The position numbers and the translations under genes were made by a program. Under the pieces are notes generated by a model, which was given only the letters and a program-made list of their open reading frames with translations, searched no databases and was not told the DNA's origin. This document shows, in pieces, positions 1 through 64,000 of a stretch of 64,000 nucleotides of DNA (positions within the stretch are counted from its first letter, which is position 1; each line of letters starts with the position of its first letter). Source of the DNA: Pseudomonas sp. ML96 (GTDB lineage Bacteria > Pseudomonadota > Gammaproteobacteria > Pseudomonadales > Pseudomonadaceae); the NCBI RefSeq assembly GCF_000761545.1, contig NZ_JPMY01000012.1, positions 124,001 to 188,000 on the forward strand. The letters are read 5' to 3'.

Positions 1-151
1 CGGGCGAGGCCTGGTCCGCACAGCGCTGCACCTGGCTGCGATAGACGTTGATCGATTCGATCAGCTGAGCCTCGTCGGCGGCCTGCACGGCCGTGGTCGA
101 CAGGCCGAGCGCCAGAAGAGTGAAGCGCAGTACGGACGACATCGAATGCAT
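1..151 (-). CDS. Secreted CAP-like (SCP/PR-1) protein, N-terminal part only
   Basis: Only the first 50 codons are inside the window; the gene runs off the left edge. The start at 151 has a G-rich ribosome site (GGGGGAT) just upstream; a second in-frame ATG at 142 is possible. The product begins with a clear signal peptide (hydrophobic core LRFTLLALGLSTTAV, cleavage after VQAA) followed by a helix reading LIESINVYRSQVQRC. A short helix with Asn-x-Tyr-Arg and a Cys soon after the signal peptide is typical of Pseudomonas CAP-domain exported proteins, but the diagnostic CAP motifs lie outside the window. The signal peptide is seen directly; the family name is inference from a short stretch. Confidence 0.5.
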   Translation of the reverse strand, partial: MHSMSSVLRFTLLALGLSTTAVQAADEAQLIESINVYRSQVQRCADQASP

Positions 152-271
152 TGGAATCCCCCAGTTTCTTATGGCCCCATCATGCCGCGTCTGGCGGCGG
201 CAGGAAATGCCGGGCTTGCCGGGTGAAGACCAGCAGACTACCGTCGCGTTCCCAAGCAATGGAGTGCTGCC

Positions 272-1096
272 ATGGACAAGTCCTTCACTATCAACCGCGC
301 CAACTGGGATGAGCGTGCCGACCTGCACGCCGCCTCGCCGGATTACCAGGCAGAAATCTTCGCCAGCGATCCGGCCCACCTCTCTGGCGTGGTGCGCTTC
401 GATCTGCCGCGCCTGGGCAATATCGCCGGGCTGCGCGCCGTGCACCTGCAATGCCATATCGGCACCGACACCCTGTCGCTGGCACGCCTCGGCGCGCAGA
501 TGAGCGGCCTGGACTTCTCCCCTGCCTCGCTGGCCCAGGCAAGCCGCCTGGCACAGCGCTGCGGCGCCGCCATCGAGTATGTCGAGGCCTCGGTGTATGA
601 CGCCGCCACGGCGTTGCCGCCGGCCAGCTTCGACCTGGTCTACACCAGCATCGGTGCGCTCAACTGGTTGCCGCGCATCGACGACTGGGCGCGCAATGTC
701 GCCGCCCTGCTCAAGCCGGGCGGACGGCTGTTCCTGCGCGAGGGGCATCCGCTGCTGTTCGCCCTGGACGAGGAGCGCAGCAACGAACTGGTGCTCCGCC
801 ATCCCTATTTCGAGCACGCGGAGCCGACGGTATGGGACGACGACAGCACCTATGTGCAGACCGAACGGACGCTGACGGCCAGCGTTACCCATGAGTGGAA
901 CCACGGGCTCGGCGAGATCGTCAGCGCCCTGCTGCACCATGGCCTGGAGATCAGCGGCCTGGAGGAACACGACTGCATCCCCTGGGAGGCGCTGCCAGGG
1001 CAGATGGTGCTGGGAGACGACGAGGAATGGCGCCTGCGCAGCGGCCGCGAGCGCGTGCCGCTGAGCTATACGCTGCAGGCGATTCGAACCCGTTAA
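272..1096 (+). CDS. Class I SAM-dependent methyltransferase
   Basis: This 274-residue soluble protein has a Rossmann methyltransferase core. The SAM-binding region is around residues 53-80 (LQCHIGTDTLSLARLGA, then SGLDFSPASLAQA, where the Asp ends strand beta-2). A post-core motif near residue 150 reads LLKPGGRLFLREGHP. Length and motifs fit the generic Methyltransf_11/25 group; the substrate cannot be told. The ATG has GGAG 7-8 bases upstream. It is flanked by a divergent exported protein on the left and a palindrome-rich spacer on the right, so it is probably monocistronic. No signal peptide or membrane segment is seen. Confidence 0.85.
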   Translation: MDKSFTINRANWDERADLHAASPDYQAEIFASDPAHLSGVVRFDLPRLGNIAGLRAVHLQCHIGTDTLSLARLGAQMSGLDFSPASLAQASRLAQRCGAAIEYVEASVYDAATALPPASFDLVYTSIGALNWLPRIDDWARNVAALLKPGGRLFLREGHPLLFALDEERSNELVLRHPYFEHAEPTVWDDDSTYVQTERTLTASVTHEWNHGLGEIVSALLHHGLEISGLEEHDCIPWEALPGQMVLGDDEEWRLRSGRERVPLSYTLQAIRTR

Positions 1097-1104
1097 GGGT
1101 CTTC

Positions 1105-1260
1105 TGAATTAGAGCCAGACAAGGCCTAGGCGGCCCCACAAAAGCGGCTGAGGAAGCGCAGTTTACAGTTGGTAAATGAGCATGACTCGCTTCGCTCGCC
1201 CCTGCGGGGCCGCACTGAAGTGCGTTAGCCGCAAGCGGCTTGCCGAAGCCGCCTTTAACG
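1105..1260. repeat. Palindrome-rich intergenic segment, possible dispersed repeat
   Basis: This non-coding spacer holds several short perfect inverted repeats: TTTAC-N5-GTAAA at 1162-1176, CGCACT-GA-AGTGCG at 1211-1224 and AGCCGC-AA-GCGGCT at 1227-1240. The text around 1150-1180 (GAGGAAGCGCAG then TTTAC...GTAAATGAGCAT) resembles an intergenic sequence I associate with other Pseudomonas genomes, so it may belong to a dispersed REP-like family. The hairpins are seen directly; the repeat-family assignment is inference. Confidence 0.4.
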
Positions 1261-1296
1261 CCGTATGGCCGACAGTCAGGAGAGCCTTATGGGTTC

Positions 1297-1752
1297 TCAG
1301 ACGTAGATGCTGATGCCGCCCTTTTCCTGCAACCAGTCGCGGTAGGTGGTCAGCGAGTTGGTCTGCTGACCGTCCTTGGCGCCGACGAAGCTGGTGCTGT
1401 CGCCGAGGCCGGCGTCGATCAGCTTGTTGACCTGTTCCAGCAGCTTGGCCGCATCGTCGCGCTCCATGTCGGCGACATCAGGCAACTGGATCTTGCCGCT
1501 GCTGCCGGTGCTGGTCTGGCTGCCAGTCGTGGCGGTGCTGGCCGTGGACTGCAGGCTGCCGCCGCCATTGAGCGCGCGCAGCAGGCCGCCCTCGCTGCGC
1601 GCCACCATCAGGTTGGCCATGCGGCGCAGTTCGGCGATTGGGTCGCTGGAGCCTTCGCTGGCCTTTTCCTGGGTGCCGGCGGAGGTGGCGGTGGTCTTGC
1701 TGGCACTGGCGAGGTAGCTGGCCAGTGGCGAGGAGCTGTTGATGGTGGTCAT
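1297..1752 (-). CDS. Hypothetical Ser/Thr-rich cytosolic protein
   Basis: I chose the ATG at 1752 (151 residues) because AGGGA sits 7 bases upstream; an in-frame start at 1803 has no such site. The N-terminal half is low-complexity, rich in Ser, Thr, Ala and Gly (starts MTTINSSSPLASYLASA). A helical stretch follows (DPIAELRRMANLMVARSEGG), and the C-terminal third (about residues 90-151) looks like a small folded domain ending in GGISIYV. There is no signal peptide, membrane segment or motif I recognise. It lies alone between a repeat-rich spacer and nnrS. Function unknown; the composition would also suit a secreted or anchor-type adaptor, but nothing in the sequence proves export. Confidence 0.65.
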   Translation of the reverse strand: MTTINSSSPLASYLASASKTTATSAGTQEKASEGSSDPIAELRRMANLMVARSEGGLLRALNGGGSLQSTASTATTGSQTSTGSSGKIQLPDVADMERDDAAKLLEQVNKLIDAGLGDSTSFVGAKDGQQTNSLTTYRDWLQEKGGISIYV

Positions 1753-1896
1753 GGCGGGTCCCTGCAGAAGTCCGTTGCCCTTCGTCTGCAGAATGCGGGC
1801 CATATCGCCAGAAGCCTCATGCTTGCTGGGTTTCGACCTGATTCAGCGCCTCCGTAACAGGAACGCCCTTGCCGAGCGTGGCAAGGGCTTGCCGCC

Positions 1897-3081
1897 TCAG
1901 CCCGGGTGGCCGTCGACCCGGGCGCTCCAGTACATCGCCGCGTAATGGCGCAGGAAGATGGCGAAGGCCAGGCACCAGCCGGCCGCCGCCAGCCACAGGC
2001 CGTAGACGCTAACCCCGGCCAGCAACACGCGGCACAGCGTGGCGCCGTGCAACAGGGCGAAGGCCCAGCCCACCGCGCGCGGCGGGGTCAGCGGCCGCCC
2101 GGTATGACCGAGACTGACGCGCGCCAGCATGGCCAGGATCAAACCGCCCATGGCGCCGACCGCCAGGGCATGGCTGGCCAGGCTCGGCTGGCGCAGCACG
2201 CCCAGGTGCCACAGGGCCATGCCCAGCGCCGCCACGGCCATCCAGGCGTAAGCCAGGTGCAGCGACCAGAGCAGCGGCACGCGCCAGATACCAGGGTGGT
2301 ACCACAGGCGCAGGCGCCAGCCATGCAGGCCACTCACCAGCAGGAACAGCGGCGCCAGCACAGGCGTGGCCTGCAGGTTGAGGCCGGCGGCGGTCAGCGC
2401 AGCGATGCTCAACGAGCAGCCGAGCAGGCTCCACATCAGCCAGGGCTTCGGCGATGCCTGGCTCGGTAAACCCAGGCCGCGCTGGGTGAAGAACGGAATC
2501 ACCCGCCCGCCGATGATGCCCATCAGCGCCGCCACCAGCCACAGTGCGGCCAGGGCGCCACGGCGTTGCAGGTCATCATCACCGAGGGCCAGGCCATACA
2601 GGGTCAGCCCCTGGCAGGCACCAATCAGCGCCAGCACCACGACGATCGGCGCGTTGTTCTTCTGCCGCGCTTTGACTACCAGGCGGCCGAAGGCCAGCAA
2701 CAGGGCCAGGGCGAAGGCCATCTCGATCACGACCAGAGCAGGTATTGGCAGCGGCAGGAACCAAGCAAGGCGCCCCACCAGCCACAGGCCGAACAGTGCG
2801 ACCAGAGGCCGCCCGGAGAGGCTGGGCAGGCCGGTCCAGGTCTGCACCGCGGTGAGCAGGAAGCCGGCGATGATCGCCAGGCCAAAGCCGAACAGCATCT
2901 CGTGGCGGTGCCAGGCCAGCAGGCCGCCAAGCGGCTGCAGGCTGGCGTGGCCGGCCAGGGCCGCGCCCCACAGCGCGACCGCGAGCAGAGCGAACAGCGC
3001 CCCGCCAAGGAAGAACGGGCGAAAGCCCAGGCGCCAGAGCGGCGCCACACTCAGGGCCGCATTGCGATCAAGCAGTTGCAC
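1897..3081 (-). CDS. nnrS: NnrS family haem-copper membrane protein (nitric oxide tolerance)
   Basis: A 394-residue integral membrane protein with about 12 hydrophobic segments. The N-terminus LWRLGFRPFFLGGALFALL and the block AWHRHEMLFGFGLAIIAGFL are hallmarks of the NnrS family; the His residues in WHRHEM are expected metal or haem ligands. Family members protect cells against nitric oxide and nitrosative damage to iron chelates; they are not NO reductases themselves. It overlaps the preceding small membrane gene by 14 bases, so the two are one operon. Control by NO is strongly suggested by the sigma-54 promoter and NorR-type boxes upstream of that first gene. In P. aeruginosa the neighbouring pair is, to my memory, PA2662/PA2663 next to the flavohaemoglobin gene; no fhp is present here. 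Confidence 0.9.
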   Translation of the reverse strand: MQLLDRNAALSVAPLWRLGFRPFFLGGALFALLAVALWGAALAGHASLQPLGGLLAWHRHEMLFGFGLAIIAGFLLTAVQTWTGLPSLSGRPLVALFGLWLVGRLAWFLPLPIPALVVIEMAFALALLLAFGRLVVKARQKNNAPIVVVLALIGACQGLTLYGLALGDDDLQRRGALAALWLVAALMGIIGGRVIPFFTQRGLGLPSQASPKPWLMWSLLGCSLSIAALTAAGLNLQATPVLAPLFLLVSGLHGWRLRLWYHPGIWRVPLLWSLHLAYAWMAVAALGMALWHLGVLRQPSLASHALAVGAMGGLILAMLARVSLGHTGRPLTPPRAVGWAFALLHGATLCRVLLAGVSVYGLWLAAAGWCLAFAIFLRHYAAMYWSARVDGHPG

Positions 3082-3325
3082 AGCTGGCCTCGCCTTCCTG
3101 TTTACGCAGGTAGTGCTGGGCGATCAGGCGCATCACGTAGCCGATCTTCAGCAGGGTCGGACCGACCACCACGCCCGAGTGGGCAACGACCAGGGCGGGG
3201 ATGCTCAGCATGCCCTCCATGCCGTAGCCGGCGACGATACCCGCCAGCAGCAGGAGCATGCCGACGATCAGCAGTTGAGTGGATACTTTCAGGACATTCT
3301 GCGGGCGGCTCAGGTACTCGATCAT
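3068..3325 (-). CDS. PpyR-like small membrane protein
   Basis: The start at 3325 (85 residues, MIEYLSRPQNVLKV...) follows AAGGGAG by 7 bases; the longer frame to 3454 would run through the promoter and is rejected. Two hydrophobic segments are visible, about residues 15-32 (LLIVGMLLLLAGIVAGYG) and 38-60, and a charged tail. Size, topology and position immediately upstream of nnrS match the P. aeruginosa protein annotated as PpyR (psl and pyoverdine operon regulator), which also sits before an NnrS gene. The regulator role is known only from that annotation; here a role linked to NO response is more directly supported by the promoter. Identity to PpyR is from position and topology, not alignment. 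Confidence 0.6.
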   Translation of the reverse strand: MIEYLSRPQNVLKVSTQLLIVGMLLLLAGIVAGYGMEGMLSIPALVVAHSGVVVGPTLLKIGYVMRLIAQHYLRKQEGEASCATA

Positions 3326-3376
3326 GGCGGCATCTCCCTTGAGAGTCGGGGCGAAAGGCCCCTTTGCCATTCCTGT

Positions 3377-3394
3377 ATCAGAACTCGTGCCAAG
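3377..3394 (-). promoter_or_regulatory. Sigma-54 (-24/-12) promoter for the ppyR-like/nnrS operon
   Basis: Read on the minus strand, TTGGCACGAGTTCTGAT matches the sigma-54 consensus TGGCACG-N4-TTGCW. The -24 block is perfect; the -12 block has GA for GC with the correct 10-base spacing after GG. Transcription would start about 40 bases before the ATG at 3325. It lies directly downstream of three enhancer-like boxes, which is what sigma-54 activation needs. Confidence 0.65.
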
Positions 3395-3432
3395 AAAAAT
3401 AATCATGTAAATCATGATCTTATAAACACGGA

Positions 3433-3489
3433 GTCGAAATGACACAGGCACCACGCAGAGTCATATCGACACTCCATGGTCAAAACGAC
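3433..3489 (-). promoter_or_regulatory. Three NorR/FhpR-type enhancer boxes
   Basis: Three 11-base elements of the form GT-N7-AC, each with GTC...GAC arms, lie at 3433-3443 (GTCGAAATGAC), 3460-3470 (GTCATATCGAC) and 3479-3489 (GTCAAAACGAC). NorR, the NO-sensing sigma-54 activator, is known to bind three such GT-N7-AC sites upstream of norVW in E. coli. The boxes are 40-110 bases upstream of the sigma-54 promoter on the same side, a typical enhancer distance. No norR/fhpR gene is in the window, so the activator would act in trans. Confidence 0.65.
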
Positions 3490-3560
3490 CACAACGCTGG
3501 CATAACCCACGCCCCTGCTGGCAGCATGCAGCGACACGGACAGACCAACGGAACCGCAGG

Positions 3561-4139
3561 ATGCCCAGCCTTCCCACTCTCACCACCGCGCGCCTGACCC
3601 TACGCCCGCTGCAGCTGGACGACGCGCCGGCCATCCAGGCGCTGTTCCCGCAGTGGGAGATCGTCCGCTACCTGGCCGACCGCGTGCCTTGGCCCTACCC
3701 TGCCGACGGCGCGCTGAGCTTCATGCGCGACGTGTCGCTGCCGGCCATGCGCGAGGGCCGCGAGTGGCACTGGAGCATCCGCCTGACGGCGCAGCCGCAA
3801 GTGCTGATCGGCGTGATCAGCCTCAGCAACGAGCCGGACAACAACCGCGGCTTCTGGCTCGACCCACGCCACCAGCGCCAGGGCCTGATGCAGGAAGCCT
3901 GCGCGGCGGCCACCGCCTACTGGTTCGAGGTGCTGCAACGCCCTGTGCTGCGCGCGCCCAAGGCAGTGCCCAACATCGCCTCCAGCCGTATCTCCGAACG
4001 CGGCGGCATGCGTTTATTGGGGGTAGTCGAGAAGGACTACGTCAGCGGGCGCCTGCCCTCCGAGCTGTGGGAAATAACCCGCGAGGAATGGCTGAGGCTG
4101 AACGCCACGGGGAACCCGGAGAACGAATCCGCACCCTAA
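3561..4139 (+). CDS. GNAT acetyltransferase (RimJ/RimL type)
   Basis: A 192-residue soluble protein starting LPTLTTARLTLRPLQLDDA, the classic opening of the Acetyltransf_3 (RimJ/RimL-like) group. The acetyl-CoA loop is around residues 108-118 (DPRHQRQGLMQEA, standing in for the Q/R-x-x-G-x-A motif), and a later Asn-x-Ala-Ser-x-R-x-x-E-R-GG-M block (NIASSRISERGGMRLLG) is typical for the group. It would transfer an acetyl group to an N-terminal or side-chain amine; the acceptor is unknown. The ribosome site is weak (GCAGG). It is followed after 29 bases by a small acidic gene and may be co-transcribed with it. Confidence 0.85.
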   Translation: MPSLPTLTTARLTLRPLQLDDAPAIQALFPQWEIVRYLADRVPWPYPADGALSFMRDVSLPAMREGREWHWSIRLTAQPQVLIGVISLSNEPDNNRGFWLDPRHQRQGLMQEACAAATAYWFEVLQRPVLRAPKAVPNIASSRISERGGMRLLGVVEKDYVSGRLPSELWEITREEWLRLNATGNPENESAP

Positions 4140-4168
4140 TTCGAGGTAGCCATTCGAGAGGCCCGAGC

Positions 4169-4306
4169 ATGGCCGACGACGAAACTCCGAACAGCGACAA
4201 CGACGACACCGAGCAGGAGCTGCCGGAAGAGGTGCTGGAGAACCTCGAAGAGGTCGCGCCCCTGCCCGCCCCGGTGCCCGAACCAGGCCCGCTACTACCC
4301 CGCTAA
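4169..4306 (+). CDS. Small acidic Pro-rich protein
   Basis: A 45-residue ORF, MADDETPNSDNDDTEQELPE..., with GAGAGG about 8 bases before the ATG. It is strongly acidic in the first 30 residues and ends in a Pro-rich tail (APLPAPVPEPGPLLPR). No membrane segment, cysteine or motif is seen; it is likely disordered. It follows the GNAT gene closely. The ribosome site and biased composition support it being real, but I recognise no family. Confidence 0.5.
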   Translation: MADDETPNSDNDDTEQELPEEVLENLEEVAPLPAPVPEPGPLLPR

Positions 4307-4527
4307 CCACTGCGTAACCCGCATGGCAGCTGGGTTGCCGCTGCGCTAGGTCGACCAGCGGTAGCCCCGTTCGTCCCTCCTCCCCTGAATCGAACGGCCC
4401 TGGTGCCGATAATCCGCTCGCGTGCCGAATCGCTGATTGCTGTCAGCGGCCCCTCGCGAGCGGAGACTCGATGCCGCCTGGATTCGCCCCTTTGCGTGGG
4501 CGCTGTTTGACGAATTCCGGGACCACC

Positions 4528-6483
<1,956 letters not shown>

Positions 6484-6590
6484 GCGGCGCGGCAGATGAG
6501 CCAGTTTCGCCGCAGAAACTGGCTTCGCCGCGGTCGCCTCGCAGCGCCAACGGACCTAGAATGAGCGCCTTTACTCAAGGAGATACCACC

Positions 6591-6872
6591 ATGCCCCGCG
6601 CATCCGCCCGCCACATCCTGGTTGCCAGCGAAGCCAAGTGCAACGAACTGAAAGCCGCCATCGAAGGTGGCGCCGATTTCGCCCAGGTCGCCAAGGAAAA
6701 CTCCACCTGCCCGTCCAGCCGTGACGGCGGCAACCTCGGCTCCTTCGGCCCTGGCCAGATGGTCCGCGAGTTCGACCAGGTGGTGTTCAGCGCCCCGGTC
6801 GGCGTGGTTCAGGGCCCGGTGAAGACCCAGTTCGGCTACCACCTGGTGGAAGTCACCGAGCGCAAGGACTGA
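6591..6872 (+). CDS. ppiC: Parvulin-type peptidyl-prolyl isomerase PpiC
   Basis: A 93-residue single-domain parvulin. It starts at 6591 after a strong AAGGAGA site. The sequence ASARHILVASEAKCNELK opens the rotamase fold, and the motifs CPSSRDGGNLGSFGPGQMV and VKTQFGYHLVEV are diagnostic of PpiC/parvulin. It catalyses cis-trans isomerisation at X-Pro bonds in the cytosol; there is no signal peptide. Length matches E. coli PpiC (93 residues). It stands alone between the FtsH-like gene and a hairpin. Confidence 0.95.
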   Translation: MPRASARHILVASEAKCNELKAAIEGGADFAQVAKENSTCPSSRDGGNLGSFGPGQMVREFDQVVFSAPVGVVQGPVKTQFGYHLVEVTERKD

Positions 6873-6880
6873 TCCCTGCC

Positions 6881-6904
6881 GCCCGGCCTTCTGCCAGGCC
6901 GGGC
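6881..6904 (+). terminator. Terminator-like hairpin after ppiC
   Basis: A perfect 9-base stem GCCCGGCCT / AGGCCGGGC with a 6-base loop starts 9 bases after the ppiC stop. The downstream tract is AAATTGT rather than a T run, so termination efficiency is uncertain. Confidence 0.5.
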
Positions 6905-6972
6905 AAATTGTGGGAGCGTTCTGCCACCGCCGGCGGTCTTCAACTTATGAAGCCGCCGCGGAGGATGCTCCC

Positions 6973-7758
6973 ATGCCAGCCCGTTCCCCCCTCCTGCTCG
7001 CTCTGCTGATTGCCGCGAGCGCCCATGCTGCCGAACCCCTCGACAGCGCCGGGCAGATCACCGATGACCGTTACCACGCCGTGTTCGCCGGCGACTGGCG
7101 CTCGGCCGAGAATCGCCTGCGCGACCCTGGCCGGCGGCCGCAGGAGACCCTGCGCTTCTTCGATCTCTCCGCCAGCCAGACGGTGATCGAGATCAGCCCA
7201 GGCGACGGCTGGTACAGCGAGCTACTCGCACCCCTGCTGCGCGACAAGGGCGAGTACCGCGTGGCCCTGGCCAGCGGCGGCGACGCACCGCTGCGCGACA
7301 AGCTGGCCAAGGGTGGCCAACCCTATGACCGGGTGAAGATCATCGACTTCGACAGCAAGACCCCGGTGCTGGGCGAGAAGCAGTCGGTCGACCTGGTATT
7401 GAGCTTCGACGATGCCCAGGACTGGGCCAGCACCGGCAACGAGATCGCCATGTACGAGGCCGCCTACCAGGTGCTCAAGCCTGGCGGCAAATTCGGCGTG
7501 GTGGCCTACCGCGCGGAAAGCGGCGCCAAGCCCGAGGCCGCCGAGCAGACCGGCTACCTGCCCACCGACCATGTGGTGCAGAAGGCCAAGGACGCCGGCT
7601 TCGTGCTCGCCACCCTGGAGCAGATGCACAGCAACCCGCGTGACGACCGCGATCGCCCGGCGCAACAGCCCGGCCAGGAGAAGGCCAGCTACCAGGAAGT
7701 CGGCGAGCCGGACCGCATGACCCTGCTGTTCGTCAAACCGAGCGGGCCGCGCCCCTGA
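6973..7758 (+). CDS. Exported class I methyltransferase-like protein
   Basis: From the ATG at 6973 (GGAGG site upstream) the product is 261 residues. It begins with a signal peptide (MPARSPLLLALLIAASAHAA, cleavage after AHA). A methyltransferase fold follows: motif I VIEISPGDGWYSELLAPLL near residues 70-90 and the post-core LKPGGKFGVVAYR near 165. Exported proteins of this type occur in many proteobacteria, where their substrate is unknown; SAM is not expected in the periplasm, so either the fold has been recruited for another role or the protein is retained. No catalytic residue can be assigned. The next gene follows after 60 bases on the same strand. Confidence 0.75.
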   Translation: MPARSPLLLALLIAASAHAAEPLDSAGQITDDRYHAVFAGDWRSAENRLRDPGRRPQETLRFFDLSASQTVIEISPGDGWYSELLAPLLRDKGEYRVALASGGDAPLRDKLAKGGQPYDRVKIIDFDSKTPVLGEKQSVDLVLSFDDAQDWASTGNEIAMYEAAYQVLKPGGKFGVVAYRAESGAKPEAAEQTGYLPTDHVVQKAKDAGFVLATLEQMHSNPRDDRDRPAQQPGQEKASYQEVGEPDRMTLLFVKPSGPRP

Positions 7759-7818
7759 GGCTTGCTTTTCCGCACGGGGTGGGGACACTGCGCAGCTGAC
7801 TTATTCAGGAAGCCCCGC

Positions 7819-8181
7819 ATGGACCGCGTCGCAGCCCCACCCCGCTCGAAACTCCGTATCGTCCTCGCCATCCTTTTCCTCCTTGCCGCCGCCGGCCTGG
7901 CCTATGGTGGCTGGCTCGTTCTACCGGGCTTCCGTCCGCTGTTCGACAGCTTCGGCGATGACATTCCCTGGCTCAGCCGCTGGGCGGTCGAGCACCCGCA
8001 GGGCGTGTGGAACTCGCTACGCGGCCTGCTGTTCCTGTACCTCATCGCGCTCTGCGCCTGGTTGTTCATCCGCCGGCGCTGGGCCGCGACGGCGCTGAGC
8101 CTGGCCACCACCTGCACCTGGCTGGCCCTGATGCTGCTATTGGTCGCGCTCTACCTGCCGACGCTGACCATCGCCGTCTGA
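7819..8181 (+). CDS. Small inner-membrane protein, unknown
   Basis: The ATG at 7819 has AGGAAG 7 bases upstream and gives 120 residues. Three hydrophobic segments can be seen: LRIVLAILFLLAAAGLAYGG near the N-terminus, LRGLLFLYLIALCAWLFI in the middle, and the C-terminal SLATTCTWLALMLLLVALYL. Between the first two is a short periplasmic-looking loop with Pro and Trp residues. I recognise no family; the gene sits alone before the YebC-family gene. Confidence 0.65.
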   Translation: MDRVAAPPRSKLRIVLAILFLLAAAGLAYGGWLVLPGFRPLFDSFGDDIPWLSRWAVEHPQGVWNSLRGLLFLYLIALCAWLFIRRRWAATALSLATTCTWLALMLLLVALYLPTLTIAV

Positions 8182-8262
8182 AAGCTAAGTCGTTAGAATC
8201 ACCTCCCTCAGTTCGCCCCGCCATGCGGGGCTCCGTCAGACGTAACCCGCGAGAACTCCGTC

Positions 8263-8964
8263 ATGGGCGCACAGTGGAAAGCCAAACCTAAAGAAGCCGC
8301 AGCCAACGCCAGGGGCAAAATTTTCGGTCGCCTGGTCAAGGAGATCATGGTCGCCGCCCGTAACGGCGCCGATCCGGATACCAACGCCAAACTGCGCGTC
8401 GCCGTCCACGCGGCCAAGAAAGCCTCGATGCCCAAGGACACCCTGGAGCGCGCAATCAAGAAAGGCGCCGGCCTGCTGGGCGAGACAGTCAACTTCGAAC
8501 GCACCACCTACGAAGGCTTCGCCCCGCACCAGGTGCCGGTGATCGTCGAGTGCCTGACCGACAACCTGAACCGCACCGTAGCGGAAATCCGCGTGCTGTT
8601 CCGCAAGGGCCAGATGGGCGCTTCCGGTTCGGTGACCTGGGACTTCAGCCACGTCGGCATGATCGAAGCCTCCACCGACAGCGGCGCCGACCCTGAGCTG
8701 GCCGCCATCGAAGCCGGTGCCCAAGACTTCGAGCCGGCTGAAGAAGGCGACACCCTGTTCATCACCGAGATGACCGACCTCGACGCCGTGTGCAAGGCTC
8801 TGCCGGAGCAGGGTTTCACCGTCAACTCGGCGAAGATCGGCTACATCCCGAAGAACCCGGTGAGCGGCCTGAGCGACGCGCAGATGGAAGAAGTCGAAGC
8901 CTTCCTCGAAGCCCTCGACAACCACGACGACGTGCAGAACGTCTACGTCGGCCTCGCTGGCTAA
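8263..8964 (+). CDS. YebC/PmpR family protein (YeeN-like)
   Basis: A 233-residue protein of the TACO1/YebC family. It opens [20 protein letters not shown], the YeeN-type variant of the usual MAGHSKWANIK start, and continues with [17 protein letters not shown] and [16 protein letters not shown], conserved throughout the family. Members were annotated as transcription regulators and recent work on the family links them to translation of difficult (proline-rich) sequences. The usual ruvC-neighbour copy (pmpR) would be elsewhere; this is the second paralogue. It is followed 9 bases later by a small ORF and a Nudix gene, probably one transcript. Confidence 0.9.
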
Positions 8965-8973
8965 TCGCCGCGC

Positions 8974-9162
8974 GTGAGCCGCAGCCAGTTCCACCAGCAA
9001 CATGCCGCACGCGCCGAGGCCGAAGCCCGGCGCCTGCTGGATGAGCGCGCCAGCCTCGGCGCGCGCTGGCTGGACTGGGTGGCCGCCGAGCTGTACCGCC
9101 TCTCCCCGCCCGAATACGCGGCCATGGTGCGCCGCGAACTGCAACGCCTGAACGACCAATGA
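8974..9162 (+). CDS. Small hypothetical helical protein coupled to a Nudix gene
   Basis: A 62-residue ORF starting at GTG 8974, rich in Arg, Ala and Glu and predicted all-helical (QHAARAEAEARRLLDERASL, then a Trp/Leu-rich helix). Its stop overlaps the start of the Nudix gene (ATGA), so the two are translationally coupled. No known domain is seen. Conservation of the pair would be the best test of function. Confidence 0.6.
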   Translation: MSRSQFHQQHAARAEAEARRLLDERASLGARWLDWVAAELYRLSPPEYAAMVRRELQRLNDQ

Positions 9163-9563
9163 AACTACTGCGCATCGCCGCCGTCTGCCTGATCGACGAC
9201 GCCGGCCGCCTGCTGCTGGTGCGCAAGCGCGCCACCCGCGCCTTCATGCTCCCCGGTGGCAAGATCGAGGCAGAAGAAACGCCCCTCGCCGCCCTGCGCC
9301 GCGAACTGCAGGAAGAACTGCAGCTGAGCCTCGACGAGGCCGCACTCACCCCGCTCGGCCGCTTCCGCGCGCCGGCCGCCAACGAGGCCGATACCGAGAT
9401 CGACGCCCAGGTCTATCGCGCCCGCCTGCCCCACCCCGTCAGCCCCGCCGCCGAGCTGGAAGAGCTGCGCTGGCACCCGCTGGATGCCGCTGCCAGCGCC
9501 GACCTGGCGCCGCTGCTGCAGCTGCACGTGCTACCTGCCCTGCGCCACCCGACGCCTGCCTGA
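9159..9563 (+). CDS. Nudix hydrolase
   Basis: A 134-residue protein with the Nudix box at about residues 36-58: GGKIEAEETPLAALRRELQE then EL, matching G-x5-E-x7-R-E-U-x-E-E-x-G-U except that the final Gly is Gln. The core opening (AAVCLIDDAGRLLLVRKR) and PGGK before the box are typical. It would hydrolyse a nucleoside diphosphate linked to another group, as MutT-like enzymes do, using divalent metal held by the box glutamates. The substrate is not evident. It is coupled to the 62-residue gene upstream. Confidence 0.9.
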   Translation: MKLLRIAAVCLIDDAGRLLLVRKRATRAFMLPGGKIEAEETPLAALRRELQEELQLSLDEAALTPLGRFRAPAANEADTEIDAQVYRARLPHPVSPAAELEELRWHPLDAAASADLAPLLQLHVLPALRHPTPA

Positions 9564-9607
9564 GCCGCCGACGCCGTTCGCGGCTATGCTCAAAGCATCA
9601 CAGCATG

Positions 9608-9664
9608 CAGGCTGGCTCAGCCTGGGAGGTGGAGATGACCGTCGACCCTATCCGTTCGCACTGA
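9608..9664 (+). other. Hairpin plus 9-codon mini-ORF with strong ribosome site (possible leader)
   Basis: A hairpin (CAGGCT-N5-AGCCTG, 9608-9624) is followed by GGGAGGTGGAG and ATG at 9635, encoding only MTVDPIRSH before TGA at 9664. The next gene starts 25 bases later. The strong Shine-Dalgarno on such a short frame suggests a leader peptide or a decoy ribosome site for the following small gene. This is speculative. Confidence 0.25.
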
Positions 9665-9689
9665 GTCTCCCATTACCGAGGATTTCGCC

Positions 9690-9821
9690 ATGAGCAAAGG
9701 TCTGGATAGACACAAGGAGGCGAAGAAGAAGCCTCTGAAGAGCGCCCAGGAAAAACGCCTGGCCAAGCGCACCAAGAAGTCCGGTTCCACCCTGCTGGGT
9801 AGCCACGCTCCCTCCAGTTAA
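9690..9821 (+). CDS. Small Lys-rich basic protein
   Basis: A 43-residue ORF (MSKGLDRHKEAKKKPLKSAQ...) with GAGG upstream and a perfect terminator hairpin 21 bases after its stop. The first 32 residues are highly basic and helical, which suits RNA or DNA binding; the tail is Ser/Gly-rich. Small lysine-rich proteins with this start occur across Pseudomonas, but I know of no assigned function. Confidence 0.65.
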   Translation: MSKGLDRHKEAKKKPLKSAQEKRLAKRTKKSGSTLLGSHAPSS

Positions 9822-9842
9822 CAACACCCGTTGACCCCTCCC

Positions 9843-9872
9843 GCACCCGGCTCATGCCGGGTGCTTCGTTTC
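9843..9872 (+). terminator. Rho-independent terminator
   Basis: A perfect 9-base stem GCACCCGGC / GCCGGGTGC with a TCAT loop (9843-9864) is followed by TTCGTTTCT. It ends the transcript of the small basic protein. Confidence 0.75.
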
Positions 9873-9938
9873 TGCCCGTCGCAGAACATGGTCTGGCCAG
9901 GCGCCAGTACCCATTCGTCCATAACCGAGCGCAGCGCT

Positions 9939-9964
9939 GAACTTCCCGAGACAGACGGGTCGGA
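9939..9964 (+). promoter_or_regulatory. AlgU/sigma-E-like promoter before the alginate lyase (weak)
   Basis: A perfect -35 GAACTT (9939-9944) is followed after 15 bases by TCGGA (9960-9964). AlgU promoters read GAACTT-N16/17-TCTGA, so the spacing is one short and the -10 has one mismatch. An inverted repeat GGTCGG-AACC-CCGACC (9958-9973) overlaps the -10 and could be an operator. Confidence 0.35.
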
Positions 9965-9999
9965 ACCCCGACCGCTTCGTTTGCCGCAAGGAGGACCCG

Positions 10000-10698
10000 A
10001 TGCTCGACCTGACCACCTGGAACCTGACCATCCCCACCACCGAATCCGCCACGCTGATCACCACCCAGCGCCTGAACAAGGGCTATAGCAGCCAGTACTT
10101 CCGCCCGCAAAACGACCGCAGCGTGCGCTTCTGGGTGCCGGTCAACGGCTCGCACACGGCCAACTCGAGCTACCCGCGCAGCGAGCTGCGCGAGACCTGG
10201 CCCAACGGCGAGCTGCGCAACTGGTACCACGGCGATGCCGACAACCTGCTCAGCGCGGTGCTGACGGTCAATCAGGTGCCGAGCAAGAACAAGCTGGTGA
10301 TCGGCCAGATCCACAGCATCAACCGCCCCGGAGACGTCGGCGAGCCGCTGGTCAAGCTGCAGTACCACTACCGCCCCGAGCTCAACAGCGGGCGCATCGA
10401 GGCTCTGGTGCGCAAGCATCCGGACGATGCCAAGGTGCAGAACATCGCCCTGGTCGACGACGTCACGCTGAACGAGCGCTTCGCCTACCGCCTGCGCCTG
10501 ACCGCCAGCGGCCGCCTGGGCATCACCGTGTACAGCGACGACGACAACGGCGCCTTCTACCGCCAGGTCGCCTCCAGCTGGAGCCGCCAGCCGCTCTACT
10601 TCAAGGCCGGCGCCTACGCCCAGGACAACTACGGCAGCAGCGCCGAGGGCGGCCGCGCGACCTTCTATCACCTCAATACCGAGCATCGGCGGCCCTGA
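10000..10698 (+). CDS. Polysaccharide lyase family 7 alginate lyase, no signal peptide
   Basis: A 232-residue PL7 protein with all three family blocks: SSYPRSELRET (catalytic Arg and Glu-Leu), GQIHSI (catalytic Gln and His) and YFKAGAYAQDNYG (YFKAG-x-Y-x-Q, catalytic Tyr). It cleaves alginate between uronate residues by beta-elimination. It starts at 10000 after AAGGAGG with MLDLTTWNLTIPT, and no signal peptide is present in any start choice, so it should be cytosolic or released by other means, like the compact PL7 enzyme PA1167 of P. aeruginosa. It is separated from the alginate biosynthesis genes (not in the window), but the AlgU operon that controls alginate lies 21 kb away. Confidence 0.92.
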   Translation: MLDLTTWNLTIPTTESATLITTQRLNKGYSSQYFRPQNDRSVRFWVPVNGSHTANSSYPRSELRETWPNGELRNWYHGDADNLLSAVLTVNQVPSKNKLVIGQIHSINRPGDVGEPLVKLQYHYRPELNSGRIEALVRKHPDDAKVQNIALVDDVTLNERFAYRLRLTASGRLGITVYSDDDNGAFYRQVASSWSRQPLYFKAGAYAQDNYGSSAEGGRATFYHLNTEHRRP

Positions 10699-10804
10699 GC
10701 CGACGTTGATCCAGAGCAACACGGCCCGTGCCAGCCATCGCCTAGGATGGCCGGCGACACCTTGGGCCGGCTGTGCAGGCCCGCTATCCAGACAGGAGGT
10801 TTGC

Positions 10805-11125
10805 ATGAGCATCACTTCGTCCACCATCTGCTCCGCCGCCGACGCCCTGCAGGGCCTGGTCGGACTCAACAGCAAGAACGGCCTGCACATCGTGCGCTTC
10901 AGCGAGGACTCCTTCGGCCTGGACGTGCCCGAGGAGACCATCCAGCCCTGCGCCGAATTCGTCTGGCAGCCGCTCAAGGGCGCGCTGATGACCCTCAGCC
11001 GCGAACGCCTGGGGTTGCTGCTGGAGCAGCGCATCGACGACCGCCTGAACATCACCGAGCCGCTGCGCGTCTACCTGCACCGCTGCGACCTGCCGGAAAT
11101 CATCGCCGAACGGCGCAAGACTTGA
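10805..11125 (+). CDS. Conserved hypothetical protein (106 residues)
   Basis: The ATG at 10805 follows a very strong AGGAGG site; an upstream in-frame start at 10706 is rejected. The protein (MSITSSTICSAADALQGLVG...) is soluble, mixed alpha/beta, with no recognisable motif. It contains GLDVPEETIQPCAEFVWQPL and a Leu-rich stretch LMTLSRERLGLLLEQRIDD. It lies between the alginate lyase and the amidohydrolase on the same strand, with about 100-base spacers. Function unknown. Confidence 0.65.
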   Translation: MSITSSTICSAADALQGLVGLNSKNGLHIVRFSEDSFGLDVPEETIQPCAEFVWQPLKGALMTLSRERLGLLLEQRIDDRLNITEPLRVYLHRCDLPEIIAERRKT

Positions 11126-11217
11126 CCGAAACGACCTGAGCTTCAGCGTTTTTGTCCGATATGGACGGGCGTGCCATTTCCTATGCTTGAGGCCACAACA
11201 AGAAAGGAGTGGCACGC

Positions 11218-12951
11218 ATGTTCGATGTGGCGATCACCAACGGCCTGTTCTTCGACGGCAGCGGCGCACCCGGCGCCATTCGCCACCTGGGCATTCGCGG
11301 CGGCAAGCTGGTCGCCATCAGCAGCGAGCCGCTGGAAGAAGGCGCGCAGCAGACCATCGACGCCCACGGCCAGTGGGTGATGCCCGGTTTCATCGACATG
11401 CACACCCACTACGACGCCGAGCTGGTGGCCGCGCCGGCCCTGCGCGAGTCGGTGCGCCACGGGGTGACCACGGTGATGATCGGCAGCTGCTCGATCAGCA
11501 TGGTGCTGTCCGGCGCCGAGGACTGCTCGGACATGTTCACCCGCGTCGAGTCGGTGCCGCGCGAGCACGTGCTGCCGCTGCTGCAGGCACGCAAGCACTG
11601 GAACACGCCAGCCGACTACGCCACCTTTCTCGACAGCCACCCGCTCGGCCCCAACATCTGCTCCTTCCTCGGCCACTCCGACCTGCGCGTCGCCGTGCTC
11701 GGCCTGGAACGTGCGGTGGACGCCAGCGTGCGCCCCAGCGATGCCGAGCTGCGACAGATGGAACAACTGCTGGAGCAGGCCCTGGACGCAGGCCTGCTCG
11801 GCCTCTCCAGCATGACCAACCCCTGGGACAAGCTCGACGGCGAGCGCCAGCGCTCCAAGTCGCTGCCCTCGGTGTACGCGCCGTGGCGCGAATACGTGCG
11901 CCTCAACCGCGTGCTGCGCAAGCGCGGGCGCATCCATCAGGGCGCGCCGAACCTGGTGACCAAGCTCAACGTGTTCGCCTTCCTGTGGGAGAGCATGGGT
12001 CTGCTGCGCAAGCCGCTGAAGACCACGCTGATCACCCTGATGGACGTCAAGGCCGACCCTTGGCTGGCGCCCATTCTCGGCCCGCTGACCCGCACCCTGA
12101 GCCGCCTGACCCGCGCCGACTTCCGCTGGCAGACCCTGCCGGTGCCCTTCGTCACTTACGCCGACGGCATGGAGTTCGTGGTCTTCGAGGAATTTCCCAG
12201 TGGCGAGGCGGCGCTGCACCTGGCCAGCCAGGACCTGCGCAGCGAGCTGTTCCGCGACCCGGACTACCGACGGCGCTTTCGTGAGGACGTCGACAAGCGC
12301 TTCGGTCCGCGCGTCTGGCATCGCGACTTCGACGATGCCTGGATCGTCGACTGCCCGGACCAGGCGCTGGCCGGGCACAGCGTCGGCGAACTGGCCCGCG
12401 CCCGCGGCATGCACCCTGGCGACCTGTTCCTCGACCTGCTGGTGGAGCACGGTCCGCGCCTACGCTGGCGCACCATGATCGCCAACCATCGGCCCAAGGT
12501 GGTGGAAAAACTGGTGGCCGAACCGGCCACACTGATCGGCTTCGCCGACTCCGGCGCGCATATCCGCAACATGGCCTTCTACAACTTCGCCGTGCGCCTG
12601 CTCAAGCTGGTGCGCGACGGCGAGGCACGCGGCCAGCCGGCCATGCCACTGGAGCAGGCGATCTGGCGCCTGACCGGCGAGCTGGGCGAATGGTTCGGCG
12701 TCGATGCCGGCAGGCTGGCGCTGGATCGCCGCGCCGACCTGGTGATTGTCGACCCGCAGCATCTGGACGCCGGCCTGGAGGCCTACCACGAGGATGAGAT
12801 GGAAGGCTTCGACGGCCTGCGGCGCATGGTCAACCGTGGCGAAGCGGTGCGCGCCACGCTGATCAACGGCCGCATCGCCTATCGCGACGGAGAATTCGCC
12901 GCCGACCTCGGCCAGGTCCGCGGCTACGGCCAGTTCCTGCGCGCCGGTTAG
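11218..12951 (+). CDS. N-acyl-D-amino-acid deacylase family amidohydrolase
   Basis: The start at 11218 follows AAAGGAG by 9 bases; the frame is open to a GTG at 11209. The 577-residue product has the amidohydrolase metal motif MPGFIDMHTHYDAE (H-x-H near residue 62), VRHGVTTVMIGSCSISM, and the later SGAHIRNM and C-terminal RADLVIVDP blocks typical of the D-aminoacylase branch. It would hydrolyse N-acyl-D-amino acids or a related amide in the cytosol. Length is at the upper end for the family (about 480-580). Its last four bases overlap the convergent phospholipase-like gene. Confidence 0.88.
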   Translation: MFDVAITNGLFFDGSGAPGAIRHLGIRGGKLVAISSEPLEEGAQQTIDAHGQWVMPGFIDMHTHYDAELVAAPALRESVRHGVTTVMIGSCSISMVLSGAEDCSDMFTRVESVPREHVLPLLQARKHWNTPADYATFLDSHPLGPNICSFLGHSDLRVAVLGLERAVDASVRPSDAELRQMEQLLEQALDAGLLGLSSMTNPWDKLDGERQRSKSLPSVYAPWREYVRLNRVLRKRGRIHQGAPNLVTKLNVFAFLWESMGLLRKPLKTTLITLMDVKADPWLAPILGPLTRTLSRLTRADFRWQTLPVPFVTYADGMEFVVFEEFPSGEAALHLASQDLRSELFRDPDYRRRFREDVDKRFGPRVWHRDFDDAWIVDCPDQALAGHSVGELARARGMHPGDLFLDLLVEHGPRLRWRTMIANHRPKVVEKLVAEPATLIGFADSGAHIRNMAFYNFAVRLLKLVRDGEARGQPAMPLEQAIWRLTGELGEWFGVDAGRLALDRRADLVIVDPQHLDAGLEAYHEDEMEGFDGLRRMVNRGEAVRATLINGRIAYRDGEFAADLGQVRGYGQFLRAG

Positions 12952-14246
12952 GGCTGCACAGGCTCCACCGCGCGCAGGGCATTGCGGCTGTGCGCGCCGA
13001 AGTGGCGGAACAGCTCGACCAGCAGCTTCTCCAGAGCCGGATCGGGCTGCACCTGCTGTAGCCGGTTACCCTCGCTGAAGCCCTGCGCCGCATTGCCGCG
13101 CGCCATCCACTCGCCGATCAGGGCGTCGAACTCGTCGGCACGAGCATGCGACTCGGCCGCCACCACTTGCGCTGCGTAGTCGACGTCGAACGGCGGGTAG
13201 TCGCCATCGCCCGCGCGGTCGGCATAGGCGGTCAGCAGCGGCGCCTGCAGCTGGCCTTCGCCGAGCAGCGCCTGCATGCGGTCGAACTGGTACTGCTCGA
13301 TGGCGGTATGCCGGTCGGCCACACGCTTGATCGCCGCCTCGCGGTCTTCCGGGTAGCCGGCCTCGGCCTTGGCCGCGATCAGCACCATGCCGCTGGTGCT
13401 CACTCCCGGCAGTACGCTGGCGTGGTAGGGCTGGGTGAGGTCCTGCAGGTAGTGCATGGCCCAGCCGAGGAAACGGTAGCCCCAGTACGGATGGCCGCTG
13501 CTGAAGGCCAGGCGCGCCAGGCCGCTGTACTGATACACGCGCCAGTGCGGCAGGGTCTGCGCCAGGTACGGCGCGGCGGTGAAGATCAGCGATGACTCGT
13601 GGTAGTAGCCGATATGGAACGGCGCCTGCGAGGAATATTCGAAGCGCGCGTCGCCGAACGGCTGCGGACCGAAGTTGTAGCGCTGGCCCACGGCACCGGG
13701 GTTGTCGCTGAACAGGTTGATGTCGTGGCCGTAGTCCGGCTCGTCCGCCGCGCTGGCCAGCACCTGCAGCGCGCTGACCTGCTCGCCGTCCTTGAGCGCC
13801 AGGTAGCGCCAGTTGGTCCAGGGGCCGACCTTGTGGAACACCAGCACGTCCTCGCCACCGAGCAGCGGCCGGCCGCCGGCATCCTGCCCCGGTAGCTGCT
13901 GGATAAAGCTGGCCAGCTTGATCTCCGGATTGACCCGCAGGGCCTGGAGGAAGGCCACGCGCCGATCACCGCTGCCAGCCGCCTGCCAGCGCAGCTCGTC
14001 CGGGCGCGCCGGGTAATAGGAAAAGTGCTCGCGGGCGAAGCTTTCCTGCTCGTCCAGCAGCTTCTCGATGGCCGGCGCCTGGTCGGCCAGGAAGGCCTCC
14101 AGCGGCTCGACCTTGACCTCCTGGCGCAGCTCGGGCTGATCCTGCAGCGACAGCAGGCTGCCCAGCGAATGGTTGGACCAGGCCAGGGCGTGGCCGGACA
14201 GGCCGGCCAGCAGACCGGCGCAGGACAGGACGACGAGTGACTTCAC
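12948..14246 (-). CDS. Exported zinc-dependent phospholipase C / P1-nuclease-like protein
   Basis: I chose GTG at 14246 (432 residues), which has GGAG 7 bases upstream and puts a clean signal peptide at the N-terminus (KSLVVLSCAGLLAGLSGHALA); an in-frame ATG at 14306 has no site. Cleavage after HALA leaves an N-terminal Trp (WSNHSLGSLL), as in B. cereus phospholipase C and S1/P1 nucleases, where that Trp and a nearby His bind zinc. A later block WAMHYLQDLTQPYHAS matches the H-x3-D-x5-H zinc motif, and GHDINLFSDN gives another candidate His/Asp. The protein should be periplasmic or secreted and act on phosphodiesters; lipid versus nucleic acid substrate cannot be told. Confidence 0.7.
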   Translation of the reverse strand: MKSLVVLSCAGLLAGLSGHALAWSNHSLGSLLSLQDQPELRQEVKVEPLEAFLADQAPAIEKLLDEQESFAREHFSYYPARPDELRWQAAGSGDRRVAFLQALRVNPEIKLASFIQQLPGQDAGGRPLLGGEDVLVFHKVGPWTNWRYLALKDGEQVSALQVLASAADEPDYGHDINLFSDNPGAVGQRYNFGPQPFGDARFEYSSQAPFHIGYYHESSLIFTAAPYLAQTLPHWRVYQYSGLARLAFSSGHPYWGYRFLGWAMHYLQDLTQPYHASVLPGVSTSGMVLIAAKAEAGYPEDREAAIKRVADRHTAIEQYQFDRMQALLGEGQLQAPLLTAYADRAGDGDYPPFDVDYAAQVVAAESHARADEFDALIGEWMARGNAAQGFSEGNRLQQVQPDPALEKLLVELFRHFGAHSRNALRAVEPVQP

Positions 14247-14342
14247 GGCGGCTCCGATGCGTGAGGCGAAGCGGTCAAGGCTAACCCCGGCCACGCCGGC
14301 GGGCACTGTCAGACCGCGCCAGCAGCACTCACCGATCAGGCA

Positions 14343-15194
14343 TCAGAGTAGAACGGCAGCAGCCACGCCACCCAGCACCAACAGCGCCACGACGACCAGG
14401 CCGATTCCCAGACCCGGGCTTGCGGAAGCGGCGGCAGCCGGAGCGGCCTGAGCCTGAGCCGCGGCATGCAGCGGATTGACCGTTGCCGCGCCCGCGCTGG
14501 CCGGCCGTGGCTTGGCCTGCGGCTTGGGCAAATCGACGGCGCGCACGAACACGGTGGCGTCCTCGTTCTCCTCTTCCGCCACCTGGACCTCGACCTTGGG
14601 CCCGATCACCAGCAGCGTCACCGAACCCATGCGCACCTGGTCGCCGGGCTTGAGCACCGCGGCCTCGGTCTTCTCGCCGTTGACCAGCAGGCCGTTGGCC
14701 GAAGCCAGGTCCTTGACCTCCAGCACCTCATCGCGCAGGAAGAACTCGCAGTGACGACGCGACAGCTGGGCATCACTGAAGCACAGCTCGCACTTGACCG
14801 AGCGGCCGAAGGTCATCGAACCGCTGACGTGGAACTTCTTGCCCTCGTGCTCGCCCTGAATCACCTGCAGGAACCAGCGCTGGCCAGCCTCGGCGCGCGG
14901 CTTGGCCTTGCCCGGATCGGTCAGCAACAGCTCGACCTCGCCCAGGCGCACACAGTCGTCGGCGCGCAGCTGGTAACGGCTGACGATGCGCTCGTCATTG
15001 ACGAAGGTGCCCAGCTCGCTGTCGCAGTCGCTGAGGTAGTAGTGACCGTTGTCCTGGCGGATCTCGGCGTGGAAGGCGCCGATCCCGGCGTCGTCCAGGA
15101 CCAGGTTGTTACGCCGATCCTGGCCCAGGGTGAAACGCTCCTCGACCAGCCAGATGGGGGCCTGCCGGCCATCCTTGAAATGCAGCTTGAGCAT
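14343..15194 (-). CDS. Double-FHA protein with C-terminal membrane anchor
   Basis: A 283-residue protein with two forkhead-associated domains that read phosphothreonine. The first is at about residues 20-75 (FTLGQDRRNNLVLDD, then AFHAEI), the second at about 125-180 (FGRSVKCELCFSDAQLSRRHCEF, then LASANGLLVNGEKT, including the key S-R-R-H). An Ala/Pro-rich linker leads to a single C-terminal hydrophobic segment (LGIGLVVVALLVLGGVAAAVLL), so the FHA domains face the cytosol. It is the last gene of the phosphatase-kinase-FHA operon, 11 bases after the kinase stop, and is the likely reader or substrate adaptor of that kinase. Confidence 0.88.
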   Translation of the reverse strand: MLKLHFKDGRQAPIWLVEERFTLGQDRRNNLVLDDAGIGAFHAEIRQDNGHYYLSDCDSELGTFVNDERIVSRYQLRADDCVRLGEVELLLTDPGKAKPRAEAGQRWFLQVIQGEHEGKKFHVSGSMTFGRSVKCELCFSDAQLSRRHCEFFLRDEVLEVKDLASANGLLVNGEKTEAAVLKPGDQVRMGSVTLLVIGPKVEVQVAEEENEDATVFVRAVDLPKPQAKPRPASAGAATVNPLHAAAQAQAAPAAAASASPGLGIGLVVVALLVLGGVAAAVLL

Positions 15195-15205
15195 GGGTAT
15201 GGGTC

Positions 15206-16906
15206 CTACTGACCGAAGATGTTGTTCCAGGCACGCTTGATCGGGTTGTTGTTGCGCTCGCGCTCCTCGCGGGCAGCCCGGTCGGCGGCGGCGCGGGCAT
15301 TGGCAGCGCGGGCGTCGGCCAGCAGCTGCTGGTGTTCGCCCTGCATCTGCAGCAGCTCGGGGTTCTGCGGCTCGGCCTGCAGGCCACGCTCGATCATGGC
15401 CAGGGCGCCGGGGAAGTCGCCGCGCCGGTAGGCCGCGCGGGCCAGGTCGCGGTACAGCAGTGCCACTCGGTTGAGGCCGGCCAGGGCATCGGCGTTGTCC
15501 GGCGCCCAGCCTAGGATCTGCTGGTAGTAGTACACCGCGCTGTCTTCCGCGGGCAGCAGCAGGCGCTTGTCGGCGATGCTCTGCTCGGCCAGCTCCAGAT
15601 AGCGAGCGATGCGCGCCTGCAGCACCTTCTGCAGCCCGGCGAGCACGCCTGCGTGCTGCGGGTCGATGGCCAGGGCCTGGCGGTAGTAGTAGTCGGCGCT
15701 GTCCTCGGCCGGTTCGCTCAGCAGGCCATCGGCGAGGCGTTGCTCGGCGAGGTCGGTGAACACCTTGATGCGCGCCTCGCGGATGCGCTGCAGGCCGGCC
15801 AGGGCCTCGGCGTTGTCATCGTCGAGGGCCAGCGCCTGATTGAAGTACTGCTCGGCGCTGTCCTGCGCCGGCTCGATCAGCTGGCCGGCGGCGAAGCGCT
15901 GCTCGGCCTGCTCCAGCAGTGCTGCGATCTGCCGCTGCTGCTTGATGTACAGGCCGGCGAACGTCAGGGTGCCGATCAGTACCAGTACGCTTAGTGCCAC
16001 CAGCAGCGGCATGCTTGAACGGCGCTTGCGCGGCGCGGCGGCCGGCAGCGGCGCAGGCGTTTCGGGCAGCACCAGCGCCGGGCGAATCTGGGTTTCGTCC
16101 AGGTCGCTCAGCTCCACCTCGTCCAGCGCGGCGAGCAGCACACGGCAATCGGCGAAACGCTCGTCGGGAGCCTTGGCCAGCATGCGCGCCAGCAGGCCGC
16201 GGAAGGCGCCCAGGCTGTCCGGCAGGGGCGGCGGCTCCATCTGCACGTGGTTGACCACGGTCTGGGTGTAGTTGCCGCCCCGGTAGGGATTGCTGCCGGT
16301 GAGCATCTCCAGAAGGATCACGCCCAGGCTGTAGATGTCGCTGCGCGCATCCAGCACCTGGCACTGGGCCTGCTCCGGGCTGCTGTAGGCCGGGCTGCCG
16401 ACGGCGACGCCGAACTGGGTCAGCTCGCTGTCGATGTCCAGGTCCTTGGCCACGCCGAAGTCGGTGAGCACGGCGGTACCGTCGCCACGGAACAGCACGT
16501 TGGCTGGTTTCACGTCGCGGTGCACCAAGCCCTTGTCGTGGACCACGGCCAGGCCGCTGGCGATCTGCCGCACGATCTGCAGGGCACGCTCGGGGGCGAA
16601 CACCTCGCCCTTGTGCCGCGCCAGATCGCCACCGGGCAGGAACTCCATGGCCAGGTAGTAGCGGCCATCGTCCAGGCGGTCGATGTCGTAGATGGTGATG
16701 ATCGAGGGATGATTGAGCGAGGCGACGATGTGCGCCTCCCGGACGAAGCGCTGGCTGAAGGCCTCGTCCTCGGCGCTGTGCAGCACCTTGATCGCCACCT
16801 TGCGGCTCAGCGATTCCTGGGTGGCCAGGAACACCTCGGCCATGCCGCCCTTGCCCAATTGGCCGTGAACCCGGTAGCCGGGGATTTCAAGCAGTGTGGT
16901 GCTCAT
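15206..16906 (-). CDS. Transmembrane Ser/Thr protein kinase with three internal repeats
   Basis: A 566-residue Hanks-type kinase. ATP loop LGKGGMAEVF (residues 17-26), catalytic Lys40 (KVAIKVL), HRDVKPANVLF (129-139) and DFG (149-151) are all intact. A Pro-rich juxtamembrane linker ends in RKRRSS, then a membrane helix at about 300-321. Outside are three direct repeats of about 53 residues starting near 332, 387 and 440 (cores EPAQDSAEQYFNQAL, EPAEDSADYYYRQAL, LPAEDSAVYYYQQIL), TPR-like, plus a fourth degenerate unit and an Arg-rich tail. It should sense an envelope signal and phosphorylate cytosolic Ser/Thr. It sits between the PP2C phosphatase and the FHA gene. No T6SS genes are adjacent, unlike the PpkA/PppA/Fha1 set. 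Confidence 0.92.
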   Translation of the reverse strand: MSTTLLEIPGYRVHGQLGKGGMAEVFLATQESLSRKVAIKVLHSAEDEAFSQRFVREAHIVASLNHPSIITIYDIDRLDDGRYYLAMEFLPGGDLARHKGEVFAPERALQIVRQIASGLAVVHDKGLVHRDVKPANVLFRGDGTAVLTDFGVAKDLDIDSELTQFGVAVGSPAYSSPEQAQCQVLDARSDIYSLGVILLEMLTGSNPYRGGNYTQTVVNHVQMEPPPLPDSLGAFRGLLARMLAKAPDERFADCRVLLAALDEVELSDLDETQIRPALVLPETPAPLPAAAPRKRRSSMPLLVALSVLVLIGTLTFAGLYIKQQRQIAALLEQAEQRFAAGQLIEPAQDSAEQYFNQALALDDDNAEALAGLQRIREARIKVFTDLAEQRLADGLLSEPAEDSADYYYRQALAIDPQHAGVLAGLQKVLQARIARYLELAEQSIADKRLLLPAEDSAVYYYQQILGWAPDNADALAGLNRVALLYRDLARAAYRRGDFPGALAMIERGLQAEPQNPELLQMQGEHQQLLADARAANARAAADRAAREERERNNNPIKRAWNNIFGQ

Positions 16907-16918
16907 GAAATGCGTCGA

Positions 16919-17698
16919 TCAGTGCTTGCGGGGTTTGAGCCAGCGGCTGAGGAAATTGCGAGGCTTGGCGTCGATCTTCGTCGATTGGTCCAGGCTGCGC
17001 GCCAATACTATGCAGCTGATATTGTCCTTGCCGCCCAGCTGATTGGCCAGCCCTATCAGCTCTTCGACCAGCACATCGAGGGTGGCCGCCCCGGCGCAGA
17101 CCTGCTGGATCTGCTCATCGCTCAGCTCACCGGTCAGGCCGTCACTGCACAACAGCAGCAATTCACCAGGCTCCAGGCTGCCCTGCACGCGGCCGACCTC
17201 GAGCACCTGTTCGCCCTGCCCCAGGCACTGGGTGACGATGTTGCGCCGCGGATGCACCCGCGCCTCCTCGGCGCTCAGCTCGCCGGCATCGATCATCGCC
17301 TGCACCCAGCTATGGTCACGGGTCAGGCGGGCGATACCGTCCAGGCTGATGCGATAGGCGCGGCTGTCGCCGATCCAGGCCACCTCGAAATCGGCGCCGG
17401 AGAAATGCACGGCCACCACGGTACTGCCCATGGGCCGACCGGCCTCTTGCTGGGTGGCGCCGAGGATCGCCTGATGGGCACTGTGGATGGCGTTGTCCAG
17501 ACCACTGCCAGTGGCGACGGACTGACCCAGAGCCTCCAGAGCCAGGGCGCTGGCGACCTCGCCACACTGGTGCCCGCCCATGCCATCGGCCACGGCCCAG
17601 AGGCCGAGCTCGGGCCGGCACAGTACGGCGTCCTCGTTATGCCCGCGAACCCGGCCCGCGACGCTCTGCGCCGCGAACCCCAGGGACTGCATCGACAT
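16919..17698 (-). CDS. PP2C-family protein phosphatase
   Basis: A 259-residue PPM phosphatase. Metal-binding motifs are visible: VRGHNEDAVL (motif 1), WAVADGMGGHQCGEVAS (motif 2, D-G-M-G-G), AWIGDSRAYR, LLLCSDGLTGELSD and GKDNISCIVL. It removes phosphate from Ser/Thr and is the partner of the kinase whose start lies 12 bases downstream. A basic C-terminal tail (KPRNFLSRWLKPRKH) follows the catalytic core. It is the first gene of the three-gene operon. Confidence 0.92.
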   Translation of the reverse strand: MSMQSLGFAAQSVAGRVRGHNEDAVLCRPELGLWAVADGMGGHQCGEVASALALEALGQSVATGSGLDNAIHSAHQAILGATQQEAGRPMGSTVVAVHFSGADFEVAWIGDSRAYRISLDGIARLTRDHSWVQAMIDAGELSAEEARVHPRRNIVTQCLGQGEQVLEVGRVQGSLEPGELLLLCSDGLTGELSDEQIQQVCAGAATLDVLVEELIGLANQLGGKDNISCIVLARSLDQSTKIDAKPRNFLSRWLKPRKH

Positions 17699-17792
17699 GG
17701 CTGTTGCTTACCTTCCCAATCTGCACTGGCGTGCATGATGCTGCGCCGTGCCGAGGCTGTCAGCCCGAAGCGCCTGAACTGTTAAGCAGTCG

Positions 17793-18113
17793 TCAGCGGT
17801 TGCGCTGCAACTCATAGTCACTCTGCCCCGGATAACGCTGCACCTCGATGCCACCGGGGTACTCGATGCTCTGCCGAATACCGCCGCTCTGGCGCACGCT
17901 GGAGCCGCCCTGGATCTGTATCTCGCGGCTATAACCCTGGCTGGGCACGGCGTGACCACCGTAGACGTCATAGCTCTGGCTGCGACTGGACGAACTGACG
18001 CTGCCGGAGGCGCCCGGGCTGACGTATTCGATAGGAATGGGTTGGCGCACCGGCTCGCCGGCCAGCGCCAGGCTGCTGAGCAGAAGGCTCAGCGGCAGGA
18101 TCAGGCTACGCAT
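17793..18113 (-). CDS. Small exported Ser/Gly/Gln-rich protein
   Basis: A 106-residue protein with a strong AGAGGAGAG site before ATG 18113 and a textbook signal peptide (MRSLILPLSLLLSSLALA). The mature part is low-complexity and polar (SVSSSSRSQSYDVYGGH, then EIQIQGGSSVRQSGGIRQ), without cysteines. It is divergent from the endonuclease gene and upstream of the phosphatase operon with a 94-base gap. Likely periplasmic or extracellular, function unknown. Confidence 0.7.
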   Translation of the reverse strand: MRSLILPLSLLLSSLALAGEPVRQPIPIEYVSPGASGSVSSSSRSQSYDVYGGHAVPSQGYSREIQIQGGSSVRQSGGIRQSIEYPGGIEVQRYPGQSDYELQRNR

Positions 18114-18248
18114 GGCGACTCTCCTCTGTTTCGCATACCGATGATGCTACGCCCCATACCTGCCACGCAGTAGCCCTGGCCAGCTGCCATGATTGGCAGC
18201 ACGGATCACGCCGCTATCATGCAGCGCTTTTTCCGGGATGCCGTACTC

Positions 18249-18968
18249 ATGCCCTTGCGCTGTGCCCTGTTGTTGCTCTGCTGCTTCGCCCTGCCCGCCC
18301 TCGCCGCACCACCACGCACCTTCGCCGAAGCCAAGAAAGTCGCCTGGCAGCTGTATGCCCAACAATCGGTGGAGTTCTATTGCGGCTGCCGCTACAGCGG
18401 CAATCGGGTCGACCTGAAGAGCTGCGGCTACCAACCGCGCAAGAACCCCCAGCGCGCCGCACGCATCGAGTGGGAGCACCTGGTGCCGGCCTGGGTCATC
18501 GGCCATCAACGGCGCTGCTGGCAAGAAGGCGGGCGCAAACACTGCGCGCGCAGCGACGAGACCTTCCGCCGCGCCGAGGCCGACCTGTTCAACCTGGTGC
18601 CGAGCATCGGCGAGGTCAACGGCGATCGCAGCAACCTGCCCTTCGCCTGGCTGCCACAGCAACCCAGCCAGTACGGTGCCTGCCCGATGGTGGTGGACTT
18701 CAAGGCCGGCAAGGCGATGCCACGGCCCAAGGTGCGCGGCATGATCGCGCGCACCTACTTCTACATGAGCCAGCGCTATGGGCTGCGCCTGTCGAAACAG
18801 GAACGCCAGCTGTTCGAGGCCTGGAGCCGGCACTACCCGGTCGAACCCTGGGAGCGCCAGCGCAACCAGCGTGTGGCCTGCGTGATGGGCTGGGGCAATC
18901 CCTTCGTCGGCAACGTCGACCTGCGCAATTGCCCGAGACCACTTACCGGAAAACGCAGAAATGATTAG
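18249..18968 (+). CDS. Exported endonuclease I family nuclease
   Basis: From ATG 18249 the product is 239 residues with a signal peptide (LRCALLLLCCFALPALAAP). In-frame ATGs at 18189 and 18219 would precede it and are less likely. The mature enzyme has RIEWEHLVPAWVIG (the E-W-E-H motif of the beta-beta-alpha metal nucleases), FNLVPSIGEVNGDRSNLPF (Asn/Asp metal and structural site) and several paired cysteines. Such enzymes cut double-stranded DNA in the periplasm or medium. The fold and catalytic His and Asn are all present. Confidence 0.88.
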   Translation: MPLRCALLLLCCFALPALAAPPRTFAEAKKVAWQLYAQQSVEFYCGCRYSGNRVDLKSCGYQPRKNPQRAARIEWEHLVPAWVIGHQRRCWQEGGRKHCARSDETFRRAEADLFNLVPSIGEVNGDRSNLPFAWLPQQPSQYGACPMVVDFKAGKAMPRPKVRGMIARTYFYMSQRYGLRLSKQERQLFEAWSRHYPVEPWERQRNQRVACVMGWGNPFVGNVDLRNCPRPLTGKRRND

Positions 18969-19134
18969 GTAAATTTGCAGTTTGCCTGTACGGTGTCCGC
19001 ACTGTGCTGCATGTGTCACCGCAAATCGACCGGTTTAGATCTCGGTCCAACCTACCTCGGTTTCTTTACTCTTTGCACTCAGTCATGGCCTGGCCTTTCC
19101 AGCGCTGTGTTCACTTTGTTCAAGGAGATATTCC
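18969..19134 (+). promoter_or_regulatory. Leader region of the cold-shock gene
   Basis: The 166-base spacer before the csp start has no ORF and lower GC than its neighbours, with several pyrimidine runs and an AAGGAG site just before the ATG. Long structured leaders are typical of cspA-type genes, where they act as RNA thermosensors. I cannot point to a specific fold. Confidence 0.35.
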
Positions 19135-19344
19135 ATGTCCGCACGTCAAACTGGCACCGTCAAGTGGTTCAACGATGAGAAAGGCTTCGGCTTCATCACC
19201 CCGGAAAGCGGCGCCGACCTGTTCGTTCACTACCGTTCGATCCAGAGCGCTGGCTTCAAAAGCCTGAAAGAAGGCCAGAAGGTTTCCTTCATCGCCGTTC
19301 AGGGTCAGAAAGGCATGCAAGCCGACGAAGTTCAGGTCATCTAA
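19135..19344 (+). CDS. Cold-shock domain protein (CspA family)
   Basis: A 69-residue OB-fold protein with both RNA-binding motifs: KGFGFI (RNP1) and LFVHY (RNP2), preceded by [10 protein letters not shown]. It binds single-stranded RNA/DNA and melts mRNA structure. A strong AAGGAG site and a long leader precede it, and a textbook terminator follows, so it is monocistronic. The RNP2 Tyr-Arg-Ser-Ile variant (usual H-x-S-A-I) is a small divergence. Confidence 0.95.
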
Positions 19345-19366
19345 CGACCTGCTCTTCGCCGCAAAG

Positions 19367-19391
19367 AACCGGCCTCAGGGCCGGTTTTTTT
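19367..19391 (+). terminator. Rho-independent terminator of the csp gene
   Basis: Perfect stem AACCGGCC / GGCCGGTT with a TCAG loop, running into a T7 tract, 22 bases after the csp stop. Confidence 0.9.
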
Positions 19392-19427
19392 ATCCCCGCA
19401 ATATTTGTCAGCCGCCAGAGGAATTCC

Positions 19428-19610
19428 ATGAGCACCAAGAAATCCATCCAGCAGCCCAAACCGCAAGCGGCAGTAGCCACCAGCGAGTCCCTGGACGCCC
19501 AGATAGCCGCCTTCCTCAAGTCCGGTGGCGAGATCCAGCAGATCGCCAAAGGCGTCAGCGGCCAGTCCTGGAGCACTCCAAGCCGCCACATCGTCATCAG
19601 CAAGAAGTAA
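19428..19610 (+). CDS. Small hypothetical protein downstream of csp
   Basis: A 60-residue ORF starting MSTKKSIQQPKPQAAVATSE after an AGAGGAA site. The N-terminus is polar and likely disordered; the second half (LDAQIAAFLKSGGEIQQIAK, then GVSGQSWSTPSRHIVISKK) looks like one helix plus a basic tail. Small proteins ending this way are common in Pseudomonas next to csp-like genes; no function is known to me. Its own ribosome site and isolation by the csp terminator argue that it is a real gene. Confidence 0.65.
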   Translation: MSTKKSIQQPKPQAAVATSESLDAQIAAFLKSGGEIQQIAKGVSGQSWSTPSRHIVISKK

Positions 19611-19728
19611 GCGACCCTCTCCATCGCATACTGGCACTTTGCCTAACAGTTCCTTGCCGATCTGAACAAAGCCCTGCATCCTTGGCTCATAACAACGATA
19701 AAGAGCCATGAGCCGGGGAGCCGCGCTG

Positions 19729-20748
19729 ATGTTCAAGCGACTGCGCAACGACTTTCAGCTGTCCATCATTACCCTGATGGGCATCATCGGGGTGCTCGGC
19801 ATCACGCCCTATGCAGCCTACCGCCTGAGCCACGGCAACTTGCTGGTAGGCATGGCCGACAGCGTGATCGTGCTGTCCACCCTCTCCGCAGTGATCTATG
19901 CCTGGCGTACCGGTGACACGGTAAAACCTGGCCTGTACCTGGCAGGCGTATTCACCATCAGCGCCACGCTGATCGCCATAAACCTGGGCGTCAACGGCCT
20001 GTTCTGGATCTACCCGCTGATCCTCTTCAACTTCTTCATGGTCACCCCCGGCAAAGCCATCATCGCCACCCTGCTGGTGCTGATCGGTCTGGTCGGCCAC
20101 GCGCTGTGGGTGCCCGGCAGCGTGTTCGAGAGCCACTACCAGATGGTCTCCTTCCTGGTGACCAACGCCATGGCCGGTGTGCTGACTTTCATCTTCGCCT
20201 ACCGCACCCGCACACAGCGCGACCAATTGCAGGCGCTGGCCATCCAGGACCCGCTGACCGGCGCCGGCAATCGCCGGGCGATGAACGAAGAGCTGAAGAT
20301 CGCCGTGTCCAGCCGGCGCCGTCATGGCCGCAGCTACGGCGTGCTGGCGATGGACCTCGACCATTTCAAGCTGATCAACGACCAGCATGGCCATCAGGCC
20401 GGCGACCAGGTGCTGATCGACTACGTGAGGCTGATCAAGAGCTCCTCGCGCCAGGAGGATCGTCTGTTCCGCTTCGGCGGCGAAGAATTCCTCCTGCTGT
20501 TGCCAGACACCGACCCGCAGGGCCTGGAAGCCGCCGCTCAGCACCTGCTGCAGACGGTGCGAGACAACCTGCGCGGGCCTGGCGGGCCGGTAACCATGTC
20601 CATCGGCGGCGCCATGCTGCGCTCTGAGGAGCCTTGGAGCCACTGGCTGCAACGCGCCGACCAGTGCCTGTACCAGGCCAAGAGCGCCGGACGTGACCGC
20701 ACCATCATCGACCGTCCGGCGGTCAACGACCTGACTCCCAGCCACTGA
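19729..20748 (+). CDS. Membrane-bound diguanylate cyclase (GGDEF)
   Basis: I prefer ATG 19729 (339 residues; GGGAG 8 bases upstream) over ATG 19708. Five to six hydrophobic segments fill residues 10-165, with no recognised sensor domain. A GGDEF domain follows at about 180-330, with DPLTGAGNRRAM, the metal Asp in AMDLDHFKLINDQHGH and the active loop RFGGEEF. An RxxD inhibitory site (RQED) lies exactly five residues before GGEEF, so product inhibition by c-di-GMP is expected. It should make c-di-GMP from GTP and favour surface attachment. Confidence 0.93.
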   Translation: MFKRLRNDFQLSIITLMGIIGVLGITPYAAYRLSHGNLLVGMADSVIVLSTLSAVIYAWRTGDTVKPGLYLAGVFTISATLIAINLGVNGLFWIYPLILFNFFMVTPGKAIIATLLVLIGLVGHALWVPGSVFESHYQMVSFLVTNAMAGVLTFIFAYRTRTQRDQLQALAIQDPLTGAGNRRAMNEELKIAVSSRRRHGRSYGVLAMDLDHFKLINDQHGHQAGDQVLIDYVRLIKSSSRQEDRLFRFGGEEFLLLLPDTDPQGLEAAAQHLLQTVRDNLRGPGGPVTMSIGGAMLRSEEPWSHWLQRADQCLYQAKSAGRDRTIIDRPAVNDLTPSH

Positions 20749-20827
20749 CTAAAATGTAATCAGGCCAATGTCGGCCTGAGCCGCCGCTCGGCCAGGGGGA
20801 CCGGCGCGCAGAGATGGGAGGTGTGCC

Positions 20828-21385
20828 ATGAACCGGCATTACTACATCAGCGACAACCTGGACGATCTGGAACAGCTGGAAGGCGAGCTGGAAGCCCGCG
20901 GCATCAACAACGAGCAGATCCATGTGCTCAGCGAACGCGACGCCGAAGTCGCGCACCACCAGCACCTGCATGAGGTGCCGTCGATCCTCAAGCAGGACGT
21001 GGTCCACTCTGGCTCGATCGGCAGCCTGATCGGCATCGCCCTGGCGGCGCTGGTCCTATTGCTGGCCTGGCTCAATGACTGGGCCGCCACAGCGGCAGGC
21101 TGGATACCCTTCGTATTCCTCGCCGCAGTGCTGCTCGGCTTCAGCATCTGGGAGGGCAGCCTGTTCGGCATGCAGCATCCCAACAGCGCCTTCCGCTCGT
21201 TCGCCGATCGCCTGCACGAGGGCAAGCACCTGTTCTTCGTCGACGTCAGCCCGGCGCAGGAGCCGATTCTCCATCAAGTGGTGGCCTATCATCCCGAGCT
21301 CGAACTGGCCGGAACCGGACAGGCCAGCCCGGATTGGGCGGTGGCCTTGCAGCATCGCTGGCATCAGTTCCGCCGCATGATGTGA
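20828..21385 (+). CDS. Conserved membrane protein, unknown
   Basis: A 185-residue protein with GGGAGG upstream. An N-terminal soluble domain (YYISDNLDDLEQLEGELEAR, with an alternation like the general-stress GsiB/YflT-type fold) is followed by two membrane helices, about residues 65-82 (LIGIALAALVLLLAWL) and 90-107. The C-terminal soluble region contains GKHLFFVDVSP. Proteins of this layout are conserved in Pseudomonas, but I do not know a role. It sits between the diguanylate cyclase and a binding protein, all on the plus strand. Confidence 0.65.
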   Translation: MNRHYYISDNLDDLEQLEGELEARGINNEQIHVLSERDAEVAHHQHLHEVPSILKQDVVHSGSIGSLIGIALAALVLLLAWLNDWAATAAGWIPFVFLAAVLLGFSIWEGSLFGMQHPNSAFRSFADRLHEGKHLFFVDVSPAQEPILHQVVAYHPELELAGTGQASPDWAVALQHRWHQFRRMM

Positions 21386-21464
21386 GTTGTCGGGTGTACA
21401 GGACTAGAATGCACGACCGGCCACCCAGGCCGTCCACCGTACGCCAAGGCATTCCTGCGCACCC

Positions 21465-22226
21465 ATGATGACTCGCCTGCTTCTGCCCCTGGCCGCCAGC
21501 CTGTTGTTCGCTGGCCTGGCTGACGCTGCCCAGATCAGGCTGGTGACGGGCGACGGCTACGCCCCCTTCACCGGGCAAGGACTGCCTGAAGGCGGCATGC
21601 TGACTGAGCTCGTACAGCGCACACTGCAGCAGGCAGGGTATCAGACGAGCCTGGCCTGGCTGCCCTGGAAACGCGGCTACTTGGCCGCGCTCAAGGGCCA
21701 GTTCGACGCCACCTACCCTTATCTCGCGAGCAGCCAACGCGAGGCGGATTACCTGTTCTCGGCGCCGCTGTACGTCACCACCCGCCACCTGTTCAGTCGC
21801 GCCGGGGATGCGCTGGAGCCCGATGACAGCGCACGCCTGATCGGCAAGCGCATGTGTCTGCCGCTGGGCTGGCAGCTCTCACCACCGCTGGCACGGATGC
21901 TGGAAGCAGGACAACTGCATCTGCACGAACCTCAGGATCTCACGACCTGCGCCAGATTGGTCGAAATGGGCCGCGACGACTTCTTCGTCGCCGACAGCCT
22001 GCTCGGTGAGCGCGCTATCCGCCAGTCAGGTACCGCCAGCACAGTCTTCAACACCTCGCGCGGCATCGTCGGCAGCAGCAGCCTGCACCTGTTGGTGCCA
22101 CGCAATCGCAACAACGCCCAGCAGCTGATCGATCAGTTCGATAGCGCCCTGCGTCAGCTGCGGGAAAGTGGCGAGTACCAGCGCATTATCGACGCCCACC
22201 GCAAGCACGCACTGGGCGAGCAGTAA
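21465..22226 (+). CDS. Periplasmic substrate-binding protein, family 3
   Basis: A 253-residue protein that begins with ATGATG and a signal peptide (LLLPLAASLLFAGLADAAQ). The opening of the mature part, IRLVTGDGYAPFTGQGLPEGG, and GYLAALKGQFDATYPYLAS are typical of SBP_bac_3 proteins that bind amino acids or similar solutes. No permease or ATPase gene is nearby, so it may serve a distant transporter or act as a sensor partner. A related gene lies at 37013. Confidence 0.8.
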   Translation: MMTRLLLPLAASLLFAGLADAAQIRLVTGDGYAPFTGQGLPEGGMLTELVQRTLQQAGYQTSLAWLPWKRGYLAALKGQFDATYPYLASSQREADYLFSAPLYVTTRHLFSRAGDALEPDDSARLIGKRMCLPLGWQLSPPLARMLEAGQLHLHEPQDLTTCARLVEMGRDDFFVADSLLGERAIRQSGTASTVFNTSRGIVGSSSLHLLVPRNRNNAQQLIDQFDSALRQLRESGEYQRIIDAHRKHALGEQ

Positions 22227-22277
22227 GGCTGGACAGCCCGCCCCTTTTGCAGAGACGAGCTATAGACGGGACAACCG

Positions 22278-23024
22278 TCAGCCGCGATTGGCGGCGTCGA
22301 CGATCAGTTGCTTCATCTCGGCCACCGCGCCCTTGAAGCCGACGAACAGGGCGTGGGCGACGATGGCATGACCGATATTCAGCTCATGCACGCCAGCAAT
22401 CGCCGCTACCGGCTCGACGTTGTGGTAGTGCAGGCCATGGCCGGCATTGACGATCAGGCCGTGGGCCAGGCCGCACGCCACGCCATCACGGATACGCGCC
22501 AGTTCGCGGGCGGCCTCCTCCGGGGTATGTGCGTCGGCATAGCGGCCGGTATGTAGTTCGATGGCCGGCGCACCGATGCGCCGAGCCGCCTTGATCTGCC
22601 GCTCCTCGGCATCGATGAACAGCGACACCTCACAGCCCAGCTTGGCCAGGCGTTGCACCGCGGCTTTGATGCGCTCCTCCTGCCCTGCCACGTCCAGGCC
22701 ACCTTCGGTGGTCAGCTCCTGACGCGTTTCTGGCACCAGGCAGATGTGTTCGGGGCGGATCTGCTCGGCGAAGTCGAGCATGAAGTCGGTGACACCCATC
22801 TCGAAGTTCATGCGCGTCTGCAGCACTTCCTTGAGTATGCGTACGTCGCGCTCCTGGATATGCCGGCGATCCTCGCGCAGGTGCACGGTGATGCCGTCGG
22901 CGCCAGCTTCCTCGGCATCCAGCGCCGCCTTGACCGGGTCCGGATAACGGGTGCCACGGGCCTGGCGCAGGGTGGCGACGTGGTCGATGTTGACGCCGAG
23001 GAGGATGCGGTTGGCTTCAGTCAC
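22278..23024 (-). CDS. pdxJ: Pyridoxine 5'-phosphate synthase
   Basis: A 248-residue TIM-barrel enzyme that condenses 1-deoxyxylulose 5-phosphate with 3-amino-2-oxopropyl phosphate to make pyridoxine 5'-phosphate. Diagnostic blocks are [38 protein letters not shown] and [11 protein letters not shown]. It starts at GTG 23024 and overlaps recO by 8 bases, the same order as in other gammaproteobacteria (recO-pdxJ). Length matches the family (about 243-250). Confidence 0.97.
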
Positions 23025-23715
23025 GGGCAGGTTCCTTGAGAGTCATGAAAAGTTCGCGGCTGACCAGCGGTCGGCCGCCCAGATGAGGGGCCAGGGCTTG
23101 GCGCATCAGGCGCTTGGCGGCCGCCAAAGCACCGGGAGAAGACCAGTCCGCCTCAGCCATGGCCAATAGGTCAGAGCCTTGGAATAGACCGGGCTGCAGC
23201 TGCCCCACCGGTTCCAGCCCGGCATCCGGCTGCAGACGATACAGGCCATTGGCGGCGATCGGCGCGCCGGCGATATCGATATTCAGGGCGAAACCATAGC
23301 CCAGCTCATCGAGCAGACGCCATTCGAAGGCGCGCAGCAACGGCTCCAGCGGCGGGTTGGCAGCCAGTGCCTGCAGGGTCAAGGCGTAGTGCTCGAACAG
23401 TGCGGGATGGGCGTCTTCGGCGGGCAGCAGGCGCAGTAGCAACTCATTGAGGTAGAGACCGCTGTACAGCGTCTGTCCCTGCAACCAAGTGGCGAGGCCC
23501 GCGGCCTCCAGACGGCCGACATTCTTCAGCTCACCGCGCCCGCGCAGCTCCAGCTCCAACGGAGCGAACGGCCGCGCCAGACTGCCGGCTTTGCCGCGCG
23601 CACCACGCAGCACCGCACGTATGCGCCCTTCGGGAGTGAGGAAATCGACCAGCGCGCTGGTTTCCTTGTAGGGCCGGCTATGCAGGACGAAAGCCGGAAG
23701 CGCGCCGGTGAGCAT
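23017..23715 (-). CDS. recO: DNA repair protein RecO
   Basis: A 232-residue protein with the N-terminal OB-fold ([20 protein letters not shown]) and a helical C-terminal domain. RecO loads RecA on SSB-coated DNA together with RecR. It begins 4 bases after era ends and overlaps pdxJ, so translation is coupled along the operon. Length and opening residues fit gammaproteobacterial RecO; the zinc-finger cysteines of Gram-positive RecO are absent, as expected. Confidence 0.93.
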
Positions 23716-23719
23716 GGGA

Positions 23720-24611
<892 letters not shown>

Positions 24612-24619
<8 letters not shown>

Positions 24620-25301
24620 GGCTGTTCTCCACGCCCAGGGCTACCAGCGCGGCAGCTGCGGCCACCTGCTCGGCAATGCGCCGGCTGGCGCCGTGCCCCT
24701 GGGTCTTGTCGGTAAGCAGAGCAACCTCGCACTGCACAAAGAAGGTCCGGCAATGCGGCTCGCCCTGGATATCCACCACCTCATAGCGCGGCAGTTCAGC
24801 GGCACGCGACTGGAGGAACTCCTGCAGGCGGGTCTTGGGATCCTTGTTGGTGTCGACCAGGGTCAGACTTTCCAGTTCGTTGGTCAGCCAGTCCAGCACG
24901 CGCTGACGCGCGACATCCATACCAGCGTCCAGATAGATGGCACCGATCAGCGCCTCAAGGGCGTCGGCCAGAATGGACTCACGGCGAAAACCACCGCTCT
25001 TCAGCTCTCCCGAGCCCAGCCGCAGGTACTCACCCAGCTCGAAACCACGCGCCAGAATGGCCAAAGTCTCGCCCTTTACTAGTCGCGCGCGCAGGCGCGA
25101 GAGTTGCCCCTCACGAGCCTGTGGGAAACGCTCGAACAGCGCCTCGCCGGCAACGAAGTTGAGAATGGCATCGCCGAGGAACTCCAGGCGCTCATTGTTG
25201 CGCCCGGCAAAACTGCGGTGGGTCAGCGCCAGGAGCATCAGCTCCTGGTTCTGGAAGGTATGGCCGAGCTTGCGCTCAAGGCGGGAAAGAGATTGGCTCA
25301 C
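24612..25301 (-). CDS. rnc: Ribonuclease III
   Basis: A 229-residue double-strand RNA endonuclease. The signature [15 protein letters not shown] is at about residues 36-50, the second acidic patch ([13 protein letters not shown]) near 115, and the dsRNA-binding domain occupies the C-terminal 70 residues ([11 protein letters not shown]...). It starts with GTG, overlapping the previous stop as GTGA. It processes rRNA precursors and structured mRNAs. Length matches E. coli Rnc (226). Confidence 0.97.
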
Positions 25302-25669
25302 TGGGGACGGATTCGGAATTCTTTGTCGAAGGTAGCGACGAGGTCGAGATTTTCGATCAGATGCTCGCGCTTCTCATATTTGAGATGAAGAAGGAACAGG
25401 TCATTTTCCTGCTTGATCTCCAGCACCTCTTTTAGATTCAGTCGAATACTATTAACGTCCATCCCTTTTTGAATGTGATCGTAGAAGTCTCGGGCTGATC
25501 GGATCTGAGCAGGCTCAGCCTCAGTCTTGGTAATAATTGTCTGCAATGCATAGTAATCCATGTAATGCGGGAACAATTTGAAAGCAGTGCTGGCAAGAAA
25601 AGCCAAAATAGAGAGCGTTACGATCCAGCCCAGCAACGACATACCCTTCTGCGAGCGCGCAAATACCAT
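25298..25669 (-). CDS. DUF4845 small single-pass membrane protein
   Basis: I chose ATG 25669 (123 residues), which has GGGG 7 bases before it; an ATG at 25681 has no site. The N-terminus ([25 protein letters not shown]) is a prepilin-like or single-pass helix. The rest is a small soluble domain facing the periplasm. Members of this family lie invariably between lepB and rnc in Pseudomonas and relatives (PA0769 in P. aeruginosa) and have no assigned function. Base composition is clearly lower in GC than its neighbours. Confidence 0.85.
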
Positions 25670-25761
25670 GATCGACCCCATTTATCAGAGTTGTTGTGAA
25701 GCCCGTGACTATATATAAGCAGGCGCTGCTCGGTTGAACAGCGCCTCGCAAATTCGGCAAC

Positions 25762-26613
25762 TCAGCGAATCAGACCGACGCGGGAGAAATTCGGCAGGCT
25801 GCGCAGCTTGGGATCGGGCCAACTCATCCATACGGCGAAGGCTTTGCCGACAATATTGCGGTCCGGCACCATGCCCCACTCGTCCTGGGGAATGTTAGCG
25901 TCCTGCCAATAGCGGCTGTCGTTGGAGTCATCGCGATTGTCGCCCATCATGAAGTAGTGCCCTTGCGGCACAACCCATTCGTCACCTGGGCGTACATTGC
26001 GATGCAGCTGCTTGCGAATGAGGTGCTCAGTCTCACCGAGCTTTTCCCGGTACACCAGCGTACGCCCCAGCGAGCCTGGCTCTTCGCCGAGGAACTCCTC
26101 GGCAATCGACTTGCCATTTACCAGCAGGCGCTTATCCGCGCTGTAGCTGATCTTGTCTCCCGGCAGGCCGACCACACGTTTGATGTAGTTGATGCTCGGA
26201 TTGCTCGGGTAGCGGAACACCATGACATCGCCACGCTGCGGATCACCTACCTCGATGACCTTGGTATCGATCACCGGCAGACGAATGCCGTAGGCGAACT
26301 TGTTGACCAGGATGAAATCACCCACTTCCAGCGTCGGTTTCATCGAACCGGAAGGAATCTGGAATGGCTCCAGCAGGAACGAGCGCAGCACCAGAACGAT
26401 AGCCAGTACCGGGAAGAACGACTTGCCGTACTCGACCAGCAGCGGCTCCTTGTTCAAACGCTGCAACACCTGCTCGTCGGGCTCGCTGACCTGACCTTCG
26501 TAGGCGGCGATCGCCACTCGACGGCGCGGTGCCAACAGCAGCAGGTCGATCAGAGCCAGGACGCCGCAGACTGCGACGGCAATAACCAGAATCAGCGGGA
26601 AATTGAACGACAT
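25762..26613 (-). CDS. lepB: Signal peptidase I
   Basis: A 283-residue inner-membrane peptidase that removes signal peptides from exported proteins. Two N-terminal membrane helices are seen (NFPLILVIAVAVCGVLALID and FFPVLAIVLVLRSFLL). The catalytic Ser is in PSGSMKPTL, the catalytic Lys in YIKRVVGLPGDK, and the C-terminal signature is GDNRDDSNDSRYW. It follows lepA by 5 bases. Length and motifs are those of Pseudomonas LepB (284). Confidence 0.97.
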   Translation of the reverse strand: MSFNFPLILVIAVAVCGVLALIDLLLLAPRRRVAIAAYEGQVSEPDEQVLQRLNKEPLLVEYGKSFFPVLAIVLVLRSFLLEPFQIPSGSMKPTLEVGDFILVNKFAYGIRLPVIDTKVIEVGDPQRGDVMVFRYPSNPSINYIKRVVGLPGDKISYSADKRLLVNGKSIAEEFLGEEPGSLGRTLVYREKLGETEHLIRKQLHRNVRPGDEWVVPQGHYFMMGDNRDDSNDSRYWQDANIPQDEWGMVPDRNIVGKAFAVWMSWPDPKLRSLPNFSRVGLIR

Positions 26614-26618
26614 AAGGA

Positions 26619-28418
26619 TCAGCTATCCACCTTGAGTACGGCAAGGAAGGCTTCCTGCGGGATTTCCACGCTGCCTACCTGTTTCATCCGCTTCTTACCG
26701 GCCTTCTGCTTCTCCAGCAGTTTCTTCTTACGGCTGACGTCGCCGCCGTAGCACTTGGCCAATACGTTCTTGCGCAGCGCCTTGACCGTGGTCCGGGCGA
26801 TGATCTGGCCACCGATGGCCGCCTGAATCGCCACGTCGAACATCTGCCGCGGGATCAGCTCTTTCATCTTCTCGGTCAGTACCCGGCCCTTCTGGTGGGC
26901 CCGATCACGATGCACGATGAGTGCCAGGGCATCGACCTTCTCGCCGTTGATCATCACGTCCAAACGCACCAGGTTGGCCGACTGAAAGCGATCGAAACTG
27001 TAGTCCAGCGAGGCATAACCGCGGCTCACCGACTTCAGGCGGTCGAAGAAGTCGAGCACCACCTCGTTCATCGGCAGATCATAGGAAACCTGTACCTGGC
27101 TGCCGAGGAACTGCAGGTCGCGCTGCACGCCACGCTTCTCGATGCACAGGGTAATGACGTTGCCCAGATGCTCCTGCGGCACCAGGATATTGGCCCGCAC
27201 GATCGGCTCGCGCATATCGAGGATGCCGGCCGGGTCTGGCAGCTTGGACGGGTTGTCGACAGACAGCGTCTCGCCATTCTTCATCTCGACTTCGAAGATT
27301 ACCGTCGGCGCAGTAGTGATCAGGTCCAGGTCGTACTCGCGCTCCAGGCGTTCCTGAATGATCTCCATGTGCAGCATGCCGAGGAAGCCGATGCGGAAGC
27401 CGAAGCCCAAGGCGTCGGAACTCTCCGGTTCGTACTGCAGCGCGGCATCGTTCAGGGTCAGCTTCTGCAGGGCTTCGCGGAAGTCCTCGAAGTCGTCGGA
27501 GCTGACCGGGAACAGACCGGCGTAGACCTGCGGCTTGATGCGCTTGAAGCCCGGTAGCACATCCACATCCGGGGTGTTGGACAGGGTCAGGGTATCGCCC
27601 ACCGGAGCGCCGTGGATGTCCTTGATACCGGCGATCACGAAGCCCACTTCGCCGGCCTTGAGGTCGGCAGTCTCGGTGTGCTTCGGAGTGAACACGCCGA
27701 CGCTGTCGATCTGGTGCGTTTTGCCGGTGGACTTGACCAGGATCTTGTCGCCCTTCTTCATCCGGCCATTCTTGACCCGCACCAGGGAGACAATACCCAG
27801 GTAGTTGTCGAACCAGGAATCGATGATCAGAGCCTGCAGCGGCGCCTCGATGTCACCTTCCGGCGGCGGAATAACCTGAACCAGGCGCTCCAGCACATCG
27901 ATCACCCCCATGCCGCTCTTGGCACTGCACGGCACCGCGTCGGTGGCATCGATGCCGATGATGTGTTCGATCTCGTCCTTGACCCGTTCCGGCTCGGCCT
28001 GGGGCAGGTCCATCTTGTTCAGCACCGGCATGACCTCGAGGCCCTGCTCAATGGCGGTGTAGCAGTTGGCAACGGACTGGGCCTCGACGCCCTGACCGGC
28101 ATCCACCACCAGGATGGCACCCTCGCAGGCAGCCAGCGATCGGCTCACCTCGTAGGTGAAGTCGACGTGCCCTGGGGTATCGATGAAATTCAGCTGGTAG
28201 GTCTTACCGTCCTGCGCCGGGTAGTGCAGGGTCACGCTGTGCGCCTTGATGGTGATGCCACGCTCACGCTCAAGGTCCATGGAGTCGAGGACCTGGGCCT
28301 CCATCTCGCGATCGGACAAGCCGCCACAGATCTGGATGAAGCGGTCGGCCAGGGTCGACTTGCCATGATCGATGTGGGCGATGATGGAGAAATTGCGGAT
28401 ATGACTCAGGTCACTCAC
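26619..28418 (-). CDS. lepA: Elongation factor 4 (LepA)
   Basis: A 599-residue translational GTPase. G1 [14 protein letters not shown]3 DTPGHVDF and G4 NKMDLPQ are visible, followed by EF-G-like domains and the LepA-specific C-terminal domain ([20 protein letters not shown]). It back-translocates or helps assemble ribosomes under stress. The start codon is GTG at 28418. It heads the lepA-lepB part of the run, downstream of the mucD terminator. Confidence 0.97.
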
Positions 28419-28513
28419 GGATCAACACTCGAAAAAGCCGCAGGCAGGCTGCCCGCCGAAAAATAGCCGGGGATTCTACCCGATCGGCGACCGGGCCGTC
28501 ACGAACAGGTACG

Positions 28514-28539
28514 AAAAGGGCGGCCGCAGCCGCCCTTTT
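28514..28539 (-). terminator. Terminator of the algU-muc operon
   Basis: Stem AAAAGGGCGGC / GCCGCCCTTTT with a short CGCA loop lies 16 bases beyond the mucD stop. On the minus strand it ends in TTTTCG, and it would separate mucD from lepA transcription. Confidence 0.75.
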
Positions 28540-28554
28540 CCCCAACAGACCGGC

Positions 28555-29982
28555 TTATTCGGCCAGTTTGAAGGTAATGAAGCTGGCGCGCCCCTGGCGC
28601 AGCACCCGCATAGACACGGAACGATTGACCGGCAGGGACTTGGCCACCTTGGCGAAGGTCGCCGCCGAGTCGATGGCCTGGTTGTTCAGATGCGTCACCA
28701 CATCCCCCGGACGCAGGCCGATCAACGCCGCCGGACCGCTTTGCACTTCACGGATCACCACGCCGCCACGCAGATCGAAGGCTTTCTTCTGCTCCGCGGT
28801 CAGCTCAGTCACCGAGACGCCCAGGCGGTTACTGCTGCGCTCCACACCAGACGCATCGCCCGCCGCAACAGCCTCATCGCCATCTTCCGGTAAGGCGCCA
28901 ATGGCCAGCTTGAGCGTCTTGCGATCACCCTCGCGCACCACTTCCAGTGAGGCCTGATCGCCCGGCTTGAGCGCACCGACCAGGTGCGGCAGATCGGCAG
29001 ACATGATGATCGGCTGGCCGTTAAGGCTGAGGATCACATCACCGACCTGCAGGCCACCCTTGGCCGCCGGACCATCTTCCAGCACCTGAGCCACCAGAGC
29101 CCCGGCCGGCTTGTCCAGACCGAAGGATTCGGCCAGGTCCTTGTTCACTTCCTGAATCACCACGCCCAGCCAGCCGCGGCTGACCTTGCCGCCCTCCTTC
29201 AGCTGATTAGCCACATCCATGGCCACATCGATCGGGATGGCGAAGGACAGCCCCATGAAGCCACCGGAACGGGTAAAGATCTGCGAGTTGATACCGACCA
29301 CTTCGCCATCCAGGTTGAACAGCGGGCCGCCGGAGTTACCCGGGTTGATCGCCACATCGGTCTGGATAAACGGCACATAGCTCTCGTTCGGCAGGCTGCG
29401 CCCCTTGGCCGAGACGATACCGGCCGTCACCGAATGATCGAAGCCGAACGGCGAACCGATGGCCAAAACCCACTCCCCGACCTTCAGCTTCTCCGATTTG
29501 CCCAGCTTCACGGTGGGCAGGTTCTTGCCCTCGACCTTGAGCAGCGCCACATCGGTACGCGGGTCGGCGCCAATCAGCTTGGCCTCCAGCTCGCTGCGAT
29601 CGGACAAGCGCACGATGATCTCGTCAGCATCCGCCACCACGTGATTGTTAGTCAGCACGTAGCCGTCATCCGAGATGATGAAGCCGGAGCCCAGCGACTG
29701 CGCCTCACGCTGGCGACCGCCACCCGGGCTGCGCGGCATCTGCGGGATGTTGCGCTCAAAGAACTCCCGGAACATCGGCGGCAGCCCTTCGAGATCGGGC
29801 ACCTGGCCCTGGGCGGCGACATCGCGCTGCGACAGGTTCTGTCGCGTACTGATGTTGACCACGGCCGGCGAGGCCTCCTCCACCAGTTCGGTGAACTCGG
29901 GCAGCTCGGCACGCGCCAGGGACATCTGCCCCAGCAGCAACAATGCGAAAAGACCGGACAACGAGGATTTCAGGCTAAGCAT
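28555..29982 (-). CDS. mucD: Periplasmic serine protease MucD (DegP/HtrA family)
   Basis: I chose ATG 29982 (475 residues; GGAG 8 bases upstream), against 474 expected for P. aeruginosa MucD; an ATG at 29997 is also in frame. A signal peptide (LSGLFALLLLGQMSLARAEL) precedes a trypsin-like domain with the triad in TNNHVVADADE (His), DPRTDVALLK (Asp) and GNSGGPL (Ser), then two PDZ domains (about residues 270-360 and 385-470). It degrades misfolded envelope proteins and restrains AlgU activation. It follows mucB directly: the mucC gene of P. aeruginosa is absent. Confidence 0.95.
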   Translation of the reverse strand: MLSLKSSLSGLFALLLLGQMSLARAELPEFTELVEEASPAVVNISTRQNLSQRDVAAQGQVPDLEGLPPMFREFFERNIPQMPRSPGGGRQREAQSLGSGFIISDDGYVLTNNHVVADADEIIVRLSDRSELEAKLIGADPRTDVALLKVEGKNLPTVKLGKSEKLKVGEWVLAIGSPFGFDHSVTAGIVSAKGRSLPNESYVPFIQTDVAINPGNSGGPLFNLDGEVVGINSQIFTRSGGFMGLSFAIPIDVAMDVANQLKEGGKVSRGWLGVVIQEVNKDLAESFGLDKPAGALVAQVLEDGPAAKGGLQVGDVILSLNGQPIIMSADLPHLVGALKPGDQASLEVVREGDRKTLKLAIGALPEDGDEAVAAGDASGVERSSNRLGVSVTELTAEQKKAFDLRGGVVIREVQSGPAALIGLRPGDVVTHLNNQAIDSAATFAKVAKSLPVNRSVSMRVLRQGRASFITFKLAE

Positions 29983-30089
29983 CGACTTCAGCTCCATCCA
30001 CTCAGAAGACCAAAAAGATTTGCAGCAGATACATCAAGGCCGGCTCGAGACGATACAACCGCCTTGAGCCGGCCCATACGAAACTTCAC

Positions 30090-31028
30090 TCACTGCGCCG
30101 CGCTCTCGACGGTTGCAGCTGTCTGCATCGAGAGGGCAACGCGCTCCGCGGTACCCAAAGGAATTTCACCCACCACCGTGACCATCATGTCGCCGTCGGC
30201 AGTGCTCATGCGCCGGGAAACCACTGCAGTCGGCCCCAACTGGCTACGCGCATCCTCGGCACGAGCACCGTGCAACGGCTCAAGGAACACTGTGAAACGG
30301 GCCAGGCCGTCACCATAGAGCAAGCAGGCCACCGGATCGGAAGAAGCCGGGCTACTACGCTGCAGCGCCTGGCTGAGTTCGAAGCCCGGCGGCACCCAGC
30401 CGGCCTTCCAGGCCTCCGGCAGCGCGGCTACCTGGCTGAAGCTGACCGGCTTGCACTCATCTCCCGGGCTCAATGCGGCCTCATCGAACTTATCGACCAG
30501 ATTCAGGCTGACGAACTGGAAACGCTCCAGCAACTGCCCCTTCTCGCTGATCAGCAGCGACTTGAGGGGCAACGCGGTCTCATCATCCAGATGCAATTCG
30601 AACGCGTAGCGATGCTGATCGCGCGGAATCAGCGCCAGCACAGTGGCGGCACGTCCAGCCACACGCGAATGCCCCAGCACACGCAGGTCGTAGCGCTGTT
30701 CCAGCTGAGCGGCATTCAGATCACGCGCCGGCCACTGCACATCGACTGCCTGCTCGGCCAGCGCCCCGCTCATGCACTGCGGCTTGCCATTGACCCTCAG
30801 CACTTCCTGCTGCGGGCCATCGAGCTGCAGTAGGCGCTCAGTCACGCCATCTGCCCCACCACGATGCCAGATGCCATGCGTGGAGAAGCTGCCATTGCGT
30901 TCGTAGACGAAAGTACCCTGAAAGCTTTGCCGATCAGCCTGGGCCAATCGCTGCAACCAAGTCTCGGCGGCCTGTACTGGCAGAGCCAGACAGCCACCGA
31001 GCAGTGCGATTAAGGGGATGACGCGCAT
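30090..31028 (-). CDS. mucB: Periplasmic sigma-factor regulator MucB (RseB family)
   Basis: A 312-residue protein with a signal peptide (IPLIALLGGCLALPVQA) and the MucB/RseB two-domain fold, the first part resembling a lipoprotein carrier (ETWLQRLAQADRQSFQGTFV). It binds the periplasmic tail of MucA and shields it from the AlgW protease until mislocalised lipopolysaccharide or lipoprotein is sensed. It starts 9 bases after mucA. Length matches P. aeruginosa MucB (316). Confidence 0.95.
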   Translation of the reverse strand: MRVIPLIALLGGCLALPVQAAETWLQRLAQADRQSFQGTFVYERNGSFSTHGIWHRGGADGVTERLLQLDGPQQEVLRVNGKPQCMSGALAEQAVDVQWPARDLNAAQLEQRYDLRVLGHSRVAGRAATVLALIPRDQHRYAFELHLDDETALPLKSLLISEKGQLLERFQFVSLNLVDKFDEAALSPGDECKPVSFSQVAALPEAWKAGWVPPGFELSQALQRSSPASSDPVACLLYGDGLARFTVFLEPLHGARAEDARSQLGPTAVVSRRMSTADGDMMVTVVGEIPLGTAERVALSMQTAATVESAAQ

Positions 31029-31036
31029 GTACCCTC

Positions 31037-31621
31037 TCAGCGATTTTCCAGGCTAGCGGCTCGGGCGTATGGCAGAGCGGAGTCGGCACCCGCGGCAGCG
31101 CCCTGCTGCGCATGCTGACGCAGGTAGGACGGCAAACGCTGCTCTTGCCAGCCGGAACTGGCGCGTTCGGCATTCTGCTGCAGCGGCGTCGGCGAGGACT
31201 CAGTGTAGCCCGCTAGTACTGCCGGACCTTGAACCTGCGGCAGGGTCAGGCTTGGCTGTACCTGCTGCGCCATTTGCGCGCCGGTCAGCTCATCCTGATT
31301 GTAGAAGCGCACACCCGCCAGCACCGCCAGGGTTACGGAAGCGGCTACCGCCACGCGCCCGACCATGCGCCACGGCCCCCTGCTGGCAGCCGGAGTGGGT
31401 AGAGCCTCATCGGCCAGCGCAGCAGAGACGGCGGCGGCGATGTCCAGGCGCGGCTCCAGCAGCTCCTTGTGCATCACGGCGCGAGCGACCTGGTAGCGCG
31501 ACCAGGTGCCTCGCAATTCGGCGTCGTCGCCGGCAGCCGCCAGCACTCGACGCAACTCCAGTTCGTCCGCTTCGTTATCCATCACCGCGGACAGCGATTC
31601 CTGCAGGGCTTCACGACTCAT
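31037..31621 (-). CDS. mucA: Anti-sigma factor MucA (RseA family)
   Basis: A 194-residue single-pass membrane anti-sigma factor, full length. The cytosolic AlgU-binding domain is at about 1-78 (SREALQESLSAVMDNEADEL, then WSRYQVARAVMH), the membrane helix at about 84-104 (MVGRVAVAASVTLAVLAGV), and the periplasmic domain ends in ALPYARAASLENR. Release needs proteolysis by AlgW and MucP. The frame is intact, with no mucA22-type truncation, so the strain should not be constitutively mucoid on this account. Confidence 0.97.
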   Translation of the reverse strand: MSREALQESLSAVMDNEADELELRRVLAAAGDDAELRGTWSRYQVARAVMHKELLEPRLDIAAAVSAALADEALPTPAASRGPWRMVGRVAVAASVTLAVLAGVRFYNQDELTGAQMAQQVQPSLTLPQVQGPAVLAGYTESSPTPLQQNAERASSGWQEQRLPSYLRQHAQQGAAAGADSALPYARAASLENR

Positions 31622-31658
31622 GGTGTTTCCTCTCTTGGCTGTCGCCGCTGTCTCACAT

Positions 31659-32240
31659 TCAGGCTTCCTGCAGCAGCGGCTGCAGGGCTTTGTCTATGGC
31701 CTCACGGGCCCGGAATATCCGCGAGCGCACAGTGCCGACCGGGCACTGCATGACGCTGGCAATATCCTCGTAACTCAGACCGTCGAACTCACGCAGGGTC
31801 AACGCCGTGCGCAGGTCCTCGGGTAGCTGCTGGATGGTCCGATGCACCGTGGACTCGATCTCATCCCGCAGCATGGAGCGTTCCGGTGACTCAATGTCCT
31901 TGAGCGCATGATCACCATCGTAGAACTCCGCATCCTCGGCGCTGACATCACTGTCCGGCGGCCTCCGGCCGCGCGACACCAGGTAATTCTTCGCCGTGTT
32001 GATGGCGATGCGGTACAGCCAGGTATAGAAAGCACTGTCACCGCGGAAATTACCCAGCGCACGATAAGCCTTGATGAACGCTTCCTGCGCCACATCCTGG
32101 GCCTCATGGCTGTCATGCACGAAACGCACTACCAGGCCGAGAATCTTGTGCTGGTACTTGAGTACCAGCAGGTCGAATGCACGCTTGTCGCCGCGCTGCA
32201 CCCGCTCGACCAACTGCTGATCGTCTTCCTGGGCTAGCAT
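31659..32240 (-). CDS. algU: Extracytoplasmic-function sigma factor AlgU (AlgT, sigma-22)
   Basis: A 193-residue sigma factor of the RpoE group. Region 2 includes DKRAFDLLVLKYQHKILGLV and the -10-reading block AQDVAQEAFIKAYR; region 4 has PEDLRTALTLREFDGLSYED and IASVMQCPVGTVRSRIFRAR. It directs envelope-stress and alginate genes and is held by MucA. It starts its own operon (algU-mucA-mucB-mucD), divergent from nadB. Two AlgU-type promoters upstream make it autoregulated. Confidence 0.98.
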   Translation of the reverse strand: MLAQEDDQQLVERVQRGDKRAFDLLVLKYQHKILGLVVRFVHDSHEAQDVAQEAFIKAYRALGNFRGDSAFYTWLYRIAINTAKNYLVSRGRRPPDSDVSAEDAEFYDGDHALKDIESPERSMLRDEIESTVHRTIQQLPEDLRTALTLREFDGLSYEDIASVMQCPVGTVRSRIFRAREAIDKALQPLLQEA

Positions 32241-32299
32241 GAATACTCCTCGTCCGTTCTGGAGGGGATCTGCGCCGACCAGTCTGTCGATCTGCCAAG

Positions 32300-32326
32300 A
32301 TAGACTCGGGCGTTGTGCAAAAGTTC
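32300..32326 (-). promoter_or_regulatory. AlgU-dependent promoter P1 of algU
   Basis: On the minus strand GAACTT (32321-32326) is followed after exactly 16 bases by TCTAT (32300-32304), the AlgU consensus GAACTT-N16-TCTRA type. It lies 60 bases before the algU start and corresponds to the autoregulatory P1 promoter known in P. aeruginosa. Confidence 0.85.
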
Positions 32327-32460
32327 TCCCCTCCGAATAAGCATTGCGCAGGCCTCATGGGCTCTCGCAAACATTGCAGCGTCCCGACGGGACACTGCTC
32401 GAATAATCCGATCAGATACCACTGCCGCACTCATACGACCGGCAGTTCCGGCAACTGTCG

Positions 32461-32490
32461 TTGGAACTTGATCGACTAAGAAAGTTCCAG
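32461..32490. promoter_or_regulatory. Near-palindromic element reading as an AlgU promoter on both strands
   Basis: Minus strand: GAACTT (32482-32487), 16 bases, TCCAA (32461-32465), toward algU. Plus strand: GAACTT (32464-32469), 16 bases, TCCAG (32486-32490), toward nadB. The two -35 elements face each other as GGAACTT-N12-AAGTTCC. The minus-strand version fits the second AlgU promoter (P3) of P. aeruginosa algU; the plus-strand version would place nadB under partial AlgU control. Confidence 0.6.
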
Positions 32491-32517
32491 ACCTCGCCAG
32501 TACGTCATAAGCCTAGC

Positions 32518-32546
32518 TATTGTGCCGGCCACCCCCTCTATATACT
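32518..32546 (+). promoter_or_regulatory. Possible sigma-70 promoter of nadB
   Basis: TATACT at 32541-32546 is a good -10, with a weak -35 (TATTGT at 32518, 17-base spacing). It would start transcription about 35 bases before the nadB ATG. Confidence 0.4.
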
Positions 32547-32586
32547 AGGCGGCGCCATTTCGACTCCCCCGCGGAACCTGCAGTAG

Positions 32587-34203
32587 ATGAGCCAACACTA
32601 TCAGCACGACGTCCTGGTTATCGGTAGCGGTGCTGCCGGCCTGACCCTGGCCCTGACCCTGCCGGAGCACCTGCGCATCGCCGTGTTGAGCAAGGGTGAC
32701 CTGGCCAATGGCTCCACCTACTGGGCCCAGGGCGGTGTGGCGGCAGTGCTGGACGATGCCGACACCGTGGAGTCACACGTGGCCGATACGCTCAACGCCG
32801 GCGGCGGCCTATGCCGCGAAGATGCCGTGCGCTTCACCGTAGAGCACAGCCGCGAGGCCATCCAGTGGTTGATCGAACAGGGCGTGCCCTTCACCCGCGA
32901 CGAAGAGCAGGACCGCGAGGACGGCGGCTTCGAGTTCCACCTCACCCGCGAGGGCGGCCATAGCCACCGGCGCATCATTCACGCCGCCGATGCCACTGGC
33001 GCTGCCATCTTCAACACCCTGCTGGAACAGACGCGCAAACGCGCCAACATCGAGCTGCAGGAGCAGCGCGTGGCGGTCGACCTGATCACCGAGCGCAAGC
33101 TGGGCCTGCCGGGCGAGCGCTGTGTCGGCGCCTACGTGCTCAACCGCAACAGCGGCGAAGTCGACACCTACCACGCGCGCTTCGTGATTCTCGCCACCGG
33201 CGGCGCGGCCAAGGTCTACCTCTATACCAGCAACCCGGACGGGGCCAGCGGCGACGGCATCGCCATGGCCTGGCGCGCCGGCTGCCGGGTCGGCAACCTG
33301 GAGTTCAACCAGTTCCACCCGACCTGCCTGTACCACCCGCAGGCCAAGAGCTTCCTGGTCACCGAAGCCCTGCGCGGCGAAGGCGCCCACCTCAAGCTGC
33401 CCAATGGCGAGCGCTTCATGGCGCGTTTCGACGCGCGTGAGGAACTGGCCCCGCGCGATATCGTCGCCCGCGCCATCGACCACGAGATGAAGCGCCTGGG
33501 CGTGGACTGCGTGTATCTGGACATCAGCCATAAGCCGGCCGAGTTCGTGAAGTCGCACTTCCCTACCGTCTACGAGCGCTGCCTGCGCTTCGGCATCGAC
33601 ATCACCCGCCAGCCCATCCCGGTGGTGCCGGCCGCGCACTACACCTGCGGCGGCGTGGTCGTCGACCGCCATGGCCACACCGACGTACCGGGCCTTTACG
33701 CCATCGGCGAGACCAGCTTCACCGGCCTGCACGGCGCCAACCGCATGGCCAGCAACTCGCTGCTGGAATGCTTCGTCTACGCCCGCTCGGCGGTCGAAGA
33801 TATCGTCGCACAGCTGGACCATGTACCGATGCCCGCCGGGCTACCGGCCTGGGACGCCAGCCAGGTCACCGATTCCGACGAGGACGTGATCATCGCCCAC
33901 AACTGGGACGAGCTACGGCGTTTCATGTGGGACTACGTCGGCATCGTGCGCACCAACAAGCGTCTGCAGCGCGCCCAGCACCGCGTGCGCCTGCTGCTGG
34001 ACGAGATCGACGAGTTCTATAGCAACTACAAGGTCAGCCGCGACCTGATTGAGCTGCGCAACCTGGCCCAGGTCGCCGAGCTGATGATCGAGTCCGCCAT
34101 GCTGCGCCGCGAGAGCCGCGGCCTGCACTACACCCTGGATTACCCGGACATGCTGCCCGAGGCCCAGGACACTATTCTGGCGCCGCCCACCTACGCCGGC
34201 TGA
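32587..34203 (+). CDS. nadB: L-aspartate oxidase
   Basis: A 538-residue flavoenzyme that oxidises L-aspartate to iminoaspartate, the first step of NAD synthesis. The FAD-binding start is [19 protein letters not shown]. The succinate dehydrogenase-like signature [12 protein letters not shown], the active-site block [14 protein letters not shown], and the late [15 protein letters not shown] are all present. Length matches the family (533-540). Its last 32 bases overlap the convergent ygfX. Confidence 0.97.
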
Positions 34204-34624
34204 ACCTCAGACGCACTCGCAGGCGCCGATGCAGATCGCGCGACAGGGCGTCGCGCGGCACGCAGAGGCTGCGCACCCGCCACTCGCCGACTTGGCGAAA
34301 GCGCAGGACCACGACCAGTGGCAACGCCAGGCTGTCCGGGCGCAGCTGCACGGCCTGCCAACCATCACGCTGGTTGAATAGCTGCCAGCCACTCTCATCG
34401 CGACGCAAGCCGGTGAAGGCCGAGGGGTGGCTGAGCAGCACTCGCCGCGGCAAAGCCCAGGCGGCATGCAGCAGGCAGGCGCAGGCACCGATCAGGGCAA
34501 CCCAGAGCGGCAGTTCGATGAGAAACAGAGTGATCAGCGCCAGGCACAGCGCCGACAGGTAGATCGCCAGCAGCAGGCGCGAGGCCTGCCAGTGGCATTC
34601 GAAGGCATCACTTGGGCTGGACAC
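34172..34624 (-). CDS. YgfX family membrane protein
   Basis: A 150-residue protein with two adjacent hydrophobic segments near the N-terminus ([20 protein letters not shown] and [19 protein letters not shown]) and an Arg-rich cytosolic C-terminus ([13 protein letters not shown]). Size, topology and pairing with sdhE match YgfX (CptA in E. coli, proposed to act on cytoskeletal proteins; the toxin role is disputed). It overlaps sdhE by 17 bases upstream and nadB by 32 bases at the 3' end. Confidence 0.8.
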
Positions 34625-34862
34625 GGTCCAGGATCATGCGAACGATATGGCGCAGATCGGCATCTTCCGGCTCGCCGCGCTGCATGAACCAGCCGAACAT
34701 GTCCTGATCCTCGCACTCCAGCAGCTTGCGGTAGCGCGCCTGATCCTCGGCATCCAGGCTGGGGTAGACCTCCTTGACGAAGGGTACCAGCAACACGTCC
34801 AGCTCCAGCATGCCGCGGCGGCTGTGCCAGAAGAGTCGGTTCAGTTCGGTAGCGTCGGCCAT
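34608..34862 (-). CDS. sdhE: FAD assembly factor SdhE
   Basis: I chose ATG 34862 (84 residues; AGGAG 8 bases upstream) over the frame open to 34928. The protein has the family core [19 protein letters not shown] (the RGxxE motif that contacts the flavoprotein) and DMFGWFMQ. SdhE inserts FAD covalently into succinate dehydrogenase subunit A. It is divergent from ygfZ, its usual neighbour. Confidence 0.93.
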
Positions 34863-34981
34863 ACAGCGGGCTCCTGTGCAAAGGGGCGCAGTATAACGGC
34901 GCGCCGCGCACTCGGCACCCGCTGACAAGGCGCCGGGCGGCCTCTATGATGACGCCCTGACTTTTTGACCTGCGATCGCCC

Positions 34982-35923
34982 ATGGCCGACTCCGCCTTCT
35001 TCACCCTCCTGAACCACGAATCCCTGCTCGCCGTGCGCGGCCTGGATGCTGCCAAGTTCCTGCAGGGCCAGCTCACCTGCAACCTCAATTATCTCGACGA
35101 ACGGACATCCAGCCTCGGCGCGCGCTGCACGCCCAAGGGCCGCATGATCTCCAGCTTCCGCATCCTGCAGGACGGCGATGGCTACCTGCTGGCCTTGGCC
35201 CGCGAACTGCTGGAGGCGCAGCTGGCGGACCTGAAAAAGTACGCGGTGTTCTCCAAATCCACCCTCGCCGACGAATCCGCCAGCTGGGTGCGCTTCGGAC
35301 TGTCCGGCGCCGACGAGGCCCTGCTCGCCCTGGGCCTGGATCTGCCGCAGGAGGCCGATGCCGTGGCCCGCGCCGACGGGCTGATCGCCATTCGCCTGCC
35401 CGGCGGCCGTGCTGAACTCTGGGCCCCGGCGGATCAGGCCGAGAGCCTGCGCAGCCGTCTGGCCGCGCAACTGCGCGAGGCCCCGCTCAACGACTGGCTG
35501 CTCGGCCAGGTCCGCGCCGGCGTCGGCCAGGTGTTCGGCGCCACCCGCGAGCTGTTCATCCCGCAGATGATCAACCTGCAGGCCGTTGGCGGCGTCAGCT
35601 TCAAGAAAGGCTGCTACACCGGCCAGGAAATCGTTGCGCGCATGCAGTACCTCGGCAAACTCAAGCGCCGCCTGCAGCGTCTGAGCCTGGCCCAGAGCGA
35701 GCTGCCCGCAGCCGGTACCGAGCTGTTTTCGCCGGTGCACGGCTCCAGCGTTGGCGAAGTGGTACTGGCGGCCACCTCGGAACAAGGCAGCGAGCTGCTG
35801 GCGGTACTCCAGGAGGACGCCAAGAATGACGGCCGTATCCACCTGGGCAGCGCCGACGGCCCGGCCCTGAACCTGCTTGAACTGCCCTACCAGCTGGACG
35901 CAGATCGCGAAATCCAGCGCTGA
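34982..35923 (+). CDS. ygfZ: Folate-binding Fe-S cluster protein YgfZ
   Basis: A 313-residue protein of the GcvT-like YgfZ/COG0354 family. The defining motif KGCYTGQEIVARM is near residue 210, with the conserved Cys. It uses tetrahydrofolate and supports repair or assembly of Fe-S enzymes such as MiaB. The opening (FLQGQLTCNLNYL) is also typical. It is divergent from sdhE with about 120 bases between the starts. Confidence 0.93.
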   Translation: MADSAFFTLLNHESLLAVRGLDAAKFLQGQLTCNLNYLDERTSSLGARCTPKGRMISSFRILQDGDGYLLALARELLEAQLADLKKYAVFSKSTLADESASWVRFGLSGADEALLALGLDLPQEADAVARADGLIAIRLPGGRAELWAPADQAESLRSRLAAQLREAPLNDWLLGQVRAGVGQVFGATRELFIPQMINLQAVGGVSFKKGCYTGQEIVARMQYLGKLKRRLQRLSLAQSELPAAGTELFSPVHGSSVGEVVLAATSEQGSELLAVLQEDAKNDGRIHLGSADGPALNLLELPYQLDADREIQR

Positions 35924-35982
35924 ACGAAAAAGCTGATGCATGCCCACGGGCAAACGCGGTAAAACCCGAGCATCCCTGACCG

Positions 35983-36870
35983 ATGGCCGCCGCAGTACCT
36001 AAACTGAAGCGGTCGAGCGACCCGAGAACCGAAATGAGCAAGCTTGCCGAGAAAGTCCAGGAAGAACTGATCCACGCCATCGAGAACGACGAGCTGGTGC
36101 TGCCGACCCTGCCGGAGGTGGCGCTCAAGGTTCGCGAGGCGGCAGAAGACCCGAACATCAGCATTCCTGCGCTGAGCAAGGTGATCGGCAACGATGCGGC
36201 GCTGACCGCGCGCATCATCAAGGTGGTGAACAGCCCGCTGCTGCGCACCAGCAAGGAAATCACCGACCTGCAGATGGCCGTCGGCCGCCTCGGCATCAAC
36301 TACACCTGCAACCTGGCCACCGGCCTGGCCATGGAACAGATGTTCCAGGCCACTAGCGACGTGGTCGACCGCAAGATGCGCGAAGTGTGGAATAAAAGCA
36401 CCGAAATCGCCGGCATCTGCCACGTACTGTGCCGCCACTACACCCGCCTGCTGCCGGACCAGGCTACCCTCGCCGGCCTGGTACACCAGATCGGCGTGCT
36501 GCCGATCCTGACCTACGCCGAAGAGAACAACGCCCTGCTGGCCGACTCGATCAGCCTTAACCACGTGATCGAGAAGATCCACCCGATCATCGGCGACAAG
36601 ATTCTGCGCGCCTGGGATTTCCCCGAGCCGATCGCCATGGTCCCTGGCCAGCACCTGAACTTCAGCCGCGACTCGGCCAAGGTCGACTACGTAGACATCG
36701 TCCAGGTCGCCACCCTGCAGAGCTACCTGGGCAGCGAGCATCCCTACACCCAGCTGGACTGGAGCCAGGTTCCAGCCTTCGCCAAGCTCGGCCTCGACCC
36801 GAACGTCGACATGCAGGCCGACGAAGACCTCTCCGCCGCCATGGAGGCCGCCGCCAGCATGCTGCAATAA
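35983..36870 (+). CDS. HDOD-domain signalling protein
   Basis: A 295-residue protein consisting mostly of one HDOD domain, residues about 40-250 (LPTLPEVALKVREAAEDPNI, then VIGNDAALTARIIKVVNSPL, LRTSKEITDLQMAVGRLGI). HDOD proteins resemble HD phosphohydrolases without the metal residues and often act in cell-cycle, chemotaxis or c-di-GMP circuits. The start is uncertain: ATG 35983 lacks a clear ribosome site, and an in-frame ATG at 36034 (MSKLAEK) is equally plausible and begins where homology would. PA0759 in the same gene order is the likely orthologue. Confidence 0.88.
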   Translation: MAAAVPKLKRSSDPRTEMSKLAEKVQEELIHAIENDELVLPTLPEVALKVREAAEDPNISIPALSKVIGNDAALTARIIKVVNSPLLRTSKEITDLQMAVGRLGINYTCNLATGLAMEQMFQATSDVVDRKMREVWNKSTEIAGICHVLCRHYTRLLPDQATLAGLVHQIGVLPILTYAEENNALLADSISLNHVIEKIHPIIGDKILRAWDFPEPIAMVPGQHLNFSRDSAKVDYVDIVQVATLQSYLGSEHPYTQLDWSQVPAFAKLGLDPNVDMQADEDLSAAMEAAASMLQ

Positions 36871-37012
36871 AGGCGCAGCATGGCGAGCCCATCCTGACTA
36901 GACTTCCAGCAAGCCTGCTACCCACGCGGTAGCGGGCGGCGATAGAAGTAGTACGCCACGGCGCCGATGGAATCGGTTCCGTACCGCTCAGTTCAGGGGA
37001 AGGAAACGTGCC

Positions 37013-37768
37013 ATGCGTCTGTTGTCGCTGCTGTTCACTCTGCTCCTCCCGCTTGCCGCCACTGCCGACGAAGTTCGCCTGACCAACGGCGAGTGGAGTC
37101 CCTACCTCGGCCAGGACCTGCCGCACCACGGCGTCGCCTCGCGCATCGTCGAAGAGGCCTTCGCCCTCGAAGGCGTGCAGGTGTCCTGGGAGTTCTACCC
37201 CTGGGCCCGCGCCCTGCACAACGCCGAACACGGCAAGAGCGACGGCAGCGCCGTGTGGCTGCGCAGCCCCGAGCGCGAGCAGGCCTTCTATGTCAGCGAT
37301 CCGGTGGTGGAAAGCAGCTATCACCTGTTCCACCGCAAGGACCACCCCCTCGAATGGAGTACCGCGAAGGACCTCGCCGGCGTGCGCATAGGCGGCGCCA
37401 TCAACTACGACTACGGTCAGGACTTCCAGGGTGCCGAGCGCGATGGTCTGATCAAGGTGAAGCGCCTGGGCAACGAGGAACAGGCCCTGCGCATGCTGCT
37501 GGCCGGACGCATCGACGTGCTGCCGATGGACAAGGTGGTGGCCTTCGACATGCTGCACAGCAAGTTCAGCCGCGCCGAGCGCGCGCAACTGTCCTTCCAC
37601 CCGCTGCCACTGCGCAGTGACAGCCTGCACCTGATGCTCTCCAAGCAGGTGCCGGGCAATGCCGAGCGCATGGCCCAGTTCAACCGTGGCCTCAAGGCCC
37701 TGCAGGACAGTGGCAAGGTCAGTCAGTACCTGCTGGAAGTACAGCAGCCGCTGAGCCTGGCCTACTGA
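37013..37768 (+). CDS. Periplasmic substrate-binding protein, family 3
   Basis: A 251-residue protein with AAGGAAA upstream and a signal peptide (LLSLLFTLLLPLAATAD). The mature part opens EVRLTNGEWSPYLGQDLPHHG and has SBP_bac_3 features (EGVQVSWEFYPWARALHNA). No transporter subunits are adjacent. Its 3' end overlaps the convergent tctE by 7 bases. Paralogue of the gene at 21465; the ligand is unknown. Confidence 0.8.
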   Translation: MRLLSLLFTLLLPLAATADEVRLTNGEWSPYLGQDLPHHGVASRIVEEAFALEGVQVSWEFYPWARALHNAEHGKSDGSAVWLRSPEREQAFYVSDPVVESSYHLFHRKDHPLEWSTAKDLAGVRIGGAINYDYGQDFQGAERDGLIKVKRLGNEEQALRMLLAGRIDVLPMDKVVAFDMLHSKFSRAERAQLSFHPLPLRSDSLHLMLSKQVPGNAERMAQFNRGLKALQDSGKVSQYLLEVQQPLSLAY

Positions 37769-39153
37769 GCCGGCGGAAAACTCACCCGCACCAGCAGGCC
37801 GCCCAGAACGCCCTGCCCCAGTTCGATCTCGGCGCGATGGGCGCGGCAGATCTCGCCGACGATCGCCAGGCCCAGCCCGGCGCCATTGCCCTGGGCATTG
37901 CTGCGGTAGAAGCGCTCGAACACCCGCTCGCGCTCGTCCGCCGGGATGCCCGGACCGTCGTCCTCCACCTCCAGCAGCGACGGCGCCAGCACCCGTACCA
38001 CCACGTTGCCGCCCGGCGTGTGCACCAGTGCGTTGTCGACCAGGTTATAGATCAGCTCGTGCAGCAGCATCGGCTCGCCGCGCAGCCACACCTCGGCCTC
38101 CGCCTCCAGCGCCAGAGTGACGCCACGCTGGTGCGCCAGCGGCGCCAGCGCCATGCCCAGCTCGCGGGCCAGCGCAGTCAAGTCCAGGCGTTCCGCACCA
38201 CCCTCGGCGACGGCGCGTGCAGCGCGCTCGATACGCGCCAGCGACAGCAGCTGATTGGACAGATGAGTCAGACGGTCGGTGCTCTGCGCCGCCTTCTCCA
38301 GAGTGCTGTACCAGCGCTCCGGCTCGCGCTCGCGCAGGCCCAGTTCGATGCGCGCCTTGAGCGCCGCCAGCGGCGTGCGCAGCTCGTGGGAAGCATCGGC
38401 GATGAACTGTGCCTGGCGCTCGAACTGCTGGCGCAGGCGTTCGGTGAAGTGGTTGAGCGACGATGCCAGCGGCAACAGCTCGTCCTGCACCTGCACCAGC
38501 GGCAAGGGGCTGAGGTCGTCCGGCTGGCGCTCCTCCACCGCCGAACGCAGGCGTTCCAGCGGGCGCAGCGCCGCGCTCACCGCCAGCCACACCAGGGCCA
38601 GGGTGATCAGCGCCAGCAGGCCCATGCGCCACAGGGTATCGAGCAACAGCCCCCGGGCCATGCGCACCCGCGCGATGTCGGTCTCGGCCACGCGGATCTC
38701 GGCGATACCGTTCATCCCCGGCTCGGACACCGGCTGCAGCAGGCTGACCACCCTCACGCCGACGCCATCGAACTCGCCATCGTAGAAACGCGCCAGCGCC
38801 GGATATTCGTCGGTGCGCGGCGTACCGGTCGGCGGATCGGGCAGGCCTTCGTAACCCGACACCAGATGCCCGTCGAGGTCGCTGACCTCGTAGAAGATGC
38901 GCCCCTCCAGGTCATAGGCGAAAGGATCCAGCGCCACGTAGGGCACGTCGGCGCGCAGCTTGCCTTCCTCGGTGTAGAGGCCATCGGCGATGGCGCGAGC
39001 CGAGGCCAGCAAGGTGCGGTCGTAGGCGGCGTCGGCGGCGTGACGGCCGTTCCAGTAGGCGCTCAGGCTGCCAATCAGCAGCGGAATCGCCAGCAGCGCC
39101 GCCAGGCGCCGCAGCAGCCGGCCGCGCAGGCTGCCGGCCGCGACCTCACTCAC
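37762..39153 (-). CDS. tctE: Sensor histidine kinase TctE
   Basis: I chose GTG 39153 (463 residues), overlapping the tctD stop; the frame stays open to 39183. Two membrane helices (LLAIPLLIGSLSAY and WRMGLLALITLALVWLAV) flank a periplasmic sensor domain of about 130 residues. A HAMP-like region, an H-box DASHELRTPLAALKARIE, an N-box NLVDNALVHTPGG and G-boxes (VEDDGPGIP, GAGLGLAIV) follow. With TctD it senses tricarboxylates and controls opdH and the tctCBA transporter, divergently transcribed. Confidence 0.93.
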   Translation of the reverse strand: MSEVAAGSLRGRLLRRLAALLAIPLLIGSLSAYWNGRHAADAAYDRTLLASARAIADGLYTEEGKLRADVPYVALDPFAYDLEGRIFYEVSDLDGHLVSGYEGLPDPPTGTPRTDEYPALARFYDGEFDGVGVRVVSLLQPVSEPGMNGIAEIRVAETDIARVRMARGLLLDTLWRMGLLALITLALVWLAVSAALRPLERLRSAVEERQPDDLSPLPLVQVQDELLPLASSLNHFTERLRQQFERQAQFIADASHELRTPLAALKARIELGLREREPERWYSTLEKAAQSTDRLTHLSNQLLSLARIERAARAVAEGGAERLDLTALARELGMALAPLAHQRGVTLALEAEAEVWLRGEPMLLHELIYNLVDNALVHTPGGNVVVRVLAPSLLEVEDDGPGIPADERERVFERFYRSNAQGNGAGLGLAIVGEICRAHRAEIELGQGVLGGLLVRVSFPPAQ

Positions 39154-39814
39154 TGACGGCTTCCAGCAGATAACCCAGGCCACGGAAGGTGACGATGCGC
39201 ACCGCCGCGCCTTCCAGCTTCTTGCGCAGGCGGTGGATGTAGATCTCGATGGCGTCGGCGCTGGCCTCTTCGTCCAGGCCGAACACCTGGTCGGCCAGCT
39301 GCTCCTTGCTCATCACCCGGCCGGGCCGGGCGATCAGCGCCTGCAGCACGGCCTGCTCGCGGGAGGTCAGGGTCAGCGGCTGCTCACCCAGGGTGAAGCG
39401 CTGCGTGCCGAGGTCGTAGACCAGCTCGCCGCAGCGCTGCTGCTGTTCGCCGCCGAGCACGCTGCGCCGCAGCAGGGCCTTGACCCGCGCCTCCAGCTCG
39501 GTCAGTTCGAAGGGCTTGGCCAGGTAGTCGTCGGCGCCGAGGTTGAGGCCGTGGACGCGATCCTTGACCTCGCCGCGCGCAGTGAGCATCAGCACCGGTA
39601 GGGTCTTGCCACGGCTGCGCAGGTGGGCGAGCACCTCGAAACCGTCACGCCGCGGCAGGCCCACGTCGAGCACCGCCAGGGCGTAATCCTCGCTGGCCAG
39701 GGCGTGCTCGGCGGCCACTCCGTCATGCAGCACATCGACGGTCAGGCCCGCGCCACGCAGGGCCTGGGCCACGCTTTCAGCCAGGGGCAGATGGTCCTCG
39801 ACCAGCAGGATTCG
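39146..39814 (-). CDS. tctD: Response regulator TctD (OmpR family)
   Basis: GTG 39814, with GGAG 9 bases upstream, gives 222 residues opening RILLVEDHLPLAESV; the frame is open to GTG 39832. The receiver domain has the phospho-Asp in LAVLDVGLPRRDG, and the C-terminal winged helix has LTSREQAVLQALIARPGRVM and EIYIHRLRKKLEG. It is coupled to tctE by an overlap and should activate the divergent opdH-tctCBA genes when citrate-type acids are present. Confidence 0.93.
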   Translation of the reverse strand, partial: RILLVEDHLPLAESVAQALRGAGLTVDVLHDGVAAEHALASEDYALAVLDVGLPRRDGFEVLAHLRSRGKTLPVLMLTARGEVKDRVHGLNLGADDYLAKPFELTELEARVKALLRRSVLGGEQQQRCGELVYDLGTQRFTLGEQPLTLTSREQAVLQALIARPGRVMSKEQLADQVFGLDEEASADAIEIYIHRLRKKLEGAAVRIVTFRGLGYLLEAVSE

Positions 39815-39897
39815 CACGGCAGCACACTCCACGACCTTGTAGTTATGCAGCCGAGTTTAACCAGCGAGCGGGCGCTGTGAAGGCCGCGGCGACTTTC

Positions 39898-39929
39898 TTT
39901 CACGCTGAAAGCCTGGCGAAAGCTTCGCT
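39898..39929 (+). promoter_or_regulatory. Pair of inverted repeats in the tctD-opdH spacer, possible TctD sites
   Basis: CTTTC-N5-GAAAG (39898-39912) and GCGAA-N3-TTCGC (39917-39929) lie side by side in the divergent region, 100-130 bases before the opdH ATG. A -10-like TACCTAGGAT follows. Their position suits an activator such as TctD, but no TctD consensus is known to me. Confidence 0.3.
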
Positions 39930-40000
39930 ACCTAGGATCGCGGCCAGGGTGGCAAGAACCACCCATCAGAGTGCCGGGTGCGTGGTTGCTCCGGCGCGAC

Positions 40001-40012
40001 AAGAACAACAAT
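40001..40012 (+). promoter_or_regulatory. Hfq/Crc (AAN)4 catabolite-repression site before opdH
   Basis: AAGAACAACAAT is four consecutive A-A-N triplets, a perfect ARN-type Hfq/Crc motif, ending 4 bases before the opdH ribosome site GGAG. In Pseudomonas such sites let Hfq with Crc block translation when preferred carbon sources are present. Confidence 0.6.
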
Positions 40013-40026
40013 CGGAGACCACCTGC

Positions 40027-41277
40027 ATGCGCATCGCACTGCCTGCGAACCGCCTCGCCCTGGCTATTCTCGCCAGTTCTGCTGCCACGACCAGCCAAGC
40101 CGCTTTCGTCGAAGACAGCAGCGCCACCCTCACCACGACCAACATCTACCTCAATCGCGACTTCCGTGAAGGCACCGGCCAGAACAAGCGCGAGGAATGG
40201 GGCCAGGGCTTCCTCCTCGACATCCAGTCCGGCTACACCGAAGGCACCGTCGGCTTCGGTCTGGACGCCCTCGGCATGCTCGGCGTCAAGCTCGACTCCG
40301 GTGGCGGCCGCACCGGCACCGACCTGCTGCCAGTACAGGACGACGGCGGCACCCCGGACGAATTCGGCCGCCTGGGCCTGACCGGCAAGGTCAAGATTTC
40401 CAAGACCGAACTGCGCTACGGCTCGCACATCCCCGAGCTGCCGGTGGTCAAGGCCAGCGACAGCCGCCTGCTGCCGCAGGTGTTCGAGGGCGGCCTACTG
40501 AGCTCCAGCGAGATCGACAACCTGAGCCTGCTCGGCGGGCGCTTCGACAAGGTGATCGACCGCGCCTCGACCAACTCCGAAGACATCATCCTCAACAGCA
40601 AGAACGGCCGCTTCGCCGGCGGCGTGACCGCCGAGCACATGGACCTGGCCGGCATCGACTGGACCTTCGCCAAGGGCATGACGGCGCGCTACTACTACGC
40701 CGACGTCGAAGACATCTACCGCCAGCACTTCCTCGGCCTGCTCGCCAGCCAGCCGCTGGGCGGCGGCACCCTGAGCGCCGACCTGCGCGTCTCGATCAGC
40801 GACGACAGCGGCTCGGCCGAGGCCGGCAAGGTCGACAACAACGCCTGGAACGGCCTGGTCTCCTACGCCTACAGCGGGCACAAGGTCGGCCTCGGTTACC
40901 AGCACCTGACTGGCGACACCGGTTTCGCCTACGTCGATGGCAGCGACCCGTTCCTGGTCAACTTCGTGCAGATCAACGACTTCGCCAATGCCGAGGAACG
41001 TTCCTGGCAGGCACGCTACGACTTCGACTTCGCCACCCTCGGCGTACCCGGCCTGAGCTTCATGACCCGCTACATCAAGGGCGACAACGCCCAGGTGACC
41101 GGCAGCGACGAAGAAGGCCGCGAGTGGGAACGCAACACCGAGGTCAAGTACGTGGTACAGAGCGGCCCGCTCAAGGACCTCTACGTGCGCCTGCGTAACG
41201 CCAGCTTCCGCTCCAGCTTCGCCCGCGACGCGGACGAGAACCGTGTGATCGTCGGCTACTCCCTGCCGATCTGGTAA
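40027..41277 (+). CDS. opdH: OprD-family tricarboxylate porin OpdH
   Basis: A 416-residue outer-membrane porin. ATG 40027 follows GGAG and opens a signal peptide (ANRLALAILASSAATTSQA). The mature barrel starts FVEDSSATLTTTNIYLNRDF, the OprD-family plug/barrel opening (L-x-R-N-Y-F/D-F-R), and ends with a typical aromatic terminus (YSLPIW). P. aeruginosa OpdH (PA0755) takes up cis-aconitate and similar acids. It leads the operon with tctC 29 bases downstream and is divergent from the tctDE regulators. Confidence 0.92.
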   Translation: MRIALPANRLALAILASSAATTSQAAFVEDSSATLTTTNIYLNRDFREGTGQNKREEWGQGFLLDIQSGYTEGTVGFGLDALGMLGVKLDSGGGRTGTDLLPVQDDGGTPDEFGRLGLTGKVKISKTELRYGSHIPELPVVKASDSRLLPQVFEGGLLSSSEIDNLSLLGGRFDKVIDRASTNSEDIILNSKNGRFAGGVTAEHMDLAGIDWTFAKGMTARYYYADVEDIYRQHFLGLLASQPLGGGTLSADLRVSISDDSGSAEAGKVDNNAWNGLVSYAYSGHKVGLGYQHLTGDTGFAYVDGSDPFLVNFVQINDFANAEERSWQARYDFDFATLGVPGLSFMTRYIKGDNAQVTGSDEEGREWERNTEVKYVVQSGPLKDLYVRLRNASFRSSFARDADENRVIVGYSLPIW

Positions 41278-41282
41278 GCCAC

Positions 41283-41290
41283 AATAAAAC
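41283..41290 (+). promoter_or_regulatory. A-rich Hfq/Crc-like site before tctC
   Basis: AATAAAAC just upstream of the tctC ribosome site fits the A-A-N-A-A-N-A-A motif loosely and lies in the same position as the stronger opdH site. Confidence 0.35.
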
Positions 41291-41306
41291 TCCACAGGAG
41301 AAGATG

Positions 41307-42281
41307 ATGAATACTGCCCTGTCGCGTATCGCCCTGGCATTCGGCGCCCTGGCGCTGTCCAGCCAGCTGCTGGCCGAACCCAAGCGCCCCGAATGCATCG
41401 CCCCGGCCAAGCCCGGCGGCGGTTTCGACCTGACCTGCAAGCTGGCCCAGAGCGGCCTGAAAGACAACGGCCTGCTCGAGGCCCCGATGCGCGTGACCTA
41501 CATGCCCGGCGGCGTCGGCGCCGTGGCCTACAACGCGGTGGTCGCCCAGCGACCGAAGGACGCCGGCACCATCACCGCGTTCTCCTCCGGCTCCCTGCTC
41601 AACCTGGCCCAGGGCAAGTTCGGTCGCTACGACGAGAACGCCGTGCGCTGGCTGGCCGGCATCGGCACCGACTACGGCGCCATCAGTGTGCGCGCCGACT
41701 CGCCGTACAAGACCCTCGACGACCTGGTCCAGGCCCTCAAGCAGAACCCAGGCGGCATCGTCTTCGGCGCCGGCGCCACCATCGGCGGCCAGGACTGGAT
41801 GCAGACCGCGCTGATCGCCCGCGCCGCCGGCATCGATCCCAAAGAACTGCGCTACGTGGCCTTCGAGGGCGGCGGCGAGACCCTCACCGCCATGCTCGGC
41901 GGCCATGTGCAGGTCACCTCCAGTGGCCTCGGCGAAGTTACCCCGCAACTGGCGGCGAACAAGATCCGCATCCTCGCCGTGCTCTCCGACCAGCGCCTGC
42001 CGGGCAAGCTGGAAGGCCTGCCGACTGCCAAGGAACAGGGCTACGACATCGTCTGGCCGGTGATCCGCGGCTTCTACATGGGCCCGGAGGTCAGCGACGC
42101 CGACTTCGCCTGGTGGAAGGCCCAGTTCGACACTCTGCTGGCCAGCCCGGAGTTCGCCAAGCTGCGTGAACAGCGCGACCTGTTCCCGCTGAACATGACC
42201 GGCGACGAGCTGAAGGCCTATGTGTTCAAGCAGGTGCAGGACTACAAGGCCCTGGCCAGCGAGTTCGGCCTGGTCCAGTAG
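41307..42281 (+). CDS. tctC: Tricarboxylate-binding periplasmic protein TctC
   Basis: The gene begins ATGATG; AGGAG lies 6 bases before the second ATG (41307, 324 residues), which I prefer. A signal peptide (IALAFGALALSSQLLA) precedes a tripartite tricarboxylate receptor domain (KRPECIAPAKPGGGFDLTCK, then ITAFSSGSLLNLAQGKFG). It delivers citrate-type acids from the OpdH porin to the TctAB permease. Length fits the family (about 325). Confidence 0.95.
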   Translation: MNTALSRIALAFGALALSSQLLAEPKRPECIAPAKPGGGFDLTCKLAQSGLKDNGLLEAPMRVTYMPGGVGAVAYNAVVAQRPKDAGTITAFSSGSLLNLAQGKFGRYDENAVRWLAGIGTDYGAISVRADSPYKTLDDLVQALKQNPGGIVFGAGATIGGQDWMQTALIARAAGIDPKELRYVAFEGGGETLTAMLGGHVQVTSSGLGEVTPQLAANKIRILAVLSDQRLPGKLEGLPTAKEQGYDIVWPVIRGFYMGPEVSDADFAWWKAQFDTLLASPEFAKLREQRDLFPLNMTGDELKAYVFKQVQDYKALASEFGLVQ

Positions 42282-42428
42282 GGAAGCTGCTGCGCTAGGA
42301 AAGGCTGTGTTGGAAGGCGGCTCGGTTCGGTCATTGGGTTAACCCAACTCCCTCCCCTCGCCACCTTCCACCTTGCCTTTCCGTCGCTCGCGACGCTTCC
42401 CGCCGCTCCCTATCACGAGGAACTCCTC

Positions 42429-42875
42429 ATGTACGTCCGCCTGTTCGCCGCGGTGTGGCTGCTCGTCTGCGCCTTTCTCGCCGTGGTCGCCTGGGGCTTC
42501 CAGGCCCCCTTCTCGTATGACCCGGTTGGCCCCCGCGCCTACCCGCTGTTGCTGCTGATCCTGATGGCCGCCTCGGCAATGTGGCTGCTGTGCAAGCCCA
42601 GCGACGAGCCGACCCTGCCGATTTCCTGGGCCCTGGCACGCAAGGTAGCCCTGTGCATCGGCGCCCTGCTCGCCTACGCCCTGCTGTTCGAGCCGCTGGG
42701 TTTCATCCTCAGCACAGCCCTGATCGGCTTCGGCCTCGGTTTGCTGTTCGGTGGCCGCGTGCTGCTCAGCGCCGTCAGCGGCGTGCTGATGGGCGTACTG
42801 CTCTATGGCCTGTTCGACTATCTGCTGGACGTGCCGCTACCGCTCGGCCTGTTCGCTGCTTTCCTGGAGAGCTGA
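42429..42875 (+). CDS. tctB: Tricarboxylate transporter small membrane subunit TctB
   Basis: A 148-residue protein with four hydrophobic segments (YVRLFAAVWLLVCAFLAVVAW; LLLLILMAASAMWLL; VALCIGALLAYALLFEPLGF; a C-terminal helix LLSAVSGVLMGVLLYGLF). It forms the small subunit of the TctABC secondary carrier. It is 147 bases after tctC, and its stop is 1 base before the tctA start, so tctB and tctA are coupled. Confidence 0.92.
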   Translation: MYVRLFAAVWLLVCAFLAVVAWGFQAPFSYDPVGPRAYPLLLLILMAASAMWLLCKPSDEPTLPISWALARKVALCIGALLAYALLFEPLGFILSTALIGFGLGLLFGGRVLLSAVSGVLMGVLLYGLFDYLLDVPLPLGLFAAFLES

Positions 42876-42876
42876 G

Positions 42877-44385
42877 ATGGAAACGCTGAATTTCTTGATG
42901 CAGGGCTTCGATGTCGCCACCCGCCCGACCAACCTGCTGGTGGCGCTGTTCGGCGCCTTCGTCGGCACCATTGTCGGCCTGCTGCCGGGCCTCGGCCCGA
43001 TCAATGGCGTGGCCATCCTGCTGCCGCTGGCCTACGCCCTCGGCCTGCCGCCGGAGACCGCGCTGATCCTGCTCGCCGCCGTGTACCTGGGCTGCGAGTA
43101 TGGCGGGCGCATCTCGGCCATCCTGCTCAACGTGCCGGGCGACGCCGCGGCGATCATGACCACCCTCGACGGCTACCCGCTGGCGCGCCAGGGCAAGGCG
43201 GGCATCGCCCTGTCGCTGTCGGCCATGAGCTCGTTCATCGGCAGCACTATCGCCACCATAGGCGTCGTATTGTTCGCGCCGATCCTGGCCAACTGGGCGG
43301 TGGCCTTCGGCCCGGCCGAGTACTTCGTGCTGATGGTGTTCGCCATCGCCTGCCTGGGCGGCATGGTCGGCGACAAGCCGGTCAAGACCCTGCTCGCCGC
43401 GCTGATCGGCCTGGGCCTGGCCACGGTCGGGGTGGACGCCACCACCGGCGTGTACCGCTTCACTTTCGACAGCGTCGGCCTGTCCGACGGCATCCAGTTC
43501 GTCATCGTGGTCATCGGCCTGTTCAGCGTCAGCGAGATCCTGCTGATGCTCGAACACACCAGCACCGGCCAGCAGGCGGTCAAGGCCAGCGGGCGCATGC
43601 TGTTCAACGCCAAGGAGTTCGCCTTCACCTGGTGGAGCAGCGTGCGCAGTTCGCTGGCCGGCTTCGTCATCGGCGTGCTGCCGGGGGCCGGGGCGACCAT
43701 CGCCAGCGCCATCACCTACATGAGCGAGAAGCGCATGGCCGGTGCCAGCAGCCGCTTCGGCGAGGGCGACCTGCGTGGTGTGGCGGCGCCGGAGGCGGCC
43801 AACAATGCCTCGGCCTGCGGCTCGCTGATCCCCATGCTGACCCTCGGCGTGCCCGGCTCGGGCACCACCGCGGTGATGATCGGCGCCCTGACCCTGTACA
43901 ACATCACCCCCGGTCCGCTGCTGTTCGAGCAGCAGCCGGACGTGGTGTGGGGCCTGATCGCCTCGCTGTTCATCGGCAACGTCATCCTGCTGGTGATGAA
44001 CATCCCGCTGGTCGGCCTGTTCGCCCGCATGCTCAGCGTGCCGACCTGGATCCTGGTGCCGGCCATCACCATCATCTCGGTGGTGGGCGTGTACGCCGTG
44101 CACAGCACCACCTTCGACCTGGTGCTGATGGCCGCGCTCGGTCTGTTCGGCTACCTGCTGCGCAAGATGGACTTCCCGCTGTCGGCGCTGATCCTCGGCT
44201 TCGTCCTCGGCGAGATGATGGAATCCAACCTGCGCCGCGCCCTGTCGATCAGCAACGGCGACCTGGCGATCCTCTGGTCCAGCCCGATCACAGTCGGCCT
44301 CTGGACCCTGGCTGCGCTGATGCTGGCCCTGCCAGGCCTGCGCTGGTGGCGCAACCGGCGCAAGCTGCAGGCGGCCCATGCCTAA
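42877..44385 (+). CDS. tctA: Tricarboxylate transporter large membrane subunit TctA
   Basis: A 502-residue carrier with about 12 membrane segments; ATG 42877 has GGAG 7 bases upstream. Family blocks are VGLLPGLGPINGVAILLPL, EYGGRISAILLNVPGDAAAI and the second repeat GVLPGAGATIASAITY, then LGVPGSGTTAVMIGAL. It imports tricarboxylates with cations. Its end overlaps the AbrB-family gene by 8 bases. Confidence 0.95.
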   Translation: METLNFLMQGFDVATRPTNLLVALFGAFVGTIVGLLPGLGPINGVAILLPLAYALGLPPETALILLAAVYLGCEYGGRISAILLNVPGDAAAIMTTLDGYPLARQGKAGIALSLSAMSSFIGSTIATIGVVLFAPILANWAVAFGPAEYFVLMVFAIACLGGMVGDKPVKTLLAALIGLGLATVGVDATTGVYRFTFDSVGLSDGIQFVIVVIGLFSVSEILLMLEHTSTGQQAVKASGRMLFNAKEFAFTWWSSVRSSLAGFVIGVLPGAGATIASAITYMSEKRMAGASSRFGEGDLRGVAAPEAANNASACGSLIPMLTLGVPGSGTTAVMIGALTLYNITPGPLLFEQQPDVVWGLIASLFIGNVILLVMNIPLVGLFARMLSVPTWILVPAITIISVVGVYAVHSTTFDLVLMAALGLFGYLLRKMDFPLSALILGFVLGEMMESNLRRALSISNGDLAILWSSPITVGLWTLAALMLALPGLRWWRNRRKLQAAHA

Positions 44386-45394
44386 CTGGCTACTCACCCC
44401 TGTCGCCGGCGCCGCCGGCGGCTACCTGGCCAGCCTGATCGGCTGGCCTTTGCCGTGGATGGTCGGCTCCTTGCTGGCGCTGATGCTGCTGCGCTGCTTA
44501 GGCGGCTTCGACCTCGGCGAGGTGCCTGGCGCGCGCAAGCTCGGCCAGTGGCTGGTCGGCACCGGCATCGGCCTGCACTTCAGCCCGGAGGTGCTGGAAC
44601 AGGTGCTCGCCCATGGCGACGTGCTGCTGGTCGGCGCTCTGGTCACCAGCCTGACCTGCCTGATCGGCATCGCCCTGCTGCGCCGCGCCGGCGTCGACCG
44701 GGCCACGGCGTTCTTCGCCAGCATGCCCGGCGGCGCCAGCGAGATGGTCAACCTCGGCCAACGCAACGGCGCCAAGACAGGCGAGGTGGCAGCCGGGCAA
44801 AGTGTGCGCCTGCTGCTGGTGGTGCTCTGCGTGCCTGCGCTGTTCCAGTGGTGGCTGGGAGCCGCACCGGTATTGGCGCATAGCGGCGGCGCGAGCGACC
44901 TGCCGACCCTGGCGGCGCTGCTGGCCGGCGGCGCGCTGTTCGCCCTGCTCTGGCAGCGCCTGCGCCAGCCCAACCCCTGGCTGCTCGGACCGATCCTGTT
45001 CTGCGCCATTGGCGCGGTCTGGCTGGATCGCCCGCTGAGCCTGCCGGGCGGCACCAGCGAGGTCGGCCAGTGGCTGATCGGTAGCGCCCTGGGCTGCCAC
45101 TTCAGCCGCGAGTTCTTCCGCCGCGCGCCGCGCTTCATCGGCCTGGTGCTGGTCGCCACCCTGCTGGCCATGCTCGCCGCCGCCCTGGTGGCCGAGGCCC
45201 TGAGCTGGCTGGGCGCGCTGGATCACCGCTCGCTGATGCTGGGCATGATGCCCGGCGGCATCGCCGAGCTGAGCCTGACCGCCGAGGCGCTGGCCCTGTC
45301 GGTACCGCTGATCACCGGGCTGCAGGTGCTGCGACTGATGTGCGTGCTGTTCTTCGCTGAGCCGGCCTTCCGCCTGTGGCAACGACGACGCTAG
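44378..45394 (+). CDS. AbrB-family (ammonia monooxygenase-like) membrane protein
   Basis: A 338-residue protein with about 10 membrane segments in two similar halves. The motif MPGGASEMVNLGQRNG in the first half and MMPGGIAELSLTAEAL in the second are the repeated signature of the AbrB/COG3180 family, once linked to ammonia monooxygenase; this one is an orthologue of PA0751 by position. It overlaps tctA, so it belongs to the citrate operon; a transport-assisting role is inferred only from that. The terminator 11 bases on ends the operon. Confidence 0.85.
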   Translation: MPNWLLTPVAGAAGGYLASLIGWPLPWMVGSLLALMLLRCLGGFDLGEVPGARKLGQWLVGTGIGLHFSPEVLEQVLAHGDVLLVGALVTSLTCLIGIALLRRAGVDRATAFFASMPGGASEMVNLGQRNGAKTGEVAAGQSVRLLLVVLCVPALFQWWLGAAPVLAHSGGASDLPTLAALLAGGALFALLWQRLRQPNPWLLGPILFCAIGAVWLDRPLSLPGGTSEVGQWLIGSALGCHFSREFFRRAPRFIGLVLVATLLAMLAAALVAEALSWLGALDHRSLMLGMMPGGIAELSLTAEALALSVPLITGLQVLRLMCVLFFAEPAFRLWQRRR

Positions 45395-45404
45395 ACCCAC
45401 GTTT

Positions 45405-45433
45405 AGGCCCGCCGCGTGCGGGCCTCTTTTTTT
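45405..45433 (+). terminator. Rho-independent terminator of the opdH-tctCBA-abrB operon
   Basis: Perfect stem AGGCCCGC / GCGGGCCT with a CGCGT loop, followed by C and T8, starting 11 bases after the last stop. Confidence 0.92.
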
Positions 45434-45438
45434 CAGGC

Positions 45439-45464
45439 AAAAAAATGGGCGACCGAAGTCGCCC
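45439..45464 (-). terminator. Rho-independent terminator of the PhrS-like RNA
   Basis: On the minus strand GGGCGAC-TTCG-GTCGCCC is followed by A and T7. The UUCG tetraloop makes it very stable. It converges with the plus-strand terminator at 45405. Confidence 0.92.
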
Positions 45465-45495
45465 TAAATGCCTTGCGTGCACTGTTTCGGAGGGA

Positions 45496-45627
45496 TTACT
45501 CGGCCTTGACCGCTGCCTTGGCCGGCTTGTGAGAATCCTTCCAGATGAAGTAACCGACGCCGCCGAAGAAGGCGACCATCAGCGCGACTGTACCGATACC
45601 GGCGATAACCACTGTGTCGAGGAACAT
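45496..45627 (-). CDS. Small membrane protein of the PhrS transcript (CcoM-like)
   Basis: A 43-residue single-pass protein with a very strong CAGGAGG site. It reads MFLDTVVIAGIGTVALMVAF, then a Gly-rich turn and YFIWKDSHKPAK, and ends in a Lys/Ala tail. The sequence type resembles CcoM, a small subunit described for the cbb3 oxidase of P. stutzeri, and the ORF inside P. aeruginosa PhrS. A link to low-oxygen respiration fits the ANR box 65 bases upstream. The CcoM match is from memory of the motif, not alignment. Confidence 0.75.
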   Translation of the reverse strand: MFLDTVVIAGIGTVALMVAFFGGVGYFIWKDSHKPAKAAVKAE

Positions 45628-45691
45628 GGCTGCCTCCTGTGCTGAGCCTTGTCTTGATGGCTTCAGGTTAGAGGAGCTGTGGCGGCGGGAA

Positions 45692-45705
45692 TTGACGCGG
45701 ATCAA
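45692..45705 (-). promoter_or_regulatory. ANR/FNR box
   Basis: TTGAC-GCGG-ATCAA matches the palindromic consensus TTGAT-N4-ATCAA at 9 of 10 positions. It is placed for activation at -41.5, with a -10-like TAACCT on the minus strand at 45666-45671. It faces the PhrS-like gene. Confidence 0.85.
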
Positions 45706-45769
45706 TGTCCGCGAGGGTGGGCACCGCGACAGGGCGCCGCAGGTGGGTGGAGCTCAGGCGCTGAAGGGC

Positions 45770-45928
45770 TCAGCGCTTCTTCTTCGGCTTGCTCTTGGGC
45801 TTCTTGCCCTTGGGCAGCGGCAGCGCCTGCTCGAAGGCCTGGCGCATATCATCCAGCTTCTTGTCGTGCAGGTCGTGGATGCGCTTGCCGCGCTCGGCGG
45901 CGAAGTCGATCAGCTTGTCGTCGCTCAT
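45770..45928 (-). CDS. Small hypothetical basic protein coupled to alkB
   Basis: A 52-residue ORF starting MSDDKLIDFAAERGKRIHDL and ending in a Lys-rich tail (KGKKPKSKPKKKR). The ATG overlaps the stop of the AlkB-like gene (ATGA), so translation is coupled and its weak ribosome site is not a problem. The charged tail suggests nucleic-acid binding; the first part is helical. Conserved position in Pseudomonas is expected, but no function is known. Confidence 0.65.
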   Translation of the reverse strand: MSDDKLIDFAAERGKRIHDLHDKKLDDMRQAFEQALPLPKGKKPKSKPKKKR

Positions 45929-46554
45929 GGTCGGGACCGGATCAGGCGAAAAGTGAGGTTGATGCGTGGCGCCACCGGCTTGCGGGTCTTCGCCACCTGA
46001 TGCTGCCAATGATGCTGCGTTGCGCCGGCCATGACCAGCAGCGAACCGCTATCGAGTTGCAACGAGTGCTCGATACGCCCGCTGCCCTTGCGCCGCAGGT
46101 CGAAACGCCGCGGCCCGCCGAGGTTGAGCGAGGCGACCAACGGATTGGGCCCCAGCTCGGCCTCGTCGTCGCTGTGCCAGCCCATGGAGTCGTTGCCATC
46201 GCGGTAGAAGTTGAGCAGCACGCCGTTGAGCGGCTGGCCGGCTACATCCTCCACGCGGCGGCGAATCTCGCTCAGCAGCGGCGTCCAGGGCAGCGGCTGA
46301 TGCAGCAGGCCGGAGTAGCGGTAGCTGGCCTCGGGGTCGCCGTACCAAGCCAGCAGGCGTGGCACAGGAAAGGACTGGCCGTGAATCTGCAGCTGCGGCT
46401 GCTCCCAGGGCGTTTCGGCGGCCAGTTGCTGGAACCAGATGTCGGCGGTGACGGGGTCGAGCCAGTGCGGCTGGTAATCCAGCTCGGCGCCCGGCAGCTG
46501 CAGCGGTTGCGAATCGAACAGGTCCACGCCGATCAGACTTCCACGTCCACCCAT
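45925..46554 (-). CDS. AlkB-like 2-oxoglutarate/Fe(II) dioxygenase
   Basis: A 209-residue protein of the AlkB family that removes alkyl groups from nucleic-acid bases by oxidation. The iron ligands are in GWHSDDE (H-x-D) and the His in HHWQHQVAKT; the oxoglutarate Arg is in PRINLTFR. A substrate-recognition lid precedes them (PRLLAWYGDPEASYRYSG). It overlaps the upstream small gene and the downstream basic protein. The PA3306-type orthologue is expected here. Confidence 0.9.
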   Translation of the reverse strand: MGGRGSLIGVDLFDSQPLQLPGAELDYQPHWLDPVTADIWFQQLAAETPWEQPQLQIHGQSFPVPRLLAWYGDPEASYRYSGLLHQPLPWTPLLSEIRRRVEDVAGQPLNGVLLNFYRDGNDSMGWHSDDEAELGPNPLVASLNLGGPRRFDLRRKGSGRIEHSLQLDSGSLLVMAGATQHHWQHQVAKTRKPVAPRINLTFRLIRSRP

Positions 46555-46832
46555 AGGCCCTGGCGCGGGATTTCTTCCAGCAGCTTCTCTTCCTCGGGGC
46601 TGTTGGCCTCCAGCTCGGCCAGCTCCTCGGCGGTGTAGCCACGCCGCTGGCGACGGCGCTGCTCCTCGCGCAGCAGCTCCTCGGCCTCCTGCGGATGCCG
46701 CTTGTCCAGGCCCACCGCGCTCTCGTTGGCGCTCTCGTTGGTCGGCGTCACGGGCGGGATGTCAGGGCGCGGCTTGACCACGTCCTGCTGGGCGGTGACG
46801 GGGACCAGACTGTGAGGAATGGGCGGTAGCAT
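46533..46832 (-). CDS. Small charged hypothetical protein upstream of alkB
   Basis: A 99-residue protein with AGGAGG before ATG 46832. It has a Pro-rich N-terminus (MLPPIPHSLVPVTAQQDVVK) and a long charged helix rich in Glu and Arg (EELLREEQRRRQRRGYTAEE). No membrane segment is seen. It overlaps the AlkB-like gene by 22 bases and lies divergent from rapA, the PA3307 position. Function unknown. Confidence 0.75.
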   Translation of the reverse strand: MLPPIPHSLVPVTAQQDVVKPRPDIPPVTPTNESANESAVGLDKRHPQEAEELLREEQRRRQRRGYTAEELAELEANSPEEEKLLEEIPRQGLWVDVEV

Positions 46833-46993
46833 CCGGGTGCCTCCTGTTAACCCTACTGTCGGCCGGTCGGTTCGCGACTTGAACGACCGCTACACTTTCG
46901 ACTCAGGACGCACGCATTGATTCAGCGACGGGCGTCGCCCTCGGCGCGGCGTTCCGCTAACATACGCGGCTTTTTTCGCAGCTGGGGCATTTC

Positions 46994-49849
46994 ATGGCAA
47001 GTAGTGGCATTGTGCAGTATCAACCGGGACAACGCTGGATCAGCGACAGCGAGGCGGAACTCGGACTCGGCACCATCCTCACTTCCGACGGGCGCCTGCT
47101 CACCGTGCTCTACCCGGCTACCGGCGAGACCCGCCAGTATTCCCTGCGCAACGCCCCGCTGACCCGCGTGCGCTTCGCTCCGGGGGACGAGATCACCCAC
47201 TATGAAGGCTGGAAGCTGACCGTCCAGGAAGTCGAGGACGTCGACGGCCTGCTGGTCTACCACGGCTTCGACGCCCAGCACGAACCCTACAGCCTGCCCG
47301 AGACCCAGCTGTCCAACTTCATCCAGTTCCGCCTGTCCAGCGACCGCCTGTTCGCCGGGCAGATCGACCCGCTGAACTGGTTCGCCCTGCGCTACCACAC
47401 CCTGGAGCACCAGAGCCGCCTGCTGCAGTCCAGCCTGTGGGGCCTGGGCGGCGCTCGCGCCCAGCCGATCGCGCACCAGCTGCATATCGCCCGTGAAGTG
47501 GCCGACCGCATGGCCCCGCGCGTACTGCTGGCCGACGAAGTGGGCCTGGGCAAGACCATCGAGGCCGGCCTGGTGATCCACCGCCAGCTGCTCTCCGGCC
47601 GCGCCAGCCGCGTGCTGATCCTGGTTCCGGAGAACCTGCAGCACCAGTGGCTGGTGGAGATGCGCCGCCGCTTCAACCTGCAGGTCGCGCTGTTCGACGC
47701 CGAGCGCTTCGCCGAGAGCGATGCCGACAACCCGTTCGAGGACACCCAGCTGGCGCTGGTTGCCCTGGAATGGCTGAAGGACAGCGAGAAGGCCCAGAAC
47801 GCTGCCTTCGCCGCCGGCTGGGACCTGCTGGTGGTCGACGAAGCCCACCACCTGGTCTGGCACCCGGAAAAGGCCAGCGACGAATATCGCCTGGTCGAGC
47901 AACTGGCCGAGGTCATCCCCGGCGTGCTGCTGCTCACCGCCACCCCGGAACAGCTGGGCCTGGAAAGCCACTTCGCCCGCCTGCGCCTGCTTGATCCGAA
48001 CCGTTTCCATGATCTCGCCGCGTTCCGCGCCGAGAGCGCCAACTACAAGCCGATCGCCGAAGCGGTGCAGGAGCTGCTCGACGAGGGCCGCCTGTCCGAC
48101 AAGGCCCACGCCACCATCAGCGGCTTCCTCGGCAACGAGGGCGAGGCCCTGCTGGCCGCGGTCACCGATGGCGACAGCGGCGCCGCGGCGCGGCTGATCC
48201 GCGAGTTGCTCGACCGCCACGGCACCGGCCGTCTGCTGTTCCGTAACACCCGCGCCGCCGTGCAGGGCTTCCCGCAGCGCGAGCTGCACCCCTACCCGCT
48301 GGCCAACCCGGTGGAGTACATGGAGCTGCCGGTTGGCGAGCATGCCGACCTCTACCCGGAAGTCAGCTACCAGGCGCAGGACAGCAGCGAAGAGACTCGC
48401 TGGTGGAAGTTCGACCCGCGCGTCGACTGGCTGATCGACACCCTGAAGATGCTCAAGCGCGTGAAGGTCCTGGTGATCTGCGCCCACGCCGAAACCGCGA
48501 TGGACCTGGAAGACGCCCTGCGCGTGCGTTCCGGCATCCCGGCCACCGTGTTCCACGAGGGCATGAGCATCCTCGAGCGCGACCGCGCCGCCGCCTACTT
48601 CGCCGACGAGGAATTCGGCGCCCAGGTGCTGATCTGCTCCGAGATCGGCTCCGAAGGCCGCAACTTCCAGTTCAGCCACCACCTGGTGCTGTTCGACCTG
48701 CCGGCCCACCCGGACCTGCTCGAGCAGCGCATCGGCCGCCTCGACCGTATCGGCCAGAAGCACATCATCCAGCTGCATGTGCCGTACCTGGAGAACAGCC
48801 CGCAGGAGCGCCTGTTCCAGTGGTACCACCAGGCGCTGAATGCCTTCCTCAATACCTGCCCGACCGGCAACGCCCTGCAGCACCAGTTCGGCCCGCGCCT
48901 GCTGCCGCTGCTGGAAGACAGCGACGACAGCACCTGGCAGCCCCTGCTCGACGAAGCCCGCGCCGAGCGCGAACGCCTCGAAGGCGAGCTGCACAGCGGC
49001 CGCGACCGCCTGCTGGAGCTGAACTCCGGTGGCGCCGGCGAAGGTGAACGCCTGGTCGAGGAAATCCATGAGCAGGATGACCAGTACGCCCTGCCGATCT
49101 ATATGGAAGAGCTGTTCGACGCCTTCGGCATCGACAGCGAGGACCACTCCGAGAACGCCCTGGTGCTGCGCCCCAGCGAGAAGATGCTGGATGCCAGCTT
49201 CCCGCTCGGTGACGACGAGGCGGTGACCGTCACCTACGACCGCAACCAGGCCCTGGCCCGCGAAGACATGCAGTTCCTCACCTGGGAACACCCCATGGTG
49301 CAGGGCGGCATGGACCTGGTGCTGTCCGGCTCGATGGGCAACACCGCGGTGGCGCTGATCAAGAACAAGGCGCTCAAGCCTGGCACCGTGCTGCTCGAAT
49401 TGCTGCACGTCAGCGAAGTGGTGGCGCCCAAGGCCCTGCAACTGGGCCGCTACCTGCCGCCGGTGGCGCTGCGCAGCCTGCTCGACCCGAACGGCAACGA
49501 CCTGGCCAGCAAGGTCGCCTTCGACACCCTCAACGACCAGCTGGAACCAGTGCCGCGCGCCAGCGCCAACAAGTTCGTGCAGGCCCAGCGTGATGTACTG
49601 GCCAAGCAGATCAATGCCGCCGAGGCGAAGATCGCGCCGCGCCACAACGATCGCGTGAGCGAGGCGCGCCAGCGCTTCACCGACACGCTGGACGAAGAGA
49701 TCGCGCGCATGACCGCGCTGCAGGCGGTCAACCCGACGGTACGCCCGGCCGAGATCGAAGCCCTGCGCAAGCAGCGCGAGAGCGGCCTGAGCTTCCTCGA
49801 CAAAGCAGCGCTGCGCCTGGAGGCGATCCGTATCCTGGTCGCCGGCTAA
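46994..49849 (+). CDS. rapA: RNA polymerase-associated ATPase RapA (HepA)
   Basis: A 951-residue SWI2/SNF2 ATPase that recycles RNA polymerase after transcription. An N-terminal tandem of Tudor-like domains ([20 protein letters not shown]) is followed by helicase motifs: [12 protein letters not shown] (I), DEAHHLVW (II), [10 protein letters not shown] (III), then the C-terminal lobe with [18 protein letters not shown] and [12 protein letters not shown]. Length fits the family (about 950-970). The terminator at 49868 ends it. Confidence 0.97.
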
Positions 49850-49867
49850 CAGCCAGCAGCAGAAATG

Positions 49868-49895
49868 AAAAAGGGCAGCCGAGGCTGCCCTTTTT
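49868..49895. terminator. Bidirectional terminator between rapA and the SDR gene
   Basis: AAAAAGGGCAGC and GCTGCCCTTTTT form a stem with a short CGAG loop. A and T tracts on both sides let it work for rapA (plus) and for the convergent SDR gene (minus). Confidence 0.88.
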
Positions 49896-49909
49896 CTTAC
49901 CCGCGAGAA

Positions 49910-50719
49910 TTAGGCCGTGCCCATCTTGGCGCGCATCTTCTCGCACATCTTGGTCATCTCGTCGTAGATGATCTGCGGGTTCTGCCGCTTGATCGCCCAG
50001 GCCATGCGCCCCTGCTCGTGCGGCAGGATCATGAACTCGCCCTTGGCCACTTCGTCGTAGATGTAGGCGGCGATGTCCGCAGCGCTGATCGGGCTGCCTT
50101 CCAGCAGCTTGCCGACCTGCTGCTTCATCTCCGGGGTCGGACCACGGAAGGAGTCCAGCAGGTTGGTCTGGAAGAACGACGGGCAGACCACATGTACACC
50201 GACTTCTTCAGGCTTGAGCTCGATCAGCAGGCTCTCCGAGAGCGCCACTACACCGGCCTTGGCCACGTTGTAGTTGCTCATCGCCGGGCCTTGCATCAGC
50301 GCCGCCATGGAGGCGATGTTGATGACCTTGCCCTTGCTTGCGCGCAGCAGCGGCAGGAAGGCCTTGCAGCCCTTGATCACGCCCATCAGGTTGATCGACA
50401 GCTGCCAGTCCCAGTCTTCCAGGCTGAGGTCGGCGAACATGCCGCCTGCCGCAACACCGGCGTTGTTGACCAGTACATCCAGGCCGCCGAAGCGTTCCTC
50501 GCAGGCCTGCGCCACCGCGGTCAGCTGGCTGTAATCGCGCACGTCGCAGCGCAGGGTGAAGCCGTCGCCGCCGGCATCGCGGACCAGCTTCAGAGTCTCG
50601 GCCAGGCCGCTCTCGTTGACGTCGCACAGCGCCAGGCGCCAGCCTTCGCGCGCCCAGCGCAGGGCGATCTCGCGTCCCAGACCGGAACCGGCGCCGGTGA
50701 TCATCATGCGGTTTTGCAT
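49910..50719 (-). CDS. Short-chain dehydrogenase/reductase
   Basis: I chose ATG 50719 (269 residues); the frame is open to 50872 but only from here does the Rossmann fold begin. NAD(P) motif TGAGSGLGRE (residues 8-17), DVRDYSQL, NNAG near residue 83, and the catalytic Ser/Tyr/Lys with SNYNVAKAGVVALS. The C-terminal part (VHVVCPSFFQTNLLDS) is typical. The substrate is unknown. A putative fatty-acid or aromatic role cannot be told from sequence. Confidence 0.9.
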   Translation of the reverse strand: MQNRMMITGAGSGLGREIALRWAREGWRLALCDVNESGLAETLKLVRDAGGDGFTLRCDVRDYSQLTAVAQACEERFGGLDVLVNNAGVAAGGMFADLSLEDWDWQLSINLMGVIKGCKAFLPLLRASKGKVINIASMAALMQGPAMSNYNVAKAGVVALSESLLIELKPEEVGVHVVCPSFFQTNLLDSFRGPTPEMKQQVGKLLEGSPISAADIAAYIYDEVAKGEFMILPHEQGRMAWAIKRQNPQIIYDEMTKMCEKMRAKMGTA

Positions 50720-50834
50720 AGTGTTGTTGCCTTGTTCTGTGGTGAGGTTGCGGCGAGTGTAGCCAAGGCAATACGCCGCGCGGCGCAGCATCAGGCGGCT
50801 GAATGACGGGCCAGAAGACGGCCCGGTGAGCCGC

Positions 50835-51203
50835 TCAGCGCCGCCGGCACAGGCGCCACAACAGCCAGCCATACACCGGCAGATTGACCACCAGCACCAA
50901 AGCCCCGAGCCAGAGCTGAATCTGCGGGGTCAACCCGGCCGGGTAGATCAGCGGGATCAGGTAATGCTCGACGAAGCCGCCGGCATAACCGACCTCCCCT
51001 GCCGCCCGGCGCAACTGGTTCTCCAGCGGCGTTAGCGGGCAATACAGGTGCAGCAACTCTACCGCCACGCCCCAGGCCGCTGCGGGCAGGTGCAACAGGG
51101 CCAGACGCGGCCAGCGCAGCACCAGTAGCCCACCGCCCAGCACGAACAGAATGAATAGCAAGTGCAGTAACACCACCGCATCGGCGGCCACTCTCAGCAA
51201 CAT
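50835..51203 (-). CDS. DUF2784 membrane protein
   Basis: A 122-residue protein with four hydrophobic segments: VVLLHLLFILFVLGGGLLV, LALLHLPAAAWGVAVELLHL, LIPLIYPAGL and LWLGALVLVVNLPVYGWLLW. The block CPLTPLENQLRRAAGEVGY is the recognised DUF2784 signature. Function unknown. It sits between the SDR gene and the AT-rich bacterioferritin leader. Confidence 0.85.
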   Translation of the reverse strand: MLLRVAADAVVLLHLLFILFVLGGGLLVLRWPRLALLHLPAAAWGVAVELLHLYCPLTPLENQLRRAAGEVGYAGGFVEHYLIPLIYPAGLTPQIQLWLGALVLVVNLPVYGWLLWRLCRRR

Positions 51204-51426
51204 GTCGAAAATTTCTCCATGCGAGCCAAAATCATTAGCCGCGACTCATTGAAAGCGCGGCTTATATTTATCGAAATATATCAATGATTTAGCGACTTAA
51301 CGCGGAAGCTAAACATTCTTATTTATATTAATTTTTATATATAATTCAACAACTTATATTTGACCAACTACAACTTGCGGCGCAAACTTCCAGCCTATCA
51401 ACCACCAAATTCGGGCGAGGCTCATC
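51204..51426. other. AT-rich intergenic region upstream of bacterioferritin
   Basis: This 223-base spacer is far richer in A and T than the rest of the window, especially 51260-51360 with runs such as ATATTTATCGAAATATATC and TTATATTAATTTTTATATA. It holds the bfr promoter. Possible Fur-like A/T blocks (AATCATT, CAATGATT) are too weak to call. It may be bound by nucleoid proteins (MvaT/MvaU). Confidence 0.55.
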
Positions 51427-51897
51427 ATGAAAGGCGACAAGAAGGTCATTCAGCATCTGAACAAGATCCTCGGCAATGAATTGGTGGCCATCAACCAGTA
51501 CTTCCTGCATGCGCGCATGTATGAAGACTGGGGCCTGGAAAAGCTCGGCAAGCACGAATACAAAGAATCCATCGACGAGATGAAGCATGCCGACAAGCTG
51601 ATCAAGCGCATCCTCTTCCTCGAAGGCCTGCCCAACCTGCAGGACCTGGGCAAGCTGATGATCGGCGAGAACACCAAGGAAATGCTCGGCTGCGACCTCA
51701 AGCTGGAGCAATCCGCCGTACCGGACCTGAAAGCCGCCATCGCCTACTGCGAAAGCGTCGGCGACTACGGCACCCGCGAACTGCTGGAAGACATCCTTGA
51801 GTCCGAGGAAGAACACATCGACTGGCTGGAAACCCAGCTGGGCCTGATCGACAAGGTCGGCCTGGAAAACTACCTGCAGTCGCAGATGGAAGAGTGA
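51427..51897 (+). CDS. bfr: Bacterioferritin
   Basis: A 156-residue ferritin-like protein storing iron in a 24-mer with haem between subunits. The haem-ligand Met is at residue 52 ([18 protein letters not shown]), and the ferroxidase Glu/His residues appear in [15 protein letters not shown], in DEMKHAD and in [12 protein letters not shown]. Length and the preserved Met52 suggest the BfrB-type subunit. A bidirectional terminator follows 13 bases after the stop. Confidence 0.95.
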
Positions 51898-51909
51898 TCT
51901 TCCCCCAAT

Positions 51910-51939
51910 AAAAAAGCCCCGCCAGCGCGGGGCTTTTTT
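51910..51939. terminator. Bidirectional terminator between bfr and the tad operon
   Basis: A6-GCCCCGC-CAGC-GCGGGGC-T6 is a perfect stem with A and T tracts, serving bfr (plus) and the tad operon (minus), whose last gene ends at 51953. Confidence 0.95.
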
Positions 51940-51952
51940 ATTAGCTGAGCGT

Positions 51953-52669
51953 TCAGGGGCAGATCATGCGCCCGCCACTCTCGCACTGGTCGTCGTCCAC
52001 TGCCGCGCTCTGCATACGCACCGTCGCCTCTGCGGAGACCACGTAGCCACGCCGACTGCGACAAACATCACCATAGTTGGCGCTGGTGTTCCGCGAAACC
52101 TCGCGGAAACTAGCCGGATCCTTGTTGGCATTGTTGCGATCGACGAATTTCGAGGTCGAGCTCAGCAGATAGTCGACCATCGGCACGATCAGCTTCATGC
52201 AGTACTGCACCCGGATCTTCAGCAGATTGGCGTCCTGAATCGACACAGGGCTTTGCTGCATGGGGCGGTACATCAGATTGTCGTTGGGAATCGCATCATA
52301 AGCCTCACCGTCACCCAGAGGGTCCTCCTGCTCTTCTGCCCAGGCATTGAAGGCTGCGCTGTCAGGGTTAATCCGCGTGATCAGGACGTAGTTGTCGACT
52401 TCCTCGGCGGTATGCTCCAGACGCTCGTCCTCATCCTGGTACTGGGAGAACATCGGATACATGCCACGCAGCAGGCCACGCCGCATGTCGGCGTACTGCG
52501 CGTTATTCATGGCCCCGATACGGGCAGCCTGGAAGGTGGCGTAGTTCAGGCCGGTCTTGGCTGAATAGATGAAGGCTGCCTGCACCGCTCCGAAGATCAG
52601 CAGGATCAGCACCGGGATGATGATGAGGAATTCCGTCATCGCCTGTGCCTGCTGGGTGCGCAGCCTCAT
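51953..52669 (-). CDS. TadE-like pseudopilin
   Basis: I chose ATG 52669 (238 residues; AGGA 8 bases upstream), one base after the stop of the TPR gene. The N-terminus QQAQAMTEFLIIIPVLILLI is a TadE/Flp-type signal with Glu at +5 after the cleavage position, then a hydrophobic helix. The mature part is polar with several paired cysteines near the C-terminus. It is the last gene of the tad operon and is probably processed by a prepilin peptidase encoded outside the window. Confidence 0.82.
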   Translation of the reverse strand: MRLRTQQAQAMTEFLIIIPVLILLIFGAVQAAFIYSAKTGLNYATFQAARIGAMNNAQYADMRRGLLRGMYPMFSQYQDEDERLEHTAEEVDNYVLITRINPDSAAFNAWAEEQEDPLGDGEAYDAIPNDNLMYRPMQQSPVSIQDANLLKIRVQYCMKLIVPMVDYLLSSTSKFVDRNNANKDPASFREVSRNTSANYGDVCRSRRGYVVSAEATVRMQSAAVDDDQCESGGRMICP

Positions 52670-52670
52670 C

Positions 52671-53123
52671 TCAGGGTTCCTGCCCAGTAGCCTGGCCATG
52701 ATTTTCCATCACATCGAGCAGGCGCTCACCCAGCCCCAGCGCCCGGTCGGCCTGAGGCTGCTGAGGACTCAGGGTCTTCTGCATCTCGCCGGCGGTGAAC
52801 AGTGCCTCGCGTAGTTGCACCTGCAACAGGTTGTGCCAGGCACGTGCATGCTGGGGATCGCGCAACAGTGCTTCACGGTAGCTTTCGATGGCGGCCTGTA
52901 CATCACCTTGGCGGGCCAGGCTGTTGCCGAGCTGGTAACGCACACCGGCATCGTTGGGCATGGCCTTGGCCAAGCGACGGTACTGATCGGCTGCACGCTC
53001 AAAGTCACCGGCGGCGTAATCGCGGTTGGCCGAGTTCTGCAACTCGACCAGGTTGGATGCCGGCATCAGGCCCGCACAGCCCGATAGCAACAGACTGGCC
53101 AGGGCGAGACTCAGGATTCGCAT
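52671..53123 (-). CDS. TPR lipoprotein, TadD-like
   Basis: A 150-residue protein with a lipoprotein signal (LALASLLLSGC, Cys at residue 16) and TPR repeats (GDFERAADQYRRLAKAMPND and GDVQAAIESYREALLRDPQH). TadD-type lipoproteins help assemble the outer-membrane secretin. Position between DUF192 and the TadE-like gene supports that. It overlaps DUF192 by 13 bases. Confidence 0.82.
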   Translation of the reverse strand: MRILSLALASLLLSGCAGLMPASNLVELQNSANRDYAAGDFERAADQYRRLAKAMPNDAGVRYQLGNSLARQGDVQAAIESYREALLRDPQHARAWHNLLQVQLREALFTAGEMQKTLSPQQPQADRALGLGERLLDVMENHGQATGQEP

Positions 53124-53461
53124 TTGAGGCTATCTCCAGATTCTATGTTCAGACGCCGGCATTCACCGGCAGCCAGTTCGATCACACTGTGAGCGCGCCA
53201 GCAGGCGCTGAAGCGCCAGGGCTTCAGATTGTGCCGTATCTGCACGATGCGCCGCTCGGCGTCCAGGTAGAGCACGTCGATGGCAAAGCGCATGAAGCAG
53301 CAGTGCACCGAATTACACGGGCTGATCCACAACCCTTGTGCAGCCGCCAAGCCGCTGCGCCCGAGCAAGCCACGCAGACGCGTCCAGGGCGTGGCAGCCC
53401 GCTCCAGCAGTAGCGGCGTGGGTTCGCGCCCCGCGCCTTGATGGATGATCTGAGCGTTCAT
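53111..53461 (-). CDS. DUF192 family protein embedded in the tad operon
   Basis: A 116-residue protein with the DUF192 blocks TRLRGLLGRSGL and NSVHCCFMRFAIDVLYLD, followed by VQIRHNLKPWR. No signal peptide is visible from this start. It overlaps tadC by 4 bases and the TPR gene by 13, so it is fully built into the operon. DUF192 genes occur in some tad loci of other proteobacteria; no role is known. Confidence 0.82.
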   Translation of the reverse strand: MNAQIIHQGAGREPTPLLLERAATPWTRLRGLLGRSGLAAAQGLWISPCNSVHCCFMRFAIDVLYLDAERRIVQIRHNLKPWRFSACWRAHSVIELAAGECRRLNIESGDSLKCES

Positions 53462-54336
53462 GACTGGCCCATGAACTTGACCACAATGGGGAACAGCAGA
53501 ATCACGAAGGTCAGTGGGAAGATGAACATGATCAGCGGGATGATCAGCTTCACCGGCGCCTGCATGGCAGTCTTCTCGGCACGCTGGAAACGCTCCTCGA
53601 GGCGCTGCTCCGCCTGGATCTTCAGGGTATTGCGCAGGCTGCTACCCATCTTCTCGGCCTGGATCACCGAGCGCACGAAAGTGGTCAGGTCCTTGAGATT
53701 GACCCGTTCCTCCATGCGCTGCAGTGCTTCCGAGCGCGGCAGGCCGGAACGAATGTCACGCAGAACGATGCGGAATTCGTTCTTCATCGCCCCGTTCGGC
53801 CCCTTGTCCACCGCCTGCTGCAAGGCGCCGAGGAAGTTCAGGCCGGCATCCACGCACATGGTCAGGTATTCGAGGAATACCGGCAGGTTACGCACAATGT
53901 CACGGTCACGGCGCTTGTGCGTATCGCTGATCCACATCACCGGCAGGACCGCGCCCATGAGCATCATCACCAGCAGGACCGACCAGATGATGCCACTCTT
54001 GCCGGTCGCCATCGGCAACGCGGCCGCCAGCGGGAAGAGCACGGCCAGCGTGATGCACAGGGCGAGGAAGTCTTCGGCTGTCAGCACGTAGAGCGCGCCG
54101 GTCTTCTGCAGCTTCTGGTCGAGCCGATCCATGTGTTGCGGTGCAATGTTGCTACACACGAAATGGCTGACCATGCGCACCAGCGGCCAGATCGGCCTGA
54201 CCCAGCCAGGCACGGGGTCCATGTAGGCGCGGTTCTCGTCCGGCAGCAGGGACAGCAGCCAGACGAAGATCAGCAACGTGCTGGTGACAGCGATGCCCAA
54301 GCCGGCGCTGCTGAGAAGGGCAAGTAGTTCAGTCAT
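53458..54336 (-). CDS. tadC: Tad pilus inner-membrane platform protein TadC
   Basis: A 292-residue protein of the type II secretion F family with membrane segments at the N-terminus (LGIAVTSTLLIFVWLLSLLP), the middle (two adjacent helices, LCITLAVLFPLAAALPMA and IIWSVLLVMMLMGAVLPVMW) and the C-terminus (LIIPLIMFIFPLTFVILLFP). With TadB it forms the platform for the ATPase TadA. It overlaps tadB by 4 bases and DUF192 by 4. Confidence 0.9.
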   Translation of the reverse strand: MTELLALLSSAGLGIAVTSTLLIFVWLLSLLPDENRAYMDPVPGWVRPIWPLVRMVSHFVCSNIAPQHMDRLDQKLQKTGALYVLTAEDFLALCITLAVLFPLAAALPMATGKSGIIWSVLLVMMLMGAVLPVMWISDTHKRRDRDIVRNLPVFLEYLTMCVDAGLNFLGALQQAVDKGPNGAMKNEFRIVLRDIRSGLPRSEALQRMEERVNLKDLTTFVRSVIQAEKMGSSLRNTLKIQAEQRLEERFQRAEKTAMQAPVKLIIPLIMFIFPLTFVILLFPIVVKFMGQS

Positions 54337-55190
54337 GCATCGATCCGGGTAATTCGCTTGATGGACATGAAGCCGAGCACTTCCATCACCACCATCACCG
54401 TAAGCACCATCAGGCCGTTGCGGGTGGTGTAGAGCTGGCTCATGGCCTCAGGTTCGATGGCGCTGAGAATGCCGGCGAGAAACACTGGCAGCAGCGCCAT
54501 GAACGTACCCTGGGCGCGGCCCTGGGCAGTCAGGCTATCGATCTTGCCCTCCATCACGCGCTTGCGTCGCAGCATGGCGGCCATACCGTTGATGGTTTCG
54601 ACCAGGTTGCCACCGACCTCCCGGCTGATGCGGATGGCCGAGCTGGCCATGATGAAAGATGGCAGTGGAATGCGCTTCTCCAGCTTGAGCAGGGCATCCT
54701 CCAGGGTCACGCCGAGGCGGATGTTCTTGATCAGCAGACCGAACTCCTGGGACAACGGCGCAGGCGACTGCTGCACCACGTTCTCCAGCGCCATGCTCAG
54801 GCTGGCCCCGGACTGCAGGCTGCCGGATAGCAGCATGAAGGCGTCGGGGAGCTGCTCCTCGAACTTCAGCAGGCGCTTCTTGTTCATCTGCTTGAGCACC
54901 ATGCGCGGCACGAACAGCGCGACTATCGCCCCCACGATCGTCACCACGAGGATCTGGAACAGCGCATGCAGCAGCAACGGCACCAAGATCATGATCATCA
55001 GGTTGAGCACGAACACCTTGCGCCCGTTGGCGAAGATGAACATGTCGGCCATTTCGAGCTCTGCGTTGCGCGAAAACTGCCGCTTGTAGAAGACGAAGAA
55101 ATCCGAGACCCGGTCGGCCAGCAGCACAGCGGCAATGCCGACTGCTGCGCCAAGCGCGGCGATGCATCCGAGCAGCAGGAGCTCACTCAT
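54333..55190 (-). CDS. tadB: Tad pilus inner-membrane platform protein TadB
   Basis: A 285-residue T2SSF-family protein. Membrane helices at the N-terminus (LLGCIAALGAAVGIAAVLLA) and two in the middle precede the conserved cytosolic block RLLKFEEQLPDAFMLLSGSL, then QSGASLSMALENVVQQ and SREVGGNLVETINGMAA. It pairs with TadC. It overlaps tadA by 4 bases. Confidence 0.9.
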   Translation of the reverse strand: MSELLLLGCIAALGAAVGIAAVLLADRVSDFFVFYKRQFSRNAELEMADMFIFANGRKVFVLNLMIMILVPLLLHALFQILVVTIVGAIVALFVPRMVLKQMNKKRLLKFEEQLPDAFMLLSGSLQSGASLSMALENVVQQSPAPLSQEFGLLIKNIRLGVTLEDALLKLEKRIPLPSFIMASSAIRISREVGGNLVETINGMAAMLRRKRVMEGKIDSLTAQGRAQGTFMALLPVFLAGILSAIEPEAMSQLYTTRNGLMVLTVMVVMEVLGFMSIKRITRIDA

Positions 55191-56839
55191 AGCTCCGCAC
55201 TCGCCTGGAAGATACCCAGGTTCACCGGAATGCCGCGCTTAGCCAGGGCCTCATAGAACTCCGGAACCTGCCCGGTTGCCTGGAAGTGCCCTTTGACCCG
55301 GCCGTTCTCGTCGAAGCCGGTCTGCTGGAAGCGGAAGATCTCGTTGAGCTGGATGGTGCTCTGCTCCATCCCGGTGATCTCGCTGATGCTGGTAATGCGC
55401 CGCGAACCATCGCCGAAGCGCGTCTGCTGCACGATCAATTGCACCGCCGAGGCGATCTGTTCACGAATGGCCTGAACCGGCAGGTCCATACCGGCCATCA
55501 GCACCATGACCTCGAGACGCCGCAGCATGTCGCGCGGGCTGTTGGCGTGGCCGGTGGTCAGAGAGCCATCGTGACCGGTGTTCATCGCCTGGAGCATATC
55601 CAGCGCCTCACCGCCCCGGCACTCGCCGACCACGATGCGGTCCGGGCGCATACGCAGGCAGTTACGCACCAGATCACGAATGGTCACCTGGCCCTTGCCC
55701 TCCATGTTGGCCGGGCGCGCCTCCAGCGATACCACGTGCGGCTGCACCAGCTTCAGCTCGGCGGCATCCTCCACCGTGACCACGCGCTCGGCCACCGGAA
55801 TGAAGTTGGAGAGGATATTGAGCAGAGTGGTCTTGCCCGAGCCAGTACCACCAGACACCACGATGTTCAGACGCTGCTCCACGGCGGTACGAAGGAACTC
55901 GACCATCTGTGGATTGATGGTGCCGAAGCCCAGCAGGTCATCGGTGGTCAGCTTCTTGTCGGAGAACTTACGAATGGTCAGGCATGGCCCGCGCAGCGCC
56001 AGCGGTGGAATGATGGCATTGACGCGCGAGCCATCCTTCAGGCGCGCATCGACCATCGGCGAACTCTCGTCGATACGCCGACCGAGAGGCGAGATGATCC
56101 GCTCGATGGTCGACAACACAGCGGCATTGCAGCTGAAGTTGATTGGCGTCTTCTCCAGGCGACCGGAGCGCTCTACGTAAATATCGTCATGGGCGTTGAC
56201 CATGATCTCGCTGACCGTTCTGTCGGCGATCAGGTCTTCCAGCGGGCCGAGGCCAATGGCCTCGTCCAGCACGATCTTGCGCAGCGTCTCGGTATTCAGC
56301 GTTGGCAGGCGGCCACCGACCTGCTGGAGGATCTCGTCGATCAGCCCGGACAGCGTGGTGCGGACCTGATCGTGATCCATGCTGTCGAGGTTCATCCGCC
56401 GCAGGTCGAGCGCGCGGAACAGCTCGCCCTGGATGAACTGTGCCCACTCCATGTAGGCATGGTTGAGATCAGGCTCTTCCTGCAACTCGACGCAGTCTTC
56501 CGCGCCTACCGGAGCGAGGCTTTCCGGCTCGTCACTGGTCTGCGGATGCAGGGCACGCACTCGCACCAGGTAGCCACCAATGGCGATGGCATCCTCCGGC
56601 GTCAGCGGGCCATGCCGCGAGACCGCGCGATCATTGACGTAGACCTCGTAGCCACGACTGACGTCTTCGACGAACAGCCCGGCCAGCGAATGCTCGATAC
56701 GCGCATGCACCGGCGCGACTTTCCAACCGCGCAGGCGAATCAGACCAGAGCGGGCCCGCCCTAGCTCGCAGTAGGCGCTGGCGCAGGTCAGCTTCTCTAG
56801 CGGCTTGCCATCGCGATAGGTGACTTCGATCTCGAACAT
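55187..56839 (-). CDS. tadA: Tad secretion ATPase TadA (CpaF) with N-terminal FHA domain
   Basis: A 550-residue ATPase. Residues about 1-98 form a forkhead-associated domain (ELGRARSGLIRLRGWKVAPV, then HARIEHSLAGLFVEDVSRG), normally absent from TadA. The CpaF ATPase follows: Walker A SGGTGSGKTTLL (329-340), Asp/His boxes and Walker B RPDRIVVGECRGGEALDM, with an Arg-finger block (SRRITSISEITGMEQ). It powers pilin assembly or secretion. The FHA domain would let the motor recognise a phosphothreonine partner, and a kinase-FHA cluster lies at 14-18 kb. Confidence 0.92.
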   Translation of the reverse strand: MFEIEVTYRDGKPLEKLTCASAYCELGRARSGLIRLRGWKVAPVHARIEHSLAGLFVEDVSRGYEVYVNDRAVSRHGPLTPEDAIAIGGYLVRVRALHPQTSDEPESLAPVGAEDCVELQEEPDLNHAYMEWAQFIQGELFRALDLRRMNLDSMDHDQVRTTLSGLIDEILQQVGGRLPTLNTETLRKIVLDEAIGLGPLEDLIADRTVSEIMVNAHDDIYVERSGRLEKTPINFSCNAAVLSTIERIISPLGRRIDESSPMVDARLKDGSRVNAIIPPLALRGPCLTIRKFSDKKLTTDDLLGFGTINPQMVEFLRTAVEQRLNIVVSGGTGSGKTTLLNILSNFIPVAERVVTVEDAAELKLVQPHVVSLEARPANMEGKGQVTIRDLVRNCLRMRPDRIVVGECRGGEALDMLQAMNTGHDGSLTTGHANSPRDMLRRLEVMVLMAGMDLPVQAIREQIASAVQLIVQQTRFGDGSRRITSISEITGMEQSTIQLNEIFRFQQTGFDENGRVKGHFQATGQVPEFYEALAKRGIPVNLGIFQASAEL

Positions 56840-56846
56840 GGCGGCC

Positions 56847-58307
56847 TCAGTCGATCAGCTCGATGGCCCCGGCACTCTGCCGATAGCGCTCGATCATTTT
56901 GTCCTGGCGCTTGAGCTCCTGGGCGCTCACCGAGTCCGGTGCCTCAGTTAGCAGACGCGGAGTGATGAAGATCACCAGTTCGGTACGATTGCCCTTGAAG
57001 CTCTTGTTGTGGAACAGGGTTCCGATCACAGGTAGATCCTTCAACCAGACCAGACCTTCGCGGGAAGTCTGGCTGTCTTCGGTGACTAGGCCAGAGAGCA
57101 CCAGGGTCTCGCCAACGCGCAGTTGCACGTCGTTTTCCGTGCGGCGGGTCTTGAACGCCGGGTACTCGCCGACCTGGTTGGCCTTGTCGAGCTGGCTGAT
57201 CTCAGCCTGCACCTTGGTCGCGACCTGGTCGCTGCCGTACAGCTTGGGCTCGATGTTGAGCAGGATGCCGAAGTCCTTGTACTCCACCGACGGGCCGCTG
57301 ATGCTGCTGGTCACCACCGGCACCTCGCCACCGACAGTCAGTTGCGCCTTGCCACCACTGCGCGCAGACAGGCGCGGCGAAGCCAAAGTCAGCGCCGAGC
57401 CGTTCTTCTCCAGCAGGTTGATACGCGAAGTCAGCTCACTGGCGATACCCCAATAGCCTTGCCAGCCGTCGATAGTCTGGACACTGCCACCATCGGCACC
57501 AAAGCCTACATATGGACCGTCAATACTGGTGCTCCAGTTGACACCCAGCTCCTCGACATCATCTTTGGCGAACTCGGTGATGCGCACGTCGAAATACACC
57601 ATCGGCGCATCGTATTCGGAGGTCAGCTGAGCCAGCACTAGCACGTCCGGATAGCTTTTCTGCACCAGTTCGATGCGATTGATGTCGACCTGATCGAGGC
57701 TGCCGTCGATGACGATCTGCCGCCCTACGGCCTTGATGCTGATGCCGGGAATCTTGCCGAGCATGGCCTGCACTTCGCTCAGCACTTCGCTAGCGTCTGA
57801 CTTGGCTGCCGCTCCAGTCTGCTCCTCGGCCAGCACGATGACGTTGTCACCGTAGGGTTTGACCGCATCCTTGATCTGCACCAGTTGCTCGGCACTGACG
57901 CGACCATCGATCACCACCTGACGACCCACGGTCCGGATGCGTGCTCCAGGAATGCCGGACAGCATGGCGCGCAGCTCCGGCATCTGGCGATAGCCATTGC
58001 CTTTGGCGACAACCACGCTCATCTGCTCACGACTGCCATCCTCGAACCAGACGTGCACGGTGGTCTCGCCATCCTGCTGGGCGGTAAGCACGACCTCTTC
58101 GTTCTTCAGCATGGTCGCGCTGATCAGGTCGACATTACCGACCGCCACACGCTCGACACCCGGCGCCTTGAGAACACGCACATCGCCGTCGTACAACACC
58201 AGCGAGGTGGGAAGTACGGTGGCCTGCGCCGAAAGGCTCAGGCACAGGATTGCCAGCATTCCTACTAGAGATCGCATCTTGTTTTGCCCTGGTTTGGTCT
58301 TGCTCAT
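56847..58307 (-). CDS. rcpA: Outer-membrane secretin RcpA/CpaC
   Basis: A 486-residue protein (in-frame ATG at 58277 is an alternative start) with a signal peptide (SLVGMLAILCLSLSAQA), an N-terminal secretin domain (VLKAPGVERVAVGNVDLI), two BON-like repeats each containing VGRQVVIDG/VGRQIVIDG, and the secretin core (GGEVPVV, then LVLSGLV and TELVIFITPRL). It forms the outer-membrane ring for the pilus. TadA starts 7 bases after its stop. Confidence 0.92.
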   Translation of the reverse strand: MSKTKPGQNKMRSLVGMLAILCLSLSAQATVLPTSLVLYDGDVRVLKAPGVERVAVGNVDLISATMLKNEEVVLTAQQDGETTVHVWFEDGSREQMSVVVAKGNGYRQMPELRAMLSGIPGARIRTVGRQVVIDGRVSAEQLVQIKDAVKPYGDNVIVLAEEQTGAAAKSDASEVLSEVQAMLGKIPGISIKAVGRQIVIDGSLDQVDINRIELVQKSYPDVLVLAQLTSEYDAPMVYFDVRITEFAKDDVEELGVNWSTSIDGPYVGFGADGGSVQTIDGWQGYWGIASELTSRINLLEKNGSALTLASPRLSARSGGKAQLTVGGEVPVVTSSISGPSVEYKDFGILLNIEPKLYGSDQVATKVQAEISQLDKANQVGEYPAFKTRRTENDVQLRVGETLVLSGLVTEDSQTSREGLVWLKDLPVIGTLFHNKSFKGNRTELVIFITPRLLTEAPDSVSAQELKRQDKMIERYRQSAGAIELID

Positions 58308-58398
58308 TCTTTATTTATTGTTCGCCAGTCAAGGAGCGGCCCCTGTCCGCTCCTGTCGCCCCCTAGCGAGGTTCAGTCATCGCTGCAGGAGCCCTGCC

Positions 58399-60297
58399 CT
58401 ACTCCAGGCGTAGCGTCTGTATCGGCAGAACCCCCTGTTTGCCGGTACCGCCCGGGATAAACTGAATGGTGCGAGTGCTTTCGCGGCGAGCAGTGGTAGA
58501 CGGCACATCGCGCGGGGTTTCCACCCCGACGCTGACGCCGCGAGCGAGCACGTTGCCGTTGCCATCCACCACCTTGCCGTCGACCACCTTGCCGATGGCC
58601 TTGCCGTCGGTGCCATACAGGGTGTCGCCACGCACGTTGCCGAGCACCTTGCCCGATGCATCACGCACGACCTGCTGGACATCCTTGCGCAGGCCGACCT
58701 CGGCATTGGCGTTGAGATTGCCGGCCATGTCGTAGACCTTGCCGTCACGCACGGTGCCGACCTTGCGCCCCTGGCTGTCGATCACGTCGTTGCCGACCAC
58801 AGTGCCGATGGCGTTGCCGTTGGCATCGCGCACCACCAGCACTGCATCAGCCATCGGCTTGCCATCGCTACCAAGCACGGCCTGCTCGACCTTGCCCAGC
58901 ACCTTGCCGTCACTGCCGACGGCCACGCCATCCTTGATGGTGCCGAGCACCTTGCCATCGGCGCCGATCACTTTGCCGTCCACCACTCGGCCAAGTACCT
59001 TGCCGCTGGCATCGCGGACGATCTCGCCCCGCGTACCGATCACATTGCCCTGGGCATCGACCAGCTTGCCGTTGACCAGCTTGCCGCTGATATCGGCTCC
59101 GGCCCCCTGCACCTGCGAAGCACTCATGTCGATCACCCGGCCACTGGAGTCGAGCGCGGCATTCTTCTCCACCCGCCCCAGCTCCTTGCCGTCCAGGCCT
59201 ACGGCCTTGCCGTCCTGATAGGAGCCGATGACATTGCCCTTGGCATCGACCACCTTGCCATCGACCACCTTGCCGATCACATTGCCCTCGGCGTCACGCA
59301 CCACGGTGGCGCGGTCACGCATGCGCAGCAGCGGATCGTCGGCTGACAGACCGCGCACGATGCGGCCCATGACCTTGCCGTCGAGACCGACGGCCTGGCC
59401 GTCGACGATATGGCCGATGATGCGGCCATTCATGTCCACCACGTTGTCACCAACGATGCGCCCTAGCACTTTGCCGTCAGCATCGAGCACGACATCGACC
59501 GTTTCCGCAGGCAGTGGGTCCAACAGGCTGGACACAGTGACCTGCCCCAACTCAGCAGCGCTGCTGTCCTTGGGGTGGCGCAATACGGCAACCAGCTCGC
59601 CGGCCTTCTCGGCCAGCTCCACGCGTGCTACCTGTGCCGGCGTGAGCATCAGCGACAGGGTCGAGAAGTTCATGTTGAAGCCGTCAGGCGTGCTGCGGTC
59701 GTAGAAGTTCTCGTACTTGCGGCCCTTGGCATCCTCGCGACCGGCAGCGAGCACCTCGACGTCCTGCAGCACGTTGATGACCACCTCGTCCGAGTAGTTG
59801 AGCTGCTCCTGCAGGCCGATGTCGGTAGAGGAGAAGGTACCGAGCAGGTCGATGCGGTCGCCAGGGCGCAACATGCCATCGAACGAATTGATCTTGCTGA
59901 CCTTCACCGTCTTCACGCGCTTGCCCAGCTCGACGTTCTCCGAGAAGCGCGACACGCCGTCCTGCTCCACCGACTCCCAGGTAATCGGCCGGCCCTTCTG
60001 CAGGGCCTGAACGGTCATGCGGTTCTCCAGCTTCGGCCAGTCATCGGACATAACCACGTTCGAGGGCAGGTAGTCACTCGGCACATCCATCACCGCGACG
60101 TTCTCTGGCGTCAGCGACTGAGCCTTGTCGATATCGACCTTGGGCACGATCACCGAGACCATCACCTGGGCGGCCGGCTGGTACGCCGCCCGGTACTGGG
60201 ACTCCTTGGCCTTCAGATACAGCCAACCGAGCAGCGCAGCGAGCACCCCGCAAGCGATGGCAATGATCAGTAGTTTTTTCCCCGAAACAGCTGACAT
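58399..60297 (-). CDS. cpaB: CpaB/RcpC pilus assembly protein with long repeat extension
   Basis: I chose ATG 60297 (632 residues; GGGGA 6 bases upstream). An N-terminal membrane helix (LLIIAIACGVLAALLGWLYL) is followed by a SAF domain (about 45-115) and the RcpC/CpaB domain (about 120-260; ELGKRVKTVKVSKINSFDGM, then LRPGDRIDLLGTFS). CpaB proteins are usually about 280-320 residues and end here. This one continues with about 17 imperfect repeats of about 16 residues (about 267-584), consensus D-x-x-G-[NK]-V-[IL]-G-x-V-x-D-G, then a Thr/Arg-rich tail. The extension is periplasmic or passes through the secretin. Confidence 0.9.
   Translation of the reverse strand: MSAVSGKKLLIIAIACGVLAALLGWLYLKAKESQYRAAYQPAAQVMVSVIVPKVDIDKAQSLTPENVAVMDVPSDYLPSNVVMSDDWPKLENRMTVQALQKGRPITWESVEQDGVSRFSENVELGKRVKTVKVSKINSFDGMLRPGDRIDLLGTFSSTDIGLQEQLNYSDEVVINVLQDVEVLAAGREDAKGRKYENFYDRSTPDGFNMNFSTLSLMLTPAQVARVELAEKAGELVAVLRHPKDSSAAELGQVTVSSLLDPLPAETVDVVLDADGKVLGRIVGDNVVDMNGRIIGHIVDGQAVGLDGKVMGRIVRGLSADDPLLRMRDRATVVRDAEGNVIGKVVDGKVVDAKGNVIGSYQDGKAVGLDGKELGRVEKNAALDSSGRVIDMSASQVQGAGADISGKLVNGKLVDAQGNVIGTRGEIVRDASGKVLGRVVDGKVIGADGKVLGTIKDGVAVGSDGKVLGKVEQAVLGSDGKPMADAVLVVRDANGNAIGTVVGNDVIDSQGRKVGTVRDGKVYDMAGNLNANAEVGLRKDVQQVVRDASGKVLGNVRGDTLYGTDGKAIGKVVDGKVVDGNGNVLARGVSVGVETPRDVPSTTARRESTRTIQFIPGGTGKQGVLPIQTLRLE
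58546..59499 (-). repeat. Coding repeats of the CpaB extension
   Basis: About 17 tandem units of roughly 48 bases within the cpaB frame. Example units: GLDGKVMGRIVRG, DAEGNVIGKVVDGKVV, DAKGNVIGSYQDGKAV, GADGKVLGTIKDGVAV, DASGKVLGRVVDGKVI. Units alternate between D- and G-initiated versions, giving a higher-order period. They are too diverged at base level for recent expansion alone. Confidence 0.88.
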
Positions 60298-60394
60298 GTT
60301 GTTCCCCAATTACTCCGTTGGCCCGACAGGCGCCGCGCCGAATTTTTCTTGTTAAAGCCCTGTTCCCTTCTCTCGCCCTGGCAGCTGGAGTGGG

Positions 60395-61426
60395 TTATTT
60401 GGTCAACGTCCAGTAGCTCAAAGCCGGATCGTAGGTGTACGTCACCGTGCTACCGCCTCCGCAATTGCCACTGGTGGCGCCATTGATGAAGCCGCCCACG
60501 CCATCACTGGTAAGGCGGATGGATGGGTCGTTGAATTTGTCCACAAGGCTCTTGTTCACTACTGGATCGAGCACTGCACCGCTGGCGATGTTGCTGTTCC
60601 AACCGCCAGGCATCACCAGACACGGCGAGTAGCCGGTCCAGTTGCTGTTCGGGGCGTTGACGAACTTCACCGTCACCAGCTCCGTACCCTCGCTGCCCAC
60701 TGCGGTGCCGATTGGGGAGGAAAGCGTGCTCTTCAGCGAGTAGAGACTGCCACCCAGCTCGTAGCCGGCGGTCTGTGGTGCACCCTTGCCGTCGAGTTCC
60801 ACCACTCTGCGCATCGGCAGGGCGGTATATCCGGTTGGCTGCGGATCGAGCAGCTTGCGCTGGTCTGCCGAGTAGTATTTGTTCTTGTACAGATAGGCAA
60901 AGCCGCGAACCTGACCACCCGAGGTCAGCGCCATCAACGGCAGCTCGTTACCGTTCTCGTCGACCCACTGGCGCGTGCTCGACGCACCGCCATAAATGAT
61001 GTTGCCGTTCTCGTCGACAAACACGCAGTCGCCAGACTGGGTACGCTGGCACCAGGCGAGAATGTTGCCGGCGCCATCCATCAGCATGTCGCCATCCATT
61101 CGACCCAACTGATTGCCGTCCGCGTCGTAGACCCACTCGATAGACGGCAGCTGAGAGGCGGCATCGGGTAGCGGCGTATTATCTGTCGGTGGCGTGTCAC
61201 CATCGTCGTAGTCGTCTTCCTCGCTATCGTTCTCGTTGAAGCGCACCTTGGTGTTGTTGTAGAGCTGCACCTTGTTCATTTCGCTGGACTGGGTGCGGTA
61301 GCCACGCTGCACGTTGTCGAACAACTTGGTGACATCGGTGGTGGAAGCCAGCAGCGCCGCGCCGGTGACACCGAGCACCACCATGTACTCGGTCATCGAC
61401 TGGCCCAACTGACGAATGCGGTTCAT
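60395..61426 (-). CDS. Large prepilin-like protein with D-x-x-G-N repeats
   Basis: A 343-residue protein whose N-terminus (MNRIRQLGQSMTEYMVVLGV) has a type IV/Flp-like signal: basic leader, Gly-Gln-Ser then M-T-E-Y, hydrophobic helix to about residue 28. An acidic linker (DSEEDDYDDGDTPPTD) leads to repeats like those of CpaB (DADGNQLGRMDGDMLMDGAG near 101-120, then DENGNIIYGG, DENGNEL). The C-terminal half is Ser/Gly/Thr-rich with two Cys. It could be a major or minor pilin, or a secreted adhesin anchored by its helix. Its ATG overlaps the previous stop. Confidence 0.72.
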   Translation of the reverse strand: MNRIRQLGQSMTEYMVVLGVTGAALLASTTDVTKLFDNVQRGYRTQSSEMNKVQLYNNTKVRFNENDSEEDDYDDGDTPPTDNTPLPDAASQLPSIEWVYDADGNQLGRMDGDMLMDGAGNILAWCQRTQSGDCVFVDENGNIIYGGASSTRQWVDENGNELPLMALTSGGQVRGFAYLYKNKYYSADQRKLLDPQPTGYTALPMRRVVELDGKGAPQTAGYELGGSLYSLKSTLSSPIGTAVGSEGTELVTVKFVNAPNSNWTGYSPCLVMPGGWNSNIASGAVLDPVVNKSLVDKFNDPSIRLTSDGVGGFINGATSGNCGGGSTVTYTYDPALSYWTLTK

Positions 61427-62094
61427 CAGCGGTCCATCCTGTTGACCAGAATCTGCGTGCGACCATCAGCACGGATCAAGCCGACGGTCATCAACTCGCG
61501 GCCCTTGGCATAACTGAGAACGAAAGCGTTGCCCTGGTTACTGCGCCCCTCGGCCACCCAGCCCTGGCGGACCAGCTCGGCTTCGTACCAGGCACGAGTG
61601 GCCTCCAGATCATCCTCGCCCAGCAGGAGCACCATGCGCCCTTCACGAATATCGTCGTCACTGCGCATATCGCTGATGACCTGCGCGCCTGGCGGCACCG
61701 GCATGCCCAGGCCCAGTGGCTGATCACCAGCGCCGTTGGCTGGCGGGTTGGTCAGCAGCATGCGGCCGTAGCTGAAACGCTCGTTCTGTGCCTTGACCTG
61801 AACCATCATCATGCAGCGACTGTTGATGTGCAGAATCTGGTCCCAACCATCGAACTGGGTGAAGTCCACAGCCTCCTGCCATTCGTCCGCGTAGAACGCC
61901 TTGACCTGCTCCAGAGTGGCAGCAACGCGAAAACCACGCCCGTTCATGGCCGCATGGTTCCACTGCACGTTGTCGCCTAGCGAACTGACCAGCATGCCGT
62001 CCATGCGCGGAAAATCGTCGTAGTCGCAGTCGGCCTGGGCACTGAAGCAGGCCAGGAGCAATGCGGCGGGTAGGAGTCGGGAAGGTATGTTCAT
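61426..62094 (-). CDS. Exported protein of the tad operon, unknown
   Basis: A 222-residue protein with a signal peptide (RLLPAALLLACFSAQA). The mature part begins DCDYDDFPRMDGMLVSSLGD, then a folded domain with VQVKAQNERFSYGRMLLTN and QILVNRMDR at the end. No motif is recognised. Position and coupling (ATGA with the TadE/G-like gene, TGATG with the next) show it is part of the operon. Periplasmic or surface. Confidence 0.75.
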   Translation of the reverse strand: MNIPSRLLPAALLLACFSAQADCDYDDFPRMDGMLVSSLGDNVQWNHAAMNGRGFRVAATLEQVKAFYADEWQEAVDFTQFDGWDQILHINSRCMMMVQVKAQNERFSYGRMLLTNPPANGAGDQPLGLGMPVPPGAQVISDMRSDDDIREGRMVLLLGEDDLEATRAWYEAELVRQGWVAEGRSNQGNAFVLSYAKGRELMTVGLIRADGRTQILVNRMDR

Positions 62095-63005
62095 TTGAAG
62101 TAGCAGAAGCCGGTGGTTACGTTGCAGTTCACATCGCCGTCCGGCATCGGTTCGGTATTGATCGGGGCGAAGTTCACATCCTTGAACGACGGTTCAAAGA
62201 TTCCGATAAGGCTCTTGACCACCCCCCAGATCGGGTTGTCCTCGACCAGCGTGCCGAGCACGAAATCGTCGGACTTCTCGCGGAAGTGCTCCTCGCTTTG
62301 CGCTACCCAGCCGTCGGCCAGCACTGCGGAGTTGGCTCGCACATCGAGCTGGCCGATGTACGTGTCACCAAACAGCGGCTTGCCACCGAGCTGCCCCTTG
62401 CTCAAGGGCACGGGAATGTCGACGGACGATCTGTAGAAGTTCTGGGTCGGGTGGGCAATCTGCAGCAGGTCGTCATCGCCGTGGCCGAAGCTGAAGATGC
62501 TGACCGCCTTGGCCACTCCACCCATGAATCCGTTGTAGGTATCGAGAATCGAGTAAGACAGCGACGGCGTAGCCGAGCTGGCCAGACTGGAGCCGTTCGC
62601 TGTACTACCGGCACTGGTCATTGCCTGGCCACTGTGGGTCCAGCGCCATAGTTTGTTGGTGGCCGTCGGTGTGTCGATGTCAGTGGCGGCGAAGCTGCGG
62701 GTCGTCTTCTCGAAAGGCAGCAGGCGCTGTTCGGCACTGTTGCGAATGGCGGCGTCGGAGCGAGTCGCCAGATAGCCATCTTTGGTATCGATCTGACTGG
62801 GTAGATCTTCCTTTTCCTTGCCATAGGGGCTGTACCAGACCGTACGCTCCCAGGCGGTATAACGCGCCAGCTCTTGGGACTTGTAAGCCATGTCGGACAG
62901 CTTGGCCACCACCGGCACCAGCACGAACAGCAACAACAGGCAGCCGGCCGTCATCACCACGAACTCGGCCATCGCCTGGCCCCGGCATTGCTGGCCCATG
63001 CTCAT
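62091..63005 (-). CDS. TadE/TadG-like pseudopilin
   Basis: A 304-residue protein opening MSMGQQCRGQAMAEFVVMTA, with Glu at +5 after the presumed cleavage and a hydrophobic helix (LLLLFVLVPVVAKL). The rest is polar and Ser-rich (SGQAMTSAGSTANGSS), ending in CNVTTGFCYF with two Cys. Similar to TadE/TadG minor pilins. An internal ATG at 62999 is a possible start. It overlaps the neighbours on both sides by 4 bases. Confidence 0.75.
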   Translation of the reverse strand: MSMGQQCRGQAMAEFVVMTAGCLLLLFVLVPVVAKLSDMAYKSQELARYTAWERTVWYSPYGKEKEDLPSQIDTKDGYLATRSDAAIRNSAEQRLLPFEKTTRSFAATDIDTPTATNKLWRWTHSGQAMTSAGSTANGSSLASSATPSLSYSILDTYNGFMGGVAKAVSIFSFGHGDDDLLQIAHPTQNFYRSSVDIPVPLSKGQLGGKPLFGDTYIGQLDVRANSAVLADGWVAQSEEHFREKSDDFVLGTLVEDNPIWGVVKSLIGIFEPSFKDVNFAPINTEPMPDGDVNCNVTTGFCYFK

Positions 63006-64000
63006 TCCAGTGCTCCGCTGACGCCTGCCTTGGCCTGGTCCAGCACTTCGTCGGTGATTTTTTCCAATACCGGCTTGGCCGCTGGTTTGATCAGTGGGGG
63101 CAGTTTGTCCAGCAGGCGGTCACGACCCGGTTCAATGACGAACTGCCGGGCCAGGTCGAACAGGTAACCCGCCACATTCGCCGGAGTGACGTTGAGAATC
63201 TGGGTCAGATCGATCTTGCCCGAGGCCATGAACTGCACGATCTGGCTGGGCTCACGCAGGCGAGCATCCCAGAACGGGCTGTACTGGTTGGGCGACTCCT
63301 CGCGCCCGGGCGGCGGGGCGAAGTAGGTCTCAGCCGAGGAAATGGTCATCATCCGCTCGCCATCGCCCCATAGGAACACCAGGGGGTTGTCATCCACACC
63401 CTCGGTCTGCAGCGCGAAACGCCCCTTGCGATTGAGCACATTGGAGCTGTCCGCGACCGGCCTAAGGTTCAGGCTGTCCGGGTTGTCACTGGTGCGAATG
63501 GCCGTCAACGGTTTGGAGACGGCGACGGTGAACTCCTTGCTGCGCCCGGTCTCGGCATGGTCGTCGCCGAGCACGAAGAACGATGGTGAGCCGCTGTAGC
63601 CGGTATTGACGTCCTCGGCCAGGTTGGTGCCGTAGATCATCAACGGGAAGATGCCCCAGCCGTAGGTCACCGCATGCACAGGGTGCAATGCCTCGCCATA
63701 GGGGCGGAACTTGCTCGAAAGTATCCCCTGAGCCGGTGAACCCCACTGCGGGCCGAACAGATACTGGTCACCAACGTTGGTGACCAGTTGCTGAGTCGCC
63801 CCACCCAACGGCAGGCCGAGCCCGAAATTGATGCCATCGTCGAAGATGGTGATGCAACCCAGTCCCGGCAGGCACAGCTCAATTGCCAGATTCACATCAA
63901 GCTTGAAGCCCATCGAGCTGAAGTCCAACGAACTCCAGCCAAACACCGGAATGGCCTTGCCAGCGGACGAGGTGCTCAACGGGTTGTATACGTAGGCAGT
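63002..64000 (-). CDS. Operon protein, unknown, N-terminus outside the window
   Basis: The frame is open to the right edge (333 codons inside), so the start lies beyond 64000; the TTG at 63979 is not convincing. The visible part looks exported: no membrane helix, many Gly and Pro, two Cys near ELCLPGLGCITIFDDG, and a C-terminal pair of amphipathic helices (DKLPPLIKPAAKPVLEKI). No family recognised. Its coupling to the TadE/G-like gene indicates a role in the same apparatus. Confidence 0.7.
   Translation of the reverse strand, partial: TAYVYNPLSTSSAGKAIPVFGWSSLDFSSMGFKLDVNLAIELCLPGLGCITIFDDGINFGLGLPLGGATQQLVTNVGDQYLFGPQWGSPAQGILSSKFRPYGEALHPVHAVTYGWGIFPLMIYGTNLAEDVNTGYSGSPSFFVLGDDHAETGRSKEFTVAVSKPLTAIRTSDNPDSLNLRPVADSSNVLNRKGRFALQTEGVDDNPLVFLWGDGERMMTISSAETYFAPPPGREESPNQYSPFWDARLREPSQIVQFMASGKIDLTQILNVTPANVAGYLFDLARQFVIEPGRDRLLDKLPPLIKPAAKPVLEKITDEVLDQAKAGVSGALE

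Follow-up and report, generated by a model that had tools for sequence, protein, structure and literature searches.

What occupies the extra length of a CpaB/RcpC protein that is about twice the usual size, and what might it do in a Tad pilus machine? The question is raised by a window of 64,000 nucleotides from Pseudomonas sp. ML96 (the whole stretch of DNA analysed here), in which an initial annotation based on the letters and their open reading frames had singled out a CpaB enlarged by short repeats. CpaB/RcpC and the β-flower fold are themselves already known; what is new is a β-flower array inside the CpaB of one branch of Pseudomonas. In the literature on the β-flower and its Pfam accessions no link to Tad was found, and the initial view that no such CpaB had been described agrees with the literature consulted, in which no CpaB with such an array was found. 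As background, CpaB/RcpC builds the ring by which Tad pili are guided through the cell envelope. RcpC has an N-terminal transmembrane anchor and forms a dodecameric ring that binds the secretin; in Pseudomonas aeruginosa, its L3 linker is required for oligomerization to the dodecamer, and its C-terminal hairpin, which has been modelled as completing a sheet of the N-domain of the secretin RcpA, is essential for Tad function (PMC12307814).

The CpaB frame and its core

The gene had been placed exactly, as a frame of 632 codons, and its core is identified as CpaB by TIGR03177 and PF16976. The parts of the protein are as follows.

58399–60297, minus strand: cpaB/rcpC gene with inserted β-flower array, 632 aa (ATG at 60297, stop at 58399)
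60184–60282, minus strand: N-terminal helix, residues 6–38, inner-membrane anchor (helix in the AlphaFold2 model; hydrophobic N-terminal stretch)
59950–60165, minus strand: D1, SAF-like domain, residues ~45–116 (PF08666 match at 53–114)
59569–59949, minus strand: D2, RcpC domain, residues ~117–243 (PF16976; Foldseek match to 9gzr)
59512–59568, minus strand: L3 linker, residues ~244–262, VTVSSLLD (alignment with T(I/L)xNL(L/V)D in canonical CpaB)
58522–59508, minus strand: β-flower array, residues ~264–592, 19 D-x-x-G-type hairpins in about five groups (Pfam, AlphaFold2, motif counts)
58402–58479, minus strand: C-terminal hairpin, residues ~607–632, predicted secretin-binding element, IQFIPGGTGKQGVLPIQTLRLE (conservation; alignment to the terminal strand of canonical CpaB)

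The ATG is the start point of the homologues, and a start further upstream, at a TTG (60309), is mechanical. A frame error, a gene fusion artefact and a wrong start were ruled out, as the layout recurs in 12 homologues from other genomes. At one cpaB locus (L035, genome G416), a TAG lies inside one matched stretch, yet the 687-aa frame is open. The TIGR03177 equivalog is matched over residues 13–255 (E 2e-34; 118.9 bits against a cut-off of 71) and PF16976 over residues 121–244 (E 1e-15; 58 bits against 28.8). The SAF family PF08666 reaches 20.9 bits against a cut-off of 21 (E 5e-4) in the window protein and 33 bits (9e-8) in a homologue, L027. With an alignment of the 13 homologues as input, AlphaFold2 gave an isolated model with a pTM of 0.46, in which the core is poorer than the array and pLDDT is low in much of D1. 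The best PDB match of this model by Foldseek is RcpC (9gzr; E 1.7e-6, core ~19 % identical). RcpC was also the only match of the whole model in the PDB, as is expected if no β-flower structure has been solved. Foldseek of the whole model against BFVD gave only low-probability matches, to long repetitive proteins, and PDB sequence searches with the single sequence and with a profile gave nothing useful.

Thus far the protein resembles the RcpC/CpaB of the alignment complex (9gzr; PMC12307814), with which it shares the N-terminal helix, SAF-like D1, RcpC D2, L3 and C-terminal strand or hairpin, as well as a gene beside the secretin in a tad locus. It differs in carrying an array of ~330 residues between L3 and the hairpin, which roughly doubles its length; the usual CpaB/RcpC has ~250–390 aa, a customary range that is not a family-model criterion.

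An insertion between L3 and the C-terminal hairpin

The extra residues had been taken for an extension past the end of CpaB, on the premise that homologues end near residue 260. That premise does not hold, since many canonical CpaB proteins of the same order continue beyond the core, where a short linker, in many cases rich in proline, leads to a terminal strand (for example, FEIIAGG, IEFIIGGQ, RGIEFIIGGQ or FELIRGG), and the window protein keeps this terminal element at residues ~607–632. When the array is cut out, both flanks align, VTVSSLLD with ATIDNLLD and RTIQFIPGG with RGIEFIIGG. Because L3 before it and the hairpin after it can both be aligned with canonical CpaB, the array is, as read from the alignment, an internal insertion between L3 and the conserved C-terminal hairpin. 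Across the 13 homologues, mean pairwise identity is 0.76 in the hairpin as against 0.24 in the 14-residue tail that precedes it; in the isolated AlphaFold2 model, pLDDT of the hairpin is <50. As the retained hairpin is the element modelled as docking on the secretin N-domain, the array would be placed in the periplasm, between the ring and the secretin.

The repeats as a β-flower array

About 17 short repeats had been reported initially; the repeats are genuine, and the count was slightly low, as a second motif count gives 19 units with a spacing of 15–16 residues. Most of the 19 hairpin motifs are D-x-x-G and several are G-x-D-G, and strand breaks in the AlphaFold2 model coincide with them. 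The first pattern scan gave 20 matches in the array, including a spurious one at residue 339, and none in the core; over 2000 shuffles the mean was 2.3 and the maximum 7. Self-identity peaks at lags of 16, 31–32, 47 and 62–63. The repeats are therefore far above chance. A recent tandem expansion of the DNA by slippage was ruled out, since at the DNA level TRF found only short, 15-bp two-copy tandem matches.

Three Pfam families match the array above their cut-offs, namely PF21785 (1e-23; 83.8 bits against a gathering cut-off of 38), PF21784 (9e-23; 81.3 bits against 25) and PF12396 (DUF3659; 5e-10). PF21784 and PF21785 originate from Durairaj et al. 2023, in which the β-flower is a shallow β-barrel whose loops are longer on one face and short on the opposite one, and whose hairpin tips carry [DNEQ]xxG (PMC10584680). 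Over residues 271–590, AlphaFold2 predicts β-meanders with a block pLDDT of ~62–87 rather than disorder, which bears out the initial expectation of a β-rich extra part; the unit is also conserved in the 13 homologues. In each predicted unit, a strand of about six residues is followed by a DxxG(N/K) loop and a second strand, after which a tight DG turn leads into a shorter strand, and the alternation of long DxxGN loops with short DG turns corresponds to the long-loop/short-loop pattern of the β-flower. The strand order in the model would fit a closed shallow barrel of 8, 10 or 12 strands. The array contains 44 Lys and Arg and 44 Asp and Glu residues, and neither Phe nor Trp. Hence the array shares with the described β-flower its D-x-x-G tips, its alternating long and short turns and its above-cut-off scores; in contrast, the latter is a single small domain, whereas the array comprises about five hairpin groups within a subunit of a pilus machine (PMC10584680).

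Distribution, origin and selection

The layout is kept in 13 Pseudomonas proteins of 632–687 aa. Within the genus, 11 of 399 sampled genomes (species) match at E ≤ 1e-30; carriers named in a scan of genome contigs, which in part are the same or nearly the same as members of that set of 11, include P. dryadis, P. alcaligenes MB-090714, P. guryensis and Pseudomonas sp. TTU2014-080ASC. The 150 CpaB frames among the matches listed in a survey of the whole phylum Proteobacteria all have 252–393 aa, so that the 632-aa protein is indeed approximately doubled, as first noted; weaker matches were left unlisted in that survey, and a longer, divergent CpaB could be missed by it. In 24 syntenic tad loci from other families of the same order, located via TadA or CpaB, CpaB has 253–338 aa and the array is absent, and tblastn against plasmids gave only weak core-type CpaB matches of ~25 % identity. 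A tree of the core joins the 13 array proteins in one clade, with support of 100/100 and a long branch. The array thus has a single origin inside Pseudomonas.

Since then, it has been conserved under purifying selection. Array length is near-constant in 11 of the 13 homologues, and hairpin positions are conserved; in the window species and its nearest relative, two hairpins present in the other homologues are absent, with the frame intact. Based on five pairs, dN/dS is 0.09–0.37 in the array and 0–0.15 in the core, the array exceeding the core in all five. One pair of loci, L002 and L033 (cpaB of G012 and G361), has a core dS of 0.07 with no amino-acid change and an array dS of 0.43, as if the array had been recombined or exchanged separately from the core.

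The slot pilin encoded next to cpaB

Directly upstream of cpaB is a pilin-like gene, the slot pilin, with a domain of related appearance.

60395–61426, minus strand: slot pilin-like gene, 343 aa, with pilin N-terminus, acidic linker and β-flower-like domain
60737–61144, minus strand: β-flower-like domain of the slot pilin, residues ~95–230 (hairpin meander in the AlphaFold2 model)

Residues 95–230 are modelled with a block pLDDT of ~72–92. The slot pilin has 324–364 aa in 13 of 13 aligned array loci; across these its hairpin motifs are conserved, and two D-x-x-G tips are invariant. For each of the five members scanned, the PF21784 match falls short of the cut-off (E 2.6e-4 to 0.039; 16.6 bits in the window member and 21.8 in the best member, against 25), and the domain is for that reason termed β-flower-like only. 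Foldseek of the slot pilin gave nothing significant. Among the 24 related loci, a pilin-like ORF was recognized in the slot at 12, with 51–91 aa (an inner start being counted in L080), and none of these 12 ORFs has a β-flower-like domain. The inserted array and the β-flower-like slot pilin are confined to the same clade, and neither occurs in the 24 related loci. As the clade has a single origin, their co-occurrence amounts to one event and not to a repeated association. An ordinary major Flp pilin of 85 aa is encoded further upstream (L045, 5085–5342).

Proposed role of the array and its rivals

We lean towards a reading in which the array, as part of the alignment complex, is a folded bridge in the periplasm and acts together with the slot pilin; this reading is given somewhat better than even credence. 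The array is inserted between the ring-forming part (D1, D2 and L3) and the hairpin that would reach the outer-membrane secretin; if the stoichiometry of RcpC applies, a ring of ~12 subunits would bear ~12 arrays. These may together build a folded bridge or cage in the periplasm, from ring to secretin, which would stand in for the short flexible linker of an ordinary CpaB. The β-flower-like pilin might meet this cage during priming or passage of the pilus. There is little room for such a structure to be straight, since the RcpA–RcpC model already covers 21 of the 24 nm of the periplasm (PMC12307814). A straight rod of five modules would consequently be too long, and the arrays would have to be folded back or wrapped round, or else take the place of some of the usual contact. 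A comparable problem, that of connecting the CpaB ring in the inner membrane to the secretin in the outer membrane, arises for CpaI in Caulobacter; CpaI, however, is a separate protein (PMC13170226), whereas here the additional mass belongs to CpaB itself.

Rather than a spacer, the array might be an anchor, its β-flowers binding peptidoglycan, lipid or some other envelope ligand and so fixing the Tad machine. β-flowers are similar to the Tubby domain, which belongs to a family of phosphoinositide binders or lipid scramblases, and cell-wall binding is the annotation given to some of them (PMC10584680); moreover, CpaD and CpaI of Caulobacter have been placed at the peptidoglycan and proposed to fix the Tad machine (PMC13170226). 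However, this array is charge-balanced and lacks Phe and Trp, unlike the flower tipped with lysine and phenylalanine of Durairaj et al., and it matches no known binding family, so that anchoring appears unlikely. A role mainly as a gate or lid, with the slot-pilin domain contacting the array and the secretin channel opening only when the minor pilin is loaded, is rated lower again, as quite improbable. It draws on the β-flower features of both neighbours in the same clade, found at 0 of the 24 related loci, and on the proposal by Evans et al. that the hairpin region of RcpC may form a closed lid (PMC12307814). The contact between array and pilin is nonetheless putative, the slot pilin falls under the PF21784 cut-off, and the changes in array and pilin may merely share a lineage.

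That the array is a tolerated expansion with no specific role would accord with the two hairpins missing, frame kept, from the window species and its closest relative and with the faster evolution of the array relative to the core; the low dN/dS and the confident fold prediction, together with a length that hardly varies in 11 of 13 homologues and hairpins kept in conserved positions, argue against it strongly enough that we give it little credence. Least credible is that the repeats thread into the secretin as a solenoid or as a sheet of the RHS/YD or MORN type. DxxG repeats do resemble RHS units, and the RHS family PF05593 matches the DotG arrays described below, but in Pfam searches CpaB had no match to PF05593 (not at E ≤ 1) or to MORN families. 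The solenoid envisaged by the initial annotation is thus not favoured, since the sequence matches, above the Pfam cut-offs, two β-flower families, which are small meander barrels. Its alternative of a part threaded through the secretin fares no better, as it is at odds with the retention of the C-terminal hairpin, which docks on the secretin N-domain in the RcpC model.

β-flower arrays in type IVB secretion

A bridge of this kind may not be peculiar to Tad systems. DotG joins the inner and outer membrane parts of its apparatus, as CpaB does with its secretin. In 274 gammaproteobacteria, a search for β-flowers gave few matches, and among these were two DotG/IcmE-type proteins, L059 346–2631 (minus strand) and L063 1–2268 (minus strand), that consist of an N-terminal helix, a β-flower array and a TrbI domain; their arrays match PF21785 at 2e-40 and 2e-37, respectively, and a third, seemingly incomplete case is found in L062. 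These proteins are unrelated to CpaB, and the array lies between the helix and the TrbI domain; what they have in common with the window CpaB is a β-flower array within a protein that joins inner and outer membrane complexes. A rumen MAG (L029) has two adjacent giant ORFs with β-flower repeats (3365–6673 and 6675–10640, plus strand). The array protein matches PF21785 at 2e-64, the next ORF combines an array with a VirB10-like end, and the neighbouring genes are, by eye, IcmL- and DotH-like.

A broader conjecture is that β-flower arrays have been recruited repeatedly as periplasmic bridges, in Tad CpaB and in type IVB DotG, and that the ring arrays here contact a β-flower minor pilin and thereby couple priming to secretin opening; taken as a whole, it is speculative, and we incline to doubt it. 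The DotG arrays by themselves suggest a more general use of the fold. The β-flower owes its name to predicted structures and, to our knowledge, no role has been assigned to it. It is now found within a machine whose structure and assays are known, flanked by the ring-forming part and the predicted secretin-binding hairpin, which offers a first testable job for the fold; the β-flower-like domain confined to the adjoining pilin of the same clade provides a second test. Additionally, Tad machines of different species vary in how their inner and outer parts are connected, and the array is a candidate for a built-in bridge.

Other genes of the tad locus

The locus also contains the following genes.

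56847–58307, minus strand: RcpA/CpaC secretin (PF00263, 5e-37; PF13629, 1e-11)
55187–56839, minus strand: TadA ATPase with N-terminal FHA domain (PF00437, 2e-64; PF00498, 1e-5)
53458–55190, minus strand: TadB and TadC platform proteins (PF00482 in both)
51953–53461, minus strand: DUF192 protein, TadD-like TPR protein and TadE-like protein

Many loci of the order have full-length TadA relatives that are similar in size. The DUF192 gene (53111–53461, minus strand) lies within the tad operon, as it does in three of four related loci examined. At 61426–62094 (minus strand), a 222-aa protein with no Pfam match is encoded, and it has relatives at the same position in most of the related tad loci examined.
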